Positions 1 to 64,000 of a stretch of 64,000 nucleotides of DNA are shown piece after piece. Both the position numbers and the translations under genes were made by a program. This DNA is from Hawksworthiomyces lignivorus (lineage: Eukaryota; Ascomycota; Sordariomycetes; Ophiostomatales; Ophiostomataceae): the NCBI GenBank assembly GCA_002917075.1, contig NTMA01000045.1, forward strand, positions 1-64,000, in the 5' to 3' direction. The notes under the pieces are model-generated. The model was not told the DNA's origin, searched no databases, and saw only the letters and a program-made list of their open reading frames with translations. Position 1 is the first letter of the stretch; every line of letters begins with the position of its first letter.

Positions 1-857
1 TGCCCCAGAGGGTTCCACCTAGATTAGACGTAAATAGTCAGGATTGGCTAATAAATACGATTAAACTGTACTGTGTCTTCCCATCATAGAGCTTGCCTGA
101 TGCTGTGAAACCCGTGCATACAGCGCCTCGTCATCTACATCACGAATCGCCTGTTGAAGGTGCCGGACCATTCTCTACCCGAAATGAGATTTGAGAAAAT
201 AATATAAATTTGCACCATCCCCTAGGAGCTGTCGCAGAGCAGAGAGAAAAAAAAAGAAATACAAATCAGCGACAGCCAGTTCCAGCAACTGGCCGCCGTG
301 TGAACTCGAGGCACACGAAGACAAGGATGATTCGACCATTTCGCTCAAGCTATTATCACCGATCATGGCGGCTACTCAGCTGACGCCAATAGATTGCCCT
401 TAACTACGTGAGTACGGAGCCCGCGGGAGCGGTAACATTAGCTTCTGCGCACAGGAGGGCATCGTTTCGCATGCACGAGCAGGGAGACCGACACGACACC
501 ATGTTAGTCCTTCAGCGGCAGAGGAGCTTACTCATATTGCTTCACGGACACTGTACGACCCTAGTGCTTCGGTGCCGCCGGCGTACCTATGGCATCCTCC
601 GTATATGGATCTAGACATCCTCCGTATATGGATCTAGACATCCTCCGGTTGCGGCATTGCGGATGCCTGCCTTCGGCGTCGCGGCTGACGCAACACGCGA
701 ATCTGCACGCCGCAAAGCTAAACTTGACACCCCCACACGTAGCGTGATTCGAGCCAAACGTGGCTTGTCCAAGCCGCTGGATTGAGCAATGGCATTTAGG
801 TCAAAGTATGGCAACGTTGATTTCGGCGCGATCTAACAAGTCTTAGTCGATCTGTGA
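1..857. other. Intergenic, no supported gene
   Basis: I see no convincing coding region here. Short open frames lack recognisable domains or good start context. The only structure is a small tandem repeat near 593-647, listed separately. Confidence 0.5.
593..647. repeat. 23-bp tandem repeat, about 2.4 copies
   Basis: The unit begins catcctccgtatatgg and ends tctaga. Two identical 23-base copies (593-615, 616-638) are followed by a partial third copy. It lies in non-coding sequence and looks like a minisatellite. Confidence 0.85.
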
Positions 858-971
858 CTATACTTTTTCCGCCTCTTTCTTCGCTCTCAAGCACTCTGCG
901 AGGTTATTCCTGCTAATGAATGTAGAGGGCAGATTTACGCCTAGTACTTTCTCTCGCAGATCGAGCGTCTG
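858..971 (-). pseudogene. Decayed TPR tail downstream of the NLR stop codon
   Basis: On the minus strand, directly after the TGA that ends the NLR (972-974), the same reading frame continues for 37 codons to a TAG at 858-860. It still reads like TPR repeat sequence: a QTLDLREKVLG segment, then NNLAECLRAKKEAEK, matching the QTLELRRQILG and NNLANILQSQGKYEEAE blocks upstream. A CGA arginine codon at the equivalent position of the other repeats explains the TGA by one C-to-T change. The TPR array was therefore once longer. Confidence 0.75.
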
Positions 972-1600
972 TCAGTGCATCGCCTCGGCCTCCTCGTACT
1001 TTCCCTGACTTTGGAGCACATTTACAAGGTTGTTCATGCTGGCGAGTGTATCAGGATGTTCTTGGCCGAGTATCTGACGTCGTAGTTCGAGCGTCTGCCG
1101 ATACATCATCTCGGCTTCGTTGTACTTTCCTTGACTTTGGAGTATATTTGCAAGGTTGTTTGTACTAACGAGTGTATCAGGATGTTCTTGACCGAGTATC
1201 TGACGTCGTAGTTCGAACGTCTGTCGATACATCATCTCGGCTTCGTTGTACTTTCCTTGACTTTGGAGTATATTTGCAAGGTTGTCTATACTGACGAGTG
1301 TATCAGGATGTTCTTGACCGAGTATCTGACGTCGTAGTTCGAGCGTCTGTCGATACATCATCTCGGCTTCGTTGTACTTTCCTTGACTTTGGAGTATATT
1401 TGCAAGGTTGTCTATACTGACGAGTGTATCAGGATGTTCTTGACCGAGTATCTGACGTCGTAGTTCGAGCGTCTGTCGATACATCATCTCGGCCTCCTCG
1501 TACTTTCCTTGACTTTGAAGCACATTTGCAAGGTTGTTCATGCTGGCGAGTGTATCAGGATGTTCTCGGCCGAGCATCTTCTCTCGCAGCATGAGCGTCT
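972..1600 (-). repeat. 126-bp coding tandem repeats (TPR array)
   Basis: About five 126-base units each encode a 42-residue TPR. Phrases such as gtatctgacgtcgtagttcgagcgtctg and catcatctcggcttcgttg recur almost unchanged. The near-identity implies recent duplication or gene conversion, as known for sensor repeats of fungal NLRs under concerted evolution. Confidence 0.9.
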
Positions 1601-4600
1601 TCCTGCGTATCCTCCCAGCCTCTTCGAATCTTCCAAGTCTACATAAAGCATCCCCTACATTACTAAGAAGACGACTTTCAGCCTCCTCATCGCCTGCATC
1701 ACCTCGTAAATCTAAAGCTGTCAGTGCATGCGGCAGGTACTTCATCCATAAGTCTCTGTTGTAATGCCGCGGAAAGGGAAACGCTTCGGCAAGCCGCTGT
1801 ATCACAGAGGTAATGCATTCGCCCCATCTGCTTTTCTGCTTCAACCAATTCTGCATCGCAAGCCGAACCAGCTGATGCATATAGAACGAGCTCGAATTCG
1901 TGCTACCAGATATAAATGCGTATGCTTTCAAAATCATGACTGCTGTATCTCTCTCCAGCTCATCATCCTCATCCTTCTTCACTTTGTCATCTGCTAACGG
2001 CAACAGAGACACTGGGATTTCTCTCTCGGCGAGGAAGCAAATAAATCTCAGGTACTGCGCAGCGAGTTTGTTATCCTGCGAGATGTGATCGAACGAAACA
2101 AGCCAAGTCGTAGCAACTGAGTTCATAGCGGTCGAGGCCGGGTTCTCCAAGTTTCTCATATCACTCAACCGATAATGCCTGAGATATTCAGTCGTCGAAA
2201 TTCCCGTCTCCGCCATATAAGCAGATGCCTGCCTGACGGCTAGAGGGAAGTTTGCTAGCAATTCAAGCAACTCATTCGTGCTTACTACGTCGCGCGTCTG
2301 GCTTCCATTGAGGTTTCGTAGTAACACCTCAGTGGCCTCATCCCTACTCATTTCTTCTATAAGAAAAATCTTCATAGGAAGAATATCTTGCCATGTTTCG
2401 ATCCCGCGATTCCTCGATGTAAGCAGAATCGAACCATTCCGGCTAAAGGGCAGGTATTCGGCGAGTGATACAGCTCCAAACATAAGATCTACATCATCGG
2501 CGTTATCGATGATGAGGAGCCAGCTACTGACACTTACACTTAAAGCAGTTTTTACGAGCAACAGCACGTCTGCACTGTCCTCTTCGACCCCTATTACCTC
2601 GAGCTGTCGGCCTATGTCTCGGAAGGCATTCTCAAAACTGGCGGCATCCACCGCCGGAACCCAGAAGATGGAGCAATTTGGATACCAATCATGAACCCGG
2701 AAAGCTACTTCCAGTGCAATTTGGGTCTTACCGATCCCTCCGAGGCCAATGAGGGCGGTCATTTGGCAGTCATAATCGTCTGCCGTGGGTGGTATGATCT
2801 TCAGAAGCTGCTCTAAGATCTTCTCGCGTCCCACAAAGTTTTCATAGCGCTTGAAGGGGACCATGAAATGACACTGCTCCAGAGCTGAACCGATCGACTG
2901 TCTCTCCAGATGCTTAAGCCTTTTCCACTCTTCATGCTCAGTGAAAATTTTTGCCATAAAGCCCCATTCAAACTGGCGATCTCTTTTGTCACCTAGAGTC
3001 TCGTCAATTTCATCGCGAGGTGCTAATCGCTGTTCTTCAAGATCAAAAACTGAGTCTCCTCTATACTCCGGCTCGATGTAGCCACGCTGATTCTCGAGGT
3101 TGAAGGAACCACGCTGGAAAGACCCAAGGGACTGCCTGACTGTCTCCCTCTCCACAGCCGAATCTGCCATTGTCAGATAGTCAATGTGTTCCGCATCTTT
3201 GTCTATATCGATAGCATGCTCTGGCCACGGGATAGACTTCAATGCCAAATACCGCAGGTCATCACCTATGTGTTCCTCGATGGCTTCAGACTTCTCGCCG
3301 CAAAAGGGACAAGATTCGAAAACGACCTCAGTTGTGGTGCGGCAAGCCTCTAGCATGTACGGTAGTATTTCCTCGCTGACGGTATTTGGGTGTGATTCTT
3401 TCATATGCTCCTCAAGGCCATCCTTTGAGAGAAACTCGATTTCGTCGTCGTGCTCAGTTGAGGTGCAAGTCCATCTGACGAGGTGCGCGGAACGCATATG
3501 CCCTAGCCACTCCTTCCTAGATGAATAAATATCGTGGGGATGGTCACAGTTATCGAAAAGGCACACATAGGCGTCTAGATCTTGTTTGACGTGCTTCCTG
3601 TTAAGTTTATGTGTCAGTATACTAACCAGGAAAGATACCAGCGCAAGAAAACACAGCGACATATTTGTGGAATATGTGATGTGCTGAACTGGGATCAAGC
3701 CGCAATTTCACACTTGAGGGACTGGAAGACGCTGAGTAAAGGTCAACTACGTACTCCCACTGCACTTTGTTCCTACCGACTTTGCTATCTAGGATCAGAC
3801 AGCAGTAATCGCATACAAATTCACCACTAGTCCGACACTCGGGCCGAGGCGGGGGTATAAGCAGCTTGGAGTCTTTGCTCAAGGCGCCAGACCGAGCTGT
3901 AGAGGCGGAGGATGGTGCATAATACCTAGAACGAGCGAGTTCTGTTACCGGACCCTTAGGCTCCAAACTTACAGAGGCCTTCGTCGTCAGTTTATCTGGG
4001 ACTTTTGTCTTGGTCGACAGTTCTATTTCTGGACTGGGGCGTATCTGTGACAACGGGCTCTGGATCGTTGTTGTGGCTCGTTGTGGTTGGTTCTCTTCCG
4101 TTTTGTGCTCATATGTCTCCTGCTGCTTCCATCCAGAATCGAGGCGGTGGCGACGATAGAGAATCCGGCGATGGCGTTCAACCATTGTGCTCGCTATCCT
4201 ATCCTTCAGCTGCTCGGATAGTCCTGGATAATCACGACCGATTAAGAAAGCATAAAGTCGCTTAACGGTGTTTCCATCAAAGCCAGGGACGTTGTTGCTT
4301 CGGGCGCGCAGATTCTGGTTGATGACACTTGCTCTGCGCAGCATGTTGCAGAGACGGTGAAGCCAGTCGATGCTGGTATGTATTGAATCGAGGGCCTCAA
4401 CGTAATTGTAAGTTTCCGGGCAGGAACCCGTGTGTGGCGCCTCGTCGACCCCAGCTTCGGCGCCATCAGCCATAAGAACAGCGTCTTGTCGAGCACTCCC
4501 GGGAGGCGATGTCCTGGCGCCAGAAACAGCTTCGGTTATAGACTCCTCCTGATTTTCAGGCTTCTGAGCATCAATGAGCGCAGACTTATATGATTCCAGC

Positions 4601-5013
4601 CTCGCGAATATAATGTTGAGCAAAGATTTCACCAAATCTAGCTCTTGCGGGAGCTCCCTCAGCCGGTAATCCAATGAATATCGTTCTTTGGCAAAAGCTG
4701 AGGTGTTCGCGGCCCAGATCCTGAACCGGTCTTGTTCGATCCTTAGCCGTTCATTATCTAGCTGGGCATCGATAGGTGGAGGATCAGCGGTGATAGCTTG
4801 GGCTGAGAAGGCGGTACGGAGGGTGGAGACAAACAGATCCAAGCACGACCCTGTCGCATCTCTCACCGACGGGGCTACAGGCTTCTCCTCAGGTCGGGCA
4901 TCCGAGGGATCCTTTGTAAGTGTACCGCCCGCAGATCGTTCTTCCAGCTTGCTCTCCATTGCGATGAAGCAGCACTCGAAACCCTCGGAGAATGAAGTAA
5001 CGTGAAAGCCCAA
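972..5013 (-). CDS. NB-ARC/TPR NOD-like receptor (NLR)
   Basis: Two exons (5013-3755, 3597-972) are joined over a 157-base intron (3598-3754; GTACGT donor, AACAG acceptor), giving about 1294 residues. A second ATG at 4959 is an equally good start. Order: a helical N-terminal region; cysteine pairs around the splice junction and a following C2H2-like segment; an NB-ARC ATPase with P-loop GLGGIGKT, Walker B LLIIDNADD, a GSILLTSR block and an LPLAVRQ motif; then a C-terminal array of 42-residue tetratricopeptide repeats. Fungal proteins of this architecture are NLR-type receptors in self/non-self recognition and programmed cell death; the TPR array is the presumed sensor. The last repeats are nearly identical at DNA level. 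The frame ends at a TGA inside the array, so the protein may be C-terminally truncated. Its start faces the DUF7580-subtilisin gene across a 575-base divergent promoter. The ligand is unknown. Confidence 0.88.
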
Positions 5014-5588
5014 GACTTGAGCGGGGCCGAACAGTTCGCTTGAAAGAGAACCACACAGTCCAAAGAGTATGTATGTCGATATGAATTGAATACCGGTTCT
5101 CGTAAATATGAGGCGACTTATGTTCTTGCGGATGGGGCGCTATCCATGGATTGATTTTGTCAAGATGAGAACTGTGACATAGCGTAGAAAGTTGGGGTTA
5201 GAGTCTGAAGAGGTGCAATTGCGGCGGCTTATTTTGCTGCCAGCGACCAACTCAGAACCTAAAGAACAGGGCATACCCAGGTCGCTCAATGGACGCACAG
5301 TCAGCGCCTCTCATTTGTTCACTTTTCAGACCAGCTTGGCCAGACCTTGTCGACCACAGGCTGTCGCTGCCATGCGCTCTGCGCCAATGAAATTGAGTGC
5401 GGCTGAACTTGACGGAATCTCTCTGCGGCGTGCCCATGCACAGACATTGGGCAGCTCATCAGAAACTGCGCCAGTCCATGCTTCCTGGTCTCTCTTCACA
5501 GCTGCATCATCCCATCACTTCGCCCGCATCTTTAACCCCGTTTTCGTCAACTTCATTGTTCTCACCTCCATTCTCACCACTTCACAGG
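5014..5588. promoter_or_regulatory. Divergent promoter region between NLR and DUF7580-subtilisin genes
   Basis: The 575 bases separate two start codons pointing away from each other. No coding region is supported. Shared regulation of the two genes is an inference from the arrangement; no specific operator was recognised. Pyrimidine-rich sequence lies just before the plus-strand start. Confidence 0.5.
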
Positions 5589-8500
5589 ATGAACAAGGGC
5601 ATGCAGGAATCCGTTCTCGTTACCTACAATGTCGTTGACAGCGCACTACGTGTTTTCCTCAGCAATAGCGAGGAGATCCTCAAAGGCGGGCTGACAGACA
5701 AAAAGCACGAAGAATTCCTAACGTTCGTGAAGACAGGGATTCCCTGCCTTCTAAAAGCATTCGAGAACATCAAGACCTCTAGAAGCGTTAATATCACCGC
5801 CACCCAGATACGAAATTTCGCATCGACCCTGGAGCTGCTGCTCGCCACAAATCTCAACTATGAATTTGACTCCGTAAGTTTCTCATTCGGATTATCCGTC
5901 CCATAGCTATCCATATTGAAGACTCTTTCCCCAGCCATTCCAATCGGAGGTATTCGAAGTTTTGTCGGATGTGCTCTTCGTGAACGGCGTTGTTGCGGGG
6001 TCATTAACAGAATGAAACATGGCCCTATTCTTCGTCTACACTACTTATCTGATATTGAGATTATGGTCGCGTTTAGATGATGAACTGACGTAGGTATCGT
6101 GAATTTCTAGATCCTAAAAAATGCCATCAACTTTCACTACTCAGGCCTCAACTCTCTCCATCTAGAGTCCCAAGCTGGCGAGATCGGACACACAGTGCGT
6201 GTTCGAGAGATTCTGAGCTCACGCATTCGTTGCGAATTTATTCACACTCATATAGAAGAATTATACGACAAACTAGAGCGCATCATCCAACGAGATGCCT
6301 ACGACGATGACGAGGAAGCAGAAGCCACGCAGCCATTTACGCCGTACGATAGTGAATTCTATTCTTGCGTAGACAGCGTCTTCAAGGCTATTGCGTGTGA
6401 ATGTGATCCGAATGAGGAATTGGAAATACGATTAAGGTTGGGTGCTTTCCCATCGCAAGCTCGTGTCCCAATCAAACGGTCTGTAGATATCCTATTGCGG
6501 TGCAAGGACAAGGAAGAGAACTTGGCGTTCTGGCTGGCGATGTGTATTCATTCCTCCCTTGGCCCCAGGTAAGGCTACTGGCCCACCCGCGTTTCGGCAT
6601 GAACAACTAACACCAAACAATAGGACCTCAGAAGATACACCTGAGACACAGATTTTATGTGAGAAATTGCCACAGCTGCGGGTGACGTTTGATACCCCCA
6701 TAGAAGATGTATGTCCTTGGAAAGAAGACGACCCAATCAGCCGCGACTGCATATGTTGGTACGCCAAAGAGACCACATCCGGGTTCAAAACCTTTCTACA
6801 ACATGTGGAGCTCGATGAGGAGGGCTGGCAGCAGCACGAGTGCTGTCCCGAAAGCGACAGCTATCCCACGGAAGAGTATTCCCTTCCTTCCTTGTTCTCA
6901 CAGATGAGCTGGACAGAGGTCGATAAGACCGTGCTGGCAATGCAGCTGGCCCACGCTTTAGCCTACTTCTACGGTGGCGACTGGCTGACCGGACGATGGC
7001 AGGAGCCAAACATTCGCTTCTTTAAATGGGGACCCCGAATTCCATGCAAACCATGGCTTGGGGTGTCACTGCCATCTAAATCAGTTCTGCAAGACTCAGA
7101 ATGCAGCCAGCATTTGTTTCCCCAGATACTGGAACTGGGAATCGTGCTGCTTGAACTCTACATCGGCCAGTCATTAGAGTCATATCTAGATGTGAAAACG
7201 CCCAAAAACTTAAACGAACGGTGGGCTCTGGCTAAGAAAATACTCCAAAATCTCCCCTTCCTCTCAGTGTCCTACAAAAAAGCCGTCGACTTCTGCTTCA
7301 AACCAAGGTTTGGCCGTCTCAAGGCAAGAGAGGCATTAAAGCAGCCCGACGTGGTTCGAGAGTTTGTTTATAAAGAGGTTGTCTCACGCCTCGAGCGGAT
7401 TATCAAGAAATCGAAGCTGGGAACACAAGAGCTCGAATCTCTGGATCTGGGCCTTATCAGACGGAAACTTTCAAGTGAGCCGAAGGCAGCCGAGCTGAGC
7501 AACACAAGCCAATCTCCAAGGCAGAACGATGCGGAAACGAGCAGGATCGCCACAATGTTGGACACCGCCCGCGCCAAACTCGAATCCGTACAAGTACTAC
7601 CGGACACTATTCAAGACGAGCTGGTGACACAGCTTGAAGAAGGTTTTGATCTGTTTGGGGATGAAGAAGGATTTACGCCTAGTAAAGAGTCAGTCTTATT
7701 ATCCAACTCTAACACACTGTTCTTGCCGGGTTTTTCTAACTTCAAGGATAGCTCAGAAGAATCAAAAGTCTGGCTGAAAAAGTTCTCAGGGATCATCGAG
7801 CAGAGGATAGGAAAGCCCAGCAGCCAACCTCCCGGTGGCTGCCGCGTGAAAGTGGCAGTCCTCGATACGGGTATCGACCTCAATCACAGCTATTTCGATG
7901 GTGAATATAAGGCTGGACGAATACGAAACATTGCTTCGTTCGTGGATGGCAAGAATGGGGACGAAGACGAAAGCTGCGGTGACGAGTCTGGTCATGGCAC
8001 CTTCGTCGCGTCCCTTCTTCTCAGCTACGGGCCACACATTGACCTCTACGTGGCGAAAATCTCCAAATCTCGGAACTTCAGAAAAGGGACAATCGAGAAT
8101 GTCAAGAATGTGGGTTACTGGCTTCTCATGCTCCTTTCTCTCTTTATACTAGTTGGTTGTTACAGAGGTGGACGTCAGGTTGGCTCTAACTTAGATCTTC
8201 CTCTAGGCTCTGTATCATGCCCGAGCAGTCTGGGAAGTCGATATCATCACCATGTCATTCGGGTTCCCTTGCGGGATACGAAGTATCTGGGACCAAATTA
8301 CGCTAGCCACACAGAAGAACATCCTCGTTTTTGCAGCCGCTTCTAACGATGGCCTAGACCAGTCCCGGATGTATCCCGCCAGTCAGGACTCGGTTTTCGC
8401 AATACACTCTACATCCTGCAAGGGCAGGGCATCCGGCTTCAACCCGCAGGGGGAGAGAGACGAGAATTTCAGCATACTCGGCGAGTACATCGAGTCCGCA

Positions 8501-8791
8501 TGGCTGACCAAGGAAGGAAGTGGCAGTACCCGAATCCTCTCGGGGACGTCCTTCTCCGCGCCCATCGCGGTGTGCTTAGCTGCTTTTATGATTCTCTACG
8601 TCCCAACCATAATACCAGAGCACGAAACTCTACTTCACAATGTCAAGAGTTACGTAGGAATGAAGAAAATCTTTCAGACAATGGTAGTCGACGATTCTGC
8701 TAAGTACCAATACATCAGCTTGAAGAAGTTCGTGTCGGAGAACAGCCAGAGTGCGATAAATAATGCCATTACTAAGGCCTTGTCGAGGTGA
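5589..8791 (+). CDS. DUF7580 + subtilisin-like serine protease (peptidase S8), HET-Q2-type
   Basis: Five exons: 5589-5873, 5935-5979, 6111-6568, 6624-8109 and 8207-8791, about 952 residues. The second donor (5980) is the least certain junction. The N-terminal half is helical. A DUF7580-type region follows, with the kinase-like signature ILELGIVLLELYIGQSLE that this family shares with fungal prion/HeLo-associated proteins. The C-terminal half is a peptidase S8 domain with the full catalytic set: Asp in VAVLDTGID, His in GDESGHGTFVAS, oxyanion Asn in AAASND and Ser in LSGTSFSAP. There is no signal peptide or propeptide, so a cytoplasmic enzyme is expected. In Podospora the subtilisin HET-Q2 cuts the gasdermin-like HET-Q1 to release pore activity, and such gene pairs are neighbours in many fungi. 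A gasdermin-like gene begins 683 bases downstream on the same strand, so it is the likely substrate. That substrate link is inference. Confidence 0.85.
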
Positions 8792-9474
8792 TATACGTCG
8801 ATCAACGTGTGTTGGCACGAAGTGGTCCAGATTTTGTTGGGAGGTAATATCTGTGGATGGCACCCCTGTTGATTTTGTCATGCATTGGCTTGTTGTCGCA
8901 TAGCCTCGTCAATTGATGTCTGAGATACCCAATTGCTAGTTAAAAATAAAGGAATTCCAAGTCATCGTGTTCACAGCATCTTCGTGTTCGATATTAAGCA
9001 TGCCATTCCAGAACCCCACCATCTTGCTGTATAACTGGCATATTCCGCCACTAAGAATCCGACAAGCTTTCTCTCCTAGGGGGGCGGGAATTTTTGAACC
9101 GCAAGGCTTAGCCCAGAAGGTGACTGATTGGATCAATAATACGGAGTAGCATTGCGGCTGAAAGGTATCATGGTCTTGACAGAGGTCTTTCCCAGGCTTG
9201 CCAGGCTCCCATATTCTAGGAAGCGGTGGTACGCCTCGACAATGACACTATCCGAACCCCTCACTCAGTCTGAAAGGGTTTAATGATCTCACTTCGCAAA
9301 AATACACAAAACTCGGAGCCTCAGTCAACTCAAAATGTCGAGCATATTCTAACCGAATCACGCATACGTCCTAATACGGTCAGATGGAACAATCAATCAT
9401 AAGAGCCGACTAAAGGAATCCTGCAGGAAATAGCCACTTCTTTGTAGGTACCGTTCCGATCAATTATCTGCGAA
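8792..9474. other. Intergenic between protease and gasdermin-like genes
   Basis: I see no coding region here. The stretch holds the 3' end of the protease transcript and the promoter of the next gene. Two tandem same-strand genes share this 683-base spacer. Confidence 0.5.
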
Positions 9475-10320
9475 ATGGCGAACGTGGTCAAGAACTATTT
9501 CCTGGCCCCGAGCTGGGACTACGCTCCTGATGCCAAGCCAGGCGTGACCATCGCACTATGGAGCCTCGTCACTTCGCCGACGAAGATGGTTCCCCCCCTT
9601 GTGGCTGCAATAGCGATACCAGATGATGAAGACGTCGTAAATTCGACTAAATATGACTTCGAGTGGGTCCGCAAGCGCAACAAAGAGAAGAAGTTCGGCG
9701 TGTGGACGACGTTTCTCGACCAGCTCGTGGGTATTGGGCTTAAGCTTGGCCACAAGCGCACGACGTCAATCCACGACCTCTACACGTTTGAGAAGATGCA
9801 CACCAAGGAGGCATATCCTAGCAGGGAGTATGTCGAGAAGATGGTCAAGATGGAATCCGTCAAGAAGTATCTGGAAAAGTTCGACTTCGAAAAGCCCATC
9901 TACCTCATAGTTGGGACCAAGGCCGTCAGCGGCACGACAGTTAAGCAGGTGCTGAAAGAGGAGACGGCAATGGACATGAAGTTCTCCATTGACGCGACCC
10001 CGTCCGGAACACACATGGCTCTAGGCCCAGAGCTGGACTCATCGACAAAAAATGGCGATACGCTCAAGTTCGACGGTTCCACTGGTTTCGTGTTTGCTTT
10101 CCGGATGAGAAAGATTGTTGTCAATCGGAAATTTAAGATTGAGGATGAGAGTGATGCGGAAGGCGGCGTGCTTGGGCCGAATGAACAAGCGGAACAGGAT
10201 ATTGAGGTACAAGGAATTGAGGAGCGTGATGCCATTGACTTACCTGCCGGTGGGAAGAGGGTGGTTGTGGAGGATAATGATGAGACCGTCTATGTTACAG
10301 TAATTGAAGATAGTGCATGA
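9475..10320 (+). CDS. Fungal gasdermin-like pore-forming protein (HET-Q1/RCD-1 type)
   Basis: A single exon encodes 281 residues. The N-terminus (NYFLAPSWDYAPDA) and the later blocks FGVWTTFLDQLVGIGL, IYLIVGTKAVSGTTV and FVFAFRMRKI match the pattern I associate with the fungal gasdermin family (Neurospora RCD-1, Podospora HET-Q1). These are cytosolic proteins whose N-terminal region inserts into membranes and kills the cell after loss of a short C-terminal inhibitory segment. The last 60 or so residues are acidic and look like a separable tail (after residue 215), which would suit such control. The length agrees with HET-Q1-like proteins. The neighbouring protease gene strongly supports the call, since fungal gasdermin genes commonly sit beside subtilisin or caspase-like protease genes. 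Residue-level cleavage sites cannot be seen. The family call is by pattern recall and was not verified by search. Confidence 0.72.
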   Translation: MANVVKNYFLAPSWDYAPDAKPGVTIALWSLVTSPTKMVPPLVAAIAIPDDEDVVNSTKYDFEWVRKRNKEKKFGVWTTFLDQLVGIGLKLGHKRTTSIHDLYTFEKMHTKEAYPSREYVEKMVKMESVKKYLEKFDFEKPIYLIVGTKAVSGTTVKQVLKEETAMDMKFSIDATPSGTHMALGPELDSSTKNGDTLKFDGSTGFVFAFRMRKIVVNRKFKIEDESDAEGGVLGPNEQAEQDIEVQGIEERDAIDLPAGGKRVVVEDNDETVYVTVIEDSA

Positions 10321-10746
10321 CTTTTTGTGTTTTTTTTTGGGGGGGGGGAGGGGGGGGGATTTTGATGTTCATCTCAAAATCAAAATGGAATAGCTATCAA
10401 GCTATTGTTCCTATGAGAGTCAGGATGTACCATTGCAGCATTTTCTTTCAAGCTTAAACGTTAACCCGAGAGCTTGAAATTAAATACGTATGGGTCGATA
10501 ACGCACCAGTGGCGCCTGGTGAGGACCGTCTCGCGCCCGGATTGAACCAGACCAGATACAAGACCGATCCCCGGCGTCTATTCACTACATGGAATACTCT
10601 ACACGACCAGCGTCCAATAGACAGCAGTGAAACGGTGCTTCCATTGGAATTTGTGACCTTTGAGGAGGAGCAAGAGAGAGCAGAGGCGGCCGACCAAAGC
10701 CGTATAATAACGGAAAGATTTCTACGGAAGATGAATAGGACAGATT
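10321..10746. other. Homopolymer tract, repeat copy and unassigned reading frame
   Basis: The stretch starts with T9 followed by two G runs (about 10330-10360). A copy of the tRNA-like repeat follows at 10459-10497. A 260-base open frame (10509-10769, plus) lacks any domain I know and probably belongs to the decayed HET locus that follows. Confidence 0.5.
10459..10497 (+). repeat. Copy 1 of a dispersed 39-bp repeat (tRNA-like 3' part)
   Basis: The segment acgttaacccgagagcttga with its continuation to about 10497 is repeated at 17166-17204 with only two or three differences. This copy lacks the box-A half and the T-run present at the other locus, so it looks truncated. Confidence 0.8.
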
Positions 10747-11037
10747 ATGTCGACCCCAAAGTCGCCTAAGAGAAACATATTGGAAAATATCGAAGCGATA
10801 CTCGCCCTACGTGTTCTATTTGTTACTATTAGTGAACGTCTCGGCACTGCGGCCAGTACGACAAGAGAAGACGACGAGGTTTGGTTGCTAGCTGGGGCGA
10901 AAGTTCCTTATATATTAAGGCTCAACAGTCACGGTACGTATAACTACATAGGAGAGGCATATGTCCATAGTATTATGCATAACGAATGTTTGTTACAAAC
11001 ATCGAAGGCAAGTATAGTGTCCATAGAAATCATTTAA
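10747..11037 (+). pseudogene. HET-domain protein C-terminal relic
   Basis: The 96-codon frame contains RVLFVTISERLG, then DEVWLLAGAKVPYILR and YIGEAYVHSIMHNE. These are the hallmark C-terminal blocks of heterokaryon-incompatibility (HET) proteins: a FVT..GYMG strand, then GDEVWVLAGA.VPFVLR and VGEAYVHGIMDGE. The canonical YNALSYTWG and CINQ blocks of the N-terminal HET domain are not found upstream, so only the tail survives. The surrounding DNA is AT-rich, as expected for a decayed copy. Confidence 0.7.
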
Positions 11038-11129
11038 TATTTTAGTTTATTCGTTAATATTCTATTTCGATTTTCAAGAATCTTGTACCAAAAATCCTAT
11101 TGCTATAATATAATTGAAGTCTACTTGCT

Positions 11130-11765
11130 CCAGGTTGCATTTGGGGGTGGAGTTCATTTTTGTCCCTATTACTCAAGTTGATCCATCATAAGGGAGCCCA
11201 GCTATAACCTAGCCTTGAGAGTTTTGTAATATCTGTCTTTTAGTACCTGTAACTTTGTCCAATATCAGCACCGTCTTAACGCCAGCGCTCAAGGCGGTCC
11301 GGCTACCAGGCGAGAAAGCTACAGTATCGATCCGGTGTGAATGAACTCAAATCACCCACTGCTCAGCACCTGTGGCCGCGTCCCATATCCGCACTGTATT
11401 ATCGCTAGAGCCCGATATAATAAGACGTCCGTCATGCGAGAAGGTTACAGCAGAGACTATGCTGGGATTACTAAGTGTTTGTAAATGTGCGCTCCAGTCC
11501 TTTGAAAGTGTCAGCAAGTGCACTATCCACTTTGGCAGTAGATGGATGTGAAGTCGTCGAATGGTACTCACCTCCGGACTAAAGACTAGAGCGGAAGAGT
11601 ATATCTGTAGTGGAGCCACTCCAATAATCCAGCTATGGCTTAGAAGGAATCGCCTCGCATCATAAACTACTTCACGTAGAGGCGGAGTGTCTTGAACACG
11701 TTTAGACGTGAGCTTAGCTTTTATCCTACGAAAGAGGGCTCGAGATCCTGTTTCAGTGCCTCTCT
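11130..11765 (-). pseudogene. NWD40-type NLR relic (NACHT-WD40 junction)
   Basis: On the minus strand an open stretch reads through DARRFLLSHSWIIGVAPLQIYSSALVFSPE, the linker of NACHT-WD40 proteins (split here: DARRFLLSHSWIIG and APLQIYSSALVFSPE). A first WD40 repeat follows (AVTFSHDGRLIISGSSDNTV, RIWDAATGAEQ). The frame then stops at 11347. A second, shifted frame continues with TVAFSPGSRTALSAG and KTVLILDKVTGTKRQILQ, broken by TAG (11209-11211) and TGA (11173-11175). One frameshift and two or more stops make it a pseudogene of an NLR class different from the intact TPR-type gene. Confidence 0.78.
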
Positions 11766-11996
11766 TTAAACCGTTAGCTGCAACGCGCTGACGGGGTGGT
11801 ACGTCCCGGCTGCCTGATCGTAGCAGGGTGTCCGCGTGTCTGGGTTCCCTGGGTCGGAGAGCACCTCGATGACGCTCTGCGCGATGCCCTGCACCGACAT
11901 GAAGAGCAGCTTGACGCTGTTAGGTGCGCCGGCCACCGTGGTCTGGACGGCTCTGAGGGCTTCGTAGGTTCGGTAGGGATTTTCTGCCGTGGACAT
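11766..11996 (-). CDS. Small hypothetical protein, 76 residues
   Basis: The frame begins MSTAENPYRTYEALRAVQ and has higher GC than its flanks. An AT-rich stretch that could serve as promoter lies upstream (12000-12200). I recognise no domain, signal peptide or membrane segment. It abuts the NWD40 relic on the same strand and could be either a real small gene or another fragment. The opposite-strand frame 11796-12077 is taken as a shadow. Confidence 0.35.
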   Translation of the reverse strand: MSTAENPYRTYEALRAVQTTVAGAPNSVKLLFMSVQGIAQSVIEVLSDPGNPDTRTPCYDQAAGTYHPVSALQLTV

Positions 11997-13396
11997 ATTG
12001 TGAAAAGTTTGATAGTGTTTGAGATATTTGAGTTCAGAGAGATACGGTGTTTTGCTTCGATGAAATGTGGGTTGTAAGAGAGCAAGAGAGTTGAAGTGTC
12101 GGGGGTGACCTCGTTTAAGGTAATAGTTTATGAATAAAAAACTAAAACTTATATATCTTCTATAACTAGCGCATAAAATATTGGAAATTCATAAACAAAG
12201 ATGTCTATATGTATCTTTTTCAAATAGTACAAAATTATCTATATTACCCCCTATTAATTTTATATGCCTTTTATAGATCTGACCCGTTACAACGACAACT
12301 ATTCCGTATACAACTAACAATATGGAGTACAAACTCTTACTTCTAAGTGTCTCTTGTTTATGTAAATTCAATGCTAAGCTACTACTTAGATTGGAGATTG
12401 CCTAGGGGTTTCTACGATGACAGCTGGGAGGAGCTCAACTTGTGGCCATCAGATCACAATATGAAACCAATGCACATCAGTATGCGTTAATCGAGCGATG
12501 AGCGACTATTGATCGATCGCTCGACCACCTGGACTAAGAGCAGCCTCGGAGCGCAAGCAGCAGTCGACCGACGGCTAAGAGCTTATGGCCGGGATGAAAC
12601 CGCTAATTCTGTTCGGATAGAGCTGTCGCATGGCTTGCTCCAGCTTTCCTGCATCGCCGAATCTCTTCATTTTTCGAAAGCCAAAATATATCGCTTCGTA
12701 GCACCGATCAGCCTGGCGACTGTCATTATGACTAGAACAGCCAGTCTCGTCGACTTTTTCTTGTTGCTTTTGGCTCTTCTAGCTTTGGCAAGGTGCTGGC
12801 CAGGAATATGCTCATAATTTCAAAGGCTGTGATTGTTTCAGGGCGTTCTCCAGGACCGATGCCTGAAAGGGTGAATTCGGGTTGAACGAACCTGTTAAGC
12901 TAGACTAGGCCGTGCGTATTTGCGGCGACACGACCGCCGCGAGCTCTTTTCTCTCGGCCGCCATGCACAAGGCTGCAGCAGTGGGAATACCAGTTTTGTT
13001 CTCATGTCCTATTACCTTCTTATGAACAATTGCTTTATAGCAACGTATGACATCTCCAACAAATCCCACTGAACCGCAGCAACCCGCCGCTGAGAACACT
13101 GCACGAACTCATTGGCTGACGGGATATGAAGCTTGGCCTACCCCTCACTGCTTTGTCGTATTGAGGTATTCTCTTGGATGCCCTGCTCTTCCGCTAGCCT
13201 TGTCCACAGTTGAAAAGCAGCCAGCCGCTGCTTACGCTCATCCTTTTTGAGGGCGCTACCGAGGTGCTGCCCGACTAGGACAAAATTGCTCTGGAATGAG
13301 AGTTTGAAGCAGTAGATTTCTTGGAGCCGACAGAACCAGACCCGGCTGGGACGGATTCCTTTTCACCAGCATTGATTGAGCAGAACGCGCCTCACC
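11997..13396. other. Intergenic, AT-rich then mixed; no supported gene
   Basis: Sequence from 12100 to 12400 is strongly AT-rich. Short frames at 12509-12817 and 12905-13250 have no recognisable features. The last few hundred bases form the promoter and leader of the HET gene. Confidence 0.5.
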
Positions 13397-15439
13397 ATGG
13401 AGGCAAACAACATCGTCGGCGCTGCGCCACACTATTCTCTCCTGGAGCCGTCCAAGAGAGAGATCCGCCTGCTCACCTTTGCGTTCGAGCCCGACTCTCC
13501 GTATCCTATCCACGCGACACTGTCGACCTGCTCCCTGGACGACAAGCCGACCTACAACGCCCTGTCATATACGTGGGGCGACCCGCAAGCCAGCCAGGCG
13601 GTGCTCGTCTGCGGCTGCGTGGTGCGCGTGACGCGGAACCTGGTGGCCGCGCTCGTCTGCCTGGCACGGCAGGGCTACAGCGGCCAGCCGCTATGGGTCG
13701 ACGCGCTGTGCATCAACCAGGCGGACCTGGCGGAGCGCGCGGCGCAGGTGGCGCTGATGGGCGCGCTGTACGCGGGCGCGGGGCTGGTGCTGGCCTGGCT
13801 GGGGGAGGCGAGCGTGACCAGCGCGGCGACGCTGCGACTGGTGCGGCAGCTGGGCCGCGACGTGCGGCGCTGGCGCGGCAGCGGCCGGCGCGACGTGGCG
13901 TGGCTGGCGGAGCCCGTCTATCACGCGCTGTGCGCGCAGTTTGGTGCCGACGCCGACGCCGATGCCGGCAGCGCCATCCTGCAGAGCGTGAACGAGCTGC
14001 TCTTCCGGCGCGCGTACTTTTTGCGCGCCTGGACATTCCAGGAGCTGCTGCTGGCCGCCGACGGCGTGCTGCTCTGCGGCGACGCCACGTGCGGCCTGCG
14101 CGACGTGGTCGCCGTGTGCCAGAGCTTCGCCGCCGGCGCCGACGTGTTCGACCTAGTGGGCCCCCCGACAGGCGTTGACCGGCGCCTCTGGGCCCTGATC
14201 TACCGCCTAGCCACTACCGTGGACTACGGTGTCATCGACAGCGCGTTTGAGTGGTGGCCTGACGCCGACGCCCTGCAGACCTACGACGGCGTCGATCTCA
14301 TGATGGTCGTGTTTCTGCGGCAGGCCAGCAACCCGCTGGACAAGGTGTACAGCCTCCTGGGCGTGTCCCAGCTAGCCGTCCCGGTAGACTATGCTATGCC
14401 GTACCCGGCGCTGTATGCCCAGCTCGCCCGCCGATGGATGGAAAAGGCATCCGAGGTGGGGGAGGCCAAGGATATTGCCCGCGTCCTCAGCCTCGCCAAC
14501 ATGGATCGTGCGGCGGGGCCGGCGCTGCCATCGTGGGCCCCCGACTGGGACGGGCTGTCCAAGATGCGACGGCTCCCGTACTTGATGGGCACGCGCTGGA
14601 AGCCGCGCCCCGGCGGGCCCGGCACCATTGACATTCTCGGGCCGAATACCGAGTTTCCGGCGGCGCTGCGCGCCACCCGGTTCGAGGGCGCCACCGGGCT
14701 GGTGGTCCAAGGTGTCGTCCTCGACACGGTCGACGCCACGTGCTCTGGCGGCCTTTGCACGAATCTCGAGTTTCTGTTCGGCGCCGACCTGATCTCCGTC
14801 GCGGACCTCATTCTGGCCGGACCGCCGCGCAGCACGCGCTACCGCACGGGCATCCCGCTGGCGCTAGCCGTCCTGCGACTGGTGACCGAGGACACAGACT
14901 TTCTCGACAGCGATCAGGTCCGACTGAGCCCGGCCTCGCCCAACTTCGACTACATCCTGGGCGTCTTTCTGCAGCTGGTGCTCCGGCTCTGCGGATTGGA
15001 CGTCCCGGGCCGGGACCGTCGGACGCCTGACTTGCCCGTGCCCCCGCTGAGCGCGGTGGTCGACGAGAACAGGATGCACTTCTTGACGGTGGAGCAGCTC
15101 GCGCGCGCCTGCGCCCAGCAGCTGGACCAGGAGGTGTGCATGGAGGCGGAGCAGCGGCTCCTGCGGCGCAATCCCGTCTTGGAAGAGCTGTCAAGACGGA
15201 GAACCACCAGGGTGTTTTACACCCGCACGGGATACATGGGCTTCGGCCACCACGCCATCCAGTCCGGCGACGTCGTCTGCGTCTGCGGCAGCACCAACAC
15301 CCCGCTGATTCTCCGCCGTGCCGGGGACCACTATACGTTTGTAGCAACCGCGCACGTCGTGGGCCTCATGTGGGAAGGGACCGTATGGCCCCGGGTGGAA
15401 GCCGGCGAGTTTACGGTGGAGAAGATTGTCATCCATTGA
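13397..15439 (+). CDS. HET-domain (heterokaryon incompatibility) protein
   Basis: A single exon encodes 680 residues; the start is chosen at CACCATGG, a strong fungal context, because the frame upstream has no ATG. The HET domain occupies about residues 45-240 with its three diagnostic blocks: YNALSYTWGDP, LWVDALCINQ followed by a WLGEA turn, and FLRAWTFQELLLA. The C-terminus keeps the GYMGFG and later strand blocks typical of the family. HET proteins trigger cell death after fusion of unlike hyphae or act downstream of NLRs; the HET domain is TIR-like. GC is markedly higher than in the flanking DNA. Its position next to an NLR, a gasdermin-like gene and HET/NLR relics places it in an incompatibility island. 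Partner and trigger are unknown. Confidence 0.93.
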   Translation: MEANNIVGAAPHYSLLEPSKREIRLLTFAFEPDSPYPIHATLSTCSLDDKPTYNALSYTWGDPQASQAVLVCGCVVRVTRNLVAALVCLARQGYSGQPLWVDALCINQADLAERAAQVALMGALYAGAGLVLAWLGEASVTSAATLRLVRQLGRDVRRWRGSGRRDVAWLAEPVYHALCAQFGADADADAGSAILQSVNELLFRRAYFLRAWTFQELLLAADGVLLCGDATCGLRDVVAVCQSFAAGADVFDLVGPPTGVDRRLWALIYRLATTVDYGVIDSAFEWWPDADALQTYDGVDLMMVVFLRQASNPLDKVYSLLGVSQLAVPVDYAMPYPALYAQLARRWMEKASEVGEAKDIARVLSLANMDRAAGPALPSWAPDWDGLSKMRRLPYLMGTRWKPRPGGPGTIDILGPNTEFPAALRATRFEGATGLVVQGVVLDTVDATCSGGLCTNLEFLFGADLISVADLILAGPPRSTRYRTGIPLALAVLRLVTEDTDFLDSDQVRLSPASPNFDYILGVFLQLVLRLCGLDVPGRDRRTPDLPVPPLSAVVDENRMHFLTVEQLARACAQQLDQEVCMEAEQRLLRRNPVLEELSRRRTTRVFYTRTGYMGFGHHAIQSGDVVCVCGSTNTPLILRRAGDHYTFVATAHVVGLMWEGTVWPRVEAGEFTVEKIVIH

Positions 15440-15977
15440 GCTGCTGCGAAATTCCCGAGGAGCGCTCTGTCGTGCCGCCCGCCCACATTGGGTCACCGGC
15501 GGCGTAACTGTTATTGACTTCCAACTCTCATATACAATGACGATTCATAGTTTGGTCGGGATTAGTTTGGCTCATCTTTAGCTTTTAGAACACCCCACAA
15601 GTTATACGACCTCTTGCGCTTCGCACAGCGTCGGAGGAGACCAATTCATTACGCAGAGGTTTATTAAGGAAAAGGCTGTCTCTTGAAAAGGCTGCTTTGA
15701 CGGTACGCTGCGATATGTTTTCCGTTGTTAGATACAGATTGTATTGTAAGAGCGCGTGGACGCCTTGTTGCTGCAGAAACAGAGTCAAAATTTCCCTGAG
15801 CATGGTTAACTAAGGCGTCGAGAGTTGGATAGATACTGTATTTAAGCATTGTACCTTTAATTTATTAGACTGGTTGAGAATTCTCGACAGATTCAACCAA
15901 GATTCAGTCTTTGTTCAAAAACCCTAAGCTTTGTTAAAACACACTTCTAATTCTTCTGTTGATCGCTACCTAGTCTA
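15440..15977. other. Intergenic after the HET gene
   Basis: I see no intact gene. Minus-strand frames near 15585-15849 have no recognisable domain. Confidence 0.5.
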
Positions 15978-16397
15978 AGTACCCCTACAACACCGGTCGT
16001 CGATATCTATATAACGGCTACAACCACCATCGCCTACATTGCTATCCATTGTTTCCGCTTTTTGTCCGAAACGACATGGGACAGCCTCGCATTGGTCTTT
16101 ACCACCAGCTATGACGGCCTTTACACTTTGTACAATAACCCTGTCTACGCGGGGGCCAAACATACCGTGGTTGGCTTCATACGTACCATCGCCTCCTGCA
16201 TATAGCGGCGTGATGGCATCCGGGTGAACGCCATACTGCCGGACACTGTACGTACGAACCTGCTGTCACAAGAGCTATACAAACAGTTCCCTGACGCGTA
16301 CTTCACGCCAATGGAGTCCATCGTGAAGACGGTGCAGACAAGCTCGGGTTTTTACTACATTAGAGGGTTCCGACCAGAGATCCCGAGACGAAGATAG
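15978..16397 (+). pseudogene. Short-chain dehydrogenase/reductase pseudogene
   Basis: One plus-strand frame keeps the C-terminal two thirds of a classical SDR. It has a VVDIYITATTT strand (normally DVNLTG), the LVFTTSYDGLY strand carrying the catalytic Ser region, YAGAK (the YxxxK catalytic pair), GFIRTIASCI, then GIRVNAILPDTVRTNLL. An in-frame TAG lies at 16203-16205, between the helix after YxxxK and the GIRVNAI strand. The N-terminal TGxxxGxG nucleotide-binding segment was not found. The gene is therefore truncated and interrupted. It sits between the HET gene and the MFS gene, outside any obvious operon-like grouping. Confidence 0.72.
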
Positions 16398-16859
16398 CGG
16401 AAAGAAAAAAAAATGGAAGAGAGGGGGGATACCTATGGTATGTATCTAGAAGATCCGTTGTCTCAAGGGACAGCGTTGGCACACTATTCAATTGCAATGA
16501 GCAGAAGAGCTGGATCTGCAAGGAACAAAGGCAGATTGGGAAAAGGGAATAGATTAGGTAGCAAAGTTTAAGCGGTCAATGCCGAGGAAAAACAAAGCTT
16601 CGCTTTAGTTAATCGCCACATAATTCCCGTACTTGCTATATAAATTTGGTGAGAGAGTCGGCTGGGCTTCGAGTCTGTCCGTCTTGTATATTACAGCGGT
16701 ACTTCTAAGTAAGAAGACGGGGACACAAAATTCGGATGCCATAGAAATGGAAGCACGTTCTCCCAATGCAAAACAAACTATTTAATCTCGCCGTTTCTAC
16801 AATTTCTCGTTGGAGCGTGGTACTCAAGAGACATCCTACTAATAAATCTAAAGATTAAA
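16398..16859. other. Intergenic, no supported gene
   Basis: I found no reading frame with a recognisable signature. The stretch separates two gene relics. Confidence 0.5.
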
Positions 16860-17024
16860 TCACAGGCTGCTATTTAGGCCCTTTTTATAGGCGACTATAG
16901 CCTTCTCCCGCGAGATCTTATGCTGCACGATAGGCTCCGGATAACCAGCCTCACGCGCTCGATCCGCAGCGCCGCGCGCATACGGGTCATGGATAGCTCT
17001 CGATCCATTGTTTCTATCATAGTC
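16860..17024 (-). pseudogene. Photolyase/cryptochrome-like C-terminal fragment (tentative)
   Basis: A 54-codon minus-strand frame reads GSRAIHDPYARGAAD, then AGYPEPIVQHKISREKAI and VAYKKGL before a TGA at 16860-16862. The IHDPYxRG plus GYPxPIVxHKxxRExALxxYK pattern resembles the extreme C-terminus of fungal DNA photolyases. No upstream FAD-binding part was found, so it is at most a terminal fragment. The identification rests on recalled motif resemblance only. Confidence 0.45.
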
Positions 17025-17714
17025 AAGACGTACCGTTGTAACATTTTCTTATAAGCACATTCTTAATGTTGAGTTATAAGGTGTTGTGACATATGTTCAA
17101 GGGCATTGATCCTTTTTGTACTGGTACAGTGGCCTAGTGGCAGTGCTCGACATTTTAATGTTCTAACGTTAACCCGAGAGCTTGAAACTAAATACGTATG
17201 GATCGATTTTTTTTACAGAGTACGGAGTGGCACACACGGCCAGTGCCGAGAACTTGCAGTGATGAAAAAAATAAAACGGGGGTAAATCGACGGCCGGTAG
17301 ACCGTCGTAGAAGGGGAGTAAAAAGGCAAGAGAAGAGAAGGAGTGAGTTTGTCGCAGCTCGGGGCAGGCCGGCGCGGTCAAAGTCGAAGCAGAGGACATA
17401 TTGAACAGGCTCGGTCCAAGAGCACTAGAATTAGCAGCAAACCTGGCACGAGATGGTGTCTCATGCCGAACCTTTGCTTTGGTCGCAGCTATTGAGCCGG
17501 CGGCTCATACAAAGCTCGCCGTCAAAACGTGTGGTGGCTAACACTATCACGGCGTACTAAATAAGGCATAGAATGCAAGTAGCGAAATCATTGCATGCTT
17601 TCTGATTCTCAAAGCTGCTCTGATGGCTGCCATCCATGATCTCTGCAACTATGTAAATATATATCAATACACTTTTCCTCATGTTGGAATTTAGTGTCGT
17701 CGAGAGAATCTACT
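17025..17714. other. Intergenic with tRNA-like repeat
   Basis: Apart from the tRNA-like repeat at 17123-17214 I see no gene. Short minus-strand frames at 17169-17399 are taken as chance. Confidence 0.5.
17123..17214 (+). repeat. tRNA-like Pol III-type repeat unit (copy 2 of dispersed repeat)
   Basis: The unit has a box A-like tggcctagtgg at 17130-17140, a box B-like agcttgaaact at 17179-17189 (canonical ggttcgaatcc) and a T8 run at 17207-17214 that would terminate Pol III. The box spacing fits a tRNA. The acceptor and T stems do not pair well, so it is not a functional tRNA. Its 3' 39 bases recur at 10459-10497, suggesting a tRNA-derived SINE-like element. Confidence 0.5.
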
Positions 17715-20197
17715 TTAGTCTTCGTCGGTTAGATGTTCGTTGATAATGGTTTTCTCTGGTGCAATGTCCATCGCCACAGTACCGGCTATCCGTCGGCTCA
17801 CGTAATTTGTTAACTGTTTATCGAAATCCGACGCAAAGAAAGAGGCAACGACAGCCACACCAGCAAATGCCAACGACGAATAATACACTGTAGCGAAGCT
17901 CGCCGACCACGCTGTCTTGACGCCGTCCGCGATAGCCGCCGCGATAGTCGCGTTCATTCCGGGCACAGCTGCCATAGCTGCCGCAGTGCCGTTAGCCGCA
18001 GCGTCTATGGCCGAAACAACTGAGGTGGATGGCAAGCCGGCGCCGAGGGCAGCCGCGGTAACATCTTTGCCCAGGTTAACGCCAATGCGGTTTTGCAAGA
18101 TAGCGATGTAAACGCTGACTGTAATTAAGGTGCCACTTTAGTAAAATTGTCCACAATCTTGCTATATGCTCAACTTTCTCTTTATTTTAAAAAAAAAATT
18201 AAATAAATAGAGATATATATCATGCCTAATGGAGTTCATTACTAACCTGACACTAAGCCTATGGCTTGTCTGATAGAACCCACAAAGCCATTGGATAGAC
18301 CAAGATCGCCGGGTTTGTTGACGAGGCCATTTCCGACGAGACAGAGCACTTCTGACCAACCTGCGGAAAAGCCTGCAAGTGCCGAGAACTATAGAGATGA
18401 AAGGCAAAAAAAAGGGAATAAGCATATGATAAAATAAAATTGCGGATGGGTAGTGTAGAGCAATAAAACGTACGGCAATTGCCATGGCCTCAGTGCGCTG
18501 ATTTGTCGCAGCCATGGCGCCGAGGAACGCAAACAATAGGACATTTGATGTAATCAGCTGTATCTTTGTGCGACCTATCACTTTCATGAGTGGGCCAAAT
18601 ACGCATTCGCCGATGGCAAGAGCTAGGCCGGGGGGGACCTGTGAGGTGAACCATCAGTTCTCTATTGGAATATAGCGTGGGTTTATCAAAGGCGAGTAGT
18701 TGCGTTTTGAAGACGTACCGACATCCATCCGATCTTGATATTGTCCGTCGTGTATATATTTTCAACCTGCTGGGGCCATACAATAGAGAACGCACTAAAT
18801 GCCATCTGAGCAATACCGGAAACGATCACAAGAGCGACATAGGTGCGATTTGTCAAAAGCTTCATAGGCAGAAGAGGCTGCGACAGAGGCATATATTTTT
18901 CTAGTGTGGTCATTAGTCGGAGGGACGTCAAGACACAAAGCGTACGGTCAAATATTTGAGATATTTACCATATAAGGCGAAGACCACTATTAAGACGCCA
19001 CCCGAAATAAGTGGACCAAGAACATGAGCATTGGTCCACGGGTAGGTGCTGCCACCCCAGTCTATATCGCGTGTACTGTTAGCATAGTTTGGTCCACATG
19101 GCTGCAATCTTGGAGAGATGAAGAACTCATGGCAAGGGGCGTACTTAGTCCGACCAAGACAAGGACTGAAGCGGCAGAAAAGAGAATGATGCCACCATAG
19201 TCCAAGCGTAACAGCTCTGCCTTCCAAGTCAATTTGCAATGCAGCTGGTGAAGACTCGGGGGGAAGTAGCAGAAAATAAGAAGAAGTAGCGTGACTCCGT
19301 TGAAGACGACATTGAGCATGTAGCACCATCTGCAGAGTTCAAATAGCAGTCAGCCACATCCTTCTACGGGGGAAGCAAAGGTGCAAGGTGAGATATGAGA
19401 ACTTGTTCTCGGACCTACCGCCAACCCAAAGCCGAATGCTCAATAAGCTGGCGCGCAACAATTGGTCCAAAGCCGGCGAACGGGAGAACAGAAGCGATAA
19501 CGACTGCTTGGGCAATGCCTCGGTGTTTATTTGGCACCAGCTCTTGGATGCTATACGGAAAAGTCAGCTGCATGGTTCCGGCAACACCGTAGATGGTGGA
19601 ACCGGCGATGAGCATGTTCATGGACGTCGCCTTGGCGCAGATGACCGATCCGAGGACGCCAAACACTTGACCGGTGATGAGGAAATAGCGACGCCCTACG
19701 ATGTCCCCGATTCGTCCCACAATGAGCATGCCAACGCACGTCACCACCAGTCCAGCATCACTGATCCAAATATAGCTCGGTGAATAGCCTAGACAATCTA
19801 GTCAGCAAGAGGTTGATCGTCCCGTCATTCATTTGACTTCCATGCACGCAGCACGCACCCAGGTCATTATTGATCACAGTCAAGGCTTGTGCCTACGAAA
19901 TCTTGCCGTTAGTAGACAGGGACACTGCAGTGGTTCAAGAAGTGTTTCTCAAAAAAACACAAGAATGCCAGAGGGGGTGCATACAGGCAAGGAAAAGTTA
20001 ACGTATAAGGAAACAGCCAAGAGGATGATGCTCAAGACAGAACCGAGAAAGCGAAAGGACCACCAGTAGTTGCTGGGGATGTCCTCGGCCTCAACACCTC
20101 GGGCAGTGGGAGACTCAGCATCTTTGTCCAGAGAGTCTGTTGAGATAGTGTTGACATGCTCGCTTGTTTCTTTCTCTCCTGACTCGAAGTTATCCAT
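17715..20197 (-). CDS. MFS efflux transporter, TRI12-like
   Basis: Nine exons (20197-19985, 19892-19859, 19788-19419, 19329-19145, 19061-18969, 18900-18719, 18638-18474, 18388-18247, 18118-17715) encode about 595 residues. Every junction keeps frame. A short acidic N-terminus is followed by the block NYWWSFRFLGSVLSIILL, then YIWISDAGLVVTCVGML and the family-typical RIGDIVGRRYFLITG loop between helices 2 and 3. Further blocks are LDYGGIILFSAASVLVLVGL, WGGSTYPWTNAHV and GWSEVLCLVGNG. About 14 membrane segments are expected. The layout matches the fungal trichothecene-pump/siderophore-type MFS subfamily in the plasma membrane. The substrate cannot be told; its place at the edge of an oxidative gene block suggests export or import of that block's compound. 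Confidence 0.87.
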
Positions 20198-22210
20198 AGT
20201 TGCGGTTCCACTATTCTCGTTGATTTATCTCTTTGAAATGTCGTGGTTCTGATACATGTATTAGTTATCGATATGAGAGACGGCAAGACGAAGGCGAAGG
20301 TAAAGAAAATAAATCAAAATGTGTGGCTGGTTGTTTGCTTGTATACTCGGTCATTGAATACTACGTTAACATCATTTATATATAAAGCTCAGCGTAGGAT
20401 AGGTCGTCTCAGGCAATATTTCATTCAGGATATCTAGTCGTTGATGGTCATACGCTTTCAGTAAGACGCCAACCACGATTCGAGATTCGAGACTTTTCAG
20501 TATCCCTGGGTATTAGCTAACAATACACATATGCCTGCAGACTAATGAAGCCGATGGTCAAGTCCTGCTAGGGTCAATGTATCTCTAATCCATCATTGAC
20601 TCGTCCGTCTTAGCTCATTCCGATCGCAGGCAGGGTGCAATAGCTGCAAACGAATTCAAGTGTTGCCGGAAGAAGTTTCCCCAAGTTTCCCCTCATTTTC
20701 TCCATGTTGGAGTCTGGGGAATCCCCCCTGTTCGGACCTATCAATTTGTTTGCTGTGGAGAGCATCGGGTGTACTTGACCAGAATGCTATGATCCAAGGG
20801 GATGGTAATGAGACAAACGGCAGGTCAATGGTGAATGCTGCAGTACAGCGTAGGCAAAAGATGGCACTGATAGCCGCAAGCATGCGGCGCTTGTGCGAGA
20901 ACCTAAGACGGGCAAAATGGAGAAATCTCGGCTAAGCCTTACAATAGCCTAGCGCTAGCTTTGAGACGAGTCAACGCGACCATAACGACTCAACATCTCC
21001 CCGCAATAACGAGCGGTCGCAGTTGCTTAAGCCTGTCAAGATGAGCCTGGGTTCGTAAAAGTGCCTAGTTGGTCTGTCTCCTCTTCTCCATGGGGATTTG
21101 ATTTTCTAGTTATCGTGTTTACTATCATTTTTCTTATGCAATGTTGCTGTGCTCCTGGACAATCTTTTCCCTCCCGGAGCCGTGTGACCCGAAGCAGACA
21201 GGCATATTGGGGGAAAGAGACAAGGAACCACGGTTCCTGAATCCGAATAAGCCTGAGGGAGCGGACGTGGTCTTCCAGAGCTTGATGGATTGTACTGTTG
21301 AATACACGCATCTCTGTGACCGCGAGAGAAAGAGTAACAAGAAAAGTAAGATCATGAAAAGAGCAGAGACATCCACTTCCTCGCATTTCCATTGTGAAAA
21401 AGCTGGTCCTGGAGGGGGCCGAGACAGGAAATCCAAATAGCCTCCGCAAGGCTGCCAAATGCGAGAGGCGGTCATCTAGAGGATATGTGTGTTGCAGCAG
21501 CAGTTTCTCGTGCGCGACGCCGAACAGCCGGCTTCGTAGCCAACAAGCTGAATTCTCTTGTTAGACTATGGTAGCACAAACGTGTAGCAGCAGGAGAATA
21601 AAATACCATATTCCGATTGCGATTCGCGTTAACAGCTTTGCCGTAGTATCTTCGGCACCGCCGGCGCTGCCATCGCCGACAACATCACGACAGGAGTCCC
21701 GTCGCGTAGATGTATTTCAGTTGTGTAGTCCTAGTTTGCCATGACACGCGCGTCTTTTCCCTCCGTCTTTGCCATCCTGGCCACGAGGTCAGACAGTTAT
21801 ATCGAAAATCTCCGGCCGTTTAGCATCATATAGCCCTTCAACGAACAGCACTGCCGGCTGCTATAACCACTCCATCAACCGGACGAAAGTCCTACCATTC
21901 TTCACCTTCTTCCACAACTAGGATCAAAAGCACATTATGTGTGCTCAATCGAGATGCGGACAGGCACCTCTATTATTGGCTTGGCCGCCTATCTTCTGGC
22001 GATAATCTGTGACATGGACTCGATGCGGATATCTCGTGGTTATTACCGCTCCTTGTGTATGAAGCGTATAAAGGGGAGTCTCAGAGTTAGTTGACCGTGT
22101 GCCACATGAAGCTAGAATGGAGACCCGTTGGTGATGACTCTCGGGTCAGAAATTCAAGATAAAGGCCGAACCAAGTTATGTCAATGGTATATGAACCGAT
22201 CTACTATACA
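20198..22210. other. 2-kb intergenic, no supported gene
   Basis: It contains the upstream region of the MFS gene and the 3' side of the bZIP gene. Overlapping frames at 20656-20935 and 21036-21475 on opposite strands have no domain, no codon bias and no splice support. Confidence 0.5.
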
Positions 22211-23698
22211 CTATAAGTCTTCGATGTATACGATCTCCTTCCAGGCCGATTCATCTAGGAGCTCTGGGTATTGGTTGGCAAATTCTGCTGTAAGTCCCCA
22301 GTCTGCCTCGGTCATAAATTGGGTCACAAATTCCGGCCGTACTGTCTGTTTGCCTTCACTATCGGGCATCACAATGTTATTAAGTCTCGGCTTTCGTAGC
22401 CTGAGACAGCTGCAGAAGAGGCGACTGAACTTGTCCATGTCGTACTTGCTGAAGTTTTTTATCATCGTAAGCCGTAAATTCTCCCAGAAAATATAGTCCA
22501 GGCACCCGGGATGTGGCACCTGCGTCTGCTCCGGTAGTGGCTTCAGGCAGTTCGGCAGACGCGAGTATCTCTCAATGTTGGGCTGCGTGCGCCACTTGAT
22601 GAAATGGTAGGTAAGCCATCCCATAGCAAGCTGCTCTCGCTCGCCAGGATAATAATCCTTCAGACATTGCTGTATTGCATGCGCTAATGGGTTGTGGTTG
22701 GATTCAGACGAAAAGTCTCGAGAAGCTGGGTTTTCTGGAGAGTCGAGAATGACACGGATATTGGAATCCCAGCCTTTGGCATGCTGTATATCAAGCGCAG
22801 TTTGGGTTCTCACGGGAATGCGAGCCCAGACTGGTAGGTCTTCGCAGTTTCTGTAAGTCCAGAGATCCACCATGTTCCATAGACTCACGTCGATAAATGG
22901 ATTGTACGGATCAACCTCGTTCGAAAACTGAGATCTCGCTGAATCTAAGGTGCCATCAAGATGATGCGGTGTTGGCAGGTGAGAACAGACCATATATTGC
23001 GGCAATTTGTCGCTCATGTGGGGAACCGAGGTTGGAGATGCCGGACAGTCATTTGCATCAGGTATCAAGTGTAAATTGTTTACCGCTGCTTTCTCGAGAT
23101 CACCAACTTCAATCGTGTGAGAATTCACTGGTGGGTACAAAGTTATTGCTTGTGAAACGGAATTCGAGTTCGTATTGTTCCCTTCAAGCAAGAAGGAATA
23201 GTCTATATAGTGCGACGTGTCTGCTTCCTTTTCGCGCAGAAGCGGATGACCTTGGGCAGAGGCAGATGTCGCTGGAGTCAATTGATTGTCCCGTGAGCGT
23301 TGGCTGGAGTCCTGAGAAGATCCTGCCGTTGCGGCTTGCTGGTGGCTGCTTGGTGACGAGGACTTTTGCGATAGACTCGCGCTTTGTGATTGGGGCGATC
23401 GAAGACAAGCGCCCCCTAGAAGAAGGGAAGAATCTTCAAGAACATCCTTGAATGAGCGTAGCAAGGCTCGAAGACGCTGCTGGCATTCTCGAAGTGCAGT
23501 GTTTTCTGCACGAAGCTCGCGGATGACGTTCATCAAGTCTTCATTCTCCCGTGAGCCATGGAGCTCGTGGCAGAGCTGCACCTGCTGCTCTAGTTCTTGT
23601 ATGTGCCGGTTTCTCTTCTCACGAAGGTTTTGCTGTGCCACTCTGTCACGAAGCCGCTTCCTCTCAGCGGCAGCAGTGGCGAGGCGATTTGGGGGCAT
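22211..23698 (-). CDS. bZIP transcription factor with DUF3425
   Basis: A single exon encodes 495 residues. The N-terminus has a basic region (AAERKRLRDRVAQQNLREKR split by the RVAQQNLREKRNRH core) directly joined to a leucine-zipper-like heptad segment (HIQELEQQVQLCHEL, then IRELRAEN). A Ser/Gln-rich linker follows. From about residue 285 the DUF3425 domain runs to the end, starting WARIPVRTQTALDIQHAKGW and containing HPGCLDYIFWENLRL. DUF3425-bZIP proteins are a fungal-specific nuclear regulator class, often next to secondary-metabolism or stress genes. It lies between the MFS pump and a flavin monooxygenase and may control this block; that is inference. Confidence 0.9.
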   Translation of the reverse strand: MPPNRLATAAAERKRLRDRVAQQNLREKRNRHIQELEQQVQLCHELHGSRENEDLMNVIRELRAENTALRECQQRLRALLRSFKDVLEDSSLLLGGACLRSPQSQSASLSQKSSSPSSHQQAATAGSSQDSSQRSRDNQLTPATSASAQGHPLLREKEADTSHYIDYSFLLEGNNTNSNSVSQAITLYPPVNSHTIEVGDLEKAAVNNLHLIPDANDCPASPTSVPHMSDKLPQYMVCSHLPTPHHLDGTLDSARSQFSNEVDPYNPFIDVSLWNMVDLWTYRNCEDLPVWARIPVRTQTALDIQHAKGWDSNIRVILDSPENPASRDFSSESNHNPLAHAIQQCLKDYYPGEREQLAMGWLTYHFIKWRTQPNIERYSRLPNCLKPLPEQTQVPHPGCLDYIFWENLRLTMIKNFSKYDMDKFSRLFCSCLRLRKPRLNNIVMPDSEGKQTVRPEFVTQFMTEADWGLTAEFANQYPELLDESAWKEIVYIEDL

Positions 23699-24336
23699 TG
23701 TATTAGGCGCACCAAATAAATCGATGCGCTCTTTGTACAGCTCACTTTTTCTGCCCTTTTTATTTTAATTTCTTTTTTACCCTCTCTTCGAGATATGAGT
23801 TTGCGATTCAGCAGAGGTGTTGTAGAGGTTTCGTTTTGAGAGCTTGGCGGTGTCCGGCATTCTCCGCATTTCCAGCGAAGCATGATTTGACTGGCCTGGT
23901 GTGTGATTTCGGAACTTCGGTGTAGTATCGCAAATTGTTTTCCTGCTCTCAGATCGAGCTAGTGCTGCTTTGATATTAGTCTGTTTGAAGCCATACATTA
24001 TTGGTTTTCTGAAATACAATGAGTGTTGTACGGAGTACCATCTCCTTCTCGAAAGAGAAAGGGTATCGCCTTGACTTTTACATCCTTCCAGCGTCTTAAA
24101 GGCGCATTCATCTTTTTTAGACTGTGCGGTCCCTTATTGTACAGCAAGGTGTAGTAAAGAGATTGTTATAATGTGGCATTAACGGTGGAGAATAAACTAT
24201 GTGGAATACAGTGTCAATACTCGCACTTGCAATTGTCTTTCACTTGTTTGCACACAAATAAAATGATGGATGGCCTAATCCTCTCTCCACGAGAAATAAC
24301 CCAATCCACATGCTTGCTTACAGCATCAAATATCTC
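23699..24336. other. Intergenic
   Basis: This is the upstream region of the bZIP gene and the 3' region of the monooxygenase gene. No coding sequence is supported. Confidence 0.5.
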
Positions 24337-26058
24337 TCATTTGACTCTGATGGTTGTTGTGCTCATGACACTATTCAACGGTTTGCTTTCTTCTTCTACC
24401 ACAAATTCTCGGGCGCTTACTGAGTTTGACTCGACCGCGCTCCCCTTTTCTTTTGTCTCTTCCCCCTTTTCCTCCTCCATCTCTTGCTTCTCTTGCAGCT
24501 TATCAACGTTTGCGGCCTTCTCAGTGCCCCACTTAAACGTCGATCCGTAGTGATCGTCTCGGAGCGTCTTGATACCCAGCAAGTTCTCGCGGAACGTGCC
24601 TCCTGGGACGGCATAGTCGAGCCACATCAAGCCGCGCCGCTGCAGCTCCGGCACCAGCAGATCGACGACTTCAGTCCAACTTCCCGGGTTTGTCACGCTG
24701 CCGACGTTGAAGCCGTCGACGTCAGCGTCCTCGACCCACTGCTGCATGACGTCGGCCACCTCTGCAGCTGAGCCCACGGGACACGGATGCAAGCCACCCA
24801 TCGCCATGCGCATGCCCAGCCGCCTCGGCGTCCACGACTCCTGCGTCTCCTCCTCGCTGGCGGCCAGCGCTTTGAAGCAGGCCTGAATGGCCATGGCCTG
24901 CGAGACGCCCGTCAGGTCCACGGGCTCGTCGATCGGAAACTTGCTAAAGTCGACACCGGTGTAGCCGCTAAACTGGGCTAGGCCGGCCACGGGATCGGCG
25001 TACGCGAGCGCCTTCTGATATTTGGCCTCGGCCTCTTCGTGCGTGCGGCCGATGATGGGCATGATGCAAGGGAAAAACTTCAGGCTGCTGGGATCGCGGC
25101 CGTTGGCTTTTGCGGCCGCCCGCATTTCGCGGACCACTTTGCCGGCCTGTGCCGGGCTGAACGAGTTCAAAAAGATGCCTTCGGCATGCTTAGCCGCAAA
25201 GGCAGAGCCAGACTTGGAGGTGCCAGCTTGGAAAAGCACAGGCGTCCGCTGCGGACTCGGATGCACCTGCGACCGGCCCGACACCATGTGGTATTTACCC
25301 CGGTGCTCCACCTTTTTGATCTTGCTGGCATCAAATGCAAGGCCGGTAGACTTGTCGAGGACGACGGAGTCGGGAGCCCACGAGGATTCCCACAGCCTGC
25401 AGTTCGTCAGCACACTCATCGTGAGAAGCAGCGCACTCGCCGAGGAGTAGAGGTAGTTGCGTACTTGTAAACGACCTCCATAAACTCGTCAGCCATGATG
25501 TACCGCTCGTCATGCGGCGTGATGGTTTCGTAGCCCACCGCCCGCGCACTGCTATTAGTGTGGCTCGTTACAACATTCCATGCGCACCGGCCGCCCGTGA
25601 TGTGATCCAAGCTAGAAAACTGCCGTGCTAGCACGTATGGCTTGGAATATGTCGTCGACATGGTAATTGCAAATGACACGTTCTCTGTCACCATTGCCAT
25701 AGCAGGAAGCATAAGCATGGGATCTAGGTGAGCTACTTGGTGGCCTCGCCGAAGCATTTCATCCATGCTACCACCGTACACGTCAAAGCCAGCGAACCAG
25801 TCAGCAAAAAAGATGGCAGAGATTTTGCCACGATCAGCTAGCTTGGCCAAATCCGTATAATATTTGAGAGTGTCTTTGGTCAGAGAAGTATCATCGTCAC
25901 GTCTATGGACTAGTTAGCTGACAATTTCTAGATCAAAATTCAGCAAAGACAGGATGACGATAGAAGACGACAGAAGCTCACTTCCACTGACCAGAGGCCA
26001 TGTAGCCTCCGACATTTGCAATCTCGAGAAAGCACAGCTGGATCTGCTTGAGAGCCAT
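24337..26058 (-). CDS. Flavin-dependent luciferase-like monooxygenase (NtaA/SnaA/DszA type), copy 1
   Basis: Three exons (26058-25982, 25902-25465, 25396-24337) encode 524 residues. The sequence opens MALKQIQLCFLE, then shows IFFADWFAGFDVYGG, LARQFSSLDHITGGRCAWNV and VTS, PSPQRTPVLFQAGTSKSG, and GGLHPCPVGSAAEVADVM. These are the hallmarks of two-component FMNH2-dependent monooxygenases acting on aminocarboxylates, sulfones or related N/S compounds; a separate flavin reductase supplies FMNH2. The C-terminal 50 residues after the core are a Glu/Lys-rich extension. A related copy lies at 36814-38429 on the same strand, bracketing the P450, OYE, Zn2Cys6 and MDR genes. The substrate is unknown. 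Confidence 0.88.
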
Positions 26059-26944
26059 TTTTAATTGCAGGTATTGGATTCTTTAGCTGCCTTAGAAATG
26101 TGAGTGCGTTAGAAAGCCAGCTGGCGAAGATGGCCAGAAAGATCCCCCTGTATGGATAGATGCCAATTTTTACAAGTACTTTTTTTTGTCCTCAAGCAGA
26201 AGACAAGTAAGTATACGTTCTTTCGCTTTTCGTACCAAATTTTAGTAAATTCAAAGAAATTTTGAAATATAGATAGGAGCTAGTAGAGAAAGCATATGAA
26301 ATGTAGAGCCGAGAAGAGGTAAAAGCCAAAGTGCTGCTCCTCAACACGGCACTTCTCAATCCTGCCGTTCGTCTTCCTCCGGACTTCTCTCGCCCTCTCA
26401 ATCCCTATCTTGTTTCAATAATTTCCTTTGTTTAAAAAAAAAGTTCAGATTCTACGGCTTCGTTGATTCTATCCTTATCGCCTGGGCAAAGTACAACGGC
26501 TTGCAGAAACAACATTGATTGAGCTCTGTCGGAAGCTAGCCACTGAACCGACGGCATGACGATGGGTGAAACCAGCGCTGTAATCTTTAATCCCTTATCA
26601 ATTCAGTTTTCTTACTTTTTGGGAAACGCTCGCCTTATACCATTTACGGCACATTTTAGCGCCATCGCCTAGACTCGAACAAAAGCATTCTCTTCTGAAG
26701 TCCTGTGTGCCGCTTCTCAATCTATTCGTCATTCAAATCAATTCCCGATATGGCTTGCATACGTAGAGCTCTTCATTCAAAATCTGTTTTTACAGTATGG
26801 ACAATGGGGACAAGGTGTTGCTCAGTGTACGGGGTTGTCTACGGCTGGCGTCTTTGGTCGTATAAGTGATAAAATTTGCCCTTCTAAGGAACAGTATTAT
26901 GACTTTACTATTTGAATTTGATAATTCTCATTGTCACTTCTAAT
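26059..26944. promoter_or_regulatory. Divergent intergenic between monooxygenase 1 and P450
   Basis: The two start codons point away from each other across 886 bases. No coding region is supported. A shared promoter for the two oxygenases is plausible from the geometry, but I did not recognise a specific operator. Confidence 0.45.
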
Positions 26945-28720
26945 ATGCCTATTTTGTTGTCTGTGCTTCATACGGATAACATGGCTGTAGTATCAAGCAT
27001 ATCTGGCGACCTGAACGCTGCAGGCTTTCTCCATGAAACTGTTCTAACTTCCAGTGGCATTACGTCTCTTCTAATAACAATTATCGTGGCCATTCTTGTT
27101 GTAAGTGAGAACTATGTACCCGCTTGCATCTAGTCATAATTAATTTTCCTCCTTAATATCATGCTAACTGTCCTAGACGGAAGCATACCGAACCAACTTC
27201 CCCAAGATCCAAGGCATTCCTGAGGTACCTGGTGCCTTGCCATTTGTTGGTCATCTACATCACCTTGGCGGCCGTACTGGAAAGAATGACGCCACAGTAT
27301 TTGCACGATGGGGCAAAGATTTGCGAACATGTGTATTTCAATGTGTACTGGGCAACCAGAGAACTGTTGTCGTTTCGGACTGGGCCACTATGAAGCACCT
27401 CTGGGTGCGGCAGTCTAATTCTCTTATTGATCGACCTCATCAGCCAGGATTTGTCGACAAGCTGGGCATCGACCTTACGGGTTCATGCATGACGGAACAA
27501 GTCCGCAAATGTCGCACCGCCGGGATGCGTGCACTGGGAAAAGTATGTACGAGTTCTTTCACTAGACAGGTTTGTTCTTTGAGGAAGCCCGCGCTGATCA
27601 ACAGCCCAACTGGCCTAAATACTATTATCTGCTGGAGCCTTCTTCAGGAAAATTCATCCGGGATGTCTGCAGCAAATCCAATGGTGGCCGGGTTGCCATC
27701 AACACCTACGCATATCTGCGTCAGATCGTATTTGATCTGGGCCTGTCGCTGACGTACGGGGCCCGCTTTGGAGAGGTCGACGATGAGTTCATGCTTACCT
27801 TTATCAAGTCTATCAACAGCATCTCATCAGTGCGGTCCTCAACCAAAATCTTCCGCCATTTTGTCCCCATTTTACGCCTCATTCCTGAACCAACCAGCCA
27901 GACCATTGCTGCCGAGCGTATCCGCAGAAAGCATCGTGATGTTCTCTACGACCGGTACAAAGAGCGTGTGGCCGCCGGCGAGAGAGTCGACTGCATTGTT
28001 GCTTCCCTACACGAGGATAAGCTGACAGAGGAAGAGGTGCACGGCACTTGTTTGTCTTTGCTGCAAGCTGCCCCAGATACGGTAGCCTCGGCAACGTACA
28101 TGGCCATTGCATGGTTAGCATCGCCAGAGGGCCGTGCTACGCAAGCAGAGGCGTACAGGGCGATCATGGATGCCTACAGTGGCGACCGCACCCGCGCTTG
28201 GAACATGTCTTTTCGCGAGGAGCGCGTGCCTCTCATCGCCTCGCTGAACAAAGAGACACTGCGCTTCTTCACGCTCACACCTTACGCCACCCCGCGCCGT
28301 ACAGTGGCTGATGTCACGCTACCCAGCGGCGCCATACTGCCCAAAGGCATCACGCTCATCATAAACGCCCAGGAAATTAATCACGATGAGGATCATTTTG
28401 GTGCCGACGCCTGGACGTTCCGTCCGGACCGATACTTGGATCCAGAAAAAAACGAGACGACTGGCCTGCCCCATGTGGCCTTTGGTGCAGGCAGCCGCAT
28501 CTGCCCAGCAGTCAACATCAGCAATCGCATCATCTGTGCCTTGCTCACACGCCTTATTTTGGCCTTTGATATGAAAAACTCAACGCAGCCTGGCCGCCAG
28601 CCCGTCATGCATGCTATTCAATTCTCAGATGTAGCTAACGCCCTAGTGGCTCACCCGCGTTTTTACGATTGCCATTTCAAGGTGCGCGATCCAGTTTGGC
28701 TGGACTCAGTGTTGACATGA
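26945..28720 (+). CDS. Cytochrome P450, CYP504-like
   Basis: Three exons (26945-27100, 27177-27542, 27605-28720) encode 545 residues; an internal ATG at 26981 is an alternative start. An N-terminal membrane anchor (SLLITIIVAILV) precedes the proline-rich hinge IPEVPGALPFVGH. The I-helix reads LLQAAPDTVASATY, the ExxR motif is KETLR, PERF-like FRPDRYLD follows, and the haem loop is FGAGSRICPA. The loop ends Cys-Pro-Ala where Gly is usual; Ala is an accepted variant. The spacing and the QAAPDTVAS helix resemble phenylacetate 2-hydroxylases (CYP504) of the ER membrane. An aromatic acid substrate is an inference, supported by the acyl-CoA ligase further along. The second intron was placed so that the helix after RALGK reads PNWPKYYYLLEP. 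Confidence 0.85.
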
Positions 28721-29326
28721 GATGCCTCTGTAACTGTGTTTCTTTGATTTTCCCATTGTCCTTTCATATTCGTCTGCATTCTGCTTGCGAGGAACCGAAT
28801 CAATAAAGGTGATGGTGCAGACTGGCCGGTCCTAGTTAAAATGTATTCTATAGGACAAACTGAGCCATCAAGAACAATTCTAATTCAGTTCGTATATTTT
28901 ATTTGTAAATTTCCCACGAGCTTTCTTCGGGAATGGTGAAGTATCATCAGCTGGAATCGTGATATTTAGTGATGCTGACTTGTACACTTGGACCCTCTCC
29001 GCAAAACTTGTGCTCAAATGTCTCTCCGTCTCAGAGAAGAAAACAGCTGAGGACTGGGAGTTTAGAGACCCGTAGGAGTTGCCCACAATACTGTTTTCCG
29101 GATGGAAGGTGCAGCATCTTTGCAGACCATGGTTTTAACACCATTTCCTCTTTGGCATTCTCAGATTTGATTAATTGCCTTTGTCCCTGTAAACACGACA
29201 GAAGACATTCTCTTCTAATATCAGCCAACAACGCGTGCAGTGCTACATGCTTCGACAGTATTGCTGATGTCTCCCTACGCAAAGCTGTAGGAATATGTAA
29301 TCAGCAATGGCATGTCGGTGGCCTGC
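28721..29326. other. Intergenic between convergent P450 and OYE genes
   Basis: Two transcripts converge here. I see no coding sequence. Confidence 0.5.
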
Positions 29327-30654
29327 TTACCCTGAAGTTTTATTCGTATCTTCTTCTGCCCACGCTGGGTAATCAGTGTACCCTTTCTCGCGCACCCCAT
29401 CCCAACTACCATAAAATCGACTCCGGTCATAGGCAGCGAGGGGCTTGCCCAGCCGGAGCCGCTCCACTAGGTCCGGGTTGCTGACAAAATATCTAGCAAA
29501 GGCCACAGCGTCCCATTTGTGCTTCCCAATAGCGGTCTCTTCCGCCGCTTCTGCTCTTGTCCATCCACCACCGCAAATTATACAGGGTATGCCTGCCGCT
29601 GCCAAGATGGTGCGGAAAGTTTCGTTAGACACTGGCTGCTCTGGCGATAAGCTCCATGACTGCCGAAACCCGGCAGCCTCGGCCTCGGAGTTGATGCGAT
29701 CGAACCGGGGTTCAATAAAATGAACATAAGACAACATTTCTTTGCTCTTGCACCCATATCTCTCTGCGAGCTTCTCGCACATATAGCTCCATGTCTCCAC
29801 ACGCTCGATTCCTCGCGTTCCTTGGTACAGGCACATCGGGTCAAGTCGAACACCGACATTGGACGGGCCAATTGCCTCCGCAACTGCCGCTATCACGTCG
29901 AGCGGGAACTTGCAGCGGGCACCAATGGAGCCGCCATAGTCATCGGTTCGATTATTGAGATTCGAATGAAGAAATTGGTCGAGAACTGCTTCTGTCAGCG
30001 TCTAGCCGGTGCAAAACGAGCACGCAAGTAGAGTTGGGCACACGACGCACGGTTTCCGTTTCCGCCATTGATTTCAACGCCATCAAACCCCAGTTCCATG
30101 GCCACTTTCGCTGCTTTCACAAAGTCAGCTGTAGTGTTGTAAATATGCTGCAGTGTCATGGCAGTTGAGGGAAAGTCTCGATAGGCAATTTTCTCCCGCT
30201 TTTCGTCGCGGGTGCGAAATGGGTACGTTTCGCTCGTGTCCCACGGAACCGAACTCGCCGAAACAACTTCGCCGCCGGTCATATGAGGGATTGTTGCACG
30301 GCCAGCGTGCCAAAGTTGTGCGTATATGTAGCCGGACTTGGCGTGAACACAGTCTACCACCCGCTTCCAGCCTGCATGCTGTGCTTCGTGAAAGAGGCCA
30401 GGAACCTGCGGCATGCCGGCCGCCTCTAGCGACGGCGGAATTCCCTCGGTAACGAGCAGGCCACCGGGCGACGCACGCTGGCTGTAGTACAATGCAACCA
30501 CATCATCGGCCAGCCACACACGACTAAGAACGTCCGGGTCCGTAGACTCAAAGAGCACCCCTCTGTTGCGCGTCATGGGCGCCATGACGATACGATGACT
30601 GAGCTGGATACGACCATTGGCGATTGCCAGAGGTGTGAAAAGCGTCAAGGGCAT
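29327..30654 (-). CDS. Old Yellow Enzyme-family ene-reductase with altered active site
   Basis: Two exons (30654-30051, 29991-29327; 59-base intron) encode 422 residues. An FMN-binding TIM barrel is evident: LFTPLAIANGRIQLSHRIVMAPMTR at the start (split LFTPLAIANG, LSHRIVMAPMTRNR), GLLVTEG, IYAQLWHAGR, LDQFLHSNLNNRTDDYGGSI, VGVRLDP and CGGGWTRAEAAE. In this family the substrate-binding pair is His/Asn in VEIHGANGY, followed by the proton-donating Tyr. Here the loop reads GVEINGGNGN before the splice, so His is Asn and the Tyr position is not Tyr. The enzyme may have unusual substrate binding or reduced ene-reductase activity. It lies between the P450 and the Zn2Cys6 regulator in the metabolic block. 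Confidence 0.88.
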
Positions 30655-31301
30655 TTTCTCGCTGAAAACGTAGTGTAGTTTGATTATGTGACTTTATTTA
30701 TTGACGCTCGCTAGATGTTTGCTCTGCTTCTTTCTTGTTACGTTGAGGCGTGGCTAAGAGCAGGAGAGACGTGCCAAGCAGACTTGTGTTCAAGAAAATC
30801 ATACAAGGCCAGCTAAAAACTGATTACAGAGTATTTAATATTTTGGAACAGACACAGTCAAGCAAAGTTAAGACAGTGCTCGGTATAGCCATGATTAGTT
30901 TCTGCCATCGTTCTTGGGAAATCATAAGAGATTGTATATTTACTTTGCTTGGAGGTAGACGCAGCACGGGTCAGCTTGTCCTCTCGGAACATATGAAGCC
31001 AATGACTTCAGAGCTAGAATTTAGTTTATCAATTTAGAGACGATGTTCTTGAAATGGTATGTGTGCTGCCACAAATGATCGGAAAAGGCGCCATAGAGCC
31101 GAAATTGGCGTGAGGCGGAATGCAACCGTAGTGCGCATATTGCTGCACCATGGCCACTAAGAAAGAGCTGAAAGCTACAAAGTTTACTTCACAGTAATAA
31201 TGAATACTAGGTTGAGTAGTGGAAACGGGGCCCTCCGATTGATAAGACACATGGAGTAGTGCAATCACGCTACAGCCAAGTATTCCAATTAACTCCCGTC
31301 T
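30655..31301. other. Intergenic
   Basis: This is the promoter side of the OYE gene and the 3' side of the Zn2Cys6 gene. No supported gene. Confidence 0.5.
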
Positions 31302-33958
31302 TTACATTTCCAACTGACCGAATTTCGGATCAAAAGGGAAAAGCGAAAGCGAAGGATCGACTGCGATGCTACCACAATCCTCAACGGTGCTGTTGCTGAT
31401 GCCCCCAGCCGCCAGTTCAGCTTGAAATCTGGTGAGGCCTGCCACAAAGTTCTCTCCACCCGACATATCTGTGATGATCTGCGAGAACTCCTCAAAGCTG
31501 CCATTGCCTACTTCAAACGGCATATCAACTTCAAAGGCATTGGCCGAAGGAGCCAACTCATCTGTGAGACCGTTTACAGCCGCACGAGGCTGGCGGTGAT
31601 CAGGCGCCTGCGAGACAATTTGGTCGATTACTCGTTGGCGAATGAGCTCAAATGCATTCCGGTACTTTTTTGCGGCAGGTACACGCTCCGCAATCACGAA
31701 CAGCACGATGCTGCAGTCGTGTATTCCATTGCTAGTAGTCAAGTCAAAAATGTCGCCAGGGCAGAGCCAGATGCAGTAGACGAGGGTGAGACCTAGGAAC
31801 AGTCGTCTGTTAACTCACATGAAAACATTGGATGCCAGCTAGAACAAAATATCTTCATACCTGCAATAAATACATTCTGCAAGGCCATAAAGGAGTAGCC
31901 CACAGCCAGAGTCTGGTGTAGTCTCTTGTAAGCGCCGCAAATTCCAGCACAGGCCTTGGCGCACTCCTTGAGAAACCGAGGCGAAATGGTGCTGTCTGAT
32001 AGCACAGGATACAGCAAAAGTCGTTGACACTTGTAGTAGAACACCATCTGAGAGGAAAGTTAGCCAAATAATGAAACACATAAGATACGAACATGCAAGA
32101 AATGAAAAGAAAGCCGCTGCATTACATAAAAATAGTAGCCATCATATGGGAAGCCCGGAATATCCTTGACGATTCGCGTATCATGAGGAATCTGAGCTTT
32201 CCACTGTTCCAGGCGCTCTAAGAACCCATCTATAGTTTGATGGTCAACGGCACTGCTTTTATCTACGCGGTAGATGGTCTGCTGAATGTCCGACTCAATC
32301 TGTCGCAGCTGGGCGAGAAGCACAAACGACGTCAGCGACGTGCTGGGGTCGGCCGGGCAAGTCCGTGTAGGCAGCTCAATGACGGCCAGCTCCTCTTCAG
32401 TTATATCCTCATCGACATCTAGCGGAAGTGCAATATCGATGTCTCGGTCCGAGATACCCAGAGGCCGGCCCATAGGAATAGAAATCTGCCTGTCGAAGCA
32501 GTAGCATGCCCAGAACAGTCGCTTCCGCAGCTCACTCTCTATGCTACGCTGTGCAATAGCCTTGGTCTGCCGGTGCAACCCGTGATCGATGGCTACCAGC
32601 AATGCCATACGACTGCACGTCCACGCGCCTGGTCCTGCAGGGTCTCTTAGACAATAAATAGCCATTAGCATCAACACCTGCACAGTCCGGATGTCATTGT
32701 ATTCGAGCATGGTGTCAAGTTCACGCATTGCCGAAGCGTAGTGCCGCTTGGAATGATATGGTCCAGACTCGCCTGTTGTTTCGATGAAGCGTCCTGAGGT
32801 AGCATATATCAAGTGCAAGATTGTGGCTTCAAACACGTCCGTCAACGCATGCCGCCGCTGATGAACTGCTAAGAGCCACACCGAGTGAACCACCGGGAAC
32901 CGCGTCATTATGTTCTTCATATACCCAACATAGAGTCGATCAGCCACTTTCGACGACACATCTGCAAGGTCAATAGGCTCGACTGCATCTATTCGCGTGC
33001 CAGATGTCGTTGTTGTGACAGAGGCTGCTCCTTCGACTGTTGATAACGCCAGGGGCATGTGCCGGAAGGAGCTCGACCGGCGGCGGGGGCTAGGTGCAGT
33101 GGTGTCGCTTTGGGTTGGGTTCTGCGGGTGCTGGTGCTGCTGGTTGGAGCTGTGGTTGCCTCTGTCCAGAAATTTAAACAGCCGGCCAAGAGCAACGTGC
33201 GACGAGGCACCAATGTAGCCTGACCCGTTGACGTCCAAAGACAAACTTCGCAGAACAGACACCACGGAATCGAGGCCGTCTTGCCAGTCCAACACGGCCT
33301 CGTCCGGATGAACAGAATTCGGTGCAGCAGCTGGGCTAGAAGCTCCTGACTGTTCTGAAGAATATGTCCGAGAGTTGCTAGCATGGACATCTGCAGGCAC
33401 GATAGATGGGGCAGAAAAGCCCGAAACGGAAGTTGTTGGTGCCGAGGTTGAGACGGCGCTGAGAGAGGAGGGAATGATTGCGGCCATGTTAGACGCAGAG
33501 GGAGCACCCTCCGCAGATGCCGTTGTGTGACGGCTTAACACTGGCGCATTCACCGACATTGACATTGGCACCGGTATGGCTTTCTTCCAGTGATCTGTTC
33601 CAACTTCTGCCACCCCAGTCTGAGCCAGGAGCATCTCGAGCTCGGCCACCCGCCACTCTAGCGATTTGATGTACTGGTTCTTACCAAACGGCATGGGCTT
33701 TTGTGGCACAATATATTCGCAACGGGCGTTTGATGGAGCACACTTGCTGCACGGATGCTGACCGTCGCATTTCTGCTTGCGTGTTTTACAACGCTGGCAC
33801 GCCAGAGCAATACGGGGCCGCTTGGTACGAGCGGTAGGTTCTCCATCCTGTTCTGGAACAACGAGATTACTGACGTTCGATGCCCATGGAGAGACAAGGG
33901 CCAACACGCCGTCGGGCTGTTGACCAACTGCCGTGCTGGCAGTAGATTCTACATCCAT
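31302..33958 (-). CDS. Zn2Cys6 fungal transcription factor
   Basis: Three exons (33958-32126, 32047-31862, 31793-31302) encode 836 residues; the start is the ATG of MDVESTAST. The binuclear cluster is at about residues 54-80 with spacing C-x2-C-x6-C-x5-C-x2-C-x6-C (CQRCKTRKQKC then CSKCAPSNARC). It is followed by a short linker and a coiled-coil-like dimerisation stretch (YIKSLEWRVAELEMLLAQ). A Ser/Thr/Pro-rich linker leads to the fungal-specific middle homology domain (LYVGYMKNIMTRFPVVHSVW onward, with CSRMALLVAIDHGLHR and RLFWACYCFDRQ). It is a nuclear DNA-binding regulator, probably pathway-specific because it sits amid the oxidoreductase genes. Confidence 0.92.
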
Positions 33959-34442
33959 ATCTGAAAACCCCAATAATAATAAAAACTGAAAAGGAGCTCC
34001 AAGGTAAAGGCGAGAGATATGAATGAAGCTGAAATTCAACCCAGTGACGACTTCACAAAATGAAGCAAAAAGACAATGAAATGATTCTTCTTCTACAATA
34101 TTATCGCACAACAGCACAAAAAGGCAGTTTCAAATTATGGAATGCATTGGTATGATGTGGATGAGAGAAGTAGACAGAGGTGAGAGAACAATACACCGAT
34201 ATCGTCCCAACCAACTGATAAGCCATAGACCGCACTATGCCCGGAAGACTGGCATCCCAGTTTGGGTGCGGCTGTTATCTCATCCACGATAAGATATAGC
34301 AAAGGCGATCCATGACGGAGAGTGACTTAGTTTATTGCGGTTTACTGACGGTAGTTGAGGAGAACACGGAACGTGCCAAGTTCGATAATCTATTTCAGAT
34401 TTCGCCGTTTCCCTGGGTTAGGCACCGTGGTGATACATTTAT
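33959..34442. other. Intergenic
   Basis: This is the upstream region of the Zn2Cys6 gene and the 3' side of the MDR gene. Nothing else was recognised. Confidence 0.5.
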
Positions 34443-35778
34443 TTACACTTTTTCAAAAGAGACTACCAACTTCCGCCCTTCTAAATTTCCTTCTTTCACC
34501 ATTATTAGTCCCCTTTGTACAGCCTCTAAGCCGCCTTCTAGCACGCGCACAGCTGGCAGTAATACAGCTCCAGAGGCCACCAAGTCATTCAGTTTCTGCC
34601 CGTATATTTCTGATGCGCTGTCCAGGACAAACTGCTTGATCTCCACAGTGTGGATCCTTGCATTTGGTGGTATGGTATCTTTAGATGACATGAAAGCCAG
34701 TGGGACAAAGTCAACTGGCCGATCAGATGTCCTGCCGGAGGCTGCGATGACCTTAAGCACGAGATTGGCCGTATGGACGCCCACCAGGTCAATGGCTCGT
34801 GTGAGCCGCCCACCAGCACAGCAAAGGACCTCCCCTATCACATGCATTTCAGTTTTGTCGGTGTAGGTGATAACGTGCGTCGCGCCACGGCTCTTGACCA
34901 AATCAGCCGTGGCCGTAGAGCATACGGCGATAACTTCCAGGCCCGCTTGGACAGCTAGCTGGATTGCAAACTGCCCGGTTACAGTTGAACCACCCCAGAT
35001 TAAGAGAACTTCGGTAGGAGACGAAGACGTGTTGGCTCCTGTTTTGATTTCTTGCAGTGTAGTTTCCATTGGAATATTTAACCACTTCCATAAAGTCATG
35101 GCCGCTGTGATACCAGCGACGCCAAGGCAAGCCGCCCTTTGAAAATCCAATGTTTCTGGAATATGAAAGACGGTGTGCTGAGGAACGACAACTAAATTTT
35201 GGAAGCAGCCTGCCCTTCGGTCTTTGTAGTAGGTAGCTAAACAGTAAATCGATCTATCAATAGAGTTCTAGAAGAAATGTGGGAGTGTGATATAACAACT
35301 TACTCGTCCATACTTTGTCGCCTTTCTTCAATCGCGTAACTCCAGAGCCAACAGCTTCTATGACGCCCGCCATCTCGCGACCCGTGATCCATGGCAGTTC
35401 TGGTATGCAGAAATTATACTCAACGCTCATCCAATCAATGTGGTTGAGACCAGCAGCCTTGTTGCGGAGCATAACTTCTCCCGGGCCAAGACACGGTGGA
35501 ATTGGAAAATCCGCAAGCAGCTCATAACGCTGGCCTTGTGTTATAACGAGAGCGTTCTGTGTAGTTACTATTTTGTCTTCTGGTATAGAAGATTCTGCTG
35601 CTGCTGCTTCTCTTGCCGATATGTCATGGGCTTGGCTGAGAGTGGTATCAATGCTTCTCGTAACATTCGGGAACTGGATCTCCTCCACTGAAATATTGCC
35701 ATTACAACTTTTCAAGTCTGTACCAGGGCCGAGTCTCTCAAGAGAACGTACACGATGCTCTTGAACAACAGTTGTCAT
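34443..35778 (-). CDS. Zinc-independent medium-chain dehydrogenase/enoyl reductase (ToxD-like)
   Basis: Two exons (35778-35304, 35236-34443; 67-base intron) encode 422 residues; an upstream ATG at 35823 would add 15. After a roughly 75-residue extension the GroES-like fold starts (LGPGEVMLRNKAAGLNHIDW, then GREMAGVIEAVGSGVTRLKKGDKV). A Rossmann domain with LIWGGSTVTGQFAIQLA follows. The catalytic-zinc cysteine seen in true alcohol dehydrogenases is absent at AGLNHIDW, as in ToxD/LovC-like trans-acting enoyl reductases and quinone reductases. An NADPH-dependent reduction of a conjugated double bond is likely. The N-terminal extension is unusual for the family. Confidence 0.87.
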
Positions 35779-36813
35779 GGCTGAAGCTGGCACTTGTTGT
35801 CTGGAAAACACAGTGCTGCGCAAGAGAAAAGGCGTCTAATCAAGAAGAAGCTAGATATCGACAAGATTAGCCAGTTATTACCTATGGCATGAGAAGAAGT
35901 TGCATCCACCTCCTCTCTTTTGTCTTTAGAATTTCAGTATGTAAGCAGACCCCTTTTCACTTCCAGAAAGATATAGCATATTTTTTGACAACAATCCCTG
36001 GTTATCGGGTCGGAAGAGCGTTCGCCTGCATGAAATTATCACACCTCACTTCACACAACTGTCATAAGTACCTGAAGATAGATCTGTCTTCTAAACTTTT
36101 CGCACCAGACCTATGACGGGGCCATCAAATAGACTTCCGTCTCTTCCAATGATGCCATGCTTGTTTGCACCGAATTACATGCTTCAGCTATTAACAACGA
36201 ACCGTTGCCAACTCGATAACTACCGACTTGGCCTTCGAAACTGTTCTTGGTCGGATACAGCACTAGCTTCCGATTGCTGTCTCCAGCCCCTAACATCCAT
36301 AGCCGAGCTGAGAGATTGTGTTTCTCTAATTTACCTGATATCTGAAAATAAGAATTGCCAATTTGCTATATTGGCAATGAAAAGTCACTGAATGGAAATG
36401 GCAGTCATTGCAATACACTCTGATACCATTAAGTCTTGCCATGCCAGTCCCTCGATCAAAGTCGATTATCTGGACACGCCTGAATGCCAGATCCACTATT
36501 TTAACTCCAAGCCGGGAGTGGCTTCCAGTGAAAAAGCCAAGTTCCCGGTTCTGTTGATGCACATATCAGCCTCGCCAGCTAAATCATTTCATATGACAAT
36601 GTCTATCCTACCAGAACTGGGGAGGCTGAGATCAAAACAGGCAACTTCCGGCCTGATTTAGATACAAAGGGGTTCATTGAGGCTTTTCTGAATTTGATTC
36701 AATGACTTTTCTCCACGTGTACACACAATGCTTGTTCCGCAGAGCATATCATGGTCAGTGATAATTGTAGAGAGAAACAGTATCCTATCGCGACAAATCC
36801 ATCTACTGCTACT
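35779..36813. other. Intergenic
   Basis: This is the promoter side of the MDR gene. Opposed frames at 36113-36661 have no features of real genes. Confidence 0.5.
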
Positions 36814-38429
36814 CTATGCCTTCAATTCCATCTTAGTTTCATTTGCTTCTGTAGCACCGCTAGCTTTATACGGGAAGTCGCCTTCAAATTTGAACTTGGC
36901 GCCATAATGATCGCTCCGCAGCGTCTTTTGCCCTGGTTGCCGGAGTAAGTTCTCTCGAAACGTACCACCGGGCACGGCGTAGTCCTCGAAAACAATGCCC
37001 CGCTTCCGCAGTTCGGGGATCAACAGCTCAACTATATCTTCAAAAGAGCCTGGGTTACTGATGTAGGCCATATTGAAACCGTCCACGTCGGCCTCATCGA
37101 TCCACTGCTCCATCACATCGGCCACCATCTCGGGGGTCCCCACAGGCGTAGGGTGGAAACCACCAATTGCGATCTTCTGTCCCAGCTTGCGCGGCGTCCA
37201 GAAGTCGCCCTCGGATTGGCTGTCGCGGAAGTTTCCTAAGAAGCCTTGAATTGCACCCTCTTTGGGGTTCGAGGTGTCGAGCTTGAGCTCTTCGTCCAGA
37301 GGGTACTTGCTCAGGTCGATGCTAGTGTAAGCAGAGAACTGGGCAAGAGCTCCAATGACATCAGCATATTCCATGGCTTCCTCATATTTTGCCTGGGCCT
37401 CCTCAAGCGTGCGGCCAATGATGGGGTTGACCGCAGCGAAAAACTTGATGGAATACGGGTCGCGGCCTTCGCGGCGGCAGATGTCGCGGGCAGCTTTAAT
37501 CTGATACGATGCCTGAGAAGGCACAAGGCCACCGATGTAGACGGCTTCGGCATGCTTGGCAGAGAATGCCTGGCCAACCTTGGATGTGCCTGCCTGAAAG
37601 AGGACGCTGAGCCCGCGTTAGGTATAGCTGCTTTTGCGAGGTACCGCAATGGGAGAGAAAACTGCTTACGGAGTCCGCTGGGGCGAAGGATGCAACTGGT
37701 GGCGCGCAGACATCTTGAAATGCTTGCCGTTGTGCTCAATCTTGGCAATCCGGTCTGGGTCGTAGGCAACGCGCGACTTGCGATCCCACTTGATGGCATC
37801 GTCGGCCCACGATCCGTTCCATAGCCGGTACACGATGTCCATGTACTCATCAGCAATCTCGTACCGGAGATCGTGCGGCAGCAGCTCACGACCAAAGGCC
37901 GCTGCCGCCGCTTCAGACCAGCTCGTCACCACATTCCACGCGATCCTGCCCTTGGTAAGGTGGTCCAGCGAGCTAAATGTGCGTGCTAGCGGGAAAGGAG
38001 AAATATAGCTGGTGCTGCCCGTGACGCCAAAGGCCACTGATTTGGTCACCGCCTAGAGGGAGAATATCAGCTCTTTCTCTCAGAAAAGACCACGTTGTAG
38101 GATGATGTGTTGACGCATACAGCCATGGCAGAAATAATGACCATCGGGTCGAGCTTGGCAACCTGTGTGCCCGCTCGCAGCACAGCATCCATGTTGCCAC
38201 CGTAGACAGAGTGTCCGGCATAGCTATCAGCAAAGAAGATGCATGCAATCTTGGCTTCCTCTGCCAACTTGGCCATGTTGACATAGTACTCGATGCTGTC
38301 TTTGGTGTAAGAATTATCACCTGGCCGCGCCCACTGGCCAGAAGCCTCGTGGTTTCCGCGACATGCAGTTTCGAAGAAGTTGAGATGAACCTTCTTCTTT
38401 TCGTGTTGTTCTGGAGCAGTGGAACCCAT
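36814..38429 (-). CDS. Flavin-dependent luciferase-like monooxygenase (NtaA/SnaA/DszA type), copy 2
   Basis: Three exons (38429-38121, 38052-37670, 37606-36814) encode 494 residues. Shared signatures with copy 1 are IFFADSYAGHSVYGG, LARTFSSLDHLTKGRIAWNV and VTS, HPSPQRTPVLFQAGTSK, GGFHPTPVGTPEMVADVM and DGFNMAYISNPGSF. These proteins use FMNH2 and oxygen to oxidise N- or S-containing organic substrates in the cytosol or peroxisome. The C-terminus lacks the long charged extension of copy 1. The two copies are clearly diverged, with two introns each but at different positions, so they are old paralogues rather than a recent duplication. Confidence 0.9.
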
Positions 38430-39764
38430 TGTTCAGAGTATCAAGTACAAAACATCAGTTACAGTATGTGGGAGTCTAGAAGCTGTCAATCACGAACTTA
38501 ATCGATAATAACATGAAGGTCGGACTTTGATTATGCTGGAGATAACTCGAAGGAGAGACAGCTTCAATGTCTAGGTTCTTCTTCTATTAATTATTGAGCT
38601 CCTAGATATTTCTAGGCTCTAGACCAGCATGGACATAGACCATTGATATTAGAAGATACCAAAGCTACACGGAGTATCACCACTAGCGGCTGAGCAAATA
38701 CAGTCAAATTCAGGTCCAGGATTCTTCAAGAGAAGGCGAAATAAGGGACTCTGGCGGGCTAATCCACAACAGATCCGTTTTCGCAAAGAACGAAATGAGA
38801 GAGAGCCTGAAATGATAAGCTTCTCGTGTTCTGGAAGTCACTGCCATGCGGAAGGTGTATTTTGAGGCCGGCTCGGATGTGAAGTGTCCTCGATGCTGGC
38901 AGCATTGATACTACGGTTCCCTTGTGCATCACATAACCTTTCATTTTTAAACGAGACGGCATCGAAGAGCTGCACATACGGCGCGCCTGCATCCACCTCA
39001 AGGTCGCTGTGCTGCGGGGATATTGAATCGTGCGTCGGATTGTGGACTAGCTTCCGATCAGAACGCCATTCGGATCCCCGTCACAGAGCCGAAGAGCTAA
39101 GAACCCGCAAATTCAAATGCGGATTAGTTTGGTTGATAATGGTGAATAAGGTATGTTTGTTTAAGTTGAAGCTCCGCCCGTCCCGTTTCCATGGCTAAGT
39201 ATTACACATGTACTCATTGACAGCTTTCCCTTATCTCTGTGGAACCCAAATCTAGAAGAAGCCAATTCATCGGCATTGAATCTAGCAGGCCGCTTGTGTC
39301 ATCCACCTCCTGAGTCCTTATCATGCAGCGCGTTAATGGCGATAGAGTGCTGGTAGTATGTCCTGGTGCATCGCTTCTAGGTAGATTGAGATACGCTTCT
39401 CAACTACGGAGCATCAATGGCCAAGGAATGAAGACCGGTTTTGCGTAAGAGCTACAAAAGCAAAAGAAAACTTTATCAAAAGTCGAGAGCAAACGAATGT
39501 ACAATACAGAATACGTGGACGCGCACTTACTTACCTGTCCACGATCTTGTTATCATTGCTCGACATACTCTGGAGAGGATATAAAGCTTTGACTGCAATA
39601 TCATTCAAATCAAGTTATTACAACTTCTCACTACATTGAATTTTTTTGTCACTACTTTCAGTTTTTCAGCTTCTGTTGCTCCTCCTAGATTTTGTTTACC
39701 ACACTTCCATTTCAATTTAGATACATGTACTCCATCTAAATAGCAACCACAACATATTTCATTT
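38430..39764. promoter_or_regulatory. Divergent intergenic between monooxygenase 2 and amino-acid permease
   Basis: The 1.3-kb region separates two outward-pointing starts. No coding sequence is supported. It probably carries both promoters. Confidence 0.45.
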
Positions 39765-41440
39765 ATGGCATCTGAAAAAAGTTCCGACAGCAAGCATGCT
39801 GTAGAACCTCATTACACGGATCCAAGCATTCACAATGGTGTCATCGGCTCCGAGGACACCTCACTCGAGTCTCAGGAGGTGTTCAAAACTACCAACGAGG
39901 GCGTTGACTTCCGCACCGTCACTTGGCAGCGCCTCATTATCATTCTGCTGAAGGTCCAGATTGCCACTGGCGTCTTGGGTATACCAGGCGCCATGGGCTC
40001 GCTGGGTGCTGTTCCAGGTGCACTCCTAGTTGTTGGTTGGCAGTCTCTTAACACATGTATGTATATACTCTTCGTCTCACCATCTTCGTTCTTAACCCGA
40101 CACGTGCAACTGTACAGAAAGAATAATAAAACTGCATTTTTTAGACACTACGTGCGTTCTCATCGACTTTCGGAACAAGCATCCTCACTGCCACAGTAAG
40201 TCATTTTTATGTTTTTACGGCATGGATACAGTTCCTTGAAACGTGAATTTCAGGTGCTGACAATGCATTTCTTTCTTCTGCCCTCTGCAGCCATTGTGGA
40301 CATGTGCGGTCTCATGTGGGGAGACATCGGCCGCGAGCTAGTTGGCCTGCTGTTTGTCGTCGCATTCATACTATGTACTGGCTCAGGTCTGCTAGCTACA
40401 TCGATCGCCTTCAATGCTCTGAGTAACCACGGAGCCTGCTCCGTATGGTTTAGCTTCGTGGCCATGGTTCTCATCGTGCTGTATTCGTCCATCCGCACGT
40501 GGAACGGCATGACCTGGCCTATGACGCTCGGATTTTTCTGCGTCATGGGCGGCATTCTTTCCGTCGTTGTTGGCGTAACGCTTCAGTCGCGGCCAGCAGC
40601 CGCTCCTGCCGAGGGCCCCTTTGAGCTGGGCTTCTACACTGTGGCGCACCCATCCTTTGCCGCAGGTGTCACGGCCGCGGCCACCATCTTTGTCTCCTCT
40701 GCCGCCGGTCCAGGCTACATCCCCATTATCGCTGAGATGCGCCGGCCCCAGGACTACAAGAAGGCCGTGATTCCTGTGTCCATCATAGTCGGCTCCGTTT
40801 ACCTGTCGCTGTCTATGGTCGTGTACTACTACTGCGGCCAGTGGATCGCCACGCCCTCGCTGGGCAGTGCTGGCCCACTCATCAAGAAGATCGCGTATGG
40901 CATCGCCCTGCCCAGCCTGGTCGTCAGCGCTGGCATCTTCAACCACACGGCCGCCAAGTACCTGTTTGTGCGCGTCTTGCGCAACTCTTGCCACCTGCAG
41001 GCGAACACGTGGCAGCACTGGTCCTTTTGGCTCTTCAGTAATCTCTTTTTCGGCGCGCTCGCGTTCCTATTTGCCGAAGGCATCCCCGTCTTCAACTACA
41101 TGCTGGCGCTCACAGGCTCGTTCTGTTTTGCGCCGATGAGCTTGATGTTCCCCGCGCTGTTGTGGTTCTTCGAGTATGGCAGACCAGCAATCTACGGGGG
41201 CAGCCTGCGAGCAAAGTTAATGCTGGCGTTTAACATTTTGATTCTCGCAATTGGCGCATTCCTGGTTGTTGGTGGAGTGTAAGTTACCCCCCTCCCCCCG
41301 TTAAGCAGAACTTGCATGGAAAGGTGCTGCAGCTAATACTTTTTTCTCTCTCCAGATATGGCACAGCAGAGTCCATTAAGGAGTCCTACACCGCACAGAC
41401 TGCTTTTAGTTGTGCGGACAACTCTAACACTGTCGTGTAG
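39765..41440 (+). CDS. Amino-acid permease, AAAP family (Mtr-like)
   Basis: Four exons (39765-40056, 40145-40195, 40291-41278, 41356-41440) encode 471 residues. A 50-residue hydrophilic N-terminus leads to the family entry block LLKVQIATGVLGIPGAMGSLGAVPGALLVV. Further blocks are DFRNKHPHCH and IVDMCGLMWGDIGRELVGLLF, then AAGPGYIPIIAEMRRPQDYKKAV (split after EMRRP). Eleven or so membrane helices fit the neutral/aromatic amino-acid permease subgroup represented by Neurospora Mtr. Uptake of an aromatic or neutral amino acid at the plasma membrane is likely. Its location beside the oxygenases suggests it imports a precursor or substrate. Confidence 0.88.
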
Positions 41441-43008
41441 ACAAGTGTAAATGTATCATACGTCCTACGAACATGCCTCAAATAGAAAATTCAGTGTCTT
41501 AGATTTTTCTGTGCTCTCGCAATAATAGAAAAATAATCACTAGTGATTGACAACGTCTTAATGACCCCAGAATTATGCTGAAGATCTAAGGACTCCTATC
41601 AATGAAAGCCTATGCCATAACTCACGTCTCAAGAATAGTCTCACAGGTAAGCTCACAAAGGCATCACCTACATTGTCCAGGTCAGAAAGGATAAATTACT
41701 CTATGGTCCTGTTGGTGCGTTCATTTTAGTTAGAGCAGCAGATCGGCCGCCAATCACACCGCTAAGTTCTTAAGAAATGTTTCGGCAGAGCTAGAGAGAG
41801 AGATCTGCTTCGTACGGAGTATCGGTAGACTTATCTTTTTGTAGGTAGGATCATTTATGCCAGTGAACCGTTCTCTCACAGGCATTGATCTTTTCTTTCT
41901 TTAATGGTCGAAAATGCGAACCTGTTCTAGATTTTTGCGACCCGTACGCTGATTCATGATGATTTTAAAGCCACAAAGGCAGATTCACTGCCAGAGTTAG
42001 CGGCGTGTTTACGACATATAACCGAGATCAAGAACTTTATGAATACAAATAAAAAGTTCGTACGATGTTGATCACGGATGTTTAAACATATTATTCTTAT
42101 ATTGTTATTTGCTAACATTGGGTAGACCATCTTGTGTAATATTATTTTTGAACATCCGTCCTAACTGAAATCACTCGCCCATTCTGCCATTAGTATTTGC
42201 AAAAGCCCCAATATCGAAAAAAAAGTCGAGAAGATTCAGACTCACACAAACGAACGCAACTTATACAGAAATCTTGGCTTGTTACTATTTTCATGTTCTA
42301 TGTTTTGATTTCTAAACAGTAATTTGCCAAACTGCTTTCACCTATCCTTCCACAATCCTGCGTCTTTAGCTGAATGGAGGATAGGTTTGACTGGTCTGCT
42401 ATATGTACAAAAGGCCCCAACTCTCCAAAACCATCATTAGACCGGTTTACACAAACTTAATCTTAATTATAAAACAAGATATGGTACATAAATCTGCCTT
42501 AAAACCACATGTTATTTCTAGGGTATGTGCTTATTTAAGAGTGATCTAGGCACCCGGGAACTGTTGCTAGTGAGGACGGAAACTGATCGTCGAGGCACCG
42601 GCGCACGAATATTGCGGAGAATAAAAGGTGGAGAAAAGGTGCCCCTAGTTTCGGAAGTTCAATAAGCGACACGGAACTACAGTAGACAGACACGATGACT
42701 CGCCAAGAATCGATTCGTCTTAATTGACTCGCTGAAATTCCATTGGTTGATTGGAGCTATTGACTCGTCTAAGTGCTAGGAACGCTGGCATTTGGAAATA
42801 TGTTCTCGGATAGGATTCAAGATACACTCTGGAGTATTGAAACGTCGAGACGGGGCTGTCGAGTCAACACATTAGACAAGCGTACTCTTATAGATCTGAG
42901 CATCTCTTATAATTGTAGTCAAATATATACAAATAGATATTGTCACACACCTCGAGTCTTTACACTGGCGTAGCACATAGATGTCACGGTACGAAAACCC
43001 TAGCCGCA
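41441..43008. other. Intergenic, 1.6 kb
   Basis: AT-rich sequence without a supported gene; it contains the promoter of the acyl-CoA ligase. Confidence 0.5.
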
Positions 43009-45261
43009 ATGTCCACACACAGAATCTATTCTTCGTCGTATCCGACAGCAAGCGTCCGCACAGACGAATCTTTTTGGCAGTTTATCCTGCGACAGAATAT
43101 CGACGATACCTTGCCAGATAAAATAATCTTGCAGGAACATGAACGACCGGAGAAGTCATTCACATGGGGCTCTGCACCTAAATTGGCTGGCATCGGAGCC
43201 GATGGACTCCGTAGCGTTCTGGGCCTCGGCGAGGGGGATTCGATACTCATAGTGGGAAAGAACTCATTAGACTGGCTGCTGGTGGAGTATTCTGCTCTGT
43301 GGGCTGGCATAACGGCTGCGTGAGTGGCTCTCGCTGCTAGGTTTTGTTTCGTGCTGGGCAGGCCAGCGACTGGGATGAGGCTGTCCTGACTAACTGCTTG
43401 AGCTGGCGCGCAGATTTGCAAATCCCGTGGCTACGGCCAATGACCTCGTTCACTATATTGATATTGTTGAGCCTACGGCCGTGTTTTGCGACCCTGGTGA
43501 AGTAATGTATCGGGTCACCGAAGCTTTGGGCAAATCGACGTACAGCCAAAAGAAGAGACCTCGCGTCGTTGGGCTCGGAGAACGAGGAACCTCAAGTTTT
43601 TCGGTACGCGGTCCATGGCTTTTCTGGCCGTGCAAAATTTCTCTGCCAGCTGACATGACCACAAGTTTCCGGAAGATTTTATTTCGGACACAAATAAACC
43701 ACACTCGCCGCCACTTGACCTATCGAAGAGCGACAACCACAAACACGAAGCCGTGATTTGCTTCAGCTCCGGAACGAGCGGACTGCCGAAAGGCGCTGTG
43801 CTGAGCCATTACAATCTCATTGCGCACCTCACCGCATTCCGGTGTACTGATCCGACCATGGGGAATGCTGCAACAAGAGAGGTTTTTTACGCACCCTGTA
43901 GGTACTCCTGAGAAGAGTGTAGTGTTTCTTGTGATGTGCGGGCTGTACAGCTGAGACCAGTCGGTTGAACCCATCTAGTGGGCCATATATATGGCGTTTT
44001 TACGGCTCTTTTCCCTTTGTATACCGGAGGCTATGTTCGCCTCCTGCAGAAGTACAGCCTTCGTGGATATGTCGATGCGTGTGTTGCTGTCCGCGCTACA
44101 GCACTTCGAATGGTTCCTCCGACCTTGGTTGCTATGGTGAAAGACCCGTATGTCAGGCAGGTCGACTTGACAAGTGTGCAGGTAATCAGCTGTGCTGGTG
44201 CTGTTCTTGCTCCAGACATAATCTCAGAAGTCCGCAAAATGCTGGGCGACGTTGAGATTATTCAAGGTTACGGGTATGTCAGACCTCTGTTGATTCTATA
44301 GAACTCTCGCTGATACGATGGCTAGCATGACGGAGGGATCTATTTCGTATCTGCGCGCATTCTCAGCCCGTCATAAGCAGGGAAGTGTGGGAAAGTTAAT
44401 GTCCAGCGTGTAAGGAAAACTAAAAGCGAGCAGCTTCCTCTTCCTGCCATAGCAAAATAATTGACTTCGCCTTTAGGAGGATGAGAGTCGTTGACGACGA
44501 CCTGCAAGATGTACCCGAAGGAACTACTGGGGAGATATTGTACACCTCTCCAACTGTGTTCATGTTAGTGTCTTTCCCTCTATGCAATTTTCTTTCCTGT
44601 TCTGCATTCGTTTTCACTTTCTTTCTATCTTCTTCTTCTCTTCCTCTCTCTCTTCTATTTCCCCGCTCTTCTCAGAGTTCATATGGTCTTAAGAATAGGA
44701 CGGGACATCACTAACAGTGGCGTAGGGGTTATAAGAACAATGTGAAAGCCAACAAAGAAGCTTTCCCTTACAACGACCGCTGGTTGAGGACGGGAGACGT
44801 TGGCCGCATTGACGCCGAGGGTTATGTTTGGCTCACAGACCGAAAGAAGGACCTTATTAAGTACAAAGGGTATGTAGGCTGCTCCCGTTGGATATATCTA
44901 CTTACGTCGAACATGATATTGACTACTATTTTACAGTAACCAAGTCACGCCTGCAGAGCTGGAGAATATTCTCCATTCCCATCCTATGGTGACGGAAGCA
45001 GGTGTTTGCGGAACATGGGATTCGAAATGGGAAACAGAGGTTCCAGTAGGATACGTCAACTTCAAGCCTACGGTCAGCGCCTCTGATCGCGAAAGACTCC
45101 TTCAAGAAGTGCTTTCTTATGTCAACGAAAGGGTGACGAGCACAAAGAAGCTACGGGGTGGCTTATTCTACCTCGAGACCTTCCCACGCAACGCTACAGG
45201 AAAGCTGATGCGGCGGAGTTTGCCTGCGCGTCTTCAGGCCAACCGGCAAGGGAAGTTGTAG
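43009..45261 (+). CDS. Acyl-CoA synthetase (AMP-binding, 4-coumarate-CoA ligase-like)
   Basis: Eight exons (43009-43319, 43414-43603, 43666-43897, 43979-44273, 44326-44409, 44477-44563, 44726-44869, 44937-45261) encode 555 residues. The adenylate-forming motifs are in order: [13 protein letters not shown] (P-loop A3), YGMTEGS (A5), [15 protein letters not shown] with [13 protein letters not shown] (A7/A8), and NATGKLMRR with the catalytic Lys (A10). It should activate an aromatic or fatty acid as its CoA thioester. The C-terminus Gly-Lys-Leu is a weak PTS1-like ending, so peroxisomal import is possible but unproven. Phenylacetyl- and coumaryl-CoA ligases of fungi look like this, and the CYP504-like P450 nearby hints at an aromatic acid. 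Confidence 0.88.
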
Positions 45262-46484
45262 TTTCTATTTTACATAGATGTATGTATAGAGATAGAGAGA
45301 GACCAGTAGACAGAAGAGAATGAAAACGCAGAGTTGAACAAAACGGCATACTTTTACGAGATACTTCGAAAAGATCAAATGCAATTGTGATAAACGTATC
45401 AATGCCATTTTTAGGCCTTGCGGCAGCTCAGAAGTAATACAGAAAGCAGGGCATCTGTGCCACTGTGATTCGGCATTTAGCAGGGTACTGTACTTGTACG
45501 AGTTCGAGTACTCGAACAACAAAGCAGCGGCGTGTATCTAGAGGCCACCGATCTTTGCGCGGTTGGTTTCCCCCACGGGGTAATGTTGGTCTGGCGCCTT
45601 TGTCTGCTTGCTTTCTGGTTAGGTTTCTACAGGGATCAAACTCTGTACGCCTTCGCCTCAGCTGGCGAGCTTTTGCAGCCAGTCAGTCAAGCACTGAGGC
45701 CCCTATATTCAAGAGCATAGCGGTGGTATCGTTCAGTGATGAACAGCGTTCCTTCTTTGCCCCGCAGCGCTCGCCACTCGACGTTTTCTGGCCCCTTCTT
45801 CTCCGGATTAATAATTATCGTATTATTGTATATCTTTTATAGTAATAGTCTGTATAGTCGAATATATTGCAATAAAACAGTACCAATAGTATGGATAACT
45901 AAGTATTACTTGTATTACTAAGACGGTTTTGTTTAGGACGACGACGACCGAGAGTCTTACAGGGCTGTGGCATACCTTCGAAGCTGCTACGTATCCTGCA
46001 GCTGCCTTGGATGGAGGCGTAGATGGACAAAACGACGCCGGATCTTGTTTAAGAATACTCTTCTTCTTTTATTTTGTCTTGATTTCTCTTATTCCTGCTC
46101 ATAGAGCGTTTTCGAAAGCCGGGCGTACCACTTTCTTGCCCCTGCACAGCTAACTCAGCCGAGACGGGAACATTGTTACAGAGTCTCAAGCTCAGAGCGA
46201 CTGTGAGAACGCCAACTTGCTCTCTCCAAGTACACATCACTTCTGTGTAGAAATTATACATACATATATATGTGGAAAGCTGACTTGGCTTCCCATCTTT
46301 TTGCTTAGGTTTTCGTTAGGATTCGCATTACTTTGTCCGTTCTCTTCTTGCCCAAGACGCTGTCAACATCGACTTCCAAACCTTGAAGCACGGTCCTCTC
46401 CTCGCCCCCTCTGACAACGAACGATAGCACTATGATGCACCAACAGGAACGGTGAGACCACGACCATCGTCATAGACACCCCCT
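45262..46484. other. Intergenic with palindrome
   Basis: No gene is supported. A perfect 16-base palindrome lies at 45502-45517. The last 200 bases are the leader of the GHKL gene. Confidence 0.5.
45502..45517. promoter_or_regulatory. 16-bp perfect palindrome
   Basis: The sequence gttcgagtactcgaac equals its own reverse complement. It lies 240 bases after the acyl-CoA ligase stop. It could bind a dimeric protein or be chance. Confidence 0.25.
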
Positions 46485-49400
46485 ATGGACTACACCAAGC
46501 TTCGTGCCGCCGCTCTGCGCGATGGCGAAGACGAAGAGGCCGTCACCGTCGACACCCGCGCTCTAATCGACAAGGTCCTAGCTCGGTATTCCGGAGAATG
46601 GACCACGCTCCGCGAGCTGATCCAGAACGCCGCCGACGCCCAGGCCACCACCGTCAAGATCAAGTGGGAGACGCTGCCCTCGACGACAGTGCCGCTGCCA
46701 CCCGGGGCAGACGCCAACAGCCTGCTCCGGCACACCATCCTCCACCACACCCTCCGCCGCCTGCTCGTCGAGAATGACGGCCAGCCCTTTACGCCCACCG
46801 ACTGGGCGCGCCTCAAGCGCATCGCCGAGGGCAACCCGGACGAGACCAAGATCGGCGCCTTTGGCGTCGGCTTCTACAGCGTCTTTGCCGACTGCGAGGA
46901 GCCCTTTGTCAGCTCCGGCCGCGAGGCCATGGCCTTTTACTGGAAGGGCAACGCCCTGTTTACGAGGAAGCTGGTCGTACCCGAGGACGCCGCTGCCCAG
47001 AACAACAACAAGACCACCTTTGTGCTGGACTACCGCAGCGCCACCACCGCCCTCCCCAACCTGCTCTCCGTCAGCCAGTTCCTGGCCACCAGCCTGACCT
47101 TTGTCGCCCTGCAGCGCATCGAGTTCTGGATCGACGACTGGAAGATCCTCGACCTCCACAAGAAGCTGTCGCCCAGCGCCGCCGTGAGCGTCCCGCGCGA
47201 CCTCGACGTCCGCACAAAGGACGGCCTGATGACCGTCACGGCCGTCGAGCGAAACAGCGCCCAGATCGACGCCGCCTACATGAACGCCGTGGGCTGGAAG
47301 CCGCCAGCCGGCGGCGGCGCAGCAAACTCCTCTGGCCTGCAGGCCGGCTCGTCCGCGTCGTCTGCCGCCGCCGCCGGAGGCGGCAGCAAGACGACCGACT
47401 CGTACGGGCTATCTGCCGGCGACCTGCCGTCGCTGCGCAACTTCTTCTCGCGGCTCACCGGGTCGTCGTCGTCCTCCTCCTCGGCGCAGAGCCAGCAACG
47501 GAGCAAGGCGGCCCGCGAGGAGAAGGCAGCCCAAGACGCCTTGCAGCAGAACCTGACCGGCTTGGGGCGGTCGACCATCTTCCTGCGCGTGACGTCGGCC
47601 CAGGTGCAGACCAAGGTGGCCGCCAACTTTTCCAAGGAGCTCGAGCGCGCGACCAAGAAGCCGCCGCCCAAGACGACAAAGATGGCCATCCTCACGTCGT
47701 CGTACGACGACATCGTCGCGTCCGACATGGTAGTGAGAGCAAACAGCTCTGGCGCAGGCGCCGGCGCCGGTGCCGCTTCGCCCCAGCAGGTGCCGCCGCC
47801 AATACCAAAGGACAGAGGCCTTCCAGCCAACTCTGGCTCGCCTGCCGCGCCGTCCGCCGACATCTTTGCGTCTGTGCTGCCCAGCAAGAAGCCTGGCGGC
47901 CGCATCTTCATCGGCTTCCCGACCATGCAGACGACCGGCGGTGGCATGCACATCTCCGCCCCGTCTCTGATCCCCACGGTCGAGCGCGAGGCCATTGATC
48001 TCAACGCCCGCTGGGTCCGCACCTGGAACATGGAGCTGCTCCGCGTCTCGGGCATCCTTACGCGTCTGGCTTTCATCAACGAGATGGCCGATCTAGATGC
48101 CAAGTTCCGGAGGCATCTCGAATCCAACCGGCCAAACGCGGCCAAGAACAGCCGCGTGCAGCCCATCCCTACCGCGGCCGAGATTGCCCAGTTCGTGCCG
48201 GAGGCGCTGCACATCCTCAAGACGTACACGTTTGGCGACTCGACACCCAGCGGCTACGTGGGCCAGATCATCGAAGAGGCCTTCTGGACCGCCTACAAGC
48301 AGCCCACCGTCGACATGTTCTCCAGCCGCGGCGTGCTGTCCACGGCCAAGGTGCGCATGGGCAACGAGGAGATCGCCAAGTTTGTCAGCGGCATCCCCGT
48401 CGTCGTGCCGCAGATGAAGGACAACCCCTTTGTGCAGAAGCTGCACGAGTTTGGCATCGTCCAGGACGTCACCATCGAAGACGTGCGCTCCGAGCTGGAG
48501 GAGAAGCCGCTCGACAAGGAGCAGCTCTCCCACTTTGTCAAGTGGCTGTCGGCCGGCGCCGCCTCGGGCGAGCTCGACCCGCCTAGCGTGCAGTCGCTCC
48601 TGCGCGTGGGCGTGGCGAGCGTGGTCGAGGGCGGCGAGAGCGGCGACAAGGAGAGCGGCGGCAGCCCGAGCGCGGGCGACGAGTCGACCGTCAAGATCAT
48701 CGAGCTCCGCGGCATCCAAAACTTCCTCGCGGGCAACAAGATCCCGGCCAACCTCCCCCTCCCGCCGTCCACCATACCGTACTCCATCACCAGCGCCATT
48801 CCCGCCCAGCAGCTGCAGGCTCTGCGCTGGACGCCGCTGGAGCTGGTGCCCTGGCTCAACTACCTGGTCGTGGCGAGGGCCCGGCTGGGCGACGACCGCA
48901 ACGTGACCCAGTCGCCCGCGTTTGCCGCGCAGGTGCTCACCGTGCTGTCTAAGAACTGGGACAACCTCAGCGCGCAGCACAAGGCGTCCGCCGTGACCCT
49001 GCTCCAGGGCCACACGACCATCCCCACCCGCGTGGGCATGAAGAAGCCGCCCGAGGCCTTCTTTCCGTCCGTCAAGCTGTTCGACGACCTGCCCGTCATA
49101 GCCCCGAGCTGCCACAACCTCAAGGAGAAGTTCCTGGTTGCGCTAGGCGTGCGCAAGACCATCGATCTGGACACCATCTTCACGCGCCTGCTGAGCCAGC
49201 CCGCCGACGCCGCCGCCGCCGACGGGAACCAGCTGGGCGCAGCCAGCAAGAAGTGGAGCCACGTGGAGCTCGTCCGGTATCTCGCTTCTGTGCGCGCAGA
49301 CATCCCCAAGGCAGACATGGCCAAGCTGCACGACTCGCCGATCTGCCCCGCTGAGGCAGGCCCCGCCGGGCTGGAGTCGACCGTGCCCAGCATCAAGCTG

Positions 49401-52400
49401 TACCGGCCCAGAGAGCTCTTCGAGCCGTCTGTGTCGCTTCGGGAGCTCGGCTTTCCCATCATGCAGTGGCCGGGCTCGACCAACACCTACCGGCGCACAA
49501 GCCCGGAAGCCAAGTTCCTGACGGAGCTTGGCCTGCGGGCCTTCCCGACCGTGGACGAGATGCTCGCTAAGATGGCTCACCCGGACCCGGGCATTCGCGA
49601 AAAGGCCCGCACGTACTTTATCGCCAACCACCAGCTCAACGGCTACAGCTCCTACTCGCTCGCCAACACCGACAAGGCCATTCTGCCCATTATGGCGAGC
49701 GGCGCCAGCGGCGCCAGCGGAGGTGAGAAGCAGCAGGAGCAGCTTGTGCGCCCGTCAAAGTGCTACACGAACGTCAACGCCGCCGTTCTCGGATTCTCCA
49801 TCCTGCGCCTGGACCTCCACCCCCACGCAGGAAAGTTTGGCGTTCCGCGTGACCCTCCGATCGCCGAATGCGTCAAGCGGCTGCTGGCAAAACCACCAAA
49901 GACGCACGACGAGGCGGTTGTCCTCTTCGGCTACTTTTCGACGCGCCTTGGCGACCTCTCCGGAGACAGCTTGCGGCAGCTCAAAGAGGGGTCGTTTGTG
50001 CCCGTCTTCCGGAAGCCTGCCTCGTCCGACAGCGGGTTTGGGACAGACGAGAAGAAGAAGCGGGCGTCCGCAGCGGCCAGGGTCGAGCACGTCGAGCCGC
50101 AGTCCTGCTATCTCGGGACGTCCACCACGTACGGCGACATTTTTGATTTTGTCGACTTTGGCCCAAACGCCAACGCCTTCCTGTTCAAGTGCGGCTCCAA
50201 GAGCGAGCCTACCAAGCCGGAAATCGCGCGCCTGGCCTGCAACGAGCCTGCGCGCCTTCTGAGCACGCTGCAGACCCCCGAGCGCTACCTCAACCTCCTG
50301 CGATCGCTGGCCGAGGATCTGCCTCAGCTGAAGACGGACCGCGACCTGTTCCGGCAGATGAGGACGGCGCCGTTTCTGCTAGCCTCGCGCGAAATCGTCC
50401 GCCAGCAGCGGCCGGCTTCGTCTGCGTCTTCAAGCGGCGGCGGCTTGTCCAACTTCTTTTCGTCCGGCGCCGCTCAGAGCGATGCCAGTGCTGCCGATGC
50501 CGAAGACGAGGCGCCCATCCGCCAGTACCAGCTAGCCCCAGCCAGCAAGATCGCCATCCTCGACGACTACATCAGCTACCGGCTCTTCAAGGACAAACTC
50601 ATGTGCGCCCCCGAGGAGGACACGCTGGAGACGTTCTATCTGGCGCTGGGCTCACAGATGCTGAGCAGCACCGTGCAGGAAGACATCCGCATCGGTCCGC
50701 ACAGCCCCAACCAGTCGGACGCGGAGTCGCTGCGCAAGTACGTGCTGGAGCGGTCCAAGATCTTTTTGTACGAGTACCAGAAGTACCGGCGCGACGCCAT
50801 CAAGCACGACCACCGCTGGCTCGAGAAGCACCTGACCGTCGAGATGGTGCAGACGGTGGCCCTGCGGCGGTCGCTGCGCGGCAGCGCCGAGACGCACACC
50901 GAGAAGCGGTCGGCGGCGAGCACGCGCACGTCGGCCGGCTACGTGCTGTACGTGTCGTCGCAGGCGCGCGTCGACATGTACCAGATCGGGCAGGCCATCT
51001 GCCAGCTAGTGCTGAACCGGCCCAGCCAGCAGGCGTACTTCTTCTTCGAGCCGTTCCTCAAGCTCGAGCTGCTCGACCTGCGCGCCCGGGGCTACAACGT
51101 CGACCGCATTCTGCGCGCAAAGGCGGCCGAGGCGCGCATCGCCGAAGAGGAGCGGCGCAAGGCGCTCGAGGCGGAGCAGCAGCGCATCCGCGAGTCCGAG
51201 AAGGAGTGGGCCCTGCAGGGCCAGCAGCGGCAGCTCGAGCAGGCCGCGGCGGCGGCGGGCCGCGCCGACCCAAGGACGCCGGAGCCCAAGACCAGGATGC
51301 CGGGCGCGTTTGGCGACGACGAGTCACCCGCAGACGACCACCAGCAACTACAGCAGCAGCAGCAGCAGCAACAGCAGCTCCAGGCGCTGCCACCGCCGCC
51401 GCCTTCTTCGTTCCTGAACCAGGGGCGGCGAAACAGGGGACTGTTCTCGAACCTGACGCGGCGCCTCGGTCTCGACCAGGGCAACGACGAGGACGACGAC
51501 GAGCGGAATCGCCAGCTACAGAACTTCCTGCCCAACCAATCGGACGCGACGAAGCCGCAGGCGGGCGCCGATCCGTCTGGCTCGTCTGGCCAGTCCAGAG
51601 GCAACGGGGCCGCCGGCGGTGGCAGCGGCGGCGGCGGCGACGACGGCCGAGTCACGTCGCCGGCGACGGTGCAGCAGAACATGCTGAATGCGATCCGGGC
51701 CACGCGGCCGTACGGGTCGTCGTCGCTGTTCGAGCCGCCCAAGACCAGCCTGGTCAAGGAGCAGGCCACGTACTGCGACCGCAACCACGCGCACGACCTG
51801 GCCATGGTCGCGCAGGCGCCCCGGGGCATGCACGTGTTCCTCGCACGCGAGCTGCCGACGCCGCCCGAAGTCTTTCTCGGCGCCAACAGCGCGGTTATTG
51901 CGGCTTTCGAGTCGCTGCTGACCGACGTCGCGGCCGTCTACGGGCTGGCCACGGGCGTCGTGCACATCTACTACGACGCGGCCGGCCCCACGATCGCGTT
52001 CAACACCAACGGCAGCATCTTCTGCAACCTGCGCTACTTTATGCAGCTGCACGCGCAGGCGATGCTAGGGCGCGGCTCGCCCCCCGCCGCCGCCGCCGCA
52101 GCCCAGGCCCGCGTCGACGCCGCCGTCTGGTGGTGGGTCGTGGTGGCGCACGAGCTGGCGCACAACCTCGAGTCCAGCCACAACGCGGATCACAGCTACT
52201 ACACGTAAGTCTCTTTCTCTCTTTGGAGCATTTTCTTATTTTTCACGTACTAGGCTTCTGGATCGTGCTAACAAAAACAGTGAATCGTTCGTCCAGCAGT
52301 ATTTCCAGAAGATGACGACACGCGCAGCCACGTGGGTCGCCGCTGCGGCTGCCTCGAGCCAGGCACAGCCTGCAGCCGGCGCATCGCTTCCGGCGCCTCC

Positions 52401-52458
52401 GTCGTACCAGCAAGCAACGCAGGTCCGGAGACAACATCCGACGAGCCTGCTAGATTAG
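46485..52458 (+). CDS. Large sacsin-like GHKL-ATPase protein (DUF3684) with C-terminal HExxH
   Basis: Two exons (46485-52204, 52281-52458; 76-base intron) encode 1965 residues. Residues about 20-220 form a GHKL/Hsp90-type ATPase: N-box LRELIQNAADA, G1 IGAFGVGFYSVF, as in sacsin and Arabidopsis NOV-like proteins. A long middle (DUF3684-type) region includes Ser/Gly/Ala- and Gln-rich insertions (Q-run near 51345-51380) and a coiled-coil segment (EEERRKALEAEQQRI). Close to the C-terminus is VVAHELAHNLESSHNADHSYY, which carries a metallopeptidase-type HExxH. The gene is one of the most GC-rich stretches in the window, which creates long false frames on the other frames. The function in fungi is unknown; a chaperone-like role is inferred from the ATPase. 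Confidence 0.87.
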
Positions 52459-52800
52459 AGGGCCAGAAGTGCAGCAAATGGTTTTTGTTTTTGTCATCAT
52501 TCAGCCAAGGCGTTTGGGCAAATCTTCCCTCATCTAGAGTTTTAGAGTTGCATTAGAGCCTCCAGACGAGGCCATATATATGAAGTAGAATAGGAGGTAG
52601 AGAAGTAGACACGATTGCATCACGATGTGGAAATAATAGGTTGTGAATTTTTGTTTTTAGTTTTATTTTTATTTTATTTTTATTTTATTTCTACTTTATT
52701 TTGCTTACTTTCTATGTACGTACGTATATGTATTTTCAGCCAACAAAGCACAGTATACCAGAACCCAAGAACACGATTGCACAAAAAGAAAAATTCTGCT
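52459..52800. other. Short intergenic between convergent genes
   Basis: It contains T-rich low-complexity sequence around 52650-52700 and the 3' ends of two convergent transcripts. Confidence 0.5.
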
Positions 52801-54234
52801 TTATTCTGCAGACACTGCAGCTGCCTGTGCTGCAGCCTGCGCCTGCGCCTGAGCGGCCGCTGCTTGGGCGGCGCGCCCTTCGCGGGCCTCGGCCTTGAGC
52901 TCGCTGTCGAAGATGTCGACGGCGAGGCTGGTGTCGATGAGCTCTTCCAGCTCCTCGGTCACGGTCTTGAGCTTGTCCTGCACGGCGGCGCTGGCCTCGA
53001 AGCCGACAATGTGGCGGGCGGGCGGGTTCTCGTGGCCGCCGATGGCGGTCAGGGCGTGCACGGTCTCGAGCACGAGGCGGTCGAGAGCGGCGCCGGGCAG
53101 CCGCGGGTAGCGGACGACGATCGGCTGCGCAGAAGGAGGAGCGGCGGCGGCAGCAGCAGCGGCAGAGGCGGCGGCAGCGGCCGAGCGGCCGCGGTGGCCT
53201 GGAGGAGGCGACTGCGCGCTGGCGGCCGCCGAGTCGGGGTAGGCGTTGAGGACGTGGTAGAGCATGTCGCGCACGCTGGGCGCGGGCGGCTCGGGCGCGT
53301 CGGCGGAGCTGGCTGCCGCCGCCGCCGCCGCTGCTGCTGCTGCTGCGACCGGGCTGGGGCTCTCGTAGGCCGGCAGGGAGGGGGCGAAGACGATCTTGTT
53401 GGTGAGGGTCTGGACCTCGGTCTGGGGCTGGACGATGGTGACCTTGACGTTGAAGGGGGCGATCTCGTAGGCCAGGGAGTCGCAGTAGCCCTCGAGGGCC
53501 CAGGTGGCGGCGGTGTGGATGGGCATGCCGGGGGTGCCAATGTGGCCGCCGATGCTGGTCAGCACCATGATGTGGCCGGTGTGCTGGGCGCGGAACTGGG
53601 GCAGCGCAGCCTTGATGAAGTTGACCTGGGAGAAGAAGATGGTCTCGAACTGGTCGCGCACGAGGTTCTGGGCCAGGGAGGCGCCACCGCCGCCGGCGCC
53701 GACGCCGACACCCAGCTCCTCGACGGCGCCCACGACGGCCTCGCACGAGCAGCACAGCAGGATGTCGATGCGGCCAAACACCTGCACGGCCTCGGCCACG
53801 GCGGCGACGCACTGGCCCATGAAGCGGCCGTCGCAGCGGATGCCGCGGATGCGGTCCTTCCAGCCCTCGCGGTCCTTGAAGCGGCCCGTGGGGCTGCGGC
53901 ACTCGTTGGCCAGCTCGCGGAACTCGGCGCTGCAGTCCTCGTTGGCAATCTCGTGCGGCGGCAGGCAGGCCACGACGTAGTCGCCGTGGGCCAGCAGCAG
54001 TCGGATCAGGCGCACGGCCAGCGGGGAGAGGGCCTGGGTGAGGAACCACGTCCGCGGGGAATTGTGGGTAGCTGGAGCAGGGGGGATGAGTGAAGGTCAG
54101 TATCTGAGCATCTTGCCGTCTAGCATTGAGCCGTCTGGCTTATCTAGAATGCCGTTCAACGTACGAAATGACGGTGCTGGGATGGCATGGGAGTGCCGGC
54201 CAGCAGCGGCCTCGGGATTCTTGCGCTCCGCCAT
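52801..54234 (-). CDS. Degenerate short-chain dehydrogenase/reductase, probable pseudoenzyme
   Basis: Two exons (54234-54165, 54071-52801; 93-base intron with GTACGT donor) encode 446 residues. The SDR fold is recognisable: PRTWFLTQALSPLAVRLI (normally TGASSPLG), GRIDILLCC (normally NNAG), VNFIKAALPQFRAQHTGHI and VLTSIGGHIGTPG. The glycine-rich TGxxxGxG is lost. The catalytic YxxxK is replaced by HTAAT in front of WALEGYCDSLA, so Tyr and Lys are absent. The C-terminal part carries long alanine tracts (13 and 8 residues) and an unrelated acidic end. Dehydrogenase activity is unlikely; a binding or regulatory role is inferred. Other SDR-fold pseudoenzymes are possible relatives. Confidence 0.8.
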
Positions 54235-55354
54235 TCGGGGGCGGGTTATGATAATGCGACCATGAATGAAGGGGCTGTGAAGAAGGTGAGAGGCTTGGAG
54301 AGGCTTGTGCTAAAGGCAGAATGGCAGACGAAGTTTCGTTGGGGAGTACTTGTGCAAGGGTGTCCTTTACCATCTACGCGGATCTCGAGCACAGAGATAT
54401 GGGGTAATCTTTAAGAGAAGAGGGTCTCGAAATGCGGAGAAACCTTATTAATGCGCCGCTATGATATTAATACATCCCCCTGCCGCAGTTAAGCATACAG
54501 TCCACCCGCCAGCCTGAAGCTAAGAAAAACGCCCTCCCTGTTCCTTCAGAGTTCCTCGCTCTCTTTAGTGGTTCCCGGCAATTGTAAAAACCGAAGCCGA
54601 CGAGTCCCGTCTAGCATCGGATGCATTGGATTGCCCGCGCTGCAGTGCGGCACAGCCTAATTGGTCCCAGCCGCTTGGTGCAGCCATATTGATACACCCA
54701 TCCAGAGGGTAGACATTACTCCTTGACGTATCTTAACCACCAATACCACCATATATAAAAGGTCTGGTTGATAGTTGCGGTAGTAAGCGCTTTGTTGAAC
54801 ATCTCCAAGTTTTAAGCGCCGTGGATGTGAGAGCCATTCCCTGTGGCACACGTAGGAAGCGTTCAGCGTAGGATTCCTACGCCTGTTTCTCTGTAGAGTT
54901 TCTACGATAATTTTTGTTTGTTTTGGAATGTATTGGTCTTGGTCTTCTTCAACGTATTTGTAGATCAGAGCTTCTCCAACACCGACAGGCTTCAGAACAT
55001 TCTGTCTTTTTGTGTTTTCTTTTCCGGCCTATCAGTCCGCTTGTGCCCTTTTCGTAGTTCCTCGACGATTCTCCTCTGTCTGAATGAGTGCCAGCTTGCA
55101 TCTCAATTCTCTCGTTTCTAAGTTTTCAGGTTGTTTTCTTTAGCTTGCCTGCATCCTCCCCTTCGGCAGCACCTCACCCTCCAATCGCCTGAAGGGAACT
55201 ACGACATCCAGGAAAACCAGATGGTTTCCTGTCTTTTTCTCCAGCTCTCGGGCGGGCAAAACACGCCACCAAGGGTCTTTGACAGAACCTGAAATGAAGG
55301 TCTTTGGAATGCCCGGCTTCACGCTGATCGTCGACAAGTATCACGAGCCTGCGG
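54235..55354. promoter_or_regulatory. Divergent intergenic between SDR and DUF3632 genes
   Basis: The starts point away from each other across 1.1 kb. No coding region is supported; the minus-strand frames at 55140-55398 lack features. Confidence 0.45.
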
Positions 55355-56350
55355 ATGCGGGGCCTGGACTTTATTCGGACCCAGGCCGCTTTCGACATTC
55401 TGCAGCGCTACTTTGGCGGAAAGCTATCGGTTACCGGGGCGGCCAAGGAGATGGTGGCCATGTTGTCTGACATGTACGGAGGCCTGGACAAGCGTCACGA
55501 CGAGCTGGTATGCCTCGGAGCCTTCCTGTGCGACATGGCGTCCCAGATCCCGTACAGCCATCCAGCACAGACTCGGTTGGTGCAGTTGTTCCAGCACATC
55601 GCCGGATCACGCACCATCTTTGTCTTGGCAGGAAGCGAGCATGTATGTTCACTAAGCAGTTGTATTGTCAGCAAGACAACTTACTGGCCGTGTTGATAAG
55701 TGATGAACGCTGTTGATTCTAACCTTTTCGTTGGACCTTTTGCCAGAGAAACCAGGATAAGCCTGTATCACTCGCCTTACAGAAGATCTTTTCTGAAGTG
55801 CAAGAATGGGCTGACCGTAAGTCTCCAGCTATCTGGTTTTCTGTCTTTCTCCTTTCTTCCGTCACTTCTCTCCTAATGTGCTCTCAAAGTTCCACCGTCC
55901 TCGGCCATGGACATATCAGAGGACTGCGCCAGCGAGGTCAATTTCAGCGCCTTTCTTGCGCGCCTGATGCAGCATGGCTTCTTTGGCATGTCGCCGTACC
56001 TGATCGACAGAATGCGCGACGGACTGGAGAAGGGACGGGAGCACAAGGAGGAGTGGGGCAAAGACGACTGGAGCTGCAAAGTCAGCGCCGCAGCTATGTG
56101 GATGATCCTAGCCGGCCAGGCAGCGTATGCTCTGATTGTCGAAGCGACCTTTCTAGCAAAGGACGACGTCATCGGCACGGGGCCGCTGTATCGAGGGGCG
56201 GCGCTAGGCATCGAGCGGTGGACGTTCTGGCGCGAGGCGCTCGCGGCTGCGGTGACGAACCCCGATGCCAATGAGGAGTGTCGCGGACTCGCCCGTGCCG
56301 CCGCTGCGCTGATGGGGAACATCGAGAAGAGCATGCAGTTTCTCGTTTGA
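55355..56350 (+). CDS. DUF3632-like protein
   Basis: Three exons (55355-55642, 55747-55816, 55890-56350) encode 272 residues; both introns have GTAtGT/GTAAGT-type donors and in-frame junctions. The sequence is mostly helical, with FIRTQAAFDILQRYFGG at the start and NFSAFLARLMQHGFFG in the middle, then AAMWMILAGQAAYALI. This layout fits the fungal DUF3632 family, whose role is unknown. No signal peptide, cofactor motif or membrane anchor is apparent. The start is the first ATG in frame; translation could begin further upstream through an unseen exon. Confidence 0.65.
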
Positions 56351-56975
56351 ACAAAAATAAAAAACTAACACCTAGGAGATTGGACTTTCCGCGAGGCGCG
56401 GGGAATGTATACATTTGCTATTTACTTTTCTTTGTAAGTATATTTTTGAGCGAGAAGCAGACCCTGGGCTTATGAGTGATGCTTTAGTCAAGTCCGTATC
56501 AACGTTAGAAATAGTATTTCTTATTTTCGAAGAGGGCAAAAGAGCGATAATCTTGGGATCGTATGTATCAGCTTTGTACTAAGCCAAGATCCGAGGGCGA
56601 CCGAGGACGAACTCAGAGCCAAAGCTCAAAAGATCGACAACGATCGACCGATTTACCCACCAGTCCATCGAGCTACTATTATCTTTTGACTAACGCTTTC
56701 AACCAAGAACTCTCTGTTCTTAGTATGCTAGGAAATTTTCTTTCTTCTATATCTTTAATCTTTTGATCACTCAAACCTGCACCATTGCTTTAAGGCTCCT
56801 CTACGCTCGTCGGCAACAAAACTCTTATATTTGATGATGTTACAACCGTTACATTTCTATCACTATTGAAAAGAATATATAGATTCTGCAAAACCACCAA
56901 GCTCTTAGCATTATTCCATAAAACTGTCACCATGATACGTAGTGTTTAGTCTTTTGTTGACCGAAAATCATTTAA
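56351..56975. other. Intergenic
   Basis: No gene is supported. It holds the 3' flanks of DUF3632 and of the coiled-coil pseudogene. Confidence 0.5.
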
Positions 56976-58171
56976 CTATGAAACCGACTTCCTTGACAAT
57001 TCACGAATCTTTTCTTTGAGAAAATCCGTCTCGCGTTCGTAAGATTCGATGATGCCGTCAATATCCTTGTTTTTTTTTTCTTCCAACTCCTTTAAGTTGG
57101 TCGTGTATTGCATAGTGAGGTTTCGGACTATGTTCGTATGGTTATCTTGGAGATTGTATATCTCATCTTGATGCCGACTTTCAGTTTTTTGTAACTCATT
57201 TTTACATGTATTCTCCAAATGGATTATCTCCTCTTTGTGCCCATTTTTCAAGCTATTAAATTGCGTTTCCCATTCTAGCTTCTCTGTTGCGTATGCGTCT
57301 ATGGTCTTTTGATGCGCTTGTTGTTCGGCCGCCACGGCTTTGCCTATCATCCCATCTTGCTCCACCTTGAGTCTTCTAAACTCTTCTTCTTGGATACTGA
57401 CATAATGTGCACGGTTGGTTTCTGCAGCGGCCTCCGTCTCAAATATCTTGTGGCGGGCAACGTTCAAATCCGAACTTAAGCTCTTGACCTCAACTATCTT
57501 CTGACTGAGTGTTAGTTGACTGTCGCGGGCTTCTTTAACGGCTTCGTCGCGACGATCCATCTGCAAATCGCAGAACTGAAGTATTTGGGTGAGAAAGTCT
57601 TGATTCCGTTTGATTTTGGCGTCCTTCTCTTTCAAATATGTCAACATGATGGAATTAATACTCGATTTAATACTCTCATGGAATTAATACTCTCAAGATT
57701 GTTTTGCAGATCTCGAGCGCGATCTTCGGCCTCTTTTGCGAGGGTATTAGCCTTCAGGACTTGATCATCCGCAGCTTTGATACGTTTCTGGTATTCCTGA
57801 GAACGTTTCTCGGTGTCTTGAAGTGTTTTACGAAGGCGGTTCTCGACTTCCGATGTTTGGTGGAGATGGTCTCTTCTTGAACGATCATTTTGTAAAGATT
57901 CGCGTTCCGAGAAGTCGAGTTCATGGGGTTTTAAATAACCTTGTCAATCGAAATTAGTCAGTCTTGTTTCAAATCTATTGTTTTGACTATTTTTATCTTC
58001 GTAGATGTCATCGTAAATACCTCCGGGACCGCTGTAGCCATCTCTCCCTCCACGAGAGCCGTTGTAACTGCGAATATCATCAATATCTTCATGGTTGCTT
58101 CCAGCATTCTCAGAGATCCCCGTTATATAACCCAAAATCTTTTTCGCTCTTTTATCCACCTTATTCTCCAT
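56976..58171 (-). pseudogene. Coiled-coil protein gene, interrupted by a stop and a frameshift
   Basis: From an ATG at 58171 a frame of 75 codons (MENKVDKRAKKILGYITG) ends at TGA 57944-57946. The same frame then runs on as Glu/Lys/Arg-rich helix (HELDFSERESLQNDRSRR). A 17-base duplication at 57678-57694 shifts the frame, and a third segment (57647-56976, ending KIRELSRKSVS) continues the coiled coil. Removing the duplicated bases would put the last two segments in one frame, and the stop is one base from CGA. The gene is therefore probably dead, or needs unseen splicing. No catalytic domain is seen; the function is unknown. Confidence 0.68.
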
Positions 58172-59323
58172 TTTGGAAAAAGTACAGTATAAACGAAAGC
58201 AGATAAAAAAACAAACACAAAAAAACTGAAAATAAGCAAACAGGATTTGATTGTCATCTGTATCGAAACTTGGAAACGAATGAATAATAAACGAAAACAA
58301 TTAAAGAACACTAAAATTAAAGAAAACAGAAAAAAAAACTAGAAGAATTGAGGTACAACGACCGTAAGAAGGATTGTTGTAACTTGATCGTCGGGAACAG
58401 TTTTCTATAGATGATGAACGAAAGAGAAAGACAAAGTCATGGATCTAGCCTTCTTGTCTTATTATAGTAAATACCGCAACCTCTGTACTAGTTAGGCAGT
58501 TCTTGCGTTCGTGACTCTATTTCGTGTATCTTGGGTCTTTTTTTTGGTATTTTCTGCGGATCGCCTGATTTGTTCGACGAGGGAGAATGTTGGAATTTTA
58601 ATACGCAGTGACCGTCCGGTCTCTTTATGGGGTCTTTTTCAGAGAGAATTGGTCTAGAATATAAACTCAGCCTCAACTGTCTCCTTTTGCGTTGAATGTT
58701 TGCTTTGGCTTTCTTAATTTGTTGAATGCAGTGCTGTACCCCTCCGCTTCAGCCGACTTTCATTTCCCCTCTTCTTCGCTTCTGTTCAGCTTCCGCAAAA
58801 GTTATCTTATTGACGACCATAAAAAGAGAGAAAATACACACAGCCTTCTCGTCCGATAACACGTCGTACCCACTTGTTAGGATCAGCCGCTGTTAACTGT
58901 ACGAAACAAGGCAGATTTCTCGTCTCATCATTAAAAACTGATTAGTTGTACCAAAAGAAGGGGAGGGTGTCGTTATCGACATATGTACATCTCATTTCAC
59001 TTATACAGGAGATACTACAAAGCTGAAATACCCTATTCTAAAGAACACATAACAAAAAGGCGACAGCAAAATCAACTCTTTTATTCCTAGAATAACTTTG
59101 CTCGAACATGTCCCTGATTTTTCCGTCGATGTAAATTTGAATTTCTGCTAGGGTAAGAGGAGTTAGATTCACAACAAAAAAAAAAAAGCGCTTTTCTTCC
59201 GATGCCCACCTCCCCCTTCTTTCCATGTATTTTAAGTTTAAGTTCATCTTCCTTCTTCCTTTTCCCCCTTTTACTCTCAATTCTTTTCCTTTTCTTCCTT
59301 TTTTCTTGCAGGTCGGTGCGAAT
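58172..59323. other. Intergenic
   Basis: AT-rich; no supported gene. It includes the 3' flank of the phosphoserine aminotransferase gene. Confidence 0.5.
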
Positions 59324-60725
59324 TTAGGCCTTCGCCTTCTTAGCAAAGGCATCGATAAAGGCGGCCAGCTTCTCAGCGCCGGCAACAGGGATGGAGTTGT
59401 ACAGGGAGGCCCGAAGGCCGCCCACAGATCTGTGGCCCTTGAGCCCCGTGAGGCCCAGGGCGGTCGCCTCACTGAGGAAAGCTTTCTCGGCGTCGTCGTT
59501 GCCGGCGACGACGACGCGGAACACGACGTTCATGCGCGAGCGGGCGGCCTTGACAGGGCTGATGCGGTAGACGTCTGGGTGGGCGTCGAGGGCGGCGTAG
59601 ACTAGCTCGGCCTTGTGCTTGGAGATCTTCTCCTGGCCGGCGGCCTTATCGGGGTATGTAGCCAGCAGCTTCTTGAGAACCTGGCCGGCAATGTAGACAC
59701 TGGAAGAGGGGAGTTAGCGGGAAGCTACGCAGTGAGAAAGACACGGGGAGTAAAGCAGATTGCGAGCGAGCTAAAGAGATGTAAGAGAAAGAGGGAGGGA
59801 GAAAAAAAGCGTACTCAAAGATGCTCAGCGTGTTGTACAGGCTGTCGTTCTTGGCGATGGTCTCGTAGGACAGGACGATGGGGCCCAGCGGCAGGCCGAG
59901 GGCGCGGATGAGGGCAGGCGACGGCTGGGGCAGCAGGTTCTTCTTGACGACGGCGACGGTGATGCCGGTGGAGCCGAGGTTCTTCTGGGCGCCGAAGAAG
60001 AAGATGCCGTAGCGGTCGACCTGGACGGGCCGCGAGAGGATGTTGCTGGACATGTCAGCGACGACGGGCCCGCTGGTGGCGGCGGTCAGGGCCGGGGGCA
60101 GGTCGCCGATCTCGATGCCGTCGACCGTCTCGTTGGAGCAGAGATAGACCAGGGCCGGGTTCGGCGACAGCTTCCAGGTGGCCTCGTCGGGCACGGCGGC
60201 GAACTTGTTGAAGCTGCCGGTGTCGGCAACCTTGCGGCCGTCGGCGGCCAGGTTGACCTTTTCGGGGCCCAGCAGCCGCTGGGCCTCCTGGTACGCCTTG
60301 AGCGACCAGCTGCCCGTCACGACGTAGTCGAGGCGCAGCTCCTCATCCACCTTGCGGCGCAGCGCCGCCAGCAGCGCCGGGTCGGCGTCGTCGTCCGGCA
60401 GCCCCTCCTTCTGCACCAGCGCGTTCCGCTCCCGCAGCACCCAGGACCCCACCAGGTTGTACACGACGGCAGAGAACTCGCCCGTGCCGCCGCCCTGCAT
60501 GATGACGACCTCGTAGTCCGCCGTTGGCACGTCCAAGAAGGTCGCCAGGTCGGCCCGCATGTCGCGCACGATGCCCGAGGCGAGCGCGGAGCGGTGGGAG
60601 ATCTCAGCGAGACCCAGGCCCTCGTGTTCGTAGTCTACCAGCGCCTGCGCGGCCTTCTCGAGCGTGTCCGTCGGCAAGAGCGCCGGGCCGGCCCCGAAAT
60701 ATGTGATGTCTTCGCGTGACGGCAT
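59324..60725 (-). CDS. SER1: Phosphoserine aminotransferase
   Basis: Two exons (60725-59815, 59699-59324; 115-base intron) encode 428 residues, matching the family. It catalyses 3-phosphohydroxypyruvate + glutamate to phosphoserine + 2-oxoglutarate, the second step of serine synthesis from glycolysis. The start TYFGAGPALLPTDTLEKAA and VIMQGGGTGEFSAVVYNL are typical. The PLP lysine is in FFFGAQKNLGSTG. The C-terminus carries the substrate-loop GHRSVGGLRASLYN with the phosphate-binding Arg/His. It is cytosolic. A Gcn4-type site lies 311 bases upstream of the start, so general amino-acid control is likely. Confidence 0.95.
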
Positions 60726-62300
60726 TTTCTTCCTTCGTGGAGCTTCACGCCAACCAAGGGAGGGGGAAAGGTGGTGAATATTTTAGTGTGAAGATAGGAT
60801 GCGTACCGAAAGAAAGGTATTCCGGTTTTTCTTTGCTCGCTTCGGCCTATATATGTATGCTTTCTTCTGAGACGGTTCTCCTAGAATGCAACGGCAATGG
60901 TCAGTCATATCCAGCTAGGCGCAAAAGCCGGTGTCGGAATGCGCTATGGAGTTTTACGTTAATAGTTTCAGTCATCCCAACCACAGAGCTCTCCATTGAC
61001 AACTGAAAATTAGCGGCCAACCACTGGCCACGACGTGACTCATTTTTATTTTCAGCTTCATCTTATTTGTGCCACTGCTTTTTCTCTCTGCTACCCCTCT
61101 CCCCCAAGTTTTTTGCATTAGCTGCCCTGTACAGAATCGAACCTCTGGGGAGGGTCCAGCAATATGGGAGGCGAATGGGGTTACGTCAAAGAACATATTT
61201 TGAGCGGTCAGCCAATAAAGCACACAAGTGACTAGACTCTATTAGAGTGTAAGATACAAGGAGAGACGGGCGTGGTGACCGTCAAGGAACAAGGCGACAG
61301 AGTAAAAATGCACAACCGAATCGAGGAACGTGGGGTAAATTGGAGCATCGAGCTGCCGCTGGCCTGTGGGGGCGCTCCCTAATACATCTCAATCTCCAAG
61401 CCAAGTGTTCGGTTTCTGCTTTTCTTATTGATTTTTTTTTGGGGCGGCAAACGGGGCTGTTCGCTAATAATAATATGCCGCAGAGGAAGAAAAACAGGCA
61501 GTGAGACAGTTTGGCTGAAAAATACATCGAGTGATAGTTGAAGGCGCAATGCTTTATCGTTATTTTTGGCCATCATTTTCAATTTCGGTTTTGTTTCATT
61601 TCTGCACTCGGCTCACAGGATCTCAGGATTCCAAGGGTAGCTTCTATTCGAGTCTTGTCTTCGCATTTCTTCTTTCCCCTGTCGTCTCTGGCTTGTCAGC
61701 AATATCACCAGGCAGGTGGAGTGCGAAGAAGCACGAGACAGAAGACATTGTGTGAGAGACAACATTCGTGTGCGAAGCAGCGGCAAAGAAGCATATTTTC
61801 TTAAAATAAGCAATAACATGAACGGTGTCTCCTTTATAAGCTGCATCTCATATGGTAGTGATATAAGCCAAAATTCACACAAAAAGCGAATAGAAAAGTA
61901 AGAATTGGGCTGCATTATCCAACTACGGGTCCAACAGTATCGAAGCAAATCGTCGCGGTGGCGGAAAGGCCCGTACAAAAAACCAAAATATAATGAAACA
62001 TCAAAAGTCGTGTGAAAAGACAGCTCATGCGACGCCAGAACCAGCTCGTAGTCGCCGGCGTATCTTTTCTTGCGTGGAGAGACTGCAACAGTATATATCG
62101 CAAGAGCACCCATGGATCCCCCTTTTATAGACGTGGCACAAGCCCTATGCTGCCGTTGTTTTGATCCGCCCGCTTCAATGACAATAATAAAAAAACATTA
62201 GGCCCAGGCATATGAAAAAAATTTGCGACAAGACGCGAAGCGTGACAACCGTGCCAAAGAGTTAAAAAAAAAAAAGTCGTTGGCTGTGTCATCTGCCTCA
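60726..62300. other. Intergenic upstream of phosphoserine aminotransferase
   Basis: It contains the promoter of the aminotransferase gene and the 3' flank of calcineurin A. No gene is supported. Confidence 0.5.
61036..61042. promoter_or_regulatory. Gcn4/CPC1-type site TGACTCA
   Basis: The exact heptamer TGACTCA is the binding site of Gcn4/CpcA/CPC1 bZIP factors. It lies 311 bases upstream of a serine biosynthesis gene, a usual target of general amino-acid control. Binding is not shown. Confidence 0.5.
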
Positions 62301-63971
62301 TTACTTGCGATCACTGGGTATCACCAAGTCAATAAAGGAACGACGAGAGGGGCAGTCGAAATACAAACGTAGGGCGGGAACAGCGGTACTCACGTGCTGA
62401 GTCGTCTCGACAGCGTCTGGAGCTTCTTGTCGTTGTCGGCTTCCTTCGTAGCTCTCTCCAGAGCCTGCTGCAGGTCTTCTTCGTTCTGGCGCACGACCTC
62501 CTCGTGGCTGGGCGGCAGACGCTCGTTCTGCAGATCCACCTTGCGGGCATCCTCAAAACTGCTAATGGCATTCTTGATGCCTTCTGCGCCAAGCATCAGC
62601 GTACCCGCAGGTAGGCGGCCGCCGGTAACAGTCTTGAGCTCCGTGACACGCTCCGACTCCTCGCGCAGGACCTGGAACACACGTGACAGTCGTCCGATGG
62701 CCAGGATCTTGTTCTTGATCGCGCGACGCTTGAACTCGATCGATTCGGGATCCTGGCTGCCAAAGCCAGGTGTGACCGGTGGCGATGCCGGGCCTGGCGA
62801 CGTGGTCGGCGCCTCGTCCCTGAGTTCCTCCTCAGAGCACGTGCTCAGAATGGCAATCAGCATGTCCGTGATCTTCTCGCCGACGAAGGGCAACGACCAC
62901 GTGAAGACGTCCATGAAGTTCGGCAGCCAGTAGGGATGCGGCGTGCAGTTGAATTGCCGGATGTTCATAACATTGTTCTCGTACTTGAGCACAGCAGCCT
63001 TGTTGTTGTATACATCGAGGTAATTGGGTGCAGAGAAGATAGTCATGACGCTCGGGAAGCCGGTTGTGCGGGTCTTGCGGTACATGCGGTAGCCGGCATC
63101 TTGTGCCTCGTGGGCGCGGATGATGGAGAGGAGGTTGTTCTTCTCCAGGAAGGCACAGGCCGCCTGGTACGAGAAGAAGTAGGAGCAGCCGCGCACGTGG
63201 TTGTGAAGGAAATAGTCGCTGGTCTTCTCCTGGCCGAAGTCTTCGAGCGGGTCCGCCCAGAGAATGTCGCACATGAGACCCTGCGTTGGCGGTTCCCGAA
63301 AGCGGTCAATCTGGCATTGTCAGCAAGGCCCTTTGCTTGGTGAATGAGAAGAGGCAGATTAGTTGGCGCGGCGAAGCTCACCTTTTTCAGATCATCCAGA
63401 GTGTGCAGCTCCGGGCTGAGGCCACCGTGGATGCAGAGAAACTGCTTGTTCATGACGGCTGCTAGAGGCAGGGCACAGAAGGACTCCATGCAGGCATCGT
63501 AGACGGTCTCAGAGTATTTGTGCTTGCACTCCAGCTTGAAGGTGAAGTAGTCGGTCAAATGTCTGCACTCGTGGTTTCCGCGCAGCAGCCACAGGGTCTT
63601 GGGGTAGTGGATCTTGAGCGACCACAGGTACAGCACGCACTCGATGCTGAAGTAGCCTCGGTCGACGTAGTCGCCGAGGAAGAGGTAGCGAGTCTCGGCC
63701 GGGTCCCCTCCGACCTCGAAGAGCTTCATGAGGTCATAGTACTGGCCGTGAACGTCACCGCAGACAGTGATGGGCGCATCCATCTCGAGAAGGTTTGGCT
63801 CGGCCTTCAGCAGCTCGGTACCTTTCTGGATGATCCACAACGCTTGCTCTTCGGTAAGGCGGCCCTCCCGATAGAAGTGCTGCTTGAGGAAGGTAATATT
63901 GGGCTTCGTGTGAGTCTCATCATGGAAAAATTGCTCGTCTGTTGGCTTGTATGTAGCGGGTGCTTGAACAT
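62301..63971 (-). CDS. cnaA: Calcineurin A (protein phosphatase 2B catalytic subunit), 5' part outside window
   Basis: Three visible exons (63971-63382, 63310-62394, 62313-62301) encode about 505 residues; a 5' acceptor at 63972 shows that at least one upstream exon lies beyond the window. The phosphatase core has GDVHGQ, GDYVDRG, RGNHE and HGGLSPE metal-binding motifs. Next are the calcineurin-B-binding helix ([18 protein letters not shown]), a calmodulin-binding segment ([18 protein letters not shown]) and an autoinhibitory segment ([18 protein letters not shown]). It is the Ca2+/calmodulin-activated Ser/Thr phosphatase of Ca2+ signalling and the target of FK506/cyclosporin complexes. A 13-base last exon (after an 80-base intron with GTGAGT donor) would end the protein LSTDRK; reading through instead ends LST. 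Confidence 0.94.
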
Positions 63972-64000
63972 CTGAATTGACAGATAACTTCGGTTAGTGA

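What the first reader, a model, noticed from the sequence alone, without database searches (positions are those of the whole stretch)
972..10320. NLR, DUF7580-subtilisin and gasdermin-like genes in one three-gene block: a candidate fungal inflammasome-like module
Directly seen: an NB-ARC/TPR receptor is divergent from an active-looking subtilisin, and a gasdermin-like gene follows on the same strand as the protease. Established: Podospora HET-Q2 (subtilisin) cleaves gasdermin-like HET-Q1, and fungal gasdermins often sit beside proteases. Inferred: the NLR senses a non-self signal and couples, via the protease, to pore formation. That extra NLR layer beside the pair is the potentially undescribed part.
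Basis: partly seen in the sequence, partly recalled or inferred. Interest (0 to 1): 0.9.

Follow-up and report, generated by a model that had tools for sequence, protein, structure and literature searches.

The report
Fungal NLR–protease–gasdermin cell-death module
In a fungal genome a receptor gene, a protein-cutting enzyme gene and a pore-forming "gasdermin" gene sit side by side; the receptor's front half recurs beside the same kind of partner gene elsewhere in this genome and, judging by record labels, near gasdermins in other fungi, while its sensing half changes freely, which suggests a plug-in alarm system for fungal cell death.

Summary
The three genes are real. The 281-aa protein is a fungal gasdermin (family profile against RCD-1, E 8.7e-14; HET-Q1, E 6.7e-6). 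The middle gene encodes DUF7580 plus a subtilase with intact catalytic residues. The divergent gene is longer than reported (972-4959): a ~600-residue helical/C2H2 "N-module", NB-ARC, then near-identical TPRs.

A gasdermin beside an S8 protease is already published. What looks new is the third gene. The 5 intact DUF7580 genes found here each have a divergent N-module gene beside them; a sixth, decayed copy does not, nor do 6 other S8 loci checked of 13. The 5 species named in both protein searches carry N-module and gasdermin homologues on the same contig. The N-module is conserved, the NLR is not: C-terminal parts are NB-ARC, ankyrin, NACHT-like or a catalytically degenerate subtilase; one annotated relative ends in a gasdermin domain.

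Best reading: a modular sensor–protease–pore unit, inflammasome-like in logic. Linkage is shown in this genome and read from labels elsewhere; NLR-dependent activation is inferred.

The parts
972..4959 (-). Third (receptor) gene: exons 4959-3755 and 3597-972, intron 3598-3754; 1276 aa, N-module + NB-ARC + TPR
2901..4869 (-). N-module (residues ~31-634): helical region + C2H2-like cysteine/histidine region; 44-48% identical to P0037-P0040, whose contigs also hold a gasdermin homologue
   Evidence: coordinates computed from the model; 'helical' is read from sequence, no structure was obtained
2097..2774 (-). NB-ARC domain
   Evidence: E 3.6e-5, 23.6 bits, cut-off 23.5; paralogues
954..1579 (-). 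Tandem 126-bp (42-aa) TPR array, 5 copies, 92% matches; neighbouring full units 116-125 of 126 bases identical; a stop codon at 972-974 ends the protein inside the array
4960..5588 (.). 629-bp divergent intergenic region (possible shared promoter)
   Evidence: gene models; promoter function inferred
5589..8791 (+). Protease gene: exons 5589-5873, 5935-5979, 6111-6568, 6624-8109, 8207-8791 (stop included); 952 aa, DUF7580 + Peptidase_S8
   Evidence: P0031 aligns over residues 4-950 at 45% identity
6910..7404 (+). DUF7580 domain
7843..8608 (+). Subtilase (S8) domain; catalytic codons Asp 7864, His 7993, Ser 8549, oxyanion Asn 8345
9475..10320 (+). Fungal gasdermin, 281 aa, single exon
10129..10317 (+). 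C-terminal tail (~63 residues) beyond the region aligned to RCD-1; candidate inhibitory segment removed by cleavage
   Evidence: role inferred from HET-Q1

Best explanation
A three-gene, programmed-cell-death unit with exchangeable sensors. The divergent gene makes a receptor whose C-terminal NB-ARC and near-identical TPR repeats sense a non-self or danger signal. On activation it oligomerises and its N-terminal helical/C2H2 module engages the DUF7580 protein encoded next door. This brings together or unlocks the attached subtilase, which clips the short C-terminal tail off the neighbouring gasdermin, and the freed gasdermin forms membrane pores and kills the hyphal compartment. Shown here: gene identities, intact catalytic residues, recurrent divergent N-module-DUF7580 pairing in this genome, and swapping of the sensor half. 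Read from contig lengths and locus tags: linkage of N-module and gasdermin in five other fungi. Inferred: N-module-DUF7580 contact, direction of control, cleavage and pore formation in this species, and the signal.
For: Gasdermin. Active-looking protease. Pairing in this genome: the profile search finds 5 DUF7580 loci, all five with a divergently transcribed N-module gene beside them; chance of five such neighbours about 5e-15 if independent (copies of one pair would not be independent). Controls: of 13 other S8 loci (my count) 6 were fetched with ~20 kb each, and none has an N-module or a gasdermin of this family. A second locus (C130) repeats N-module gene, DUF7580-S8 and gasdermin. Other species: the four best hits of the receptor search of a 5.8-billion-protein database (P0037-P0040, N-module 44-48% identical) and P0060 (31%) lie on the same contig as a gasdermin homologue: 5 of 5 species present both among the 14 gasdermin hits I took as named and the 24 N-module hits; 3 of them also have the DUF7580-S8 homologue there. 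Locus tags: QQS21_002026/002028, FQN49_000274/000276, F4679DRAFT_564144/564148/564149, F4680DRAFT_435187/435188/435192. P0038 joins N-module, degenerate S8, ULD_2 and an RCD-1-like gasdermin (E 3e-20) in one annotated protein. Near-identical repeats suggest recent homogenisation, as expected of a changing recognition surface (expectation from family knowledge).
Against: Only 2 of the 5 intact pairs have a gasdermin of this family. S8 was found at 3 of 5; C152 has none, and C153 cannot be judged because its contig ends 0.7 kb after the DUF7580 frame. So the pair also occurs without this output. A sixth, decayed DUF7580 locus (C115), missed by the profile search, has no detectable N-module. The NLR domain itself is not conserved in the third gene, and the window's NB-ARC is at the cut-off. 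The window NLR ends at a stop inside its TPR array, so it may be a shortened or failing allele. P0038 may be a fused gene model. For 9 of the 14 named gasdermin hits no N-module hit on the same contig was found (the searches are capped). No cleavage site was identified.
Confidence: 0.55

Rival explanations
1. The third gene is a brake, not a trigger: the N-module protein binds and restrains the DUF7580-protease, and a non-self or pathogen factor that disturbs the receptor (or its dead-subtilase part in relatives, acting as decoy or inhibitor) releases the protease, like a guarded pair.
For: Divergent pairing suits balanced expression. In 3 of 3 linked relatives with an S8-like part in the third gene, catalytic residues are lost: Ser to Thr and Asn to Asp in P0037 and P0039, Asp to Gly and Ser to Asp in P0038, while the five DUF7580-S8 relatives aligned (P0031-P0035) and the window protease keep them.
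Against: Other third genes have NB-ARC or NACHT-like cores, which usually act by activation and oligomerisation (family knowledge); 2 of 10 third genes looked at are NB-ARC and 2 NPHP3_N.
Confidence: 0.25
2. The gasdermin-S8 pair acts alone as an ordinary two-gene unit; the NLR is a neighbour by chance in a stretch crowded with recognition genes.
For: The genome has about 138 NLR-type loci by profile and paralogue searches; a HET-domain gene and a frame that reads like an NLR-type WD40 fragment (by eye) lie within 6 kb of the gasdermin. A review heads fungal gasdermins and their proteases as two-gene clusters (PMC10197012).
Against: The N-module gene recurs divergently at 5 of 5 intact DUF7580 loci and at 0 of 6 other S8 loci fetched, and on gasdermin contigs in 5 of 5 species found in both lists.
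Confidence: 0.1
3. The locus is a decaying remnant: the NLR is cut short by a stop inside its repeats and the unit no longer works in this strain.
For: Stop at 972-974 with a repeat-like frame continuing beyond it; the genome also holds a decayed DUF7580 copy at C115:518360-519740, with 15 stops in its longest match.
Against: Protease and gasdermin frames are open and alignable end to end to relatives; repeat number varies freely in such receptors (family knowledge), and at least five TPR units remain.
Confidence: 0.1

Closest known systems
Podospora anserina HET-Q1/HET-Q2 and the Q2L protease-gasdermin two-gene clusters (Clavé et al. 2022, known here only through reviews PMC10197012, PMC12881547 and PMC10989679, passages and one section read; the primary paper is not held)
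   Same: Fungal gasdermin of similar length (281 vs 278 aa) beside an S8 protease with intact catalytic residues; the reviews give about 60-63% of fungal gasdermins as clustered with S8 proteases.
   Different: A third, divergent receptor gene with a conserved N-module is coupled to the pair; the protease carries DUF7580; the NLR is separate from the protease rather than fused to it.
Fungal NLRs with a protease as N-terminal domain (contracted pyroptotic-like pathways in the same reviews)
   Same: NOD-type receptor plus protease at gasdermin loci.
   Different: Here receptor and protease are two divergently transcribed genes; the receptor's N-terminus is a helical/C2H2 module, not a protease.
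nwd2/het-S and other NLR-pore-former two- or three-gene clusters of fungi (review PMC12881547, passages read)
   Same: Genomic pairing of an NLR with the death executor it commands.
   Different: Those signal by amyloid templating to a HeLo/HELL pore-former; here a protease and a gasdermin are encoded, and amyloid motifs were not looked for.
Mammalian inflammasome: NLR, caspase, gasdermin D (recalled)
   Same: Order of parts: NLR-type sensor, protease, gasdermin.
   Different: Subtilase instead of caspase; no CARD/PYD among the Pfam families listed; control by the NLR untested.
Bacterial CARD-NLR-protease(-gasdermin) defence systems (PMC13236601, passages read)
   Same: NLR-like protein encoded with a protease, and in Lysobacter with a gasdermin effector.
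   Different: A trypsin-like peptidase with a CARD-like domain in the system read; here S8 with DUF7580 and a C2H2 module.

Membership tests
Fungal gasdermin (RCD-1/HET-Q1 family) | Sequence homology over the pore-forming domain | tested here: met
   Profile of 24 sequences: RCD-1 E 8.7e-14, HET-Q1 pore E 6.7e-6
Fungal gasdermin (RCD-1/HET-Q1 family) | Gasdermin fold | tested here: inconclusive
   AlphaFold2 pLDDT 55.7, pTM 0.57; fold search failed or was switched off
Fungal gasdermin (RCD-1/HET-Q1 family) | Short C-terminal inhibitory tail removed by a protease; pore formation | not testable with these tools
   A tail of ~63 residues lies beyond the aligned core; its role is inferred
HET-Q2-like (Q2L) S8 protease | Subtilase with intact catalytic residues within 10 kb of a gasdermin gene | tested here: met
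   Asp677, His720, Asn805, Ser873; gasdermin starts 683 bp downstream
HET-Q2-like (Q2L) S8 protease | Cleaves the neighbouring gasdermin | not testable with these tools
   none
NLR | NB-ARC/NACHT core | tested here: met
   NB-ARC just over cut-off, not listed in the genome-wide NB-ARC search; NB-ARC-TPR paralogues up to 56% identical
NLR | C-terminal superstructure repeats | tested here: met
   TPR_10, TPR_12; 126-bp array
Inflammasome-like pathway | NLR-type sensor, protease and gasdermin encoded together, beyond chance | tested here: inconclusive
   The N-module/DUF7580 partner is linked beyond chance, but an NLR core is present in only 4 of 10 third genes looked at
Inflammasome-like pathway | NLR-dependent protease activation through a homotypic adaptor domain | not testable with these tools
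   No CARD/PYD/death-fold among the Pfam families listed (25 of 33 families shown for the NB-ARC/TPR frame); N-module structure job failed and the tool was then off

The most novel reading that the evidence does not exclude
The helical/C2H2 N-module and the DUF7580 protein are a dedicated plug and socket of fungal immunity: a divergent gene pair kept together through deep divergence, into which evolution fits different sensors (NB-ARC-TPR, NACHT-ANK, ankyrin-only, dead subtilase-TPR) on one side and different outputs (subtilase plus gasdermin, subtilase alone, unknown) on the other, playing the part that CARD, PYD or amyloid motifs play elsewhere.
Probability: 0.4. Interest if true: 0.88.

Novelty: new variant of a known kind. 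Interest (0 to 1): 0.72.

Why it matters
What controls the proteases that activate fungal gasdermins is named as work still to be done in the 2025 review (PMC12881547, section 20 read). A recurrent partner gene with a changing sensor half points at a possible upstream component and makes it testable by deleting one gene. It would also show that the sensor–protease–gasdermin logic of the inflammasome exists in fungi as separate, shuffled genes rather than only as fused NLR-proteases, and would give DUF7580, a domain of unknown function named in 0 papers of the held library, a place in immunity.

Tried and rejected
Pure chance neighbourhood: rejected on recurrence. "The NLR domain is the conserved third part": rejected, since only 4 of 10 third genes looked at have an NB-ARC or NACHT-like core. 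N-module as a domain spread all over this genome: not borne out; searches with the window exon, its C2H2 part and P0044 find it at the five DUF7580 loci plus a C2H2-only match at C26 without DUF7580 in C26:16200-25800; the match at C117 is to the other end of P0044. These searches score limited candidates, so counts are lower bounds. DUF7580 as a pseudokinase: not shown; the profile of whole DUF7580-S8 proteins matches 126 PDB sequences at E 1, and the 60 listed are subtilisin-type (S8) proteases. N-module against PDB: 0 matches at E 0.1. Other fungi's DNA: no fungal genome collection is open here, so linkage was read from contig lengths and locus tags. Protein searches are word-based and cut at ~8000 candidates, so species missing from the lists are no evidence of absence. 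P0060 as query swamps the N-module with NACHT and ankyrin matches. Dropped rows: 6 of 29 gasdermin hits were left out of alignment A1 (P0005, P0014, P0016, P0019, P0020, P0027; fragments or shorter); unnamed hits were left out of the contig comparison (14 of 29 gasdermin hits used, all 7 DUF7580 hits, 24 of 59 receptor hits, those with N-module similarity).
Full report
What is there. The window is bases 1-64000 of contig C132 (297 kb) of a 43.7-Mb genome in 191 contigs. The named relatives of the gasdermin and the protease are ascomycete fungi (class recalled); the species was not determined. The three genes stand as reported. The protease gene runs 5589-8791 in five predicted exons; its model is supported over residues 4-950 by a 45% identical protein of Purpureocillium lilacinum. 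Its second exon is only 45 bp long and the donor after it (GTGAAC) is unusual, so that corner is less sure. The gasdermin gene is a single exon, 9475-10320.

The gasdermin. No Pfam model reaches its cut-off. One sequence finds RCD-1 at E 0.001. A profile of 24 sequences (the window protein and 23 of 29 hits) finds RCD-1 at 8.7e-14, the HET-Q1 pore structure at 6.7e-6 and bacterial gasdermins at 0.14-0.17. The structure model is poor, so fold evidence is missing. Membership rests on sequence.

The protease. DUF7580 and Peptidase_S8 are both above cut-off. The Asp, His and Ser of the triad and the oxyanion Asn are present and align with those of P0031-P0035. P0030 and P0036 end before these positions or lack the part.

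The third gene. Its first ~600 residues (N-module) have no Pfam hit in the exon that holds most of them. They are 44-48% identical to four fungal proteins, P0037-P0040, 32-34% to nine Trichoderma proteins and 31% to P0060 of Arthroderma. P0037-P0040 and P0060 are on contigs of the same length, and from the same species, as gasdermin homologues found in a separate search. Of 14 named gasdermin hits and 24 N-module hits compared, five species occur in both lists, and in all five the two proteins share a contig. In three of them the DUF7580-S8 homologue is on it too; Thelonectria has gasdermin and DUF7580 on one contig. N-module and gasdermin locus tags are two to five apart in four species; in Ilyonectria they are 28 apart on a 1.49-Mb contig, so adjacency is not shown there. 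JGI-style tags need not follow gene order.

Recurrence in this genome. The DUF7580 profile finds five loci. A protein query finds a sixth, full of stops, at C115. All five intact loci have an N-module gene, transcribed away from the DUF7580 gene. The decayed one has none detectable in the 9 kb fetched. Six of the 13 other S8 loci were fetched with about 20 kb each and have neither N-module nor gasdermin of this family. One C2H2-type match at C26 has no DUF7580 in the 9.6 kb fetched. The window receptor is 21-28% identical to three of the other four copies and matches the fourth (C130) only weakly or through the profile, so the pairing is old or repeatedly selected. If the five were independent, chance would be about 5e-15, but copies of one ancestral pair are not independent.

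What changes and what stays. Third-gene parts after the N-module in this genome: NB-ARC-TPR (C132), NB-ARC (C152; the frame after it was not scanned), ankyrin repeats (C110), nothing beyond C2H2 in the frames scanned (C153), and the rest of a 716-aa frame with only sub-cut-off hits (C130). In relatives: S8-like plus TPR (P0037, P0039), S8-like plus ULD_2 plus gasdermin (P0038), NPHP3_N (P0040), NPHP3_N plus ankyrins (P0060). The S8-like parts of P0037-P0039 have lost catalytic residues, so they look like decoys or inhibitors. Outputs change as well: three DUF7580 loci here carry S8 (C132, C130, C110), C152 has none, and C153 cannot be judged because the contig ends 0.7 kb beyond its DUF7580 frame. 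Two loci have a gasdermin (C132, C130). The stable element is therefore N-module with DUF7580.

How it probably works. The receptor repeats are near-identical units (116 to 125 of 126 bases between neighbouring full units), the kind of array that changes specificity by recombination (family knowledge). I infer that ligand binding lets the receptor gather the DUF7580-protease through the N-module, that the protease trims the gasdermin tail, and that pores form. The HET-Q1/HET-Q2 precedent for the last two steps comes from reviews (PMC10197012 and PMC10989679, passages; PMC12881547, passages and section 20). The opposite sign, receptor as brake, is my main rival.

Comparison with what is known. 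Reviews report that about 80% of fungal gasdermin genes are clustered with protease genes (63% S8, 19% CHAT in PMC10197012), that some of these proteases are fused to NLRs, repeats or kinase-like domains, and that pathways often come as two- or three-gene clusters. I saw no description of a separate, divergent C2H2/N-module partner in the passages read or in the listings of searches of the held library; several of those listings are cut (20 of 1,238, 15 of 21). DUF7580 appears in 0 papers. [quoted passage not shown] The primary HET-Q paper is not held, and its supplementary lists could already contain some of these genes as Q2L proteins, above all P0037-P0039.

Limits. Other species' DNA was not seen. 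NB-ARC in the window is at the cut-off. The NLR ends in a stop within its own array. Nothing about function was measured.

Noticed in passing
window 13376-15436 (+) and 11347-12188 (-): A HET-domain gene (Pfam HET, E 1.6e-25) and a frame that reads by eye like the WD40 start of a NACHT-WD40 NLR lie about 3 kb and 1 kb from the gasdermin, at the start of the contig: a small cluster of recognition genes.
   Followed up: partly
L009/L010 (contig C130:236689-242374): Second N-module / DUF7580-S8 / gasdermin locus of the same genome, with the gasdermin convergent instead of co-directional; its N-module gene continues in a 716-aa frame of unknown kind (weak NOV_C, NYN).
   Followed up: partly
P0038 (Conoideocrella luteorostrata QQS21_002028), residues ~1158-1361: RCD-1-like gasdermin domain (E 3e-20) at the end of a protein that starts with the N-module and holds a degenerate subtilase and a ubiquitin-like ULD_2 domain; either a true fusion or a merged gene model.
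   Followed up: partly
L034 (contig C115:518360-519740): Decayed sixth DUF7580 copy with many stops and no N-module detectable in the 9 kb fetched.
   Followed up: yes
window 972-1579: 126-bp TPR repeats up to 125 of 126 bases identical, with the protein's stop inside the array and a repeat-like frame continuing after it.
   Followed up: partly
window 46476-52205 (+): 1910-aa frame with DUF3684 and a sacsin-type ATPase domain.
   Followed up: no
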